A DNA stretch of 64,000 nt from Hydractinia symbiolongicarpus (Eukaryota; Cnidaria; Hydrozoa; Anthoathecata; Hydractiniidae): assembly GCF_029227915.1 (NCBI RefSeq), contig NC_079887.1, forward strand, positions 13,206,001-13,270,000, given 5' to 3'. Both the position numbers and the translations under genes were made by a program. Positions 1-64,000 of the stretch are shown here, piece after piece; position 1 is the stretch's first letter; the number at the start of each line of letters is the position of its first letter. The notes under the pieces were generated by a model that ran no database searches, was not told the DNA's origin, and saw only the letters and a list, made by a program, of their open reading frames with translations.

Positions 1-999
1 TAACTAAAAATGTTGCTTACGAATACACGTGGCAATACAGGTCACACAACGTAATGAGAAAAACTTTGCTCCCAGTGTGGTTTCGCGTTTAATATCGCAA
101 AGCTAGCTCTAATAAGAAAAAAGATCCTGGGAAAGGGGTTGTAATGTGCAGACAAAAATAAGAAATACACAAAGATTAACTATGGCAAAACGTGTGCAAG
201 GAATCAACACCAAGCCAACGACGCACTTTTTCACGCTAAAGGAGATTAAATTGCAGGATATAAAAATAACAGGGTGCCAGAGGCTCTTTAAGGCGTTCAC
301 TTTGAACAACTTTAACCCAACACTTCTTTAACAATTTCTCGTAAACCTTTTATGATATTGTCGTGCAAGGTCTAATAAATAAACAATATCAAGAAAAGCT
401 TTAGTTTGTTAACTTTTGGTTATTATGATACGATCAATACAACATTTCTTGACAAACTCGACAGAAATATATATTTATTTCTTTGCCATGGTTACCGGCT
501 TTAAGGCAAACCGAGTCGTTTGGACCTCCTCGCTGTTGGCAAAGAATGGCGGAGGACCGGACTCTCCTTTAAAACACCGAAGTGTGTTTTTACTTTTAAA
601 AAAAGCCACAACTGTTAGGAGAATTAAGATTTTTTGCAGACAAGGTTTCGTGTGTATGCAGGTGATTCAAAGAATTTTGTACTATCGAGGAAACTATAAA
701 GACAAAATTCTAAGCAGAACATATGCAGAAAATCAGAAAACGATTAGAAGGTCAAATTATATTATGTATGAAGGACAACTTTACGTAAAGAGCTAATATT
801 CTGGAACTTTCGGGCTTTTAAATATTTAGGATCTCTTTGTAAAATATTTTAAGAGCAGTATTTTGAGAGCGGAATAGTTTCAATAACAGAGTTTTTAAGA
901 ATAATTTTAATAAAATAAAAATACAAGCAAGTATTATTCGGAACGAGGAGGTTAGTTACAAAAATCACTCACAAGAAAAAGAAACTGATAAAAATCAAC
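1..999. other. No supported gene
   Basis: The longest open frame here (416-796, plus) shows no recognisable domain, no signal peptide and no convincing splice context. I see only AT-rich sequence leading into the retrotransposon remnant that follows. Confidence 0.4.
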
Positions 1000-1019
1000 A
1001 AACTGAAGAAATGTTGGAA

Positions 1020-2160
1020 AATTTAAAATTTAAAGCAAGAAAAAGTAAAGTCTTGCTTTAAAAAAACAGTTAACAATAGATTGAGGCGGCTAAAAGTTAG
1101 GAAAGGCCCAGCCAGAAGAAAAGAAATAAATGAGTTCACAGACGAATTACACAAGCAACAAGAAGTATTGATGGAAGAGTGGACAAAATTATCAGACGCA
1201 TGAAAGAAGAATGGAGGAAGATCTCACTGAAAAAGAATTCAGATGAAATGGAGCAGACAGAAGAAGATTACGATGCAATACAAAAGTATGGCCAATACTA
1301 TATGGTCATCCAAAAACATAAATTATCAACTGTTGAATCCAAATTACATTTATTAATGAAGACAGAAGCTCTGCATCATAAAGAAAAAAAGGCTCGTGAG
1401 CAAGTTAGAAGAATAGAAGAAGAAGTAAAAGGAAATAGAAGGAAATAAGTATCATGCAAGCACATATGTAACTGTAGCAGAATTCCAGAAAATACCTATT
1501 TTCTGGAATTCTGCTACAGTTACTTAAATAAGGAGAAATAAAGAAGATGTCTTAAAAATGCAATAAAAGTCATGCAGCTCACGAAGAAGTAGATGAAGAA
1601 ATCAATAGTATGTTGGCTACCAATGATCGTGCAATGGGAGGTTCAGATTTTAACGACCTCGCCGAATGGGGACAAGACAAGATAAAAGTTTTATCCAGCC
1701 GGGAGAAAAGACGCGTAAAACAACAGTCTCCGAAGAGATATTTGGAATAATATGTGGAAGCAACTGAAAAGAGTATCTGTTCCGTTTACGCTGGCATGCA
1801 TCAATGCAGCAGCTACAACACCAGAATGCAAACTTCTGCAACTAAGACAATGCCTATCTGGAGCAGCGCTGAGAGTAATAGAAGGCTTGGGACACTCAGC
1901 ATTTGCATACGAAGCTGCAAACCAGAGGATTCACAGGAAGAATAGAAGTAGCCGTAGGAAAGTGGCGCTGTACTTGGACAAATTGGACATTCTCAGGCCA
2001 ATTAAATATAAATATCCAAAAGACATGAACGATTCGTTGATCTTTAATACGTCGCTGTTATCAATTTAAAAGAAGCTGGGAAAATCCAAGAGCTGTGCAA
2101 TCGAACATTGTACCTGAAACTGCAAAAGAACATGAGAAGAACATCAGAAGAACAGATGGA
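1020..2160 (+). pseudogene. Pao-type gag remnant
   Basis: A charged, coiled-coil-like stretch (about 1020-1446, rich in Glu, Lys and Arg) is followed by a Gag-like core around 1780-2070. The core includes a leucine-rich segment ending LSGAALRVIEGL and then an AYEAA motif, the usual Pao gag pattern of a short helix, G-A-A, and a second helix. Stops at about 1750 and 2068 and several frameshifts break it. A 27-bp-arm palindrome interrupts the region at 1468-1523, so it may be a later insertion. Confidence 0.7.
1468..1523. repeat. Perfect 27-bp-arm palindrome
   Basis: Arms 1468-1494 and 1497-1523 are exact reverse complements, separated by only CC. It begins GTAACTGTAGCAG and ends with the complement. 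Such a structure could be a small foldback element or extrude as a cruciform. Confidence 0.9.
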
Positions 2161-2819
2161 TATTACAAAATAGATAAACAGATAGTTTAGTAGTAGAGTT
2201 TTTATAAAAACGCTTCATGGATTGCACAGTAGTTTCAAACAGGAGTGGTGATCGCACCTAATTTGGAATGTACGGCAACCAGGAAAAGTTGCCGCGAAGT
2301 GAGCAACTGTATGTAATGACCAACATGGAAACTGGAACTTTAAAAAGTATAGCAAATACCAGGTAAAATAGAGATGGTTGATAGCAAAAGAAAAGAAATT
2401 GTATTTTTCATCTTTGGGAAAAAATTACTGGGCCAGTCCTGCAAGAGAACAAAAACTTGTGCAAATTAATTGTTGCGTAAAGAAAAGAAAAGAAGTAAGG
2501 AACAAAATAACGAAAGAAAAGAACATGATGCAGAAACCAATGAGACAAAAGAGCCATCAACTATCAAATAAGCCGATTATAAAATGATGCACATATGCAC
2601 ATATACTTTATAAAGAATACCTGACAGGCTTGTAAAGAAGAACAGACATATATTGTACTAAGATATCCATACAAGACATGTAGGTATTTGGAATAGACAG
2701 GGATTACAAGTTCATGGCCGATCAGAATGCAACAGCAAGGCAATGGTTTTTAAAACTGAAAGATCTTCAGAACATCTCAATATAAAAATGCTTCTAATGC
2801 AATAAAGAAGTACGAAATT

Positions 2820-4330
2820 TACAATACACACATTCACAGATGCATCATCGGAGGCATATTGCACAGTGGTTTATCCTAGGAGTGTGTCTGAATCAGGAAA
2901 CATATCTGTCCACCTAACAGCGTTAAAGTCAAGAGTGACGCTTCTACTGGCAACAAGTATACCAAGATTGCAATTATTGGGAGGATATTTTGGTTCTAGA
3001 ATAACCAAATCAATAGCAAAAACTTTAAGATTCAACAAGCCAGTTTGTTGGTCAGGCAGTAAGAGTATATTGTGGTGGTAGACTACGTTAGTGAGATTAA
3101 ATAAGTGACTAATCCCTCTCAGTGGAGATCTGTACCAACGAAGTTGAATACTGGTGACTTAGTTACAAGAAGTGGTTCTCTTACTGACTTAAGAATAAAT
3201 AAAAAACTGTGGTGGACAGGCCCGCAGTTTTTACACCAAACAGAAGAAAGTTGACCAGAGAAAAAAATTTAAACACCAGAGATATAAAAATGAAATTAAA
3301 AATTAGCAAAACATAACAACAACAAAAAGCAGATATCCAAACAATTCTGACTGCAACACAATTTTACCTTGGATACTAAACTCATAAAGATATTTTAGCT
3401 GGAAGAGATGATCGAAAACGAAAGACTCACTGACTAGCATCAACCAGATGAAATAGCAGCTAAAGAATTGAAGTAAATTTAAAAAGCGCAAACAGATGCA
3501 GTTACGGATGAATATGAATCACTACTTTGACAGAAAGAATTACCTAAGCCAAGCAAATACTGTTTTTAGACCATGACTGGATGAAGATGGAGTTATGAGA
3601 TCTGATTGCAGACTGAGCAACGGTGATTATTTGCCATTCGACTGTAAACACCCCATTATACATTTTAGAACAAAGTTGACCACGAAAAAGCTTATCACTC
3701 AGTTGGAACAAACCAAGCATTAGCCATGTTATCAGCTCGCTATTTGGTTATTAAAGGTCGAATAGGAGAAATGGAGAGAGAGTGTTGAATGTAGAAAGAG
3801 AAAAGCAAAGGTTGCCCAACAAATTATTGCACCAATACGGAGAATCAGATTAAAGAAACCGTTGAGACTGTTTTTGTCGAGCACCTGTTGACTTTGGTAG
3901 ATCGTTTATCACAAAGCAGGGAAAAGTAAAGTCTAGGTTGAAACAGTACGTTTTTACATGCCTTACATGTAGAGCAATGCATTAGGAAATGGCATATGGT
4001 TTAGACACCGATGCGTTTTGGTAATGTATTTTCTATGATGGTAAATGACGTGGCTTACCAATGAAGAGATAAACTCATACAACGGAGGGTCGTAGGGGCG
4101 AAGAGAGAACTCTAGGAAATGGTAAAAAAATTAGATAAAGACCAGATCAATGCATCAAATGCCAAAAAAGATATAAAAAGGAACTCTAATCCTCACTTCT
4201 GTAGAGCACATTAAGCAATGATCAAAGCCTCAAAAAAGCAATTCATGGGTTACTAAGGAATGCTGAAATAACAGAGGAGGAACTGGTGACAGCATTAACG
4301 TTTTTATTCTTATGTTATCGACACCAACAC
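2820..4330 (+). pseudogene. Pao-type pol remnant (RNase H, integrase)
   Basis: Around 2835-3080 the plus strand reads an RNase H-like block with FTDASSEAY and SIPRLQLLG, typical of the Pao RNase H start and its following helix. Around 3100-3240 a block with NPSQWRSVPT and WWTGP marks the C-terminal connection. From about 3600 to 4300 come pieces of the integrase: a KHPIIH segment, an RKRKAKVAQQI-like zinc-finger neighbour, then MAYGLDTDAF and an EEINSYNGG-like piece with the expected aspartate already altered. Stops and frame changes occur every 50-150 bases. It is not translatable. Confidence 0.75.
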
Positions 4331-5190
4331 AAACTCGTAGTTGTGAACGTAATCTTTTAACTCTTGCAAGTCAATCGCACTGACAACGTTTTTACCTTAT
4401 TTTACTTTAACTTCCATTTATTATGTAAAATTAGCAAAAGAGAAGAAATGTTAAATTGCTTGATCATCAGTGACATGAATAGGTGAACTAAAAATTTCTT
4501 TCGTTTTAACCTTGTTAGCACCAGTGGTAAGGAATTGCTTAAGGTGCCCGCGGCCTCCTCGATTTGGCATAACTTTTGTGTTGCGTGTAATTGAGTGCTG
4601 AAACTTTGCAAACTTTTATTAGCGCTTGTAATGAAAACATATTTTTTGGAAAATGTTATTTGTATATTTAAAAAGATGCTGACATGAAAGTATGTGTGTT
4701 GTAAGATTGGTTTTAAAACTATTTTTTACATGTATGTTCATTACCAAGTGGCTACTAATGCGTTGCTAGGGAGATATCTGGTACCTAGGGATAAAATACA
4801 GACCAGATTTGATGATTCAGAAAAATAACGTCATTTCTGATTTCAATAACGTGATTTTTTTGACAATAATTTTAAGAGGTAATTTGCGTCAAGGGGAGAA
4901 ACATTATTTGGATCAAATTTTTGGTGCTTATTATCATCTTAACATAAATTCGTAAAAAACTTGACACCACAAATGGAATGTTGATGTCTGTTATTTTGAC
5001 TAGAATTTGCTAACCCAGCTTCCACATTTATAAAGCCAAAAGAGCAAATTTTTTCCCAACAATTTCAAAATATCCAACTTTAAATTCGTTGCTTCATGCC
5101 ATGTTGATTTGCAGTCCTTCCACCACAATAATTCATTAAGTCATATATTTTAATCTACTTCATACTCACATTTGTAAATTATTTCTTTAG
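4331..5190. other. No gene seen
   Basis: AT-rich non-coding DNA between the retrotransposon remnant and the first recognisable exon of the 5.2 kb gene. It is likely intron of that gene if more exons lie upstream, but no further exon was identified. Confidence 0.4.
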
Positions 5191-6063
5191 TTGTCATTGA
5201 TTTCGTTGATGGAGATGGCGATTTACAAAAGTTATCTTCATATGATAAAAATGCACGTGCTACAGCTGTTTTGAAAGAGAAACACGTTTATACACTTGTA
5301 AAAGTTGAAGGTGAAATTATATAGCATTAACAGATGGTTGTTTGGCTTGAAGTGATGTAAAGCTCAGTATAGATTGTGGCGTATTAAAGGCGCATATGAA
5401 GGACATAGATTCAATTTTCAAGTTGTCTTCCAAGTTGTTTCTATAAAATCACATGTTGAGCTGATATATTAACGGTTTTTGAGTAATGTTTGCTTCCCGC
5501 GAGTTGATTTCCAACAAAATTATGTAAAAATGCCTTTTCAAAAATATGATAACTTAGTTGCGCATTTACCAATAAAATGTAATTGAAAATGTAATGAATT
5601 TAATACGTAAGGAGTGCACAAACTATAAAAATAATATAATTTCAAAATCAGGAACAAAGCGTTACATATTAAGGTAATTCCATTTGTTATTTTCAAATTT
5701 GTTTTTTTAGAACATTCTGAAGAAATTGTTGTTAAGCCGTTGTTGCAAGATTTTGAAATTCATAATCCGGAAATAATGGGTAAAAAGTATTTTTTGAGAG
5801 GATCACAGACAACCTTTCAAGCTTTTCTATATGATTCCAACTTGTCTAAATCTACTTAAAAGAGGCCCACTTTTTGTTATATTTCGTTTTATTTTATCTC
5901 TTTAGCAAAGCTTCGTTCAAATTTCAAGCCAAGAACATCAGAAGATCGTGGAATTCTTGTTAAAAAGGACTCAATCCGTAAAGCAACATCAAACGTGGAA
6001 AGATCTTCACATGAGAAATCAAAGAAAACATATACTCGACGAAAAATATCTCACGTGGTTTAA
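5191..6063 (+). CDS. 3' end of an unrecognised three-or-more-exon gene
   Basis: Three consecutive exons fit together in phase: 5191-5310, 5711-5779 and 5906-6063, ending in TAA. Each is preceded by a clean acceptor (ATTTCTTTAG, GTTTTTTTAG, ATCTCTTTAG) and both internal donors are GT. All junctions are phase 1 and the three frames stay open, which is hard to get by chance. The encoded 115 or so residues are acidic at first (VIDFVDGDGDLQKL), then mixed, and end in a basic tail with KKTYTRRK, which could be a nuclear signal. No domain was recognised. The start lies upstream and was not found; the Pao remnant may sit inside an intron. It could be a pseudogene fragment, but no lesion is visible. 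Confidence 0.6.
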
Positions 6064-7479
6064 ATATTGTGATAAGAGCAATAGAGAAAAGATGAAAAAC
6101 GCAATTGTGGATGTCTGAGATATAAGATTACTTTTAAAGTGTGGAATATTATAATGAAAAAACAACAACAAAAAGTGTTTTCCACGACTCGCACACACAC
6201 ACAGGGAAAGAAAAGCGGTATTAATATAAGAGACAAAATATATTTAACCTTTACCTTTCCCACTTTGATAGTGAAGAGTACAGGTTGAGAGGTTCACATA
6301 TCGTCTTAAATTTACTTGCAAGTTTGACTCAATGGTCTTGTCCACTCAAGCTGATAGAATCATTATATTATAGACAGGCATAGAAAATTGGTGAAGAAAA
6401 GCATAAATACGGACAGAAACGTTTCATCGCGAAAAGTTTCCGCTGTTAATAAATTCCGACACAGTGATGCATATAGTTACCTATGTATAACAGCTACCTA
6501 TCTGAAATGCTTTTCCGGCCAATATTTTAGTTTTAATTTCGTGTTAGTGATATAAACGGCTCATATCTCTCGGCGTTTGAGCAAAATACAAGTATGGCAA
6601 GCTTCGAATGATTAAATATATATCGTGCATCTGTTTAAAATAAAAAATACCTGGGGAGAATCAAATAGATGACAAACCTTGGCTAGAATGTTTAATTGAG
6701 CCACATTAACCATGCCAAAATGTGGCAAAATTCTTGTAGAAGTGTCAGTCATAAGAATATTGATAATAACCAAGTTTCAAAAATTTCCCTTCATCACCCC
6801 CACCAAATAGGATTAACGTTAAGTTACATTGTCAATGCAGAGTACTCTACTTTCTTTCGTTTTTACACAGACAAATTTGTGTCTCAGGAAGAAATCATTT
6901 CGTCAGTTGATACGTACCAGTGCTGAAGGAATTAAACCCTCACGCGTTAATGTAATTTTTAGGAAACCTTACAATAAAAAAATTACAATCTGAAAAAATA
7001 AATATCTGGGAATGGTAAGGTACATTTTTGTTGGTGTTTTGTCATTTTATGGTACTTTATAGACTTATTCATGTCAAGTTAATTAAAGTCACAGTTGAGT
7101 CTGCGTAAGAAATTGAAAATGGGGAAAAAATTGCAAATATTTTGATCTTATCTTAACAGGGGTGAACCAATTGTTTGAAAATTGCGTTTAAAATAGTGAG
7201 TTTTTTAGGATAGGACTTTTTCAAAAAGGAAATGGAACAAAAATTCCAAATTCAACAACAAGGTTGCTTGGAAAGATTACCAGTTGAAACTTTACAAACT
7301 AATAGTTCTTGCTTTTAAATATTATTTAAATAAAAAAGATTTGGTTTATGAGTGGCACAGGATAAAATATTCAAGTTTTAAGTAAAAAAACATCGACTTA
7401 TAGACTTTCTAGAAAACCTGTAATTCTGCATGTCTAAAAAGCAGAGAAATGCTTCATTAAGGATATTTCTGCCCGAGTT
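6064..7479. other. No gene seen
   Basis: Space between the converging 3' ends of the 5.2 kb plus-strand gene and the 7.5 kb minus-strand gene. It has a short CA run near 6190 and no supported coding region. Confidence 0.4.
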
Positions 7480-9397
7480 TTAATTTTTTCTATCGACATC
7501 AACAAACTTGGTGATGACCCTTGCCAATACTTTTACGAAATTTCTTAATTTTTTCTCGTTTGTGGTAAACTTCTCATGAACAGCAATTTGTATTGCATCA
7601 ATGTTATCTTCCTTCTCCTTGTCTGGGCTTTGTTTTGAGCCATATTGATCTATGATATAGTCACCAGAGAGATAATTCTCACCCGGTGTATCGTGCTCTG
7701 GTGATGGGGTGGTAGGGTAACCCTCTTCTTCTAGTAGTCCACCCAAACTTTTCTCGCCAAACAGAAATTTTTTGATGGGTTGATTTGATAAATCAGCTAA
7801 ATGCTGAATAGATGAATTCGTCCAGGATTGACTTTCTTTAATTCTCAAATCCTTTGCTTCTAACCCATACCCAATCATGTTTAAACCATCTTCATTTCTA
7901 GTGCCACGAACGTGAATAAGCAATCCGCGTTTACCGTGAAGACTAACCTTTGCGTCTTTAATGAATTTATGAATTTGTTCCCAGGATCTTTTGCTTTCAA
8001 AGTCGGAAAATGAGCCATGTTCCTTACTCGTCGAAGCATCCATCTTGATTCGATGGAGATTGCTCAAGATCAAATGGGGACGTTTTCCTGAGATATCTTC
8101 CAGTAAATCTGCAAGCTGCAGTGAAATCTTTCTACTGAATTTGTCACTGTGTTTGTTTACAGAGCAGCGCTTAAAATCCTTTGTGACTCCTTTCTTTTGA
8201 TCACATTTTTGGTTATATACACACTCGCCATCGATCAGACATCCAGCGTCCCTATCAGTGATGCTCTTAGGTTTTAACTTACCACCGTGTGTTGATACAA
8301 TGATGATGTTAGAATCTCCTTCCTGATACTCACAAAATCGGGGATCTCCAGGGCAGTGACGAGTAACTAAAAATACAAACATTTAATATTTAGCGGAGCA
8401 TCAGGAGGTCTAAAAAGAATATATATGAAAAAAAAATCAAATTGACTCAAATCTTGCTGGTAAAAGATAACGTAATCAATGTTTAGTTGTGGACTAGAAC
8501 TTATTTCAAGAATAAACAAGAATAACGTAAAGAAGTTTTATTTATCATGTTTTAAATACTAATTGTTTAAATCTTATTTGGTAAAAGTGTTTTAAGTTTT
8601 TTAAACGGGGTATTTAAGAGGGATATTTAATCAAAAACATGATATTGACATAACGAAGAGACTTTTATAAACACATCATAGGTATATAAAATAAAAGATG
8701 AAATAATGCCTTTTTCGCATTCCTATTATCCTCTAAAATGCTTTCCTTTTTCCTGCAACGATAATTTTTTAAGTATTCTTTCCATTTGTCAGAATTCATC
8801 TGGTTTCTTGTTATCTATACCAGTTAATAATATCTGAATGCCTTGCGAATGCTACTAATTGATGGGGGGCATGTGTGAAATAAGTTTTTTAATTAAACAT
8901 TTTCGCAACTAAAAATTTTTTCTAAATTTTTAAGAAGGCCACTAGCCAGTTATATAGTATAAAGCTTTTTCTTGTATAAAAAGAACGTGTAATCCTTAGA
9001 ACATGATAACATAATACATGTCTCAATTCTTTTTTTGGGTGTCAAGAATTTTTTATCATGGATTCCTACCTGTGCATGGGTAAACAATTGTGCTAGGAGT
9101 TTCAGTAGACTCAAATTTTCCATCTCGATAACTTACTCCATATACATTTTCAAGAAGTAATTTAGTATATTTCTCTCCATGCTTCTTTATCTCTAGCACA
9201 TTGCCTTTGTATAGAACGTCATCTAGATTGTTCGCCTGTCCTGTGCGATTCAAGTATGAAAGAAGATTTGGTATGTAATCAGGGTATGTTCTGTAAATTA
9301 CATTCAAAGCTTTGTTGACATCATGCCGTGTTGTTGAGACATCATTAAATAATAACAGCAGCATAAGACATACTAGATTGATATTGTTTCGTCCCAT
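7480..9397 (-). CDS. Secreted N-formylglutamate amidohydrolase-like protein
   Basis: Two exons, complement(7480-8366, 9070-9397), encode 404 residues. The donor (ACAG|GTAGGA) and acceptor (TATTTTTAG|TT) join in phase 1. The start at 9397 gives a clear signal peptide (NLVCLMLLLLF core), so the product is probably secreted. Exon 2 carries blocks resembling the amidohydrolase fold seen in invertebrate relatives: an STHGG motif, a Cys-rich insert (GC...C...C), HLILSNLHRIKMD, a GLLIHVRG segment, and SLGGLLEEEGYPTTPSP. In typical relatives the metal and substrate residues lie in PHGG, NLHR-K-DxNR and D-HGH motifs. Here the NR and HGH parts are altered, so catalysis is doubtful. A paralogue lies at 31.2-34.6 kb with the same intron position and phase. 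Family assignment is moderate, from remembered motifs only. Confidence 0.75.
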
Positions 9398-9842
9398 GTT
9401 GAAAGCTTCTACTCATTGCAAAAAAACTTTACATATAAAATCATTTTGAGCATGATCTTGTGTTGCGTAGTATTTCCGTCTTCTGTGTTGTTATTTTGGT
9501 TACTTTTTCGACGCTTGAGTAATTATTTCCTCGTTCCAACTACGCTACATTCGGTATGATATTCAACAGACGAAAAAAACTTTAAAACAAGAAGCCCTGG
9601 GGGCTCTAAGAATTTCCGCTCGCTACCAAAATATTTGATGACAACCTGCTAATTCGTTGTGTTATCGTGCCAAACATTCGAAGAAGTTTGGTGCTTGAAG
9701 ACACACAAGTGACATTACATCTTACAACAAACGCAAACAAAACGAAACGTGTCATAATAAACTCACACTTTAAAAGAAATTGCGAACAAAAATTATAGCC
9801 TATCATTCATGGTTGAAAGTGGTCTTCCGATTGAAACGTTTA
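9398..9842. other. Upstream region of the 7.5-9.4 kb gene
   Basis: AT-rich non-coding sequence upstream of the signal-peptide exon. A promoter is presumably here, but no clear core element was identified. Confidence 0.35.
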
Positions 9843-10915
9843 TGGTCTTAAACGGCATTTAGTTGACAAAAAAACAAAATTTTGATGCCACCATCATGTT
9901 CAGCATACTTTCTTTATTAACTGTGCCAAATTTTGTCAAAAATAAAGTAGTTTTAATTTTTGGACCAATTTTTGCCTAAAATGACATTTAGGTGGCCAAA
10001 AATCGAAATTTTGATGCCACCATCATGTTCAGCATACTTTTTTTATTAACTGTGCCAAATTTTGTCGAAAATAAAGTAGTTTAAATTTTTGGACCAATTT
10101 TGGCCTAAAATGACATTTCAGGTGGCAAAAAATCGAAATTTTGATGTCACCATCATGTTCAACATATTTTTTTTTGTGATCTGTGCCAAATTCTGTCGAA
10201 AATAAAGTAGTTTTAATTTTTGGATCAATTTTTGCCTAAAATGACATTTAGGTGGCCAAAAATCGAAATTTTGATGTCACCATCATATTCAGCATACTTT
10301 TTTTGTTAACTGTGCCAAACTTTGTGGAAAATAAAGTAGTTTTAATTTTTGGACAAATTTTGGCCCAAAATGACATTTAAGGTGGTCAAAAATCGAAATT
10401 TTGATGTCACCATCATGTTCAGCATACTTTTTTTGTTAACTGTGCCAAATTTTGTGGAAAACAAAGTAGTTTTAATTTTTGGACCAATTTTGGCCTAAAA
10501 TGACATTTAAGGTGGCAAAAAATCGAAATTTTGATGTCACCATCATGTTCAGCATAATTTTTTTGTTAACTGTGCCAAATTTTGTGGAAAATAAAGTAGT
10601 TTTAATTTTTGGACCAATTTTTGCCTAAAATGACATTTAGGTGGCCAAAAATCGAAATTTTGATGTCACCATCATATTCAGCATATTTTTTTTGTTAACT
10701 GTGCCAAATTTTGTGGAAAATAAAGTAGTTTAAATTTTTGGACCAATTTTGGCCTAAAATGACATTTCAGGTGGCAAAAAATCAAAATTTTGATGTCACC
10801 ATCATGTTCAACATATTTTTTTTTGTTACCTGTGCCAAATTCTGTCGAAAATAAAGTAGTTTTAATTTTTGAACCAATTTTGGCCTAAAATGACATTTAG
10901 GTAACAAAAAATCAG
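9843..10915. repeat. Satellite array, ~129-bp unit, about 8 copies
   Basis: A block containing AAAATTTTGATGCCACCATC, then TGTGCCAAATTTTGT, then AAATAAAGTAGTTTTAATTTT recurs every 128-131 bases. About eight copies are present plus a partial one at the right edge. The copies are highly similar, with the leftmost one most diverged. No open reading frame spans the array. It is followed at about 10990 by a GC-richer imperfect inverted stretch (CCTACGCCTTCGGGCGCGG). Confidence 0.9.
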
Positions 10916-12777
10916 AGGAACGTGAAATCCCAGGGTCGATTTTTTCTCAAAAAATGCTCCAAAAGAAAAAAACGACGGTTTTAAAGAATTTCCTACGCCT
11001 TCGGGCGCGGAAATTCAATAAAAGTTGCTTCTCTGTTGTATTGTTGTACTTACACACCCGTGTAAATACAACTTTTTGTTTCTCCAAATTCTTTTTGTAG
11101 CTATAGCTAAATAACAAAAGAGGTTAAAAAATGAGGAAGTTATTGTTGACACGGCACACCATTATAGAGGACAGTTTGTGTGCATTGTTATTTATTTATT
11201 TTTTTAATTATTTTCTGTTTTATTGGCATGAAATTGACATTTCACTTGTCAAACAAGAAGAGTATTGGTAAAAAAAAGAGAATGTGGGACGTTCCATAAC
11301 CGCCGATTCTTCATTGTTGTTTTTGAACCTAAGAACAACCTGAGTCCTAATTTTGCCATAAGATAAAGCAAGGGTTTAAATCCTCCTGCAATTCTCCGTC
11401 AAGCTAATGTTGCTTGTTTTTGTTTATTTTTTCTTGCTCAGTATACGTGATTATAAAAAAACACACATTTTTCAAATGATATTCTGAAATAAATTGAAAA
11501 AAAAATCCATAACAACAAAAGAGGCCAATTTCGAAAAATCTATTTTTAACATTAACAACGAAATAACAAAAAACAAAATTAAAAATGCTTGAAAAAAACA
11601 ACAACAACCAGCCTATATGATGGTTCTTATAAGAAAAAGAGTGTAATTTGTGAAAAAAGTAGGTTCAAGAATTGTTATTGCATGAAGATTCATTGTATAT
11701 TACCGATACAACCTTAAAACACATTGTTGTTTTCTCCGTTGTTTGTCTCCACGCTATGTTACAGCTGTGCTACAGACAGTCGAAATGCGGTGTATAAAGG
11801 ACGGGCGAACCTGTTTGTGTAAACGACACAAAACATTTTCTAATAAAAATTAGTCCCAAAGGATTTACAGTGCCTTTTTTTAGCTCTGCTACAGACACAT
11901 GAAATGCGATATATACCTTTAGTTTAAACGCCATCAAACATGGAATTCCAATATATATTAGTAACAAAGGTTTTACCTTCATGTTTAATACAGATTCTAA
12001 GTAAAATTCTGTGAACTTTTTTATTGTTCTTATCACTGATGTCTGTATACCTTGTAGTTGAAGAAAATTCGAGAAAAATAGGCAAATTTTATTTCGAGGA
12101 TAACTTAAATCCTAAGAAGCCCAATGACTAAAAAAAGCATAGGTTACTTGTCGTTTTGAATAACCTGGAAATTTGAAGAAGTCCAAAACCACATAGAAAA
12201 AGTTATTAGGTAAATTTGAAAATGCAATAACCTCTTCTAACAGACCTGATGAAATTATCATAAGATTAATTCCGTATCACTAACTTCGCTTTTCGAGGTT
12301 TAGAATTTAGTCATCCTACGTGAGGGAGGTAAAATCTGTTAAAGGAAATTTAGAATGATGAGCAAAAAAATGAGATTGGTACATTTGACGGAATAATTCT
12401 TTTAAGGCTTATGTGGAAACGTTAAAATAAACACAAAATAGACAATTCATGCCACTTTCTAGGTCAAAAATTAGTTAAGCTAGGCTCGAAGTATTTCATT
12501 TCATTCCTCGTACGGGATAAAAAAATTGTGTTCACAAGTTTTCGAAAGTGTTTAGATTAAGCGTGTACCGAAAGCACACAGAAGTGCATCTTGTGTTACA
12601 CGCCACAAACGTCACAAAATGAGAGTGCTAATAAGCTGCATTCGTCATAAAAAACCGATGTTTTTTAGAGGAATGGGGAGGACGGGTGGATGAAGGGTTA
12701 TGGGATTAATGATTTTCAAGTATTTGTCTGACCAAGGCATTGTAGAAGTATATATTTTGTAAAGGCATTGTATCTTG

Positions 12778-12990
12778 CCACCAGTTTTGTATCAGGAAGC
12801 ACCCTAATTGTGTCAGATACTTTTTATTAAAATATTTTTTCAAGAAAGCACTACATGGGAAGAGACCTCAAAGTCCTTTTAAGGGCAAAACCTCCCGATA
12901 TTTGTTTTCATGTTCACTAGTCTTTTTGGGTTCATGTCACCAGTTTTGTGTCAGGAAACACCCCAATTGTGTCAGATACTTATTAATAAA
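12778..12990. repeat. Direct repeat, two ~50-bp copies
   Basis: A unit reading CCACCAGTTTTGTATCAGGA and ending in GTGTCAGATACTT at 12779-12826 recurs with few changes at 12937-12982, about 157 bases downstream. Possibly one duplicated unit or two copies of a dispersed repeat. Confidence 0.7.
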
Positions 12991-14423
12991 AGATTACCAT
13001 GGCAAATTTTCAGTTGGTCCCAGCATACATGGGGTACTAGTGAAAGCAATTACTAAGTATTATTGCCACCCAGAGTTGTTTTTCTAATTCCATAATAATT
13101 ATCTAAGAATAATTAAAATCATGCAATAACAAGTAGAAATTAGATAACAAAAACGCTTCTAATTTAAAAATATCTTTATTATCAAATTAAACAATCGTAA
13201 TGCTTTAGAAAGTACCCAGGTCATTTATCAAATTTTAACTTATTGATAAGGAAGGGTGTTCGATCGCTGGCCCTATTAGTGTTAAAATTAATTTAGTCTC
13301 AAATCTTGAATAATGTCAATCGTTGAAACAGATGGATTTTTCAGTCGGCGTGTTATCTTTGCGAATTTTCCTAAGAAATATAATGGCCTTCAGACACATA
13401 GAAGCAGTTTTTTTTTTTTTTTTCAATTTTCTGGGTCAGTAGATGTACTCGTTTAAATATATGCAATAAAGAAGAAAAGAACAGCCTGATGGTCTTATCA
13501 AAAGAGTGTGCGGAAAAAAATATTTTTTAAATTTTTTTCACAATAGCTTTTTTTTGTTTCAAAAAGAATCTCATTGGCGTGTAGTATACTACATCTAGAT
13601 GTTATCAAAAAAGAAAAATATATTCAAAATCAAAGCAATTCTGCACACCATTCTAAAGCTCTACAAGGCTCCTGTTAAAATTTTAAAGAGAAACAATGCT
13701 ACCAGTAGTTAGAACTCTCGGGATAAGGCGTTATGGACATCGGAGATTATTTTTACTTGATGCACCATATAAGCTATATTCGGCAGAATTAATTGATTAT
13801 TCACGCCATTTTAATTTAAAGGGGAATTGTTGAAGCCATAGCTAATAGGTCGAAACTGAATAATTTTGGTGATAGATAATAGTATTATAGCTACAAAAAA
13901 CGTCACAAGTGTGTTATAACAGAAAAATATAGATATAAAGTCTAAAAAATACCTTTCCTAACTAATTAAATTTCTCTTTTAACTTTTAAAAGGGTTACTA
14001 CTGCCACCTTAAATTAGTAATTTAATGAAGGAAACGCCTCTGGTGAGACCGTTCTCGAAGTTGTGCAACCACAAAATGGCGCCCATCATACTTGGACGTA
14101 AAAAAATATATCAAATATAGGCACTTAAGTTAAGTCGTTGTTAAAGATGGTTTTCCATTTTAAATTGCGGAACTAGTAGAGAAAGTTTTAATTATGGCAA
14201 CGAATTTCTTTCATATTAAATTTTGTGGGAGTTGGAGGAAGGCATGCCCTCTGCTCTCCAACCTCACAAAGCCCTGCCTTTTTAAAGAATTTAATCGTTC
14301 AAAAGAGGTTCATTCGAAATGTGTTTTTAATGCTCCTTTAATAGGAACATCAGGATAAAATTTGTTATATGTATAAACAGAAAATTTCTAAAAGCATTAA
14401 AGTGACGCAAGTATTAAAATGAA

Positions 14424-14547
14424 TAGTCGATGGCCCGTGAAAAAATTCACGGGTTGGCCTGTTCTTTTATACCGCATTGCGTGCGTCTCGCTACTTGCGG
14501 TACCATTTTGCGTGACAGACAGACGTATACGGGTAATTTAATATAGA
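14424..14547 (-). mobile_element. Mini-Helitron, minus orientation
   Basis: On the minus strand it starts TCTATATTAAATTACC after an A, runs through a CGTCTGTCTGTCACGCAAAATGG-like core, and ends in a stem-loop (CCCGTGAATTTTTTCACGGG type) followed by ATCGACTA. The terminal CTAG is degraded here. It belongs with the copies at 47871, 49233, 50947 and 61674. Confidence 0.65.
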
Positions 14548-15554
14548 TTAGTATGACAATTTAATCAGTTTCCACTCAAAATGTTTGATTCAATCGAATC
14601 GATCGACTTCGATTGACAAAAAGTAGGAACTAATCCTACTTTCGCATTGATCGACGATGATCGACTCGACCGATTTCATTTGACTGGAAACCCGCCTTAT
14701 GGAAGGTAATGGCACATTTTATACTTGAATATTATAAGCAAGGCTTTGTCTTTAAAAACAAAACCTATAAAATCAAAAAGATGGAAGGTTTCCCTTCTTA
14801 AAACTGACAGAGAATGGCTGTTGTACGGCTTGTCGAAATGTTACATCAATTTAACCACCATAGATATTCTCGGATAGATCATGAAGGTATAAAAAAACTT
14901 CCGTGGATAAGTTTAGTGCACGAAAACAATGGAAAGAAAAACTTTTTAGGAATTTTTAAAACCATATTAAAGAACACTGAAAAAACTACCATGCCCTATA
15001 CCTAAAGTACTGCCCACAACGTTTATTAAAATATATCGCCGCCAATGTGGCTTGCCTAAATTCCGTAATAACTACTTTAATCAAACAAACTATTGGATGC
15101 AATAATCACCAATTAAATGGCAAAGCAACGCGTTACAAAAAAACATTTCATCAAATTAAATTACTACTTGTTTCTCTATTATTTTCTAATGTTTGCGGGG
15201 TGCCCTGCTTAGCAAATAATAAATTACTGATAATTTAGAACGCATTGTCTGAGTTATTTTTGTATTATCTTGCGATAACAATGGCTCTTTAAAATTTAAA
15301 ATTAGTTTTTGTCGATGCGTGCTTATAAGAAGCAAGATTTTATACCTTAGGGACACAAATTGACTTCTGCATTGGCTTCAGGTAAAGGGATTTTTATTTA
15401 ACGTAATTAATTTATTTTGACAACATTTGAATAACGAATTTTATCGTCAGAAGTAATTATATACTTTATTTCTATATTAAATACTTGCATACTGCATTTG
15501 TAAGGGTTTAAACGAAAATTTCTTTCTTCATTCAAGGATAGCAGCAAAAGTAGC

Positions 15555-15593
15555 GAAAGTATCGAATGTCCTTTTTGGACATTCGATACTTTC
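15555..15593. repeat. 17-bp-arm palindrome
   Basis: Arms 15555-15571 and 15577-15593 are exact reverse complements around a TTTTT loop. It lies about 470 bases upstream of the P450 start codon. Confidence 0.85.
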
Positions 15594-15789
15594 TGCTGTT
15601 TTCTTTTAAAAAAGGCCGAACTATCGCTACCCTACCAGCTTTGACTAGGATTGTAATTTTAAATTATTGTAAATTTAAATTATTTGTATCCAGCACATGA
15701 TAATTAGCGGAGATTTTCTGCCGTATTTTGTCTGTTTAAAGCGCAGCTTTTTTCGGACATCCCTGCAGCGTAATACAAGCTGAAAAGGC

Positions 15790-15823
15790 GAACTAGTGGA
15801 TTTCTCCAAGGGTTAACGACTAG
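15790..15823 (+). mobile_element. Helitron 3' end fragment
   Basis: The sequence GGATTTCTCCAAGGGTTAAC followed by GACTAG|T matches the hairpin-plus-CTAG terminus of the mini-Helitrons in this window. The hairpin has mismatches. The 5' boundary is unclear. Confidence 0.5.
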
Positions 15824-16066
15824 TCCATGACAATACACCCGACATTCCGTCCGTGAGCAACAGGTGGTGATTACGCGTAGCAATGAGCGAATTTCTGAAA
15901 GATTTTTCCACGGGCTAGCTACTTAGTATATAGAAATTTTGCCAGAGTTAATCTAAATTCACAAAAATGTGTGCAGTTGAACAGGCTCAGTTAAAGGAAA
16001 GGTTTTTTAATAACGACCAATCGTTTATATGCCATGCATGTTTTTCTTTAGCTGGCAGTGAACACA

Positions 16067-17545
16067 ATGATTGAAATAATCGCTAATGTTTTTATTTTGG
16101 TCCTCTGTTTATACGGAATAATTCATTTGGCCTGGAGAGTCTACACGTCGAAATTGAAATTTCTTCCTGGACCCTCTGATCTGCCTATCATTGGAAGTGT
16201 TTTAGAAATGGAAAGAGAACCACATAAACTTTTTCGTCAACTGCAAGAATATCAAAAACAATTTAATTACGTTTTTAAAGTCTGGCTTGGATATGTGCCG
16301 GTTGTAGTCTCTGGAAATGCCGAATATGCAGAAGCGATATTAAGTTGCAAAGATCTGATCAAGAAATCTACGTTTTATTGGACTTCCTTTGGATGGCTAG
16401 GCACAGGACTGTTGACAAGCGATGGAAGTAAATGGAAAAACAGGAGGCGATTAATATCTCCAACTTTTCATTTTAATATTTTAAATGATTTTGTAAGCAT
16501 ATTTGTTAAACATGCAGAATCTTTAGTTGAGGCGTTGAAACTTAAAAGCGACGCAGACAAAGCTATTGACGTGCAAGTTCCAATTAGCCTTGCAACATTG
16601 AATGTAATTTGTGAAACAGCAATGGGTGTAAAAATTGATATTCAGCAATCCACATCTGCTCAATACGTGAAATCTGTGCACTCTATGACCCAGCACTTTC
16701 AAACTCGTCAGAAATATCCTTGGCTATGGCCAGATTTTATATACAAACTTACTTCCGCAGGACAAGAATATTACAAGGATCTAAAAATCGCGCATGATTT
16801 TACCATTGATGTCATTAAAAAACGTGCACAATCAAGAAATCTATCAAGCAATAACATTGAATCAGCAGATAACAATTTTAAAAAAGTATTCATAGATATG
16901 CTTCTGGATTTATACGATAAAGGAGAGATCGATATTGATGGCATTCGTGAAGAGGTAAATACATTTATGTTTGCAGGACATGATACTACAGCCACAGGGA
17001 TGGGATGGATTCTTTATCTTCTTGGAAGACATCCTGAAGTACAAAAGAAACTTCATGCTGAAATCGATAGAGCTGACTTAATACCTGGAATTGTGCTTGA
17101 TAAAGTTCGTGAACTAAAGTATTTAGAATACGTCATCAAGGAAGGACTTCGTTTACACCCTCCAATACCTTTAATTGCACGTGTTTTGGAAAAGGATACC
17201 GCCATTGGTAAGCATGTTATTCCCTCTGGTACGGAAATTGCCCTGGATGTTTATGCACTGCATTTGAATCCAGAGTATTGGGATGAGCCTAAAACGTTTA
17301 ATCCGGATCGCTTTGGTCAGGAAAAATTCTTGAAGAGAAATCCTTACTCATATATACCTTTTTCTGCTGGCTCTCGTAATTGCATTGGACAAAAGTTTGC
17401 GATGTTGGAGGAAAAGGTATTTTTGTTTCATATTATGAAGAACTTTCGCCTTACCTCCATCCAAGCAGAAAATGAGGTCGCAGAATGTTGTGAGATTATT
17501 CACAAATCCAATAATGGTCTAATGATCAAGTTTTCATCAAGATAA
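16067..17545 (+). CDS. Cytochrome P450, CYP4-like
   Basis: A single open exon of 492 residues encodes a microsomal haem-thiolate monooxygenase. Residues 1-25 form an N-terminal membrane anchor, followed by a proline-rich hinge (LPGPSDLPIIG). The I-helix oxygen-binding motif AGHDTT starts near residue 303, the K-helix ExxR is EGLR near 359-362, the meander reads FNPDRF, and the haem loop FSAGSRNCIGQKFA has its ligand cysteine at about 439. This wording is closest to CYP4-clan enzymes, which usually hydroxylate fatty acids or related lipids; the substrate here is unknown. All signature residues are intact and the length is normal. A TTTTTCTTTAG acceptor at 16041-16051, just before the ATG, suggests a separate 5' untranslated exon. 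An in-frame GTG lies nine bases upstream. Lack of introns may reflect retroposition or lineage-wide intron loss. Confidence 0.93.
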   Translation: MIEIIANVFILVLCLYGIIHLAWRVYTSKLKFLPGPSDLPIIGSVLEMEREPHKLFRQLQEYQKQFNYVFKVWLGYVPVVVSGNAEYAEAILSCKDLIKKSTFYWTSFGWLGTGLLTSDGSKWKNRRRLISPTFHFNILNDFVSIFVKHAESLVEALKLKSDADKAIDVQVPISLATLNVICETAMGVKIDIQQSTSAQYVKSVHSMTQHFQTRQKYPWLWPDFIYKLTSAGQEYYKDLKIAHDFTIDVIKKRAQSRNLSSNNIESADNNFKKVFIDMLLDLYDKGEIDIDGIREEVNTFMFAGHDTTATGMGWILYLLGRHPEVQKKLHAEIDRADLIPGIVLDKVRELKYLEYVIKEGLRLHPPIPLIARVLEKDTAIGKHVIPSGTEIALDVYALHLNPEYWDEPKTFNPDRFGQEKFLKRNPYSYIPFSAGSRNCIGQKFAMLEEKVFLFHIMKNFRLTSIQAENEVAECCEIIHKSNNGLMIKFSSR

Positions 17546-20500
17546 AGTTTTTAGTTATTTAACCCTGATAGATTCGACTGATAGAGCTGTGATTGCATAA
17601 ACAATCTCACTCAATCCAAGATATGCATAAATTGAGATGGTTTTGACTCGATTCAATAAGAAGAAGACGAAACTGCTTCCACAAAAAGGTTATATTTATA
17701 AGACGCAAATATTATATTTATCATTATCAGGGTTTTTTTCTGTATATATTATTTTAATTTGCATAAAAATTACATTTTGCTCTTTTTTTTTTGCGTTTTT
17801 AAATTTTATTGTGTCGAAAGATCTTTTTTGTTTTGATTTTGTTTAATTTCACGTTTTCGTTTTCACAAGTTTTAATTCGATTTAATTTACAATTAAAGAA
17901 AGCGGAAATATAAAGAGAATTAAACAAAAAAAAAACAACTTCATTAACTTTTAATTGAATAATGGAACAAAGGATTTTAATGCTTATAGAATTTATGATT
18001 TTTAAAAAATTGCATTTTTTAATTACAGACTATTTATTATGATTATTCTATAAAAAAGAAAAGTTTAAATCTATTTGTTCACTCTATTATAATGTTGTTA
18101 GCACAATTACCCCTCGGGAATATTGCTTAATTTTCATGTAATCATCTTGCAATGAGGATCAATAAACTAAGACGCGTAGCTAATCCCTTAAACACGTTTT
18201 ACAAAATTTATACTGAGAACAGAGCGCTAAGTAATTGATTAATCAGCAAATCAAGAGTACAGAAACTAATAGTTTCATGACCCTGGTGCACTTTTAATGC
18301 TGAAAATGTACATAGTTTAAATACAATGACTTTTATCCCTATAGATCAGGTTTTAGGCGCCTCTACATGAAATTTTTTTAGCCCATGAACAATATTTGTG
18401 TGTTCATCAACGCACTTTACCTGTTTCTACAAGGTAAAATGTAAAATGGCAACTGTGGAAAAGAGTCTTCAATAGAATCACAAAGTTATTTGTACCTCTA
18501 ATCCAATCGTATTTGAATTGAAACAGTACATTTACAGTGACAAAACCAATACCACAGTCACTATGTTTTACTTGAAAAATATATGTTGGTTATACAATGT
18601 TGCATACAAGCGTCAATTGCTATCACAAATAAGATGCAGACCATCTACAGAGGAAGAATTTTACGACAAAAAAGGCCAATTTAGATTCCAAACATAAAAA
18701 TATGCTAGGTCATTTTTGGTATGTTTTAAGGTTTGTGTTAGTATGTTTGAATATATATTTAGAAATGCTCTTATACTTATGTCGGTACATAAGAAATCTT
18801 TCTGTCTTAACACCTGCCATCTTTCTCCGTGAAGTCATTAAATTGACCTATTTAGAGAGATTCTATTTTATTATTTCAATTCACAATTGTGCTACGAATC
18901 AGAGTAGGTGGTGACAGCAATGAAACGATGTAGCATTATTTCTGATTCTAAAGCAAAAAACACGTGGTGTTAATAGGGTAAAGACATTAAGACAGGTATC
19001 TTGTGAAAAAATTCACAAGACTTCGTTCGTCATACGTGTTTCTTAGCTAAATTCCATACTTATTTCTTACATTGATGTTTCACGTATACTTAATCGCTAA
19101 TTAGCATGAAAATAATAAAATTTATCTGTGGGGGAGGGGGTCCGTTTGTGTCATAGAAATTGTAAAAGTCAATTTAGATTTAACGCTTTTATGGCATTTG
19201 TTTCTTCTTGGCTATCATATGTAAACATTTCTTCGGCAACATTTCTTCCAGAAAACGGTTTTTAAAAAATTGAATTTCTGGAAACTTTGAATAGAAAGAA
19301 TATACAATAGTTGATAAGGAATACCATCCAATCATATGTGCATATGACCATGGAGGTGTGCTTCAATAGAACCGTATGTAGCTAATACACCAATTTAAAT
19401 TTTCTAATTGCGTGATCCTGCTCTTGACTTGACTCTATAAGCAGTGATTAGAGAATCGGATATCACGAAATCTTAATTTGTAGATCTAAATATACGGCAG
19501 AAAGCAAATACTTTTAGTAGTTATTAAAACAGATTAGGATTATTAAAAAAAATTAAATAGAAGAACTAAAGGATTACTTAATAGCAGGAGGGCGGTTATT
19601 CAATTGAAGAGAAAAGGAACTCATGATGTGAACATTTTCTGCAATGGAGAATAAAGTTCAAGCTACAAAAACTTCAGCAGAAGTTAAGCATCGACGTTGG
19701 ATGCTGTGAAAACAAATACGGACATCTAGATGAAAGTATAAAGGAAAAGAAAGAATGTTAATTCCTTTGTGTTCTACCCACCAAAATTGGAGCGGAGACA
19801 ACCAAGTTAAAAAATTTAACTCAGTTGTCTCTTGAACAAAAAACGTATATATATAAAACCTTTTTGTTTTCCAAGAATTTCAATCATCTGCGGGAATATT
19901 AAATTTAAGAAATCCTAATTTAGGTACCCTTCTTTGTCACACAATTGCTGAACGATCTTTTTAAGTAAACTGATAATAGATGAAAGAACAGCTTTACAAG
20001 GTTTCAGCTTCATATTAATTTGTTTTAGTTTAAGGAATATTCACGCTTCTACTGATTAAATACATGTACACTTCAAATATTGAAATTAACTCGGGTTCAT
20101 GTGTAATTTGATGCCGAAGTCTTAGAAATATTTAAAGCATTTCACAGCTTTTGTTCTGATAAGGTGTTTTATATTGTTATTCTTCGACAATTTTCCCACC
20201 GCAATATTGAGAGTAGACAGTTTTTTTAAGATTACTTAATATCCAGACAGAAATATTTTGAATAGCTGACACAAGAAAAACAATGTATTAATGTTAATAG
20301 TTCTGGATATGTTGCAGTCACAAACAGTGTAGTGGTATAATTCTTTTGGCAATAAATTGTGCAGGGAAGATTTTTATCCAGTAAGTTAATTGTTATTTTA
20401 AAAAAATTATTTTCTTTACATCAGCTGGAACATTAGCCTATTAAAAATTAGAACGCAGTCGGTAGGGAAAGTAAGGCCTTGTTTGCAAATGGGTAAAACA

Positions 20501-22562
20501 ATTCTCAATGTTTTTTAAAATATGAATACAGGAAAGTTTTCTTTTTTTTCTTCATCCCGTACTTTGGATCTTGTTTTTAGGGGAGGGAAAGTGGTGATTT
20601 ACCACCGCCATTAAATTATAGAAGAAAAAATGCTTTAACTATGTGACTTCATTTTTTGCTGACGTCATCATTTTGTCAAAAAAAAACATTTTTATCTTAA
20701 TTTGCCTAACGTGAGTTTAACACTCCAAGGTAAAGTATATTTACATCAGAAGACATGTATATATTGTAAATATTTGCACCAGAAGTGTTTTCATGAAAAA
20801 TACAACAAAATTTTTCGACAAAAATGTAAAAAATCCCATTTTAGTAAACAGATAAAACCTTCGACATCTTCTAACATTACGGATAACGTAAATGTCCTAA
20901 AAATTGTATCCTATACCTCACCTCGAATTAAAATTATCACCCCCCCCCTTCCTATAAGAAAACAAGCCTAAAAGAAATTTGCTACAGCAAAACACCAAAG
21001 GACGACTCAGTTTAACTAAAATTCAAAGAGCTTTTGGTCATAGTTCAAAGCAACTACTAGAAGGTCGTAGTAGTTGAAGAAGAAACGAAGCTTTCCTATT
21101 GACTTATCAGGTAATAACAAAGAAAATCAAGCGTCTTAGCCCAAATATGACAACCCGTACATCCAGCCTAGCTGCGCTGTCTCTCTCTCTATCCCTCGAA
21201 GCGATTTTAAAGATTCCGCCTCGCGTAGCGGTGGACGGAAATCAAATGGGGTTGATATATGGGCTATGTTTTGCACGCTTTTATAGAAAAGATCTTTGAT
21301 AGGATATTGTAGGATATTTATTGTTTGCCAAAGGATATTATTCATACTTTTGTTTATTTAACGATATGTCGAACTTTTTAGCTTCTTTTTTTATCATTTT
21401 GACAAAAAAATATTGAGGAAATCTCTTCGAAAGACACGATAAAAAAATTCCTTTAAACTTCAGGAAAATAAAAAATTAAATTAAATTAAAAACTACATTT
21501 TGTTTTGACGTAAAAATCGAATTGTTCGTCTTTCACACAATTTTGGATTCACCATTGCTGTCTCACACATCATTCAGTTTTTTGTTTCAGTTTTGTTTCG
21601 TGCTAATCTAGTTATCGCGTATCCTACTGCGCTATGAAGGCATATTTCGCTTAAAAGTATCGAGCTGCGCGAAAGTGAATGCGGCGCGTAAAATAATAAA
21701 AACTAAGCTACTTGATTTTTAGGCTAAATGTAATGTTTAGAAGTGGTGATGTTTTTTCTATATATTAATTGTTGAGATAAATACCAGAACTAGATACGTA
21801 AATACATACTAGGTATTTATGTATGCTCATTAATTTAACGTTAACTTTTCAAGTAGACGTCTAGCTTGCTCGTATAACCGATAGCTCATGTGTATAATAA
21901 AAATTAAGATTCGAGTTGTTCATAAAGTGAAGCAAGTTTTGTTTACTTAAATCTTTTGTTAAGAATTTTTCCCAATATGTACATCCATTCACTTTGGGTG
22001 AGTCAGCTTGAATGATTATATGTTTATTGGTTTTCCTGACCAACAGTTTGTTTACTAAACTTCTTCCGTTTAGCTTATTTTTTTATCCTAAGGGTTTTAA
22101 CCAACTTCCTGTGGGTTTGATTAGTCCTTATGACAATTGTCTGTTCAACATTCCAATCTTTAGACACATCGATATTACAAACTACAACCACTGTGTTAGC
22201 GAATCCAGCACTCGGGAAGCCACAAGAGTGAATGACACCATTTCAGTAAACTCTTACACTACGCAATTTTATTATATAAGTTTAAAAAATTAAGCTTCCC
22301 AAAATGTTCCTATCTTTTTGCATTTCCAGGCTGATGTTTTTAACTCACTCACAAAATAAGGTGCGCAGTGTTTAAAAGACAAGTTCAGGAAGAAAACAGT
22401 GAGTCTATGCAGCGCCGTCTTATGTATTTTGACCTTTTGGTTTAAAGCGCCCTATAATTTTTAATTAAAAACATAGTTGAATGAAGCACGCAATGACGTT
22501 GTGAATGTTAAATCTTCTACTTTACCCTGATTAACTTTCGCGAAAAAATTTTTTTGCACAAT
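17546..22562. other. Long intergenic stretch, no supported gene
   Basis: Both strands were read for splice-bounded open frames and none was convincing. Short open frames near 20702 and 22012 have no recognisable content. A small stem-loop near 19001-19025 (CTTGTGAAAAAATTCACAAG) resembles the mini-Helitron hairpin. A CT microsatellite lies near 21180. Confidence 0.4.
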
Positions 22563-22582
22563 ATTGCCAGGGGCGGATCTAG

Positions 22583-22636
22583 CAAATTTTCTTTGTAGGT
22601 CATGATGCGCAGCATCATGACCTACTAAGAAAATTT
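22583..22636. repeat. Subterminal inverted repeat in the hAT element
   Basis: Arms of about 25 bases (starting CAAATTTTCTTTGTAGGTCA at 22583) pair around a GCA centre, with one or two mismatches. It adjoins the left terminal repeat, so it may be part of the transposase recognition region. Confidence 0.75.
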
Positions 22637-23133
22637 GAATATACAGCTGGGGGTCTTGGGGGGCGCTGTAAGCCCCCCAAGCGGGGTTAGGGGCGGAGCC
22701 CCAGAAGCTTTCGCTAAAACGGGCTTTGCGAACCCTGAAATAGGCTTAAACGGGGACAAAAAACAACCTCGTATGCAGACGTTTTAGACCTTGATAACAG
22801 AAACGAAACATTCTCATAAACGCCGCAGCTCAGCATAAACACTTCAAATAGAAAAAGAATGACAACTTAAATGTATTTCGTTAGCATAAATCATTTTTAG
22901 ACTGTTTCGCCCAATGTCAGGGCTCGTCAGCATGCCTAGGACAAACGAAAAATAGAATGAAAATATAGTTCGTTAAGCCCGACATGGACAGTCATAATGC
23001 CGCTCCGGAAACCAGGTACTGTCGGCTGGAGTCAGGCCGAGCCCGGAATAAGGAAAATTTATTTATAGAAAGAAGTTATTGTTAAAGTGGAAGTAAAGAA
23101 ATGGCTCTGTCAACTGCACGCACAGGAATTAAT

Positions 23134-23304
23134 TATCATTGCAGCTAGCTGTTTTGTCACATCATCGTATGATGATTGTAAAATTTTCAGAGGGTTGAGT
23201 ATTATCATTACAGCTTGCTGTTTTGTTACATCATCGTATGATGATTGTAAAATTTGCAGAGGGTTAAGTATTATCATTGCAGCTTGCTGTTTTGTCACAT
23301 CATT
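23134..23304. repeat. 69-bp tandem repeat, 2.5 copies
   Basis: Units starting TATCATTGCAGC at 23134, 23203 and 23272 contain CATCATCGTATGATGATTG, itself a short inverted repeat. It lies in the left non-coding part of the hAT element. The open frames on both strands here are by-products of the repeat. Confidence 0.85.
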
Positions 23305-23789
23305 GCAAAAACAAATGTACTGTATATAACTACTGTAAGAAGGTAAATGAAAAAAACTAAAAAGAAGGTAATTGGATTCATAACGTTATCATCACCTTCA
23401 TCACCACCACGTAAAATTTAAGCATTCGAGAAAGCTTAGAAGGAAAAAAAAGACTTAGTTACTCCTTGACCCAGGTACTGTCAGCGGAGCCTACTGAGCC
23501 CGGGGACAATTTTGAATCAATCAGGTTTGTCATCACCAAAAATGGGGAGGGGGGGGGAGAGGAAAGAGAGAAATATATTGAGTATGAAACTTATTACAGA
23601 AAGTAGTTTCTTAGGTATGGATTTGTACAAAAAATTATACTTTATTTTAAAATTTATTTATATTTATATATTTATTCAGAAAAGGAAGAAACAATATTAT
23701 TTATTTTATTACTTGTTAATTTTAACTTTAGATATAAACAATATGAGTATATATTGAGGCTACATAGAAAAATAATTGATTTAAACATT

Positions 23790-26700
23790 TTACTTAAAAT
23801 CCAATCTCCTGTTTTTAACAGCAAACTTATTGATGACTGATGAGGTGGATGGTACAAATTCTTTGTGTATATGTAACAAAGCTAAGCCATTTAACCTATC
23901 TGCCACCATTGTACTGCGATTGTAGTTCTTAAGCCTTCTCATTGCAGAGAAAGAGCGTTCACATTCGCAGGATGTCACTGGTAATGTGGCAAGAATTCTT
24001 AAGGCTACAGTCAAATTGTCAAATTGTAATGATGGAATTGCTTTAAGAGTGGCTGAAATATTATCAGGATAACTATCCTGCATCTCCCAGTACTTATGCC
24101 AGAGATCTAGCTCAGCATCAAGAGCTAAAAAGTTTGGCATGTCATCAGAATAAAAGCTACAAAAAGCTGTAAACTTGTCTTTCCATCCCAATAGACCATG
24201 TTTACTAACTAAAAACATCATCTTAGATGGAATAATTGACAAGCCCTGATAAGAAGTCACAGTAGATATGTCAAAACGTAACTTCAATTGAAGCATTCGT
24301 GTTACTGGCAGTGTTATATCAAATACAGACCGAGTAATTACCATTGTAATAATAAAATCAAAACTTGTAATTAATTTATATAAGGACAAGGCTTTTGATG
24401 ATGTGTCAATATTGCATTGCCTTTGAACAAACATCTCCTCAAGAGTGAAAACAAGAGGGACATAAAGTTCTTGGAATGTATCCATACCTTCAACACGTTC
24501 AATCCACCTTGTGCGACAAACATCCTTAAGCTTATTTTTTAAGGAATCAGGAGCATACAATTTAATATTTTTCACAAACATGTCTTCCCTTACTTGGGAA
24601 AAATTAAAAAAATAGGAAATCTCTTTTATGTTATCAAGCACATTTCTAATTGTTTGGACTGAACAAGAGGCACATATACAGAGGTTGAGGCGATGACTAT
24701 GACAATGAGTATAAATAGCCTTCCTGTTGATTCTCAAAATATGAGCAGAAAGACCATTAATTCTACCAGCCACAGCGCCAGCCCCATCATAACCCTGGCC
24801 TCTACAGTCTTGAACATTTAGAACTAGGTCATCACTTAGAGCTTTGAGAATAATGGAAGCAAGAGCACTTCCAGATAAACCTTCCTTACAGTGAAGAAAT
24901 CGAATGAAATCTTCTTTAATGTCAAAATTGCTATCTACATAGCGTAAAACTAATGATAACTGCTCTTTATTGGATGTATCTGATGCTTCATCAGCTATAA
25001 TCGTAAAAAACTTGTTTTTCTTAACTTCAGAAACAATATTTTCTGTGATTATATCTGCACAACAATTAATTATTTCATTCTGTGGAGTTTTAGAAATATA
25101 AGAAGAATTCTTATTACATTTTAGAAGATGATTTTCAAGGGTTGTGTCTCCACCACGTACTCTGTAATTTAAAAGATCAATAAAATTGCCAGTTGAACCA
25201 GTTGAAAAATTTCCAACTTCAGGATGATATTTACTATCATCCCTGTGGCCACGAAGAGGAATACAAACACGACCACATAAAATTATGGTGTCAACAATTG
25301 GTGTTAAGAACTTTCGATTATCAGCAACCTGTTTTTTGTAGTTGGAATCTATGATTACACTGATTGGTTGAGTTTGTCCTAAAAAATTCTTCACAAATGC
25401 ACTAAAAGTTAGGCTGGTTTGAATATGTAAACCATTTTTTGATGTTTCATGTTGTTTAAAAAAGTTTTTGGCAGCTGGCCAATGTCGAAAAGGTTGAGAA
25501 AGCAATTTCTGTAACTTAGAAGTTTTGTTAGCAACCTTGTGACCAAAAAGGATACATGGCAAACAAAATGCTCCATCCAAAGTTGGTGAATATTTAAGCC
25601 ATAAAAAGGTCTTTAGCCATTCATGCCGAAAGGAACGCCCACTTTTTTTAGGAAAAATAAAAGATTTATCGGGCACAAAAACATTGGTGATTAGGTTGTG
25701 TACACCTTTATCATTTAGACCTGAAACTTTAGAAAGGAAAGAGGCAACGTCATATTGATGTTCAAAATTTAAAACAGTAGCAAAGGAAATATCATTTAAA
25801 GCTTTGTCATTGTTATTAAAATCTTCAGCAGATGTGCTATTATTGTTACTATCTTTATAATCTTCAGTTAGTTTATTGTTAAAGGAAGCTTTATTAGGAA
25901 AGAAATTAAACTGTTTATCTTTAATCACAGGTTTTACAAGAGATAATTTCCCTGTTGCCTGTGCATCCGGAAAAAACCTTGTTTGCCTTTTCACAGGAGG
26001 AGATAAAACTTTTGTGTCCGCAGCTGAACCTGACTTGCGTTTATGTATCTGCTTAAAAATAATTGGAACGAAATGATTAGGTGCAAAATTTTCTCTGGAT
26101 GGAAGTAAGCCCTCATAGCAAAACAAAATGTGAATAGCAAAAGCAGATGACAGAGCAAGCATAGCAAGAAAGGAACAATATTTCCGATCTACTAAATTTA
26201 AAATGGCTACCTCCTTAACTAAGTCTTCTTGTTTTTTGTCTGTGTTAAATGCAGAATTGCAGACAGACATATTGAGAATATCTTCCATAGATTTAAAGAG
26301 ACTTTCTGGAAGAGCAAGGATAGAAGAAAATAGAGGATGCTTACAGTAAAAGCTAGCATTCATCATTAGCTCCACTGACACAAGAATTCGTAAGTCGTCA
26401 ACCATCACATTTTTCCCAAACAAACACAACGCCATAGAACTGTACAGGCAATTTCCATTGACCTGAGACCTGTAATAAAAATAGGTATTGCTAGCTATTC
26501 TAAAACTTTAACTACACATTTTGCCAAACTGCTGCCTATTAAAGGTTTGTTTATGAAATTCAACTTGCTCAATATATAAATAAACTAAGAATGCATCAAC
26601 AAAAGAAACTGAACAAGCAAGACATATTTGAGATGACCTTTGCACATTTTAAAACAACAAAGATTATTCATAATCTTTTTTAAGACAATATTCAGCTGCA

Positions 26701-27038
26701 TAGTTAGTGGTCATAGTAACAAAAACGCATAGCTATTATAGAAACAACAAAAGATAAACATAAACAACTCACTTCAACGTAATTGCGCAACCATCCTTCT
26801 TTGCTTTCACATAGGCAGGAAGGTAGTATTCTGCATGGCAATTTCTTTGGATAAAACCAAAAGTAAGTTGTTTTTGCAACACGTCAGTAGATGGCAAAAC
26901 AGAATTACATTTAAACTTTTTATTTAATTCGGCGTAAATTTGAGGTAGCTCATCAAAATTTTCGTTTTCAAAAACTAACTCCACACGCTCTCTCAAGCTC
27001 TTGCAAGCCATGTTGAGAACGGAAAGAATCTTCCGCAT
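23790..27038 (-). CDS. hAT-family transposase, DUF4371 type
   Basis: Two exons, complement(23790-26469, 26773-27038), join in phase 2 (donor TTGAA|GTGAGT, acceptor TTTTATTACAG|G) to encode 981 residues without a stop. Just after the junction, NGNCLYSSMALCLFG resembles the start of an OTU-like fold found in some transposon proteins and vertnin. The middle has a TTF-type zinc-binding stretch (FCLPCILFG), then the DUF4371 core with FFTIIADEASDTS and QGYDGAGAVAG. The C-terminus carries the hAT dimerisation motif LATLPVTSCECERSFSAM. An alternative start, MACKSL, is nine codons further in. The gene sits inside a complete element with inverted ends. It should encode a nuclear DNA-cutting enzyme; activity is inferred only from intactness. 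Confidence 0.93.
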
Positions 27039-27093
27039 GCCTTACTTATATTTATACCAACATGCTACAAATTTTGACAGGTTTGTTTAAAAC

Positions 27094-27511
27094 TTTCTGA
27101 CTAAAAATAGGTCAGGCCCACATAGGTTGATTCTAGTCAACGGTGAAAGCCTCACGGGATAACCTAGAGCCAAGACTGGCTGGCTTCAAAATTTCTGACT
27201 AAAAATAGGTCAGGCCAAGATAGGTTGACTCTAGTGTATGGTGAAAGCCTCACGGGATAACCTAGAGCCAAGACTGGCTGGCTTCAAAATTTCTGACTAA
27301 AAATAGGTCAGGCCAACATAGGTTTGATTCTTGTCGACGGTAAAAGCCTCGCGGGATAACCTAGAGCCAAGACTGGGCTGACTTCAAAATTTCTGACTCA
27401 AAATAGGTCGGGCCCACATAGGTTTGATTCTAGTCGACGGTAAAAGCCTCGCGGGATAACCTAGAGCCAAGACTGGCTAACACAGGTCAGGTCAACATAG
27501 GTTGATCCAAT
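27094..27511. repeat. ~99-bp tandem repeat, four copies and a partial
   Basis: Units start TTCTGACTAAAAATAGGTCA at 27094, 27193, 27291 and 27391, with a partial fifth after 27478. Each includes GCCTCACGGGATAACCTAGA or a one-base variant. The array lies between the transposase start and the right end of the hAT element, where such repeats often act as transposase-binding sites or promoter parts. Confidence 0.88.
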
Positions 27512-27650
27512 TCGCGTTATGAGAAAACAAGGAGAAATATTTCGATCTTCAGATTCCGGGTAAATTCGACAGAATTCGATTTCAATCCTCGGCATTTTTT
27601 TACTAGGTCGCGTGACAGGGTTGACCTAGTCTAAATCCGCGCCTGATTGC

Positions 27651-30600
27651 GAATTTTATCCTTATTTGCGAAAAAATTTTCCGCCCTAGCTCATTGCCGG
27701 GTCCAGCTGAACTAATGTGTGACCTGAAAAGTATCACTACTACTCTATTTGGTGCGTAACGTGCACAGGTGTGATAGCTAATGCGTTTCTTTCAAATAAA
27801 TATTCACCTAAAATCCTACAACCCTCTTCGAACACACGTAAATTCCGAAATTTAGAAAATACAGTTACGAAAAGTAGTTTTTATGCTAAAATCTAACAGA
27901 ACAGTCTAAAACCTCCTTAACCAAAAATTAAAACTTTTAGTTTAACATGCGTTTATTTAACTTTTCTGATTTTCAAGCAATAGGCCAGGAATATATTGCT
28001 ATCGCAGTTAAATCAATCAGAATCTTTTCTCTTCTTTTTCTCAACGGTGTAGCAGGAATATAAGTGGAAAATAGACACATACTCTTTACTGTATAATCTC
28101 CACACTTTAAACAAATCTCTACACAGACAGTTTTTTGTTATTGCTAACACTTATCTGTGCATACTGTTTTCTATGCACGGTGTATGACTAACTTAAGTTT
28201 TTTATTTCTCAAATTCTGTATATAAAGAAGAATTTTAGTCATTACGTTCTACTTCCTCTAATCAATAACTTATTATCAGAAACAACAAGTCAGCCATCAA
28301 AAACACTTCCGAATGTTGGTGAGTCAAATTCATGATAGTATGTGAGAGTTGTGAGTGTATTCTGATAAAAGAGCTACGAAATATTTTGTTGACATAAAAA
28401 ACTTTCCAGAGAAGTGACGAGTTATTTATTTATATAACGGATGTGACATGTAGTGCGCTTAAGTATAAACGTTCGCAGCCAATGTTATTACATTTGGCGT
28501 GAGGGTAGGAAGACATTGTATGAACTTGATTGGTCGTTGATCGGTAAGTAAACTAAGGAGAACATTTTTTCTTTGCAAATTAAACGCTTTTTTATCAATA
28601 ACTAAAAAACTGTTTAAAACGAGTTTTAAGAACATGCTAGTCTCGTGTGTAATGTATGAGGCATTTTTAATTTGCACTTCTTTCGTCTCTTTTTTTCTTG
28701 AATTCGGTAATGTAGAAAAAAATTATTTATTTGAACTTTGCCACTATGAGACTTTTTTGCCTACAGTTGTCTCTCTAGTTAGCGAACACTATTAGCGCAA
28801 TAGAATCTGCCCGCTAATTTGAGGGTGTGGCCTTTTAGAAAGTTAATATTTTCAGGCTCGATTTTATAGTTCAAGAATTGCTATAAACTTCTAATAAAAA
28901 TGCTATGAAAAGATATTGTATATAAATGTGCAAAATGGCAACGATTGGGATGTCCGCTAATTCCTTGCAAACATATTTTAGAAATTTTCCATGCAATTTG
29001 ACTAGATTTGGTCCGGTTTAACGAAGTCTGTCTGATAATTTGGAGTGTTAGTTCATTATAAAGACTACTGTACGATCATTTTATAATTTATGAAAAAAAA
29101 TTTAAGTAAAAAACCCTGCTTGGTTGAATGTCAAAAAGGCGCAATGTGATAAATGAGATTCTGGTAAAAGGAAAAGAGAAAATAATGTAAAGTCTTGACT
29201 CGCCTCTAACTATTTGAAAACAGCCCTCATTTCTAAGAGGAAAATCCGAATTCATCAAAATATTACGTGCCTGTCAGAAATAACGCAAAGGAAAATAGCT
29301 TGGATAAAATAACAAATAATAAACTTAAATAAACATTAATATGAATTAATTTACTCATCTTGTCATAGGAGGAGGCACAGACAAACGTAAAAAATAAAAT
29401 ATTGAAAACAAATTAGAAAAATAAAAGAATACTATATTACTTCGTTTTCAAACCCATTTGGACAAGAGAATCTTTTATAAAGCTGTAATATTTTAATGTA
29501 TATAAGCGCTTGTCCAATAATTAATAAGTGTAATTTCATTTAGCTTTAATTTTCAGGGAAAGGGTTGCCATTGCAGCAAACTTTTTGAGTTAAGTTAAAT
29601 TTTTTTAATTTCTTTAAACTTATTTTTACAAGCTTTAAGTGGATTTTTAGAATTTATTGAAACATTATTTTTTCTTTCGCACATTAGTGTGGCAAAATAC
29701 AATGCAATTAAAGCAAATGTTTACGAACTTCAACAAACTTGATGACCAAAAACACGGAAGTCAGCAATTTTTTGGAACTAAGTTGTCCTTTGGGGTCTAG
29801 ATAACACTTCTGCTGAGTTTCGTGTCTTTTGAACAACAACTTTAGAAATTACAGAGCAAAGTAGGAGGGAATCACCTAACCCCAGCCTTGAGGAGCCCTC
29901 AAACAACCCAGCATGAATCGGGTTAAGCCAACTCGAAATGGTCTAGACGGTCTTGATTTTTTTGTTGGTAGCTAGCTACGCAAATACAACACCGTAATTT
30001 CGGGCAGACAAATCATGGAAGGGAACAAACTTCATTTTTTAACTCGAGGCTTGAATAATCACACAAAATCCTAATGTTGATAAAAAAAGAAAGAATATAA
30101 AAAATATATAAGAACATGAAAGAAATATTATCTAGAACCAATCGTTGAATCCAAAACAAGTTATACAAGCATAGGGAATCCAGATTTATCAAGTACTTGT
30201 TAATAAAATAATTTGTTATATAAATTATTTCGTAGCACTTCTTTGCGGAAGAATTAATTTGATGATATGATATGTTCCTGTTCTTGTTTTTTTCACCTCT
30301 CCCCATACTTTTGTTTACTTATACTGAACCGCTCAATTTCTTGTAGATTACTGGAAGTTTCAATAAAACAAGGAACAAGCCAGTACCAAATAACTTTTGA
30401 GTGGTTTTAAGATATGTAGATCAAACTCAGCATGAGAATAGCATAAAAGGAATTGATTGGTCGATATTAGAAGTTTGCTGAAATCAGAAATTTTTGCTAT
30501 GATGTCACCATTTTTCGAAAACAACTGTTTCCGCCGCTGACAATTATAAGTTACTTTCATTTGTCTTTCCAAAAGATTTTTTAATTATCACTCTTAATTA

Positions 30601-31163
30601 TGGAGAAAAAACAATGCTTAAGAAATGAAATTTTTTATGGAACTCCATTTCAACTTCCAGAATAGAATATGAAGTCTTATCGAAAGGAGGAATATTAAAA
30701 GTCTCTAAGTTTTAGCTCTCTTTGAGCAGTAGTTTGGGACTTATAATAAAAGAAAAAGCGAGAGGGTGGTGGAATCTACGTTCAAAAAAATCTGTTCTAA
30801 CCTTGTAAAAAATCTACCACGATCTTATGGAGCTTAAAAGGGTGTTAGTAAAAAGGGCAAGCAGTTTTATGAAAAACTACAACAACATAAATAGGCACAA
30901 CTAAGCTTAGTCACTTTATCTGACAACGTTGCATTTTATTATTGCATTAGGTTACTTTGTCCACATTCTCTGCATTTTCTACGGAGACGAGCATTAATAT
31001 ATAAATTCATATTTCACAATTCACATTGCATGAACATGGAGGCGTTGTCTTGCAATATCAAATAAGAAAAATAAGAAAAAAATTGCAATACCTGACAAAA
31101 ATTAAAATATTGAGCAAGTTTTAATACACACTTACAGTATCCTTTATTGATATTTTTCTTTAG
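27651..31163. other. Intergenic stretch, no supported gene
   Basis: Between the hAT element and the 31.2 kb gene nothing is firmly coding. A short splice-bounded frame at about 28282-28320 (reading TTSQPSKTLPNV) could be a lone exon but has no partner. A block near 29880 (TTGAGGAGCCCTCAAAC) recurs in similar form near 61220. Confidence 0.35.
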
Positions 31164-31173
31164 ATTTTCCAAC

Positions 31174-34100
31174 ATGCATTGGCTTACTATCTGCATAATT
31201 GCTGGTGCTCTCCAGAGATCACTTTCTTTGCATAGCATGAAGAATTCTTTAGCAACTGAAGTAAAATCATCCAATATTATTATCCAAGCGGCTGAGTCAA
31301 TTAAAACGAATCGCCAATCAGATTATTTTCCATCAAGTAATAGCATATCAAACCAAAGAAGTAGGACATACGGAGGCAAGAAGCAACCGCCCACTATCGC
31401 GTTAGTACAAAGTCACTCTTCTGGTCACTTACTGAAAAAATCGTCAAAAGTAATTGATAATATCCATTTCAATACAAAAAGCCACATATCACCAACTTAC
31501 TCTGTGATTCCAGATGGAGAAAATTTTCAAGCCACTTCTCCGAGTAAAGCAACTTCTACAATAGTAAATGTTTATGAAATAGAAACAACTGACTCTAAAA
31601 CTCCATCCGTTACCGTTGCAAGTTCCTCAACAAGAGGCCAGGAAAGCATTTTTGCTAAAACATTACTTTCTGTCGATTCACTCCTAAATCCAGATCAAAC
31701 AAAAATTCATCTATCAAAGACCAACTCGTTTGAAAAAATTGAAACAAATGCAGCAAAACAATATTCTCTAAAAAATATTGCAACTCAAAGAACTATTAGC
31801 CTTGAAATCAATCACCAATCAAGTACCGCAGCGTTAAATGATTTAACTAAGAGAAGTAAATACTATTCTCAGGATCGCCATACATCAAAAAATAAAGATG
31901 ATAAATCACAAGAACTGGAAGCAACGCCATCGGTAAGCAAGCGACGTTTATTACCAACACGATCATCCAATGTTCAAGCCACACCAGTATTATCAACGAA
32001 ATTGTTTTCTGGATTTGCTAAAGTCCAACCGAACAAGAGCAGGGAAACTAGGCAAACAGATGATGTCACAGTTCCTACTGAAAAATTGGCAAAAGTAATT
32101 AAAGTGACCTCCCACCTTGAGTATCCGTCTGTGTCCTCACCATTCAAAAGCGACAACCCTAGAAAAAGTAAACACTTTGAAAATAAAAAAGCCCCAATAT
32201 CAAAAGTTTTTTCCAAGTCATCTTTGAACGAACCTGCCATCGAATCCTCAAGGGTTGTTCAAAATAACTTAAATGACATTGCAAGTTCTTCAAAGAAGGT
32301 TAATAAAAATACACTTTCTGAAACATATTCTGTTGTCAATTCACATCTACAGTCATCTGGATCCAAAATTCACGCATCAATAATCAATTTTGTTGACAAG
32401 GAACTTGCATCAAACGCAGTCAAACAATCTTCGACCATTCAAAATTCCATCAGTTGTAGCAACATTCATCAATTAAATAGCAAAAAGGTGGGTGACTTGT
32501 TTAAAGAAAACAAATCTACTTTTCAGCATTCTGCAAGTCATACATTAAGAAAAATTGAAAGTAAGTCAGAAGGACTCCAACAAACGACATCGGAAAGCAA
32601 ACAAAAGTTACTGCCGACACGATCATCAAAGGTTCAAACAACACCAGTTATATCGACAAAATTAGTTACTGAATTTGTTAAAATTCAAGGCACTGAAAGC
32701 ATCAAATATTCGCAAGGTTATGATGCCACAATTCCTACCAAAAGATTGAATAGGATAAACAATGTAACTTCTTTCTATGCGTATCAACCCGTTTCCTCAG
32801 CAGTTAAAAACGAAAACTTGAGAAAGAGTCAGCATTTTAAAGATAGAAAAACCGCATTTTTAAAGTTTTTATCAAAGTCATCATTAGTCAAGTCTGCCTT
32901 TGAATCCTCAAGGGCTGTTCAAGAAGAAAAATCTGTCACGCATCACACAGTAAAGAGTGTCGCAACATACAACAAAACGACAACGACTCCATCTTTTTCC
33001 GAAAAGACAAAAGTCTATCCAAATACCACGGGAAAAGCAGTCACTACTGGTAAAACAACAGCGAAAGGATTAAACAGGATATGTATTTGCAAAGAAAAAA
33101 GAGAAGGTATGTGCTATTTTTTTAAAATTATACATTTAAAAATCATATTTAGCAAAAAATTTTAAGAAAACTTCTTTATTCTTTGTCTTAACTGCGCCTA
33201 TATCAAGCATTGTTTTGTAAATGAAACTCAAAGGTTAGTCTACACTAGCAAGACTCACTCTATACCAACGTCGTTTTTAATAACGCCTGTACGATCACAA
33301 AGAGAAATCCTCTGTTTTCGAAAAACAAGCCTGTTCAAACCGCACAACTTCAGAAGGAATATACATATGTTTTTACATCTGTTTTAGCGAAATACAATCA
33401 ATTTAACTTTGACCTTCCCGAATATTATTCAACAGAAAACAAACATATCTTGCTAGCAACCTATCTCACTTCATTTCTTTACCACACTTATCCTGACTAT
33501 GATATTAATATTATTGCAAAGAAAATGCTGCTAAAGAACACCGGAAAAGATTATATCACAATGGTGACACACGAGTCTAAAGGGGAACTAAGAACAGAAG
33601 TTTATCCTGGTCTTCAAAGAACAGTTGACGACTACCCGTCTGTGTATAAATACTCAAAAGGTATGCTTTGTTACAACCAGGTTAACCTGCTATATGTCTG
33701 TAACAATAAGATTAAATTATTTTATCTTTTTTAGCTATTCGATATTGTTCCAAAAACGCTACCTTCTGCGAATACCATGAAGGGGATGAAGATTCTAACA
33801 TCATTTTAGTTGTACCACATGGAGGAATGCTGGCTCCTGACGGAATACAACCGAGACGTAGCGGTTGTTACACTTCAAGTGGGTGTTCTTACACAGATTT
33901 ATGTGAATGGCCTAAAGTAAAGATTTTAGGTCAGAAAAGAAACAAAATCTGCCCAATTGAATCATCTACAAACTTTTATACAAAAGAGTTTGCCATCACT
34001 TTAGCTGGTAGTTTGCAAAATCGAACAGGCAGCAAACCTCACATCGTCATCATGAATTTACAGCGAGCTTTTATTGATGTTGGCATACTGCCAAAAGACA

Positions 34101-34645
34101 AAAGAGCATATTATGATCGAGAACTCAAATCAGTTTGGGATGATTTTCATAAATTTATCGGATTCGCAAAAGATCGTATTAAAAATCGTGGAGTTGTATT
34201 TAATTTGCACAGCCATAAGAATTATCCACACAAGATTATTTTAGGCTACTCCATAAAGTACGATGGAGATCGTACTCGAAGCTCCTTAAATGCTTTGTTG
34301 GAAAATAAGAATATAAAGCTAGAAGATGCTACCACAGGTAAATATAGTTTGGTAGATTGCTTAAATAAAAGAAATATTACCAGTAATATCCTTGATGAAC
34401 AGACCAAAGATAGATATCGAGAAAAAAGAGGAGGGAAAGAAGCCGGCGAAGAAGAAGATATAAAAAGAGAAGAAAAGGAAACTGAAGATCACCAACTGTT
34501 TTTAACAAAACTATATGGATCCTATTACGGCGGCTCTGTTGATGCTATGAGGATTTCAGCTCCGCAAAAATATTGCAAAGTTGAGGATTACGTCAAAAAA
34601 GTCAGCTACGGAATAACTGATTTTATGAAATTAAATTACCAGTAA
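31174..34645 (+). CDS. Secreted Ser/Thr-rich protein with C-terminal amidohydrolase-like domain
   Basis: Three exons, 31174-33106, 33253-33660 and 33735-34645, join in phase 1 at both introns to give 1083 residues. The ATG at 31174 starts a signal peptide (MHWLTICIIAGALQ) and follows an acceptor, TTTTTCTTTAG, so a 5' untranslated exon is likely. Exon 1 encodes a low-complexity Ser/Thr/Lys-rich region with two ~110-residue repeats, each starting around LLPTRSSxVQxTP and ending SSRxVQ. Exons 2 and 3 match the 7.5-9.4 kb gene: YHTYPDY, FCEYHEGD, VVPHGGML, KPHIVIMNLQRA, and FNLHSH in place of the usual D-HGH. A Lys/Glu-rich insert lies near the end. The second intron sits at the same place and phase in both genes. 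The first intron's acceptor (CTAGCAAG) is weak, so the fusion to exon 1 is probable, not proven. Confidence 0.72.
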
Positions 34646-36379
34646 AATGCTACAAATATTTATGTGTAACGTTTCATAGAAGTATTATAGGAACTGGATT
34701 CCGGACTCCATATAAACCAACAGTATTAAGTTCTTTAAGTTATTTTTACAGGTAGTCTTATTAAACACTTCTAATTCGTTGTACGTTTGCAATTAAGTAA
34801 TAAGTTAATGTAATATATAATACTTGAATTCACATATTTACAGAAATTAAACCTTATGCTGTCCGGAAGAGGGAGCTTCTTTTTACATTTTTTTAATAAT
34901 TCTTTTTCTACTGCGTTGTTTCGCTATGATACTTATCGAGTTCTAATATTTATTCATTAGACATGCCTTCCCACATTTTTAGGTCCCATATCCACAGAGC
35001 CTTAGATTTTACATGAAATCCCTAATCAGTAAAATATTGTAACTTCTCTTTTTTATGCTTCATAATAGAAAATATCGCCATAACTACATTGCCTCAAGGT
35101 GAATCATTCTAAGACGAATTGGCACGTTGCTAACCCGTTTTTAGAAATCGGGCGATTATCAGCTGTTTTTTTGTCATGTGAAATATGTGTAAACCGAAAG
35201 CCATAAATAATTTTCATTTGGTTATCAGAATCTTCAAAAAAAAAAACCAATTAAAATTCGTTCTAGAAGTATATTAATTGTAGACATAAAATGCTTTTTT
35301 TGCAAATTTTAAGCTTCTGATGACGACTTAGACAAAATTCCGAAAATCATTTTTTTATTTTTTATTTTTTTTATTAAGCTATTATAAAGGATATGAAATT
35401 CAGTTACTTATACAATAAATTTTCTGTCAATGAGTGTTCTCTTAATACCACAATTGTGGCAGATTTTTTGATTTCCTTTGGGTAAAGTCAATGAAAAGTT
35501 GTGGAGAATGAAGAAGCCCGCCCAATCCCCTGTAAAAACGGGTTAAAAAATCCTCGGACGAAATAGGGTTAAAAGATAAAAATAGTAAAATACCAATTTT
35601 AATTAAACTTTTTTTACTAAAGTTTAGCATTTTTTTAAATAGAAATAGTTTATTAGTTAGCATACAGATTGCAATTAACAAATCAGTATTCATCCCTACT
35701 GTCTATGTTGTCACCCCAACAGCTTATGTCTTCTTTAATACATCCATTTTATTAAGATCTGTGTCATATTATTAGCATGATATGTCATGTCAAAATTGAC
35801 AAAACATACACCTCGTGATGTATGCATGTAACCTTGTCTCTGTTTTTTCTTGCGGTCAGCAGTTTTGCTTTGTCAAATGTCAATAGGATGTACTTAGAGC
35901 GGAATTTTAAAGATGTATCTTTGGTTTTAATTAATAACCTATGGTATGATAACAGCTTATTAAACTTTAGGAAACTATATTGTTTTCGGGATATAGATAC
36001 CAAATAAAAAAATAGCGAAATACAGAGCGAAATTAACCATAAAATTTATTGTTCTTTTCGTCAAAATGTTTTGTTGTTATTATTAAAGCGGGAATAAATA
36101 AAACCAAGACGTTTTTCATGTAACAATAGACAAAATACACGTGCTTAAGGGAATAATAAAAATTAGTTCCCCGTGACTTTTGTGTAAAGTTTACATTATT
36201 ACAACCGTGACTTTTTTAATACAAAAAATTTTAAATCAATTTGAAAAAGCACACAAAAGACAGAATAAAGAAAAGTTTAGCAAAAGTGGCATGTTAACGC
36301 GGCTGTTTCTTTAGAAAAACAACACATCCACTTTGCTTGTCACAGACACACGGAACTGGCGTATGATTATATACATAAA

Positions 36380-36872
36380 CTAGTCGATAAAGCCCGTGGA
36401 AAAATCCACTGAGGCAGAATATAAATTTTGATGTCGTCAGCAACCCATCCGCACAAAAAAATTAGAATCTTGTTTTCACGTTGCCTCTATTGTGTAGAGA
36501 TTAAACTGTTGATCAACAAAATGTATAGGAACATGTACTTTTGATAAAAAATTGCTGAGATATTAGGGTTTGAAGGTTTTTTATGACATCATCAACCCGT
36601 CCACTCCGAAACGGATTTGGCGACCCAGGTTTGGGAACATTACCCAAATTGGTCCTAGGTGGACCCTAGTTACCCACGCGGTTAAAGATCATTGACGTCA
36701 CCACCTCGTTTCCAAGATTTTGACTGAAAGTTGTAAGTGCATTGTAATGGCTTCATTAATAAAAAAAGTTATTGACGTTAAAGTGCATGCATTTTTCGGC
36801 ACCATCAAAGGAAAATGAAGACATCCACTTTGCCTGTCACAGAGACACGGAACTGGCGTATTATTATATAGA
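36380..36872 (-). mobile_element. Non-autonomous Helitron, ~493 bp
   Basis: On the minus strand it begins TCTATATAATAATACGCC after an A and ends with a short hairpin (GTGGATTTTTCCAC) followed by GGGCTTTATCGACTAG and a T. Insertion between A and T without duplication, a 5' TC and a 3' hairpin plus CTAG are the hallmarks of Helitrons. It encodes no protein and would depend on a partner element. Confidence 0.75.
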
Positions 36873-37169
36873 TAACAGCTTGGTTCTAAGTTTTGTTGTG
36901 TACAAAAGAAAATTATCTTTTGAATAAGATACAGTCTGATCTAAGGTACAGACTTCGAAATCCCACCCTGTAGTTTTCGCCTCGGACTTTGTATCTCACA
37001 GCGCATTAAAATTGTTTAGTATACGTTTAATATTTCTCGCATATTACTCTAGTACCAGTATGGTAACAATCGTACAATGAATAAAAATGTAGATAACCAT
37101 CGTACAATGCCGTTTCAAGGATTAGTGCCATTATTTACATTGTAAAAATCTTACACATATCTCACAAAT

Positions 37170-37485
37170 GGATTATAATCTCCCCCTCCCCTTTCACCTT
37201 ACCCCACCCCACCCTTTCCATCTCACCCCACCGCTTCCACAACACCCACCCCACCCTTTTCACCTTACCCACCGCTTCCACATCACCCCACCGCTTCCAC
37301 CTCACCCCAACTCTTCCACCTCACCCCAACGCTTCCACCTCAACCCACCGCTTCCACCCCACCCCCGAGCTTCCACCTCACCTCACCCCACCTCTTTCAT
37401 ATTACCCCACCACTTTCACCTCACCCCACCCCTTCCCCCTAACCTTAACCCACCCCATACACCAACGCCATCCCCCACCAGGTAT
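37170..37485. repeat. C-rich pyrimidine minisatellite
   Basis: Imperfect repeats of CACCCCACCGCTTCCACCT and shorter CCCCACC words run for about 315 bases. One strand is almost purely C, T and A, and the other is G-rich with many GGGG runs. This is striking in DNA otherwise about two-thirds AT. An open frame across it is a product of the repeat. Confidence 0.88.
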
Positions 37486-38013
37486 TTTTCCTTTTTTCTG
37501 ATTAGACCACATAGCTAATAAAAATAAGGAAAATTCACAAAATTTCAGCACTGTATACATATCAAATTATATTACTTGTCAAGTTTCGACGCGGCCATTT
37601 GTGTCAACTCCTATTCTCTCATTTTCTGTGCTAATATGTTCGATAAACTAGAGCCAAAACAATAATTTCTTGTTTATACGTGAAATTAATGGTGAAATCT
37701 TTTAACGGTAAAATTCTAACATCCTAAGTACATTCGCTAATTTAATAGTTAAAGAAAAAAACAGCAACAACAACAAACCACATCCGCACCCTTAGCACTT
37801 TAATTAATATGCACAGTGATCGTCTCACTTCAATTTTATTATGGCATATGCTCTATAAAAACTTTCTGCATTTTAATTTCCATGTGATATTACTCTTACA
37901 CATATAAACACGGTTCCTATAACAATTTGGTTCACCCGGCTAACTTTCGGGAAACTTTTGCAGATATTTCGGCTTGATTTTTCGGGTTCCACTCCGAAGT
38001 AATCCATGTCTCT

Positions 38014-41000
38014 TTAATTAGTTTCTGATGGGTCAGGGTTTTTACGTTCTGTTTGATTATCACTGACCTCATCTTCAGTTCCTGATAAACTTTCGGTAAT
38101 TACTGCCGAAGTTTCCGCCTTATCTTCCGGCTCAAGTTCAACACAACCTGCATCTTCTCCCGTATGTGGTAATGTATCAGATTTGTCATGGTTAGTTTGA
38201 TTATCATTGACCTCATCCTCAGTTCCTAATAAACTTTCGGTAATCATTGTCGAATTTTTCGTCTTATCCTCCGGCTCAAATTGAAAATAATCTGCACCTA
38301 CTTCCGTATGTGGTAACGTACCAGATTTGTTATGGTTAGTTTGGGGATCATCGACCTCGTCCTCAAAAACAGGGTTAGGCTCGCCACGTTTATAAGTCCT
38401 AAGTCCAGTATACTCCTGGTCTTTGATATCTGTCATGTTCAAATCCGCGTAGTCATCGCTTGGTAACTAAAAACAAAATACATGAAAAAATATGGTTAAT
38501 AATACAGTCTAGTTGTTTAGGCTTAGTTCCAATAAATTTTCATTTTTTCCGTTTTAAAAACTTTTAGTAACTAGTAACTAAGATACTGGTGAAGCTTTCA
38601 ATATACACGTGCAAGGTGAGACATCTATATAAGCTTTTAAACATGGTAGCAAAGGGTAACAATTCTGTCTTTAAACTTTCAGCATGTAAATTCTTATTCA
38701 TATAGTGTTGATTAAAAGAACAATTTGCTTTTGTTTGCGTTTTTTGTAATACATTCAGTACATTATTTTCAGTTTTTTTGACTGTTGATATATGGAAGTA
38801 AGTGTTAATATTGCAACGCAGTATTGAAAATTCATACTTGCCAAATAACTTCCAAATTATCTCAACAAAGGCTACGCAATATGTATCATCGAATGTAAAG
38901 GAAGCGGAAAATGTATATCAAAATATTACGTGTATACCTTCGCTACTAATTGTCTGTTGTGCCAATCCGTTAGCTCTGTTGCTTTCGAAACTAAAAGAAG
39001 CAAGATAAATGTGTATTCATTTACGTATTAATACAAAAACATGCGAGCTATACCTTTGGTAGGCTTCAGCTATCTATGTTGGGCAGCCTAAATATATTTG
39101 TGGCATATAAATTTAAAATGTGATTTTGGAATCGAAATCAATGGATTCTACATAAACGTATGATATTAATGACCAGTAAAATAAATCAAAATATTTCCCT
39201 ACATAATCTTGTAAGGCTTGTTCGGTTAGAGGGGTTTTTGACATCATCCAAGTTGGTATTGTTAAGCATGACTCTTGAATCAGAGTAAGTTAATCTGTGT
39301 TCTTTGGGCTAAAATGAGAGAAAAAGACACACTGTAACACTTATTTTTAATTTGATTAACTAATTTCCTGGTTTTTGTTGTAATAATTAAGATCGCGGAT
39401 GTATCCACTTTAAACAAAATTTAAGTCTATTGCGATTATCACAAAACAAAACGTTTTAATTGAAAAAGACATGCCCTTGACATAATTAGCCTACAATAAC
39501 AAATTTCAAGTTGATTTAATGGTATAATTAATCACATGATTTGTTCTGGCCAATTAAAAATTAAAAGAATAATACTTAAAAAATCTTTTATGGGCACTTG
39601 TAAACGCAATTTTAGAAAATATAATCGACTTAGCAGGTCACAGACGAACAGACACAGTTTTCGTATTAATATGAAAGAATAGTTCATATCACAAAAAGAT
39701 TTGTTGTTAATTTCAAAAACACACGTACAATCAATAAAAATTTTTGAACGAAATAGACAACAAGAATAACAACATTGATTCTCCGTGACTTTACCCGTAC
39801 AATAAGTTATAACAAAGCACCCGTCACGGTAAATTTAAGTTAGCACACAATAAAATTCCCAGCTAACAAAATCAGCTAATATAATTTGTTCTAAACAATT
39901 AAAAATGTAAACAAATATTTTTTTCAAAATACAGAACATTTTTATAGAGGATGTTTTGTAGACCTGTTTTAACCCTATTATACCTGATCTTTTTTGGCCC
40001 TTGTAACCTTGGGGGGGGGATCCTGAACCACTTGGCTCAATTGGAAAATGTCTTAGTACAAACTCAATGCATGTAAAAAAATAATTTGATGACGTCATAG
40101 GGATTAGAAATGACGTCACATGAAAAATAGTCGTTTTCCGAATTTTTCAGTACGTTTTAATTTCTCGCGTGTCACTAATGATATGGCCTTGATTCTTGGT
40201 AGATTTGTGGAATGAATACCAAATTATGTGTTTCACATGAAAAAAGTAATTTTAATAACGTCATTGGGATAAAAACTGACGCCATTTCGGCAAAAAAATT
40301 CCTATTTTAACGCTAAAGATAAAAAAACCCGTTTACCAGAAATATTGATGCTCATGTCCTTAAACTTGGCATATCTGTAGAACAGGTCATTTAAAGATAA
40401 TCGAGTTAAGGAAAACAGTATTATGATGTCATTGGGATCCGAAATGACGTCAATTTGCTGGATCGATATTTCCTTCAAATCTGGTCAGCTTTTTGTCCCT
40501 AGTAACCATATATTACCTTAGCAACACCTTGGTTACCACTTAATAATACATGTAATAAATAATTATATACCCAATACAACATACAAAAAAAACAATACCC
40601 CCAGCAAAGTATAAAATTTTTCCAAAAAATTTTTCTTTCATCAGAAGCAACAAGAAAAGTTGGAATAGTTACAAAATTTCAGCACTTAATCACATGTGTA
40701 TCTAAAGTTATGTCTAGTCATAAAGTGGGCTTGCCAACATGTTTAAATTTAAATGTTTACCTTATCAGCCTTTTTCTTGCGTCTAAAAATAAATTTATGA
40801 GAAGTAATACACATAACAGAAATACAGAAGACAATAATCCTTTTAATAACAAGACTTCACATTCATTTTTTCGTTACTTAACAGTGTTAAAGTGCGATAT
40901 GCAGGCTACGGATTGATATATCATAAAAATGCTTATTTCAGCACGTTGACACTGGGAACGAGAAAGCGGCAGCGAGCATGCCTCCCGTTTTTTGCCCATA

Positions 41001-42863
41001 AACGTTTTTAAGAAGGTAATTAATACCTATAGAAAGATTTGAAAGTCATTGTTGTTGCTTACACCGGCTTTATATAAAATAAGCTTACATGTTTTTATGA
41101 AAAATTTTGAAAGAATGTAACTAGCTAGCTAGTTCAAAATATTTAAAGCTTTTTTTATTAGAAAGTTTGAGTAACTCTGTTAACACTGGTAACATAGAAT
41201 TTAACAAATACAGCTTTTCGTGTTCTCTCTGTTTTCTAGTCAAAACAAACTTTCGATTTTCTGATATTTAATCAATTATACAGATGTAGCTTATTTTACC
41301 GCCAAAAATAATTTTATAAAATAAAAGTATAAAAGTATCAAATTCATCAAAAAAAGTAATTATTTATAAGCAGATTGTCTAGACGTCTATGTAGTTCTAA
41401 AGTGTGTATAATTTTTTGAACCTTGACCTTTAGAGTGGTCCGTTCATTACACGCTATCCTTAGGAAATGGCGGTGATTGAGTTTATTGAATCGTTTAGTA
41501 GCGCCTTTAAAGATATATGTGGTTATAATAAAGGCAAAGCAAAAAATGAATCAGCTGCTTTTTTCACGAACGTGCTTTATCGCGGGAAGTACCCCAAGAC
41601 ACATAAGCTGAGACGAAGAAAACACCACGTATTAACAAGCAAAAAATAATAGATATACAAAAGGCGGGAAGGCTTTTTGTCAATCTTACTCCTTAATAAA
41701 GAAATTTCTAGGCAGAGAAAATAATTAAAGCGAGCTGAACCTTCACAGCTAGTTTTTAGCGATACATGGTATAGATAAAACAAGAATAAAAATATAAGTA
41801 AATACCTTTTAATACAAACCACAGCAATAATGAGTAGTACAATTATGAAAGCCCCTGCGCCAATAACATACCACCATTTTCTCTCAAGGATTTCTTCGTC
41901 ATCCTTCTTAACGGGTTTATGTGTAGTCAAGGTGGTGGTGTTAGTTTGTATAACAGAAGATGTTGCTACGTAAGAAAGTGTAGCGTTTGTGTGGGGTTGG
42001 ATTCTTGTTGACACGACATTTCTTGATCCTTTTTCCAACGATTTTGTAACATTTGAAGTAACTGACTTGGATAATAGTACTGTGGAAGAATGTTCTCCCG
42101 ATGACGTTGCAACTTCAGTTAATTTACTAGTAGGAGAGATTTCTGGCTTTTGGGAGTGCGAAGTATCAATTTTCGTAACAACACTGCCAGGTAAAGTACT
42201 ACGTTGATTTGAAAACAAACTCAAACTAGTTAACTTGAAATTCGTTTGAGAAGCTTTACTAGTAGGAGAAGCATATAAAGGTGTTATATTACGTGATGTT
42301 ATAGCCGAATTAATAGCAGTTAAAGTAAAAATAATGGTGTACGTTTGCATAGGTATAGAAGCTAAACTATTTTTAGGAGCCATTAAACTTGTTAAAGTTA
42401 CGTTACGTAAATGAAGACTAATCGTTGAATCAAGATAAACTTTCTGCGTGGGAGTTAAGTAAATATTTTGTGTTGACAACGTTCTCTTTGACACATACTT
42501 CAAGTTTACACTTTTTGTGGGCGTTACGTAAATCTTTTGTGTTGACCGCGCTCCATTCTTTGACTTAATTTTCAAGTTTATACTTCTTGTGGGCGTTACG
42601 TAAATCTTTTGTGTTGACCACGCTCCATTCTTTGACTTAATTTTCAAGTTTATACTTCTTGTGGGCGTTACGTAAATCTTTTGTGTTGACGGCGTTCCAT
42701 ACTTTGACACGTTTTTCAAGTTTATACTGCTTGTGGGTGTTACGTAAAGTTCTAGTATTGATAGCGTTCTGGTATTTGACGTGTTCTGCAAATCACTACT
42801 TGTTATAAAATTACATTTTGCAATTAACACCACTACCGACAGCAAGAAGTGGACCAAACTCAT
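38014..42863 (-). CDS. RcpC: mucin-like single-pass receptor with YxxL-bearing tail
   Basis: Supported exons are complement(38014-38466, 38938-38990, 39203-39308, 41806-42863). Exon 1 encodes a signal peptide (FLLSVVVLIAKC), a cysteine-free Ser/Thr-rich ectodomain and a membrane span (YVIGAGAFIIVLLIIAVVCI), ending in phase 2. The ectodomain opens with about 4.5 tandem 24-residue repeats around YVTPTRSINLK and continues as a mucin-like stalk with probable O- and some N-glycosylation. The last exon starts in phase 0 and carries YADL and YTGL nine residues apart, an ITAM-like pair, followed by an acidic repeated region (two units with LPHT and ITESL). Exons 39203-39308 (0 to 1) and 38938-38990 (1 to 0) match the phase order in RcpA and RcpB. 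A short exon changing phase 2 to 0 is still missing between 39309 and 41805; total length would be about 556 residues or a little more. The middle exons are the least certain. Confidence 0.68.
41020..41510. repeat. Foldback-type dispersed repeat, copy 1
   Basis: 41020-41200 matches 56835-56990 in the same orientation, while 41225-41510 matches 56480-56800 in the opposite orientation. That pattern fits two partly decayed copies of one element with long inverted ends. This copy lies in the first cytoplasmic intron of RcpC. Confidence 0.6.
42480..42740 (-). repeat. 72-bp in-frame tandem repeats in RcpC
   Basis: Near-identical 72-bp units encode 24-residue blocks reading KIYVTPTRSINLK and ending STQ. 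The two central units differ at only a few bases, so expansion or gene conversion seems recent. Flanking units are more diverged, one being shorter. Confidence 0.85.
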
Positions 42864-45800
42864 CTTCTATTAAACCAAGTGCTTGTTTACTTTTTAGACT
42901 TTATTTTCCAACTTTCTAATTTTTCTTTCTGTAATTATACTCTACATATGTATTACCTGCGTTAACAATGGTTTCAGTTGATATAAGCCAGTAATTAAAA
43001 TCCTATTTTAAAGAAAGTAAATATTCAAAAGATTAGGTAGATAAAAATGCATAGAATTCCAATTAGAAGAAAGCTTAATAGCTTCCTATCTAACACAATC
43101 AATAGCAGACGAACAGAAAACAATAGTAGTCTGAGATGTAAGAAATAGTTTATACGAAAACATTATCAACTGATAGCTATTTACAACCAGTTCATACGGG
43201 AAATACGCAGCGTTTATTAGCTAAAATACCTTAACACGGGCTTTATACCGCACAGTATACCTATCACCTCATAGCAACCATAATGGTAGCTATTACTGTA
43301 AAAAAATAACATTGCCGAGAATCGTTAAAACGTTAAAACTGAGGACCTAACCTTAGTTAGCGTATATGTAATTTTTTCTCGTGTCATAGACAAAGTAGTT
43401 TATATTTTATGAATTCTCACAATGTAATATTTTACTGGATAAAACGTAGTACCACAAAATCTAGCAAAATGAGCTTGCAAAGGAAGGCGGTGGTATTTTA
43501 ATATAGCACGCTTGTTATATTTGTTAACCGTTCGTTAACACAGAGATAAAGCAAAAGAGTATAGTTTGACACCCATCTATTTCAGGAAAATACCATTCAA
43601 CATCGGCCCGTCGACAAGAGCGTTAATCAATCAGAATCCCGGTGATATTATTACGTTTGAAAGAGTATTAAAGAGGTCTGGGTATTGAAAAGTGTATATC
43701 TTGAAAGCGACTTTTAAACTGTAGTTAATCATTTGAAAGATTACACTTCAGGTTTAATTTATAGTCACAATAAGAAGTCTAGTGAGTATTACCATGCAAA
43801 TTGATCTCTATAAACTATGTTGTGTTTACTGTGATGGTTTTTTTACAATAAATAACTCGACATGCATTTTCTCTATCAGAGTAGAAGTAACGAAGAGACG
43901 ACCAGAAAGAATGGAGTCTAGTCACACGGGAATAGCAAAGTGTTTTTATTTACCTTTCAAGAAACATTGACTAATTTGAATTCACCCTACAAAATGCAAA
44001 TTTCGTTAACTTAAACTTCTTATCCACTGGCTAGTAACAAAACATATTTGTAAATCATCTACATAGCATATTCAACGTAGCACTTCACTCGCACTCTAAA
44101 GCATAACTCTGGCACAGTTTAAGAAATATAAACATGGAAGAACGACACAATAAGTTAATCTCATTCTCTCTCTTGTTGAGTTGTGGCATGCCATCGCTCT
44201 ATTAACCAGTTAATTCTGTTTTGCTATGTCAAGTTGTTATTTTATTTGTATTGCTCTTTCTACATTTTATTTTGTTTAATCTGCCAGCCAAAGATACACT
44301 CTTTCATGCACGATTCTTAAAAAGCGAAACAAGGCTTTGCTAACAAAGACAAGAAAAGAGGGAAACAAAAAGATATAAGGAAAGGGTCGCCTGATATACT
44401 GCTCATCTGCCTCTTTTTTGGCAAACAAAATGTTTAAACGCCTTTTTGGATGCAATGTTTTATACGACAGTACGAGTTGCAATCCACAAAATACGAATCA
44501 ATTATTATTTAACAACTCGGTCTGGGCAAATGAAAAAAAGGAATTGAGTAAATATATAAAAAAGGAAAAAGAAGCAAACAAACAAACAAGAAAGCAAAAA
44601 AAAGCGAAAAAATACGAAAATAAAAAAATCAAATAAAATAACAAACAAACAAACAAAAACCAACGAAGATTTCTAAGATCTCTAATACTTATGTATATTA
44701 AGTTGTTTCATTCTTTTTGATACTACCATTCCAGTTACCTGAACAACGTACGCGTCTTTCTAAGTAGCCAGTAAACATGCAACAGGCCAGCAAAGACTTA
44801 GAACTTAAACTCAAGTTTTGGTAACCTTATATTAACAACGTGCCATGTCAATTTAATGCATCATCTTTAATACTTTCTTTCAGTTGCTCACAAGAAACAT
44901 ATGGAAACTGATACTGGAAGTATAATTACAAAAGACTAGGCTATAATTACAAAGGACTCCGGGAATCTTGCCGGAGTTGTGTGTATATGATCAGCTAATA
45001 CCAAAATAGAGTTTCATATATGTGTATACTTGAAAATTTAACGCGTTGCTTATAACGAAATTTCTTTTAAGGTTATCGCCGAATTTTATGTGCGCCTTGT
45101 CCTAGAGTGGAAACCTAACTGTGTAGATTCAATACACTAAAGTAAGAATCATTAAAAATGAAGTTTAAAGAATGTATTAGACTTTTGTTTCTTTATAATG
45201 TTAATTATTTTTTCAATTGATTTGTCTTTCAGCTATGGAAGTTTCTGCTTATTGTTTAACTGCAGATATATTAATATGATTAAGGAAAAAAGCTGTCTGA
45301 TTTCAATGTTTAACAAAAAAAGAGGTTGGAAACTGACAGAACACGTAGCACTGTCAAATTAACGCGACATTAAAACATATTTATTTTCAATGAAAGTAGT
45401 GGATTAATTAATACGGATGAGACAAAAATAGTCATCAATCAATTACATGCTTTCTATAACAAAATTAATATATCTCAAGTGTAGAAACGTTTTTAAGTTT
45501 CCCTACATAGATTTTTCTAGGATGCTCTACAAAATTGCTAGAATAACGAAGTAAGAAAACAACCATTACAAATTTTATTCGAGTTTCTTATTTATAAATG
45601 TTCACATGATTTTGGGAGTAATGAAGCATATTCCGGTATTAATTTCATTTCGGCCTAAAACACAATTTATCCAAAATAAAACTTTATGAATGTTCAAAAA
45701 GTACACCGATATAAAAAACTTCATGTAAGCATAACAAAATGTCATTGGAATTTGGAATGTTTTTTCGGGTCATTCAAAATATACCTAAATGACTAAGAAC

Positions 45801-46100
45801 TAATTAAAGAACTTATCAATTACTTTCCTAAAAAAGATCGCACACTGGGAACACATGCATATTCTTTATTCTACCCTATAGTGAATGAGAAATGGACAAA
45901 AATCTTTTACTTTTAACAGAGATCTATATATTAATCCTTTGTGATGTATAGTATTTTCTAGAAGATATGCATTTACAAAAGCGCTGAGTGTGATAAAAGA
46001 ACTTATAGTATTCCGCAGTATTCCGAAGTTTCAGTATTATGCTGAGAAATAATTTTTTATAAGAATGCTCGTGTAAATTACTTTCATGCCGTGCCCAAAA
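42864..46100. other. Spacer between RcpC and RcpA
   Basis: The promoter of RcpC should lie at the left edge and the 3' untranslated region of RcpA at the right edge. No other gene is supported; small frames at 43782 and 44276-44636 show no domain. A run of AAAC units (about 44575-44660) is a simple repeat. Confidence 0.4.
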
Positions 46101-49100
46101 TCACTCCGGCTCAGTTTCGAAATATTCCGGTTCAGTCTCCATGTATTCCGGTTCGTCATTAATAGAAAGTCGTGCATTGCAGATGCGTTCTATTTTGTTT
46201 ATTAATTGTGAAACGTGTTTCTGTTTTGGTAATGCCATTAAATCTTCTCTAGCTGTATTTGTGTTTTTAGGAAGAAAGTGATTTGATGTTTCAAGTGTAG
46301 TATATTCACTTCTTGTATTTTCTGTTGATAGTTCTGAATATGTACTTTCAGTATTTTCGTTAGATGTATAGTTTGGTGTAATGTCTTTACTAAAGCCAGT
46401 GTAGTTTCCTTTTGAACTCGCTTTTTCTAGATTACAATATTCGTCTGATTGAAAATCATTCGTAAGCCCAGTGTATGTATTTTCTCTCTGTAGTTCAGTA
46501 TACGAATCTGTCGAGCAGTTCTTGATGACGAGACCTTCATAGTTATTGTCTCCCTAAAAAAAACAACCAGTTGAATATATCGACGGCCTATCCAGCCTAG
46601 TTCTTATCGCCTACATAGCCTTGTTTCTATCAGAGAAAGAAGCATTTAGATACTTTATCAATACAAAATACAACGCTAAAAAACAGTTATATGACGCTGT
46701 AGACAAAGGGAAATTAATTACTGATTTAAATTTTTCCCTTAATGTCAGAAAATTCGAAAAAAGGTTAGATACAAATAGGTGACAGAAATTGTCTTTGTCA
46801 TAAAAATAACCGTCGACCTACATCGTTAAAAACACTTATTTTCAACTGTCAAAAGAGGATGGGGATATTCTACAGTTCACAGCTAAATGACAAACAATAT
46901 TGCTAAAAGCACAAGTATTCGTGCTATTAAGAGTAACTATTATGCAAAACACAGTTTGTAAATAAAAAGAAATCGAAACGGTATAGTCAAAATCCTTACC
47001 GAATCAGTCATAGCCTTTAAGTCATACCTTTCCTTTTTTCGACCTGAATGAATCAAAAATGCCATCCAGCGGTCAACAATACACAGGGAAGAAAACATAG
47101 AGTAGTTTTGGCTCACTAAAATCTTACCAAAGTCTTTCTCATACGGATAATCATATAGACGTGCACTTAACCCATGTTGGTGCTGAATATCATGTGTTGG
47201 GTTAGTCTTATCATTGTTTTTATTTTGATTTGTTATGGTAATTGATTGCTTTTCGCTGTTGAAATTGACTTGGGCGTTGTCCTGCTTGATCTAGTAAGAA
47301 AATTAATAATATTTTGCAGACGTGTGTTATGGTGATTTTTTGTTCACTTAATAAAAAAAATATGGAATGGCTTGACGTCTAATTTTTATATTTGTAGAAG
47401 AACTACTTTGTTCATCACTAACATGCTGCCTGGCAGTGTGCGGAATTCGATCCGCGGTCCCCAGAACTGGGAGCCGCAGACGAACCCACTACACTACGCG
47501 TGGCATTATGTTAGTGATGAACTCAGATTATCCGGATGGTGTGTATACATAGGTGAATATTAATCATAGCACATCCGCACATTCTAATTTTTAATTTTTA
47601 AAGTGCAAAAATACATCATTTTATTGGGTTTAGTTTATATTATCTGAATTAAAAAATACAACGTGTTTTTCTTTTGCGTAATATTACACATTTCCTCTCA
47701 TAAAATTTAGCATGTTTCCCTGTCATTTTATATGGGATTGCTTATAAGAGACTGTCTTTACATGTGAAACAAAAACAGACAAGTACTTGTAATTTATTTT
47801 TGTCAATTTTTGTAATTTATTTTTGTCAATTTATCTTTTAATAAATTTCGACAGTTTATGGTCTCTGTAATCTATATTGCAATACTCGCCGTGTGTCTGT
47901 TTGTCTCTGAGCCAAAGTGTTAGTTGCAAGTAGCGACGGACAAATCCCCATAGATTTTTCCAAGGGTCAACAACTAGTTTACAGAGTAAAATTTAATCAA
48001 TTGTAAATGTGAAAAAAACCAGAACAGTGCAATAATTAAATATTTTGCCAATGAAAATTAACACTCTCTACAAATCCGGGAAAAATCTATGCAAAAGGCC
48101 GAGTTTTTGGTTTGTCAAAGGTGTAGGCCAAATAACCTGCGTCAAAATTCTTTTCGATCTAACCAGGTAACCTAAGATCCGAAATCCCGATTCAGAACAA
48201 TCATTGAGAAGTCAGATTTGACAAGTTCGGAGTAGCTACGTGTTTCCTTAGAAACGGCTTTCCCATTTGCTTGTGGTTACGTTGTTTGAAATTCCGTTAT
48301 TCAGGCAATACAAGCGTTAACATATCAGTGACGTGATGAATATGTTAAGCCAGCAAGCGGGATATGTAAAGAAAATGCATGCCTGGGAAAATGAACTGTT
48401 AAATTTACAGATAAAACAAGGGAAATTTATTCTTATTTAGGCAAGTATCTCTTATTTAATGATACAATTTGAAGAATTCAAATCATAGTTTAATGAAGAC
48501 GCTCTGTTTACTTTTTTTTAGAAACATTTGGGCTGCATAAAATGGTGCCTGTTTGCTTGATGGATGAGCTTATTGCCGGATTTAAAATGTTTTAATTGTG
48601 TATGCAGGATACCTTTTGAAACAAAATTTCAAATGGTTTACGCAGGTTAGACTTTCTATTATAACAGGCAAGTGTAACCAGGGTATTCACATTAAAATAG
48701 AGCTTATTTTAGCATCTTTAACATAACCTTACAGTGAGCGGGATTAGGCCCGAAATCGTCAAAAATGGAAGCCGGTTTTTGCTCACTTCTTCTTCCAAAC
48801 GTTCATGTATTTGTAAATGTGACTAACATATTGCTACACTTAAGCCACGGGGAAATGAAACAATTTTTCAGGCGATGTTAACAAAATTAATTTTGTTACT
48901 ATCGCCCGAAAATTTTATTGTGTCGCCACATCTGTGCAACATTAATAATTCAGCAAAATAAATTCAGCAAAATTGCTGCATTGTGATTGGCCGCGCGTAA
49001 AAGTGTTGAATTTTTGTACAAGTGGCGTGACGGAGCATATTCATACGCATAACCTTCTTTGTTGTTGCTGATAACATCTTTTTGTTACTCGCAACATTTT

Positions 49101-52100
49101 TTGTTGCCGGTAACAAGATACAAAATCAAATCAAATCGATTTGATTTTTTAATTTGTTACTGGCAACAAAAATATTGTGAGCACCAAAAAGCTTCTCTGA
49201 CGACACAAGTTACCATTTTTAGGCGATAGAAATCTATATTATAATACTTGTATACATCTGTCCGTCAGTCAGTCTGTCTGTCTGTCTGTCACGTAAAATG
49301 GTACCTTAGTTGCGCAAGTAGCGAGACGCACGTAATGCGGTATAAAAAGGACAGGCAGACCCGTGGATGTTTCCACGGGTCACCGACTAGTTAACATAAA
49401 TTTGTTACTATCGCCTGAAAATATTGTCTCGTGTCCCCGTTGCTTCAGAGCAATAAATAATTTTGTGCTAATTATATAAGTAGTTCGAAGAATTTCGAAT
49501 GTAAAATCATACCTTCTTTAATCTGCACCTAAAATTGAAATCAAAAACTGCATGAAAAACAAAAGTAAAACACTTTGAGACATTTCATTTGCTGTAGTTT
49601 CCATTAAACAAGTTATTAAATCTACTTAATCAAAAGGTCATATTTCGTCATTGAATATTTTCGTTTATTCTCTCCAGTAATAGCTAGAAAAAATCTATGG
49701 TGTATGCCACACCACCACCTGTAGAATCATTTGTTAGATACCTAGTTGAAAAATAATATTAATATAAAAAATACTAAAATAAAAACAGATAAACGCAAAA
49801 AGTAAATCTCCTAGTGATGTTAAACAAATAGAAAGCAGTAACTTCGTTTGCGGACTTACTTTACTATAATGAGAAAAAGTATAATCAAGGCAACAATTAT
49901 CCCACTTAATACGGCAATGAGAATGTAAACATCATTTTCCTCATTCGTTGATTGCTTGGAATACTCATTTGTAGTTGCAGATGGTGGATCATTCGTGGGC
50001 AACGTCTTTACTTTGTCTATAATAGAATTTACGTCAAGAATGCGCTTGTAGTAGTCGCATGGCAATTCTTTAAAAAAAATACTTAAAGCAGACACAGACA
50101 TCTTTTATGTTTCTTATTTCAGAACTGTGTCTTTGTCAAATTACATTAGTTAGCTACTGTTAGTATTTCAACAATTCAACATTTTTTTATAGGTGCATTG
50201 TGCAAACGCTGACTCCAAATGGGCGGTTTAAAGCTTTGTAACATGAAATGAATTAAAGGAAATTTCTAAATGTTTTTCTTTATACTCACACTTGAACTCT
50301 CCTTCAGCTTTCAAGAGCAGACAATCTTTGTATCTTACGTTACAAGACGCTAAAACTTTCAATAGAGCACCGGCCAATAACTGGTCAGATTTGGGTGTAA
50401 TGGAAACTGCAAATGTTCTAGAACGATGTGGTGGGCCCTGCAAAAAAAGATAATGCTACGCATATCTCATAAACAGAATAGTAACAATAATAACATTTTT
50501 ACTAAAAAATAATTGTGATAAGCCATAAAACTGTTCAGCAATGCTGTCTAACTTCCCGTGGACAAAATAGAAGTTAATATTATTTGTAAGTCTTTATAGT
50601 AAAATATATTTTGCGGTAAAGAAATCGTTATATGATAGTCAATACTATAGTATTGGTTATCATATAACGATTTCTTTTCTGCCTTTCTAGTGACCTTCTG
50701 GAGAGGTGCTAGCGAGAATGTGACTTACTAGGGGCTTCGGTGTTGGTGCTATCTTGACTTGCGCCTTGATCATTTGCCATCCCTGCTGTGTGCTTTTCCA
50801 TATAAGAACATCAGTTTGGCAATACGTTTTACCGGTCGATATTAATTGACCTTTTGCTATCCATGCCTTTCCTTGCTTCTTTAATAAAGGGACTAAATTT
50901 CCTAGGCGACTTTTACATTCTAAATTAAAACACACATTATACTATGTAGTCGTTAGCCTGTGGAAAAATCCACGGGTTCGCCCGTCGCAGCTAAGCTACC
51001 ATTTTGCGTGACAGACAGGCGGACGGACGGACAGACGTATACGGGCATTATATTATATTATGTATACTTGAATACAAGAGATAATATAGCAATGAAGACT
51101 TGTCAATATTATAGTTTCTGTTTAGGTTCGTCTCCATGTGGCGGCATATTTCGCTACAGTGCAAGAAGCTCAAAAGTTTTCTGCTAAAATGCAGTGATCA
51201 TTTTCTGTTGTGTTTTAAATTTTTACCTAAATGTTAAAAGTAACGTGACAGCTGCAGTAAACAGGTAATTATTTTAAGCTTGCTATCGCAAAAATGCAGG
51301 GATATTTGGTCTAAGAAAAATCTCTCTGTGTATAAAACATATTTGGAGGTGCTAGTAACTTTCGCAAAAATATCTCGTGTTGTCGACCAGTAGGAAACTT
51401 TTTAAAGCATTTAAAATTATATCTTGCTGTTTTCCAAACCGTTGTAAATAAAGCATCAAATGTGGTTCTCGACTCCCACTCGCCATAGTCATCTTAAATT
51501 ATTAAAACTCTATGTCGGCAAAAGTAGTATGAATTCAACTTTGTTGTTGAGCTCAAGCGCATGTCTGGAGCACAAAAAATGTCTTAACAAGCAGATATTT
51601 TGTCAGATTGGACCTGCGCTAACCGCATGCTGTTTTAGTTGTTTTGCGCTATAGGGCATACTAAATGAAAACTAGCCTTTCTGATGACGCAATAAACGTT
51701 AGTCTGTTGGTGATGCACAAAGCTGCTCGACTTTTCTCTAAAAGTAAGTTTTTTTCGAGATATAGCTATGAATACATCAGGAATGAAAAGACAATAACTT
51801 TGCTTTAGAAAAAAATGTCACATTTTTTAAGCGGAGCTTTATTTCAAAAAAGATGGCAATAAGTAATTTGACGTTTTCGTGAAAATGTTGCTGCCTGAAG
51901 GTGAATGTAACAAGTCGAGGGTGTATTTTTTAATTTTAATTTAGAGTTGTTTTTTGTCCTTTTTGGAATTCCTTATAACAAAGTATCATCATTCGGAATA
52001 TCATCTTTTAGAAGGGATACTTTCAAATGAAAATATATCTCGTAATGCTGAGATATTTGAAATATACTCAGCGTGCGCCAAAAGGGTTACCGCATCCTTA

Positions 52101-52425
52101 AAAACCAAAGATAAATATTTAACAAAATTCTTACTAAAAAGCAATTTTTTAGCGCAAAAATATATTATTAAAAATGGAAGATACCTGGTGCAATTTCTTG
52201 TCGTGAAGAACAACGAAACTTGTCATTTACGGTAAAAAAAGTCCATTTGATAAAACTTTGACAGACACATTTATTACGATCAGACGTGGATTTAGATGCA
52301 TCAAAATTTAAGCAGTTTTCATTAGTAATAACATGGTCATGTAAGTTTCTTCCGGCTGTTATTTCTGTCGTGGTAGCCATGTTTTTGTTTGGAGTCAGTC
52401 CATATATTAAAAGAAAAAGAATCAT
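46101..52425 (-). CDS. RcpA: eight-cysteine receptor with multiple ITAM-like motifs
   Basis: Eight exons, complement(46101-46553, 47000-47043, 47128-47290, 49513-49528, 49860-50016, 50290-50437, 50729-50919, 52185-52425), all join in phase to give 470 residues. The ATG at 52425 starts a short signal peptide (MILFLLIYGL). Exons 1-3 encode an ectodomain with eight cysteines, including C-x14-CxC-x16-C-x10-C and the junction motif APG|EC. Exon 4 encodes a Thr/Ser stalk and a membrane span (about 223-245), and a 16-base exon adds basic CRLKK. The 225-residue tail ends in an exon with YEGL, YTEL, YTGL, YCNL, YTGF, YSEL and YTTL. The pairs 347-362, 359-374 and 392-407 have exactly eight residues between motifs, an ITAM-like spacing. 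It ends with EPEYMET and EPEYFET. SH2-protein recruitment after phosphorylation is inferred. The ectodomain family was not recognised. RcpB is the closest relative in the window. Confidence 0.8.
47410..47522 (-). repeat. tRNA-like element inside 15-bp inverted repeats
   Basis: The outer arms 47410-47424 and 47508-47522 are exact reverse complements (GTTCATCACTAACAT). On the minus strand the interior has TAGTGTAGTGG, like a pol III A box, then a CCCAG/CTGGG stem, then GGATCGAATTCC inside a GCGGA/TCCGC stem, like a B box and T arm. The T loop is one base short and no full cloverleaf could be drawn by hand. It may be a tRNA-derived SINE or a decayed tRNA in a foldback. It lies in the intron about 120 bases upstream (in gene direction) of the 47290 exon of RcpA. 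Confidence 0.5.
47871..47977 (+). mobile_element. Mini-Helitron, 107 bp
   Basis: It starts TCTATATTGCAATACTCG after an A and ends in CAACAACTAG before a T, with a weak hairpin before the end. Its core has degraded GTCTGTTTGTCTC repeats. It is inserted in an RcpA intron. Confidence 0.7.
49233..49390 (+). mobile_element. Mini-Helitron, 158 bp
   Basis: The best-preserved copy. It starts TCTATATTATAATACTTG after an A, has a GTCTGTCTGTCTGTCACGTA core and a GGTATAAAAAGGACAGG block, then a perfect hairpin ACCCGTGGATGTTTCCACGGGT and ends CACCGACTAG before a T. It sits in the RcpA intron just downstream of the 16-base exon. Confidence 0.82.
50618..50677. repeat. Near-perfect 30-bp-arm palindrome
   Basis: Arms starting AAAGAAATCGTTATATGATA meet at 50647/50648 with no loop and differ at only about two positions. 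It lies in the RcpA intron between exons 2 and 3, some 50 bases from exon 2. Confidence 0.88.
50947..51058 (-). mobile_element. Mini-Helitron, minus orientation
   Basis: Hairpin CCCGTGGATTTTTCCACAGG near the left side and a GTCTGTCCGTCCGTCCGCC-like core identify it as the same family. Both terminal bases are degraded, so the boundaries are approximate. It lies in the RcpA intron between exons 1 and 2. Confidence 0.62.
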
Positions 52426-53865
52426 ATCTTTCACAATGATGTTACAAAGTATAAATTTCCCGCTTTCTTTTATGCGTTGCTTTACGCTCTCTCTCGTATA
52501 TCACTTTCATAACGTTCCATGTTTACTTTCAATGTTTGTCTAGAATGTTTTTTCTTTTTAAAAAGTGTTTACTTTGCAGAGCTAGGTCAAAACTTGTTGT
52601 TCTCTATTTATGGTTATAATAGGTTTATTTCTTACGAGAATGCAATTTTGTTTACATTTCGGCTTTAATCAGCTTTACTTTTAACACAAAAACATTTTTC
52701 AAGAGAAAGTCTATTTTTCTCATGTCAAGGACGTGCTCAACTCCATCTATAGTAGATTTTTTGGGTATCAAATAACTTCGGGGGCTAGCAAATGGTCCAA
52801 TGACTTTTTCATGAACATTGATTCAGATATCGTATAGCAATAAATAAAAAGATTGGCAGGAATTTTTAGGTACGATGTCATCGATTTTATAGGAACACTT
52901 GTTTTATTGGAGACTACTAAGAAATATGACAACTGGTTCCCATGCAATTCTTCTTTCCTAATGGTAGCTTTCCAACTGAAAAAAATACAATCTGTAATCT
53001 TGGACAAAAATATTGAGACAAAGGCAGTTTTTCCTCATTATTCAAGCATGGATAAAAGTGTCAAACAGTCAATACACGCGTTGAAATGCTGCTAGTCACA
53101 TTCTTTAGCACGCTCGCACACCAAAATGAATTTACACTGGGACCTACAAAGGCTCCAAAATTCGTGAAACACATTTTAAGAGTTTGGACTTACCAAATTA
53201 CCTAAGATCCTAAGTCCACTTTGAACATTGACAAGTGAACTTTGACAAGTTCGAAATGTGTGAATCCAATATAGTAATATCCTATGAAACTACTTGTGGT
53301 GGCGAACTTCGAAATTAGCTGTCTTGTCTCAACATATTTTGACCAAGATTGTGGATGCTTTCATTTAGCAATAAGATTGTGCTGGCAACATCATAAATTG
53401 AGACTTTTAATTTCTTTAATATAAGCATACAAACAGAATAATAACAGGAGATACTAGATTTAGACCTGTTGAAGCTGTATTTTGAGTTATAACGAAAAAA
53501 GGCAGGTGGTGGTGAAATCCTGCCCCAGCACCAATGACACTAAAGACACAAACTTTTTTAGAATAAAGGTACTTTTAATACAAATAATGACTCAAATGTG
53601 GAATTTAGTCTTTTATTATTGATTCTATAAATGTTCCTTCAGAAAGTGGAAGAATTCCTCAATAAAATGATTTTCATTCACGAGTTTACGACATTTAGCA
53701 CTTTCCATAATGAAAGAAGCATTAAAGAAGCATTAACTACCATTACACACACTTTCAAACTAGCCTGTAATCCTCCACCTGTTGTGCTATTTAAGGGCCA
53801 CCGACCCCTCTGTAAATTTTTGAACTTATTGTTTATTCAATATGAAATTTTGACAAATATTGCCA

Positions 53866-53978
53866 GGACTTTACGTCACAACGTGGTCAAAAGAATTCAG
53901 AAGAATTTAGCATTTTTTCCCCGGACCTTACGTCACAACGTGGTCAAAAGAATTCAGAAGAATTTAGTATTTTTTCCA
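53866..53978. repeat. 57-bp tandem duplication
   Basis: Two nearly identical 57-bp units containing TTACGTCACAACGTGGTCAA sit head to tail. The motif TACGTCACAACGTG in each includes a CRE-like TACGTCA. Length divisible by three leaves a plus frame open, but no coding role is supported. Confidence 0.85.
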
Positions 53979-55770
53979 AAGATGTAATTAAACATACGGC
54001 AATGCGAAAAAAATAGCTTAAATGTTAGATTGTAAAACATTTCAATAATTGCTTAGAATGAATTTTTAAATAGAAGACCGAATAAAAATTTTGTAGAAAC
54101 ATTTTAATAGGTGGTTTGCCGCAATCATTATCCATCTCGCATTTTTCATCAAAGTTTGCACGTCATAAATAGTTCAAACACTATGCCCCTTTCTACAAAC
54201 ACCTATTCATACCCCGGGTGTTAATGTTTTACCTAAGTTAGGCCCAATTACTGCCTAAGAAATTATCAGATTTGTTTGTTTGTTAAGGCTTTTATGAGTT
54301 TGGTGCCTTGTGAAATTGCCTATCTTGGTCTGAAACAGTTAAGAGTATTCTTCTAACCAAGAATGCACATTACAAACGCTGCATTCTATAAAAAAGGTAA
54401 CTCAATTATTGTTGGACTCTTTGTTCAATTGACGCCTCAGTAAGCTAATGAATTATAGCTAAAAAGGAAAAATGTTACTTAGAGTGTTACATAATACTTA
54501 AATTAACTATTTTCATTGCTAGAAATATATGCCAAAATGTACATCTCCAAAAACGGAAATATAAATAAAAAAATGCTAACGTCAGCAAAATTTGTCGGTG
54601 ACACTGATATTTTGTAGCGTGATATTTAATTTTAATGTAAAAGACATCATTTGTACAAAGATTTAGACTTGGTTACGCCGATTTCTACATACACGAATAT
54701 CAAGTTAACCCAGGTTCATCTTAGGGAAAATGTCGATTCGCTTTAGCGTCAGCGGATTTTAAAAGCTTTGAATAAGACTTTGAAGTAGGATGAAAAACAA
54801 TTTAAAAGTCATTTGGGTCTTCAACTTAAAACGGCTAAAAAGACCGCCGGTATAACCCCGCTGCGAATAATGGATATTTCTTTTGCAACATGGCTAACTT
54901 TGGTTAGGCGCAGGAACATATCTAGTCAAGTGAATAAAGAATTATGTGTCAAGTCAAAAGGCAAAGATTTGATTTTAGCAACCGTTTCCGATATTGGAAG
55001 CATTGGAAATATTGGGGGCAAATACATTTGCAATCTCGGTATTCTAAAACCAACATGTATCCCCTGGGTTTGGACTGAATCAGCCCCTTCCCCCCACACT
55101 ATCAGCAAATTTTACGTTTTTTCTTGTAAAAGATTTACTCCAGTTTTCTCTGCTTTGAATAAAAATAATGTTTAACGAAATGTTTAGTCGCAGTAAATTT
55201 TTAGCACTGTAACCGTGTCATTGGTAGGAAAAAGTTCTTCGGATCTATTAAAATAAATTAAATGCCTGAGTGAATGATCGCTTAGTTTGGGCGTCAAAAC
55301 GTACTAATAAAATAAAAATTAGAAAATCCTTGTTCATTTATCTGATTTGTTCTTTCAAATAAGATGACAAATGAAATTGTCTTTTTATTTCTTTAGACCA
55401 ATTAATTATATTGATAATTCCAATGTTTATAAATTGTGCGGGTTGCTTTTCGTGCAAGCAAAGTTAAAAGCCACTGATGTTTTGTTAAACTAGTATTCAC
55501 ATTTCAAACTGTTGGTTGAAAAAACTATGGAAGCTAGTGTTACTTCTATGTTAAGAAGTAGTTTTAATAGCGTAAAAATTAACCATATTCTAAGCTTCCA
55601 TTAACCATACTATTAATATTTGACATCAACTTCAAGAATTTTATTAACTCTATTTGTCCTCAGCCCCTGTTTAACTTTTTCCATAACTCTTTTACGTGCT
55701 TAAAATTACACTTTGATATTTTCTCACATTTCCTAACTTTTATTTAGCTTTTTGGAAAATGTGACGAAGT

Positions 55771-55784
55771 GTTGCCATGGCAAC
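55771..55784. promoter_or_regulatory. Palindromic X-box-like site
   Basis: GTTGCCATGGCAAC is a perfect 14-bp palindrome matching the RFX-binding X-box form. A second exact copy, preceded by the same AGT, is at 58271-58284 inside RcpB. Function here is unproven; RFX sites usually lie near ciliary gene promoters. Confidence 0.35.
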
Positions 55785-56479
55785 TAATATTTGAACAGAG
55801 TTTCGGTAATTATTTTTTATAAAAATGTTTTTATTACCTTTAGGGTACTCCTTAGTACATTGGAATCGCGCCCATAAGCAGACACCATCGGTGCAAAAAA
55901 TAAAATTGTCCACTTTATAAAAGAAATCTATGATTTATAGAGCTTTTGTCAAAATAATTATAGAATTTTGGCCGAAAAATGTTCTTAAAAGTTTACCTTA
56001 CGAGGAATGCATATGAAGAGGCAATGTATTTGGACATTAAACATTATCCATAACAAAAAGTAGGCTATGAAAGATAAAAAAGTATTCTTTAATTGACGAC
56101 TATTTGCGATTCTTAACTGAAAGAATTCTTTCTTGTGATTGTTGACAATGTGTCTTGGGTGTTCGTATCAAGTACCACTGTCCGTCTTATAGCGCTGTTC
56201 TCTTTAGCGGTATTCCACAGCTTCTATTCATACATTATTTTGTTTGTTTGTCACGTTAGTTTGACTAAATATCAAGCAGTTATACAAATATTTTGCAAGT
56301 CTAAGCCCATTTGTACCCATTTCCGTAATTTTGACGTCATTAGTAAAAACGCAAAGATCTGCATTCTTTTTTGACGTAATTGTTAGGCTTGGGCAACACT
56401 TATGGAAGAGTTTGTGTTAATTGAAAAACTACTTAAGAAATTACAGAGGTGGTAAGGCAAATCGGGCCAGCCTCTCCAG

Positions 56480-57060
56480 CATTGAGAATCCCAAAAATAG
56501 CCCAGCAGAAAAAGAGTTAAAAAATTTTATTAAAGAAGCTACGAAAGAAACGATTTAATGGCGTGTAATAAAGGGACCACTCAATAGGTCAAGGTCCTAG
56601 AAGTTATACACAATTTAGAACAATATAGACATGTAGACAACCTGTTTAAGAATAATTAATTTTTGATGATAAATTTGCTACTTTTCAATTTTTATTTTCT
56701 ACAATAAAAAAAAATTCTGCAGTTTTTTTTTTGGCAGTAAAATAAGCTACGGTCTGTAAATATATTAAGTATCAGTAAATCGAAAGTTCGCTTTGACGAG
56801 GGAACAGAGACAACACGAGGAGCTGTGTTACTACCTCTGAAAAGATTTCAAAGCCATATTGTTGCTTAGACTGGCGTTATGTACAATCAAATTTTAAGTT
56901 TCTATACAAAATTTTAAAGGATATAGCTAACTATCTAGTCGAAGGTTTTGGCGTTTATTTTATTACAAAGTTTGAGTTAAAAGCAAGGACCACTGCCATT
57001 AGCTCGATTTTCGTGCAAGTCACTAGATTTAAAATCAACAGCCGTTTCGTAGCCCCTTTA
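56480..57060. repeat. Foldback-type dispersed repeat, copy 2
   Basis: Partner of the 41.0-41.5 kb repeat: 56835-56990 matches in direct orientation and 56480-56800 in inverted orientation. A fragment near 57045-57060 (TAGCCCCTTTAAAATC) resembles the inner part of the inverted arm. The adjacent stretch at 56240-56330 also has a diverged direct copy near 61075-61150. Confidence 0.6.
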
Positions 57061-57250
57061 AAATCACTTTTTACTTGATGGAGGAGACGAGTCGCAGAGG
57101 TACTGTCATAACACGAAAAGAAGATTGGGATGATGATTATTTTTATCTTTAGTAAAGACAACTAATCAACACTCTTTTTAAAACATACGTTAACGTCATT
57201 TGTACATAGCCTTCATGCCAATAAATACTAAATCCATTCTTTCTTCGTAT

Positions 57251-59994
57251 TCAATCCTCCGCGACTGTTTCCACATATACTGGTTCAGACACCAATTTAT
57301 TCTCCGTGTCAGCTTCTATCTCTGTTTCAAAGTACAGCGGTTCTATTAATCCATCATTTTGCAATGATGTTTGTACGCTGTTGCAGTAAGACAGCTGTGC
57401 ATAATCTTCATCAAAGACTCCATTTTTATCTATCTCTTTATAAATCTCTTCTTCTTTCGCCTAAAGTGTTAGTATGATTTTGGTTGATTTATTGATTTCA
57501 TTGGTTAATTACTTTAGAGAAATGAAAATGCGAATTGCGAATTTTACCTTTTCACCCTTTTTATATTGTAAATGAGAAACCATCTGCAAATCTAAATAGA
57601 GTTCATAATATGAAAGCAACAACAACAAAGACTATAATAACAGCAAAAACAGTAAAAACAAAAAAATAAACCAGCAAACAAACAAACAAAACGAATAATG
57701 ACAATAAATCCAGTAAACACAATCTTACCTGCTGTAGCATAATTATCAGATGCATAATTATTTGTTTTTAAGCTTCGCTGATTATTATTATCCACGCAAC
57801 TTGGATTCTTTACCGTAGAATTTGACGGCTAGGAAGTGAAATTATTATGTGTTGGAAAATATAAAGAGATTTGATCTTGTGCATTAAAATTGCAATCAGA
57901 GCGTTATTAACAATTAATCTTTTTAGGAAAGTTGAAATTCTTAACAGGAATAAAGAATCGACAGAAAACAGACTATTTTACATTAGTTTGTAACATCTAA
58001 GCTTTGGTAACATCACTTTTTTCAAAAAGCAACTGGTTCTGTTATGAAAAACTTTGAGTAACTTTTGGTACTCAGTTTTGTATATAGGCAACAATTTTTT
58101 GATCCGGATTAACATATTCAATATTTCCTGATAATTTGCCAAAGGAATGACTAAATTATTTGATTTCAGGATCAATATTTATGTTAGCATGTAAATTTCC
58201 AACACCAAGTACAACTGCCTGTATGAGTAGTCAAACATTGATTCAGATTTTTTCTCAACATAAAAAAAGTGTTGCCATGGCAACATTTTGGCAAATTTCA
58301 AAAAAAAACCAAATAGGGTTAAACCTGCGTATATATCATACAGAATTGTATGTGAAGATAAAGTGTAATGTTAGCATCTTTTATTTCGCTTTTCTCAATC
58401 GGAGAAAACTTAATTTATTTTCTGCACATCCCAAAATTATTTGCATCGGTATATACGACTCTTATTACGCTTTTGGGTCCGAAAGCTTCCAGCAGATAAA
58501 ACTAATTGACATGTGACTGTTTGTTTTACATCGTCACTGTAAAACATCTTTAATCACTCACTTATCCTTATTTTCTAATCGATACAGCAAGACCTGATTT
58601 ACATTAAGCAGCGAAACAAATATGCAATAAGTACGTTAATTAATTTTACCTTATAATTAGTACAATCAAAATTAGTACAACAATTACAACCATAGCGCAT
58701 GCGCTTCCAATGATAATACTGTTGCTATTTCCATTTGAGTTTTCTTTCAATGTCATGGCTGATTTTGTTGTGATCTGTGTCGAAGTCGTTGTTGAAATTG
58801 GTGTTGAAGTTTTTGCTGTTATTGTTGTGTAATCTAAAAAATTGATAAATCCGTGCAAATGTTCCTAGAATATAGCTTGTTGTAGAAACGGTTTGATAAT
58901 GTTCTAAATCCAATCTACTTAAAAGATGATCATTTATTCAATAATTACTTACAAGTATATGTTCCAAATTTTTTATATACGTAGCAATCAGCTGAAATAA
59001 CATGTGTTGAAGGATTTTTTCGCTTGCCACAAAGTAATTTAACCAATCTTCCTTTAATATTATTCAATTTTCCATTGAGCTAAACAGAATTCATTTTTAC
59101 TACTTCGACATAACCAGATGACATTTTGAGGAATGTCAATGAGACATTTATGTAATTAAAATAGGAAAATGCCTTTAATCCAAAATAAGACATTTTGGAC
59201 GCAGAGTATGAAATTACCTACGTTTAGAGCGCAATAAGTACTTTAATAATTAGATCTTTGTTCTTTTATCATTTGGTTGACTATTTTAATGAAAATTAAA
59301 TACCCAAATATTAAGTCCTTCTCCATCAAAATGTTCTTCAATATGAATATTCACCCAACTTTGGGCAATGCTATTCCATGCCAATAGTGAATAATGTTGA
59401 CAATCTTCAATGTCACCATATATTTTTTGAGAGTTCAAGACATCTTTTTTACATTCTAACATCAAGAAGAAATGCATTCATAATTTAAAGTAATATCATC
59501 TCATCAAGAGGGGAGTTTATTCTAGAAGTTTTCAAGCAGCATCTTACACACTGACTGAGATAAAAAGTACGTTCCATCGATGACAGAGGTAACTGTCGAA
59601 ATGGTAGCCTAGAATAAATTCCCTTGTTTATGACGTTTTAAGATATTTTTCAATGACAATTCGTGGCAGTGTTTTTAAAATAATGAAAGGAAAACTTAGA
59701 TTAGAGAATAACTTAATAATTCAAAAACATAATGGCATAGTAGGTACCTGGTGAGATTTTTGAACGTCTAAAGCAACCAGCTGTACCATTAACAATATGA
59801 AACGTCCTGTCTCTACTGCTGCATTTACATAGACCGTTTGACCTTCCCCACACCGTGTTACTAAGTTGATCACATTCCGACTTGTTTACATTTTGTATTA
59901 CATCTCTGTATTTTCTAGAAACCTTTAGACATTCGACAACATATAACAAGAATATAACGCTCATGTAAATACTTGAATTTTTTACCAACTTCAT
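57251..59994 (-). CDS. RcpB: eight-cysteine receptor with tyrosine-motif tail
   Basis: Supported exons are complement(57251-57460, 57548-57591, 57729-57828, 58650-58833, 58953-59079, 59304-59455, 59748-59994). The ATG at 59994 gives a signal peptide (YMSVIFLLYVVEC). The ectodomain has eight cysteines in the RcpA pattern (C-x14-CxC-x15-C-x10-C, junction SPG|EC), coded by exons with the same three phases as RcpA. Exon 4 has a Thr/Ser stalk and a Val/Ile-rich membrane span ending ILIVLII. The tail contains IYKEI, YAQL and EPLYFET, and ends EPVYVET followed by VAED. The three tail exons run 0 to 1, 1 to 0 (44 bases, the same length as in RcpA) and a phase-0 last exon. One short exon changing phase 2 to 0, between 57829 and 58649, was not found; the gene may also be broken there. 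Expected length is about 354 residues or slightly more. Confidence 0.74.
58271..58284. promoter_or_regulatory. Palindromic X-box-like site, second copy
   Basis: Exact GTTGCCATGGCAAC in the long RcpB intron after the membrane exon. It shares three flanking bases with the copy at 55771. It could be a binding site or part of a dispersed repeat. Confidence 0.35.
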
Positions 59995-60818
59995 CTTACC
60001 ATCTACTAACATGTATTTATGTTTTTTAATTAAAGTGATATGAATCAATATTCTTTCTAGATAACTTTCACAACTATAGAAAATACTTTTTATTTATTAA
60101 AAAGGAATTTACTGAATAAAATGGATCAATTTTTGTAATTACTTAAGAAGTAATTACTTTTGTTTGGAGGTTTGGTTTAATTGTGTATTCTGCGTATTAG
60201 ATTTCCAGAACGGAAAGTAAAACTTGTTTGCTAAGTATGTTAAGAACTTTCGTCGCAAGCATAATCTCACCCCACACGCAATTTCGAGAGTAGAGGTACC
60301 AGCCAACTAAAAAAGTACCTCAAGTGTAGAAAACTTCTGACAATCAATGTTACGCAATATACGAAAATATATTCAAATAGAGAAGACAAAAATGTAAAAA
60401 AATACTCTATAAAAATTATTATAACGCATATTATTATATACCCGTAAGCAAAAACAGCCATTGAATAAATAATCGTATTCCACGCGTATTATTCAATGCT
60501 TGTGACGTAACAATAGTTTTGAGAAAACATTCGTAAACGCATGTTTTGATTTTATCCTTTCCGCCTCATTAATTTTTATCGTAATTAACTGTGATTGGTT
60601 GTTTCTTAGTGGTCCGTTTTCTGATTGGTCGATTTCCAAACACGTGAAATGGCGGGAACTTTTTTGTCGAGAAAATTCTTTTTACAAAAACATCAAAACA
60701 AAGAAATCGAAACAAAAATGAATCGCTTCACTATAAAATGAAACGAAAACAAAACAAACACAAAACAAAATAAGTAATATTAATTATAACAATCTCTTTT
60801 GGGTATATAATAAAACAT

Positions 60819-60952
60819 ATATACAATAGGTAAACATAGGTTATTGGATTTATTAACCCGAGGTGATTTATACTCAACGACGCGCAGCGTCGTTGAATAT
60901 AAATCACCTCGGGTTAATAAATCTCAATAACCTATGTTTACCTATTGTATAT
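60819..60952. repeat. 134-bp palindrome, ~65-bp arms
   Basis: Arms beginning ATATACAATAGGTAAACATA pair over about 65 bases with very few mismatches around a GCA centre (AACGACGC/GCGTCGTT). The inner arm holds ACCCGAGGTGATTTATA. It is likely a foldback miniature transposon. Confidence 0.9.
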
Positions 60953-61673
60953 CTACTTATTAACCAACTTAAGAGTTGGCAAACGACAATTTAAACGTCC
61001 AACTATTAATATAGCCATGTATGAATCTATTTATAAGCTTTATGGGAATTCTTAGGATATATTGTATGTTATTATTTGTTTGCCACATTAGTGTGACTAA
61101 ATACCAAGCAGTTATTCAGATATTTTGCAAAGCTTAAATTTAAATTAATTTTTACGATGATATTATTACCAAAAATGCTGACATCAGCATTTTTTTGTCC
61201 AAATTGTTACTCCCACCAAGGAGCCCTCAAATAGCCTAGCGGAATTAATTTTTTATCGCACACAAATATAAGTAACCGTACGATCTTTGTCCGTTGGGCC
61301 TTAAAATGTTTAATTCTCAATTTTTTTATTTGCATGACTCAACAAGGTTTAACATTTTTGCAATTCCTATATGACCCACAGTGGCAGATTTAGGGTATGT
61401 CAAGCTAGTCGGGTGGACGTGCTTAATTTTCGTCAAAAGCCTTGTTGTTGCAATTTCAAAATAGTATTTTTCTTATAAACAAAAATCTTTCCGGGTCTCT
61501 TATAATGCGCCGGATTGAATTTATATAGAATTTTTACACTTAATACACACGTGCATATGTTATATAGTTGAGCGCATATTCATCAATGATATGGCGTAAT
61601 ACTTAAGAAACTTCTTAATTATCCTGCGACTAACTTCGCATGTTGTTTTATTAGGGGGCACACAATTCAGTTA

Positions 61674-61809
61674 TCTATATTGTAATAGCCAAATACGTCT
61701 GTCTGTCTGTCACGCAAAATGGTAGCTTAGCTGCGCGAGTAGAAAGACGCACGCAATGTGGTATAAAAAGGACGGGCGAATCCTGGATTTTTCACGGGAT
61801 AACGACTAG
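61674..61809 (+). mobile_element. Mini-Helitron, 136 bp
   Basis: It starts TCTATATTGTAATAGCC after an A and ends ATAACGACTAG before a T. The core has GTCTGTCTGTCTGTCACGCA and GGTATAAAAAGGACGGG, and the hairpin is slightly degraded (CCTGGATTTTTCACGGG). Confidence 0.8.
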
Positions 61810-61841
61810 TTTGCTTTAACTCACCGTAAAAATTGTCGCAT

Positions 61842-62011
61842 ATACCCCCTTATTTAATCTCGATGTACTTCGACTTACTTGTTATTACAGGGGGTAAAAA
61901 ATATAAATAATGGTAACATGTGACCGTAAAAGGCATAAGACAACCCCTGTAATTGTGACATAAGTACGTCAAAGTACGTCGAGGATATTCATTAAGGGGT
62001 AGTGACTTGGG
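61842..62011. repeat. Inverted-repeat element, MITE-like
   Basis: The left arm starts ATACCCCCTTATTTAATCT and runs to ACAGGGGG near 61894. The right arm, from CCCCTGTAATTG at 61944 to TTAAGGGGTA, is its diverged inverse. About 50 bases separate them. The words TACTTCGACTTACTTG and TACGTCAAAGTACGTCG fall at matching places. Confidence 0.65.
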
Positions 62012-63154
62012 AAATACCGCTAAAAGTCGTTAGAAACAAACAAACTTCGTCGTACAGTAGTTTTTCGCAACAAAAATAAAATAACAACATATTTACTTTT
62101 GAAGATTTGTTATCAAGGTAATAAAATATCAAAGAACTAAGAACTTGACAAAAATTTGTGCAATTACCCCCTGATAAATTTATTGCGACTTACTTGTGAA
62201 CAGATTTCCATGCTGAACTGAAAATGAAACTTTAAAGCCGTCGCATGCGTGGTGTGCGTACAAAGTTATTTGTCAGCTGAAGAAAGAAAACGCATGATGT
62301 TTTTTATTAAAGCTTTGCTTTTAGTTAGGTTGGATAAAGAAAGTTGTTGTGCCTGGTACTGTGCATTTTCGAATTAAAAGCAGATTTGAATTGGAATAAG
62401 CTGCTTTTTTTAAATCAACAATTTTAGCTTCAAAGAATGGTTTACTTTACAAGACCTCGAAATATATTATTTTCTGGTGAACTTTGTTTCTTGATGGACG
62501 GTGTTATAGGTTGAAGCAGATTTAGTATTGTTTACAATGCGTTTTTAGCTAGTTAGAATGCAGATAACTTGTGCAGAAACACTTCAATACCATTTTTGAA
62601 CTAGTAAGATAAAAAATCACTGAATTTTTGTTACTTATATAAAAACGGAAAATGGCTTATTCACATAAAAAATGTAATTTATACTTTATAAAATATAATT
62701 TATGTTCTGTTGCATAAATTATATTCTGCTTTTTTTTCGCACACAGGCTTTCATATAACAGTACTCGTCTTCTGCTTGTCACAAGTCTACTAAAATATGC
62801 TCTCCAGTGTAGAGTGTTCCATATGGTATACAAAAATTTGTAGTTTTTAAAAAAGCCTCCTGGATAGAGGGTTAAAATACTCAAGATTTTTTTCAAAGCG
62901 TGCAAAAATTTTGGCCTCAACACACAGGGTTGTGTAAACCGCTTTATGAAACGTCAAAGTAAACTGGCTTTAAATCTCAGTATAAAAGTGGCTAATATAT
63001 AGACCTTTCCCTGCTTGCTTTTTCTCATCTTAGTTTTAATGTATTTTTTAAATGGGATTTTATGCGCTTAGTAAAAAACGCCCTTTAACGCCTTGCGTAC
63101 TTTTAACGCCCATTTTCTAGTGACTTTGTAAAAAAATGAACTAACTTGTTTAAA

Positions 63155-63172
63155 TTTCTGTATCCGCCCCTG
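63155..63172. mobile_element. hAT-like terminal repeat
   Basis: TGTATCCGCCCCTG is the inverse of CAGGGGCGGATACA, matching the left end of the complete hAT element at 22568 in its first 11 bases. A possible opposite end of a related type (CAGTGGCAGATTTAGGG) is at about 61379, but the two do not pair well. It marks a remnant or small non-autonomous copy. Confidence 0.45.
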
Positions 63173-64000
63173 ATCCATTTGCAGATTTTCTGTGTGTAAC
63201 ACATCTTGCAGGCAAAGATAAGCATCTCCTGACTTTTCTTAATTTTTATTTAGGCCTGTGATGTAAAAGAAAGAAAATAAATGCACTTCATAGAAGAGTA
63301 CCATTGCATATTGGGTCCAGGGTAAATTGAATTCAAAAACGGCCAAAACCTAGTACAAGTGTGTAAAACTGTAAGAGTGTTGTAATGTGGAATTTGTTAT
63401 CTACGTATGGACCATATATATTGTCACCAGGTGGGTACTTCGGTATTGCTGAGGAGGTATATGGTACCAAGAATTAAAACACACCACTACAGAAAGGACA
63501 ATTCTGATCCCACTGACGTATATGTTCTTGTTTCTTCATCTACATCATCCTTCTATTCATTTTCAATATTCTACAGACGTTTCTAATTTAATGACACCTG
63601 CGTTAAAATTTCCAATGCAACGGGTCTTTATATTGTTATTGTTAAATTAAGAACTATATTGCATATATGACGACATTATAGAAAAACAACATCAATAAAG
63701 TCAATTTTGCATGAAACAAGTATAACAGATATAACAGGACTATGGCATTAGTACCATGTGAGCAAATTAAATTACAATATAATGTAACATAAATTAAATG
63801 TGGAAAATAGCCTAGTAGTATGTGATGCGGTATTTCTGATCCCAATAACGTCATCAAATTATTCTCTTAGCTGGAATAGGTTTGCATTAAGACATTCCAC
63901 AATTTATGTTTCATCACCCAATCGAAAATAGCTCGGGTTATATGGCCTGGGGGTACTTTATTCCCTTCTCCCCTTCCGTGCACAAAAGGATAAAAGGCAT

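Follow-up and report, generated by a model that had tools for sequence, protein, structure and literature searches.

Allorecognition has been studied in Hydractinia for 70 years (PMC12464821). The Alr genes, located in the Alr complex (ARC) on chromosome 3 (PMC11876637), are described as clustered genes for single-pass receptors with presumed pseudogenes (PMC11067881), and ITIM/ITAM-type tails have been reported for them (PMC12065747); the locus analysed here resembles them in species, in its clustered genes for single-pass receptors with broken copies and in the type of tail. Molecules of ITAM/ITIM signalling are said to be encoded in the Hydractinia genome (PMC12065747). Further, cnidarians possess Syk/Zap70 homologues with ITAM-binding SH2 domains and a CARD-CC/Bcl10/MALT1 set, upstream of which ITAM receptors are described only as inferred (PMC5978004).

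We analysed a window of 64,000 nt on chromosome 13 of Hydractinia symbiolongicarpus (HSymV2.1; G000:C13:13206001-13270000), for which the original prediction had proposed three minus-strand receptor genes within 22 kb. All three are present, gene A at 38014-42863, gene B at 46101-52425 and gene C at 57251-60012. Judging from their sequences, they are part of a larger, unnamed Hydractinia family of cell-surface receptors, whose layout comprises a hydrophobic N-terminus, a small Cys-rich module, a two-exon ectodomain part, a stalk, one membrane span and a juxtamembrane mini-exon. Signal peptides, taken as a hydrophobic N-terminus, and membrane spans were judged by eye.

Gene A reads as a complete type I receptor, and our model matches NCBI LOC130623596 (563 aa) letter for letter:

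41806..42863, minus strand: gene A exon 1, with signal peptide (by eye), Ser/Thr-rich mucin-like ectodomain and membrane span, ending in phase 2 (exon model; NCBI LOC130623596 identical)
40761..40782, minus strand: gene A juxtamembrane mini-exon, 22 nt, phase 2 to 0 (exon model, NCBI threading)
39203..39308, minus strand: gene A tail exon, phase 0 to 1 (exon model, NCBI threading)
38938..38990, minus strand: gene A tail exon, phase 1 to 0 (exon model, NCBI threading)
38014..38466, minus strand: gene A last exon, YADL-x9-YTGL, ITAM-like without an acidic residue at −3 (exon model, NCBI threading, motif test)

The ITAM is the motif of two tyrosines through which vertebrate immune receptors signal. 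Its canonical pattern, defined as [DE]xxYxx[LI]x6-12Yxx[LI], is not found in the gene A tail, which carries only the loose YADL-x9-YTGL pair (p 0.06 for two YxxL/I by shuffling).

Gene B also reads as a complete type I receptor, in an eight-exon model that we built from sequence:

52185..52425, minus strand: gene B exon 1, signal peptide (by eye) and N-terminal Cys module, ending in phase 1 (exon model)
50729..50919, minus strand: gene B exon 2, second ectodomain part, phase 1 to 0 (exon model)
50290..50437, minus strand: gene B exon 3, second ectodomain part, two Cys, phase 0 to 1 (exon model)
49860..50016, minus strand: gene B exon 4, short stalk and membrane span, phase 1 to 2 (exon model)
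49513..49528, minus strand: gene B mini-exon, 16 nt, phase 2 to 0 (exon model; place and phases as in the C′, M4 and P0006 mini-exons)
47128..47290, minus strand: gene B tail exon, phase 0 to 1 (exon model)
47000..47043, minus strand: gene B tail exon, phase 1 to 0 (exon model)
46101..46553, minus strand: gene B last exon, three canonical ITAMs, C-terminal EPEYMETEPEYFETEPE (exon model, motif test)

All seven introns are GT-AG, with phases matching those of NCBI-modelled relatives, and a 96% identical copy of exon 1 lies at C13:13275650-13275892. The count of three canonical ITAMs was reached in 0 of 20,000 shuffles of the same tail.

Gene C (NCBI model LOC130623600, P0002) has a copy, C′ (LOC130623598, P0001), in which a 22-nt exon (WKKANRT) follows the membrane span; about 250 nt, including this mini-exon, are gone from C. 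Loss of the small post-span exon puts the tail exons out of frame. In the NCBI model the span is joined straight to the next exon, the frame is lost and the protein stops after six tail residues, SRQILR. The YxxL tail of gene C is therefore in the DNA yet unreadable in this assembly, and its unread exons hold one canonical ITAM (p 0.005):

59748..60012, minus strand: gene C exon 1, signal peptide (by eye) and N-terminal Cys module (exon model, NCBI LOC130623600)
59304..59455, minus strand: gene C exon 2 (exon model, NCBI threading)
58953..59079, minus strand: gene C exon 3 (exon model, NCBI threading)
58650..58833, minus strand: gene C exon 4, stalk and membrane span, ending in phase 2 (exon model, NCBI threading)
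57829..57860, minus strand: gene C approximate junction of the ~250-nt loss with the WKKANRT mini-exon (comparison with C′)
57729..57828, minus strand: gene C tail exon, out of frame in the NCBI model, SRQILR stop (NCBI model, C′ comparison)
57548..57591, minus strand: gene C tail exon, absent from the NCBI protein (exon model)
57251..57460, minus strand: gene C last exon, EEIYKEI-x9-YAQL ITAM, EPLYFET and EPVYVET; absent from the NCBI protein (exon model, motif test)

Eight exons with phases 1, 0, 1, 2, 0, 1, 0 are common to B, C′, M4 and the chromosome 7 member P0006, and gene A has the same four post-membrane phases. NCBI models threaded exactly onto the genome agree with the exon joins of A, C, C′ and M4. 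As originally predicted, the membrane-span exon ends in phase 2 in A, B and C. The predicted succession of signal peptide, ectodomain, one span and tail stands for A and B, with signal peptides called by eye only; in C the ectodomain and span stand but the tail does not, its mini-exon being lost. A type I layout with an in-frame tail is thus found in A, C′ and M4 (threaded NCBI proteins) and in B (exon model). YxxL tails with ITAM-like pairing in two of the three genes had also been proposed, which is borne out by the canonical ITAMs of B, only loosely by the pair in A and not by C, whose ITAM lies in unread exons. The loose ITAM of A and the missing tail of C count against an ITAM-receptor reading.

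Canonical ITAMs are present in six cluster tails (three in B, and C′, M1, M2, M3 and M4), as well as in P0004 and the plus-strand member N1. By shuffling, p is 0.003-0.006 for each of C′ and M1-M4, the test for M1-M3 covering the last exon only, whose assignment to a gene follows from its order. The tail of most members examined on chromosome 13 carries a canonical ITAM followed by EPxYxET repeats. A six-frame search of 224 kb gave 16 occurrences of the pattern. Family tails account for 12 of these, three of which lie in tails that are broken or unread (C, the B′ tail and M5); 40 Markov sequences averaged 3.3, with no more than 9 in any of them, and the reversed sequence gave 3. Within open reading frames of at least 60 aa, 10 of 11 occurrences fall in the family, against a Markov mean of 0.75 (maximum 2) and 0 in the reversed sequence. 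This excess and the ITAM grammar, with an acidic −3 residue and a spacing of 8-10 in B, C′ and M1-M4 and an ITAM in N1, make it very improbable that the YxxL/I motifs are endocytic sorting signals (YxxPhi) instead of signalling motifs, even though a single YxxL/I alone fits the AP-2 sorting pattern and the acidic −3 residue is missing from gene A. No ITAM is present in any of the three tails tested from chromosome 7 (P0006, P0007 and P0009), which counts against an ITAM-receptor reading.

The three genes sit inside a chromosome 13 cluster that spans about 190 kb and comprises at least 13 loci, not all of them intact, and additional family loci lie on chromosome 7, on chromosome 13 outside the cluster and on chromosome 5. 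The union of exon 1 matches (E up to about 0.02), leaving out matches to other exons, gives at least 26 loci, with lower bounds of 12 in the cluster, 3 at other chromosome 13 sites, 10 on chromosome 7 and 1 on chromosome 5; an in-frame stop falls within the match at three of the 26 (M5, M4′ and C7:7214911). A chromosome 6 match with five stops (E 0.46) was excluded from this count. The cluster also contains a tandem duplication of 17-18 kb and, with its broken copies, is best read as a putative birth-and-death family.

The ectodomains had been predicted to lie outside the immunoglobulin class. No Pfam family exceeded its cut-off in the family sequences, and the Pfam matches listed include no Ig family (for the second search, the best 25 of its 39 families). 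Of 170 V-set candidates, 150 were scored, and not one of these lies in the clusters. The second ectodomain domain is nevertheless possibly a divergent Ig-like one. Alr ectodomains are described as V-set/I-set Ig (PMC11067881, PMC11999971); the present family differs in its chromosome and in having no Ig family among the matches listed.

Ectodomain and tail are decoupled in two of six protein pairs compared. C′ and P0004 are identical at 112/124 tail positions, at 33/56 in the exon 1 module and at 31/78 in exons 2-3; P0004 is a continuous 333-aa protein on a 1,107-nt contig, which is probably a transcript because it is too short for introns. P0006 and P0007, the latter ending in SGYAELQI, share 48/55 positions in the exon 1 module, 69/105 in exons 2-3 and 9/28 in the tail. 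The other four pairs lack a strong contrast, and recent copies gave no excess of amino-acid changes (dN/dS, on few changes, ~0.6 for the C ectodomain, ~0.9 for the C tail and ~0.4 for the B ectodomain); both results count against an immune reading.

The joining in P0004 of an ectodomain of 40-60% identity to a tail of 90% is what a highly polymorphic allele would give, and the tandem cluster, the species and the broad architecture are likewise those expected of an allorecognition locus proper, in which polymorphic ectodomains would be self labels deciding fusion or rejection in a second system beside Alr. P0004 may, however, come from another species or be a paralogue, and the window lies on chromosome 13, not in the chromosome 3 ARC, which makes such a locus quite improbable. 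The self-recognition role put forward in the original prediction is not supported, because the genes are unlinked to the ARC and published crosses rejected dominant unlinked modifiers in three backgrounds.

Its alternative proposal, an immune-type receptor locus, is supported by the canonical ITAMs, the tandem cluster with broken copies, the duplication and the decoupling of ectodomain and tail. Engulfment or cell-contact receptors of development or tissue upkeep, using ITAMs as Draper/CED-1 do and not for immune recognition, seem unlikely: Draper-dependent glial engulfment does use ITAM-dependent signalling through the kinase Shark (cited in PMC5978004), a mucin stalk and single span suit adhesion molecules, and the chromosome 7 tails tested are without ITAMs, but housekeeping receptors with a single purpose would not usually show tandem expansion, broken copies, the deletion of a signalling exon or a shuffling of ectodomains and tails.

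On balance, we favour a birth-and-death family of ITAM immunoreceptors that is distinct from the Alr complex on chromosome 3. In this reading, the genes form a multigene family of hydrozoan type I receptors, each signalling by ITAMs of its own, with a likely role in innate immune or allogeneic-effector sensing. Ligand-driven clustering would lead a Src-family kinase to phosphorylate both ITAM tyrosines, on which a tandem-SH2 Syk-type kinase would dock, and docking would elicit an activating response, whether cytotoxic, phagocytic or NF-kB-like via CARD-CC/Bcl10/MALT1. As in paired-receptor families, tail-less members such as C could serve as decoys, and inhibition could fall to those members on chromosome 7 that have one ITIM-like motif (LOC130649137). 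The most likely job would be cell-surface sensing, either downstream of the Alr system or in parallel with it, and not that of a primary self label. We consider it rather unlikely that chromosomes 13 and 7 form a natural-killer-like paired system, with ITAM-activating receptors on chromosome 13, ITIM-inhibitory or tailless partners, and related ectodomains that diverge fast, recognise self or microbial ligands and power the effector arm of allogeneic rejection, Alr providing the self label.

With their textbook ITAMs, these genes are concrete candidates for the receptors inferred upstream of the cnidarian Syk-type/CARD-CC/Bcl10/MALT1 pathway (PMC5978004). Because the family is separate from the Alr genes, two questions become testable in Hydractinia, where genome editing is established (PMC6122657): what role ITAM receptors have in an animal whose lineage diverged ahead of the bilaterians, and whether activating effector receptors act beside self labels.

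Among known systems, the Botryllus fester and fester co-receptor genes (fuhc) are likewise clustered, and they are polymorphic, with ITIM/hemITAM motifs described in FcoR tails (PMC12065747). These genes are tied to the fusion locus and their ectodomains have Ig and sushi domains, whereas the present family has full ITAMs and no recognised domain. Vertebrate KIR and Ly49 receptors, as this family may do, combine activating and inhibitory tails with related ectodomains, and CD3 zeta has three ITAMs in one tail, as does gene B. These likenesses are ones of layout. Here the ITAM is in the receptor itself, not in an adaptor, and the possible inhibitory partner, encoded on chromosome 7, carries just one ITIM-like motif. 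Oyster CgIgIT2 is, as here, an invertebrate receptor with its own ITAM (PMC11999971), and differs in an ectodomain of five Ig domains.

The chromosome 13 receptor genes almost certainly belong to a genuine multigene family that encodes type I receptors, several bearing canonical ITAMs. In the window (G000:C13:13206001-13270000, Hydractinia symbiolongicarpus chromosome 13), GT-AG introns allow three gene models on the minus strand, given here with two other genes:

38014-42863, minus strand: gene A, five exons, NCBI protein threaded onto the DNA
46101-52425, minus strand: gene B, eight exons, modelled in this analysis only
57251-60012, minus strand: gene C, exon set as in gene B minus the small exon after the membrane span
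16064-17542, plus strand: cytochrome P450, single open frame, PF00067, E 2e-108
23790-26507, minus strand: transposase-like gene, encodes DUF4371 and hAT dimerisation domains in an open frame of 905 aa

The original prediction of three tailed receptor genes holds for A and B, whose tails are readable, but not for C. The neighbouring copy of C, C' (LOC130623598), has a 22-nt exon encoding WKKANRT that is absent from C, in which about 250 nt are missing around this position; the NCBI model of C (LOC130623600) loses frame and ends SRQILR. With the tail of C out of frame, two of the three window genes have readable tails in this assembly.

Elsewhere in the window, two genes (7480-9412, minus strand; 31114-34645, plus strand) look alike by eye and have in common a V-x-H-G-G type stretch, preceded in one of them by a long Ser/Thr-rich open frame; the 7480-9412 gene has a weak, sub-threshold Pfam match to poly-gamma-glutamate hydrolase (E 0.11). 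Downstream of gene A lies a G-rich low-complexity tract with GGTGGGGTGAGGTGGAA-like repeats (37180-37460, minus strand).

First, gene architecture is shared. B, C', the cluster locus M4 (LOC130623868) and the chromosome 7 protein P0006 (LOC130649357) share an eight-exon layout (end phases 1,0,1,2,0,1,0) that includes a mini-exon of 16-25 nt and a seventh exon of 35-44 nt. Exon 1 encodes a Cys module in which six columns, made up of four Cys and a TF pair, do not vary across nine members, and exons 2-3 add conserved Cys, Trp and Gly positions. Gene A, identical to NCBI LOC130623596 over 563 residues, has a Ser/Thr-rich, mucin-like ectodomain without the Cys module; from its membrane span on, it follows the eight-exon members in phase (2,0,1,0), with post-span exons of 22, 106 and 53 nt, so that it is counted as a relative by position, phases and sizes rather than by sequence similarity.

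Second, the same modules recur across 224 kb of chromosome 13 (tblastn, 13126001-13350000), giving, with A, 13 loci within 13.149-13.339 Mb: eleven lie on the minus strand (A, B, C, B', C', M5, M4', M4, M3, M2, M1) and two, N2 and N1, on the plus strand. B-C and B'-C' belong to a tandem duplication spanning roughly 17-18 kb at 88-98% identity. Apart from C, at least three more loci are damaged: stops interrupt both exon 1 and the tail of M5, a stop or frame shift disrupts the tail adjoining B', and M4' is only a fragment. B' (G000:C13:13271700-13275900) is a second copy of B exons 1-3 upstream of another member's broken tail; because tblastn revealed no copy of the B membrane-span exon in this region, B' may encode a secreted fragment. 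Across the genome (480,894,487 bases, 76 contigs), first-exon matches outside the cluster number at least three on chromosome 13, at least ten on chromosome 7 and at least one on chromosome 5. Two chromosome 7 clusters (G000:C7:21.89-21.93 Mb and 32.85-32.89 Mb), each with four first exons, are mirrored in order and strand, as are V-set pairs on chromosomes 6 and 3; these may be inverted duplications or assembly effects.

Third, the tails carry more ITAMs than chance predicts. B has three canonical ITAMs ([DE]xxYxx[LI]x6-12Yxx[LI]; 0 of 20,000 shuffles), and C', the related protein P0004, M1, M2, M3 and M4 have one each (shuffle p 0.003-0.006); for M1-M3 the test covered the last exon, which was matched to its gene by its order in the cluster. 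One is likewise present in N1, gene A has only YADL-x9-YTGL, and none of the three chromosome 7 proteins tested has a canonical ITAM; one of these, P0007, ends in the ITIM-like SGYAELQI. Over all six frames of the 224 kb, the pattern occurs 16 times, 12 of them in the family (unread or broken tails account for three), against a mean of 3.3 and a maximum of 9 in 40 Markov sequences; in open reading frames of at least 60 aa it occurs 11 times, 10 in the family (Markov mean 0.75, maximum 2). The tail pattern Y-[FILMV]-E-T-E-P-E-Y has 12 matches, seven on chromosome 7 and five in the chromosome 13 cluster, and its reversed control has none.

Ectodomain and tail divergence are decoupled in two of six pairs compared. 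P0004 runs uninterrupted for 333 aa and has the entire family architecture; it comes from a 1,107-nt contig, which we take for a transcript because it cannot accommodate the introns of C'; its identity to C' is 112/124 in the tail, 33/56 in the exon 1 module and 31/78 in exons 2-3. P0006 and P0007 show the opposite (ectodomain 48/55 and 69/105, tail 9/28). The remaining four pairs are less uneven; identities are, for example, 28/55, 25/82 and, in the tail, 58/120 for C' versus M4, and 29/55, 54/105 and 60/101 for P0006 versus P0009. For the recent copies C/C' and B/B', dN/dS calculated from few changes stays under 1, and no positive selection was detected.

The ITAMs would probably serve signalling in immunity or contact recognition. 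That the locus itself sets self identity, one of the two roles first suggested, is quite unlikely, mainly because the cluster is unlinked to the Alr allorecognition complex and published crosses speak against such a role. An activating/inhibitory paired receptor system beside Alr is an outside chance. As to the proposal that the ectodomains fall outside the Ig class, no Pfam Ig family is among the matches listed for the receptor proteins (25 of 39 families in one case), and none of 150 V-set matches scored genome-wide (170 candidates) lies inside the family clusters, but under a low-confidence model the second ectodomain part may still be a divergent Ig-like domain.

We found no papers naming six of the family's gene ids, and no title among the literature matches listed describes such a receptor family. 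Hydractinia candidate allorecognition genes are described as bearing ITIM/ITAM motifs, in a genome that encodes the signalling molecules (PMC12065747). PMC5978004 links the Syk/Zap70 homologues of invertebrates, cnidarians among them, to the CARD-CC/Bcl10 module and infers ITAM receptors of ancient origin. At G000:C3:11148300-11153300, a V-set match has Ig-like sequence and thrombospondin type 1 sequence beside it; judged by eye, this receptor differs in kind from Alr. Alr genes belong to the Ig superfamily (PMC11067881) and lie on chromosome 3, with Alr-like hits also mentioned on chromosomes 5 and 6 (PMC11876637); the receptor cluster described here lies on chromosome 13.
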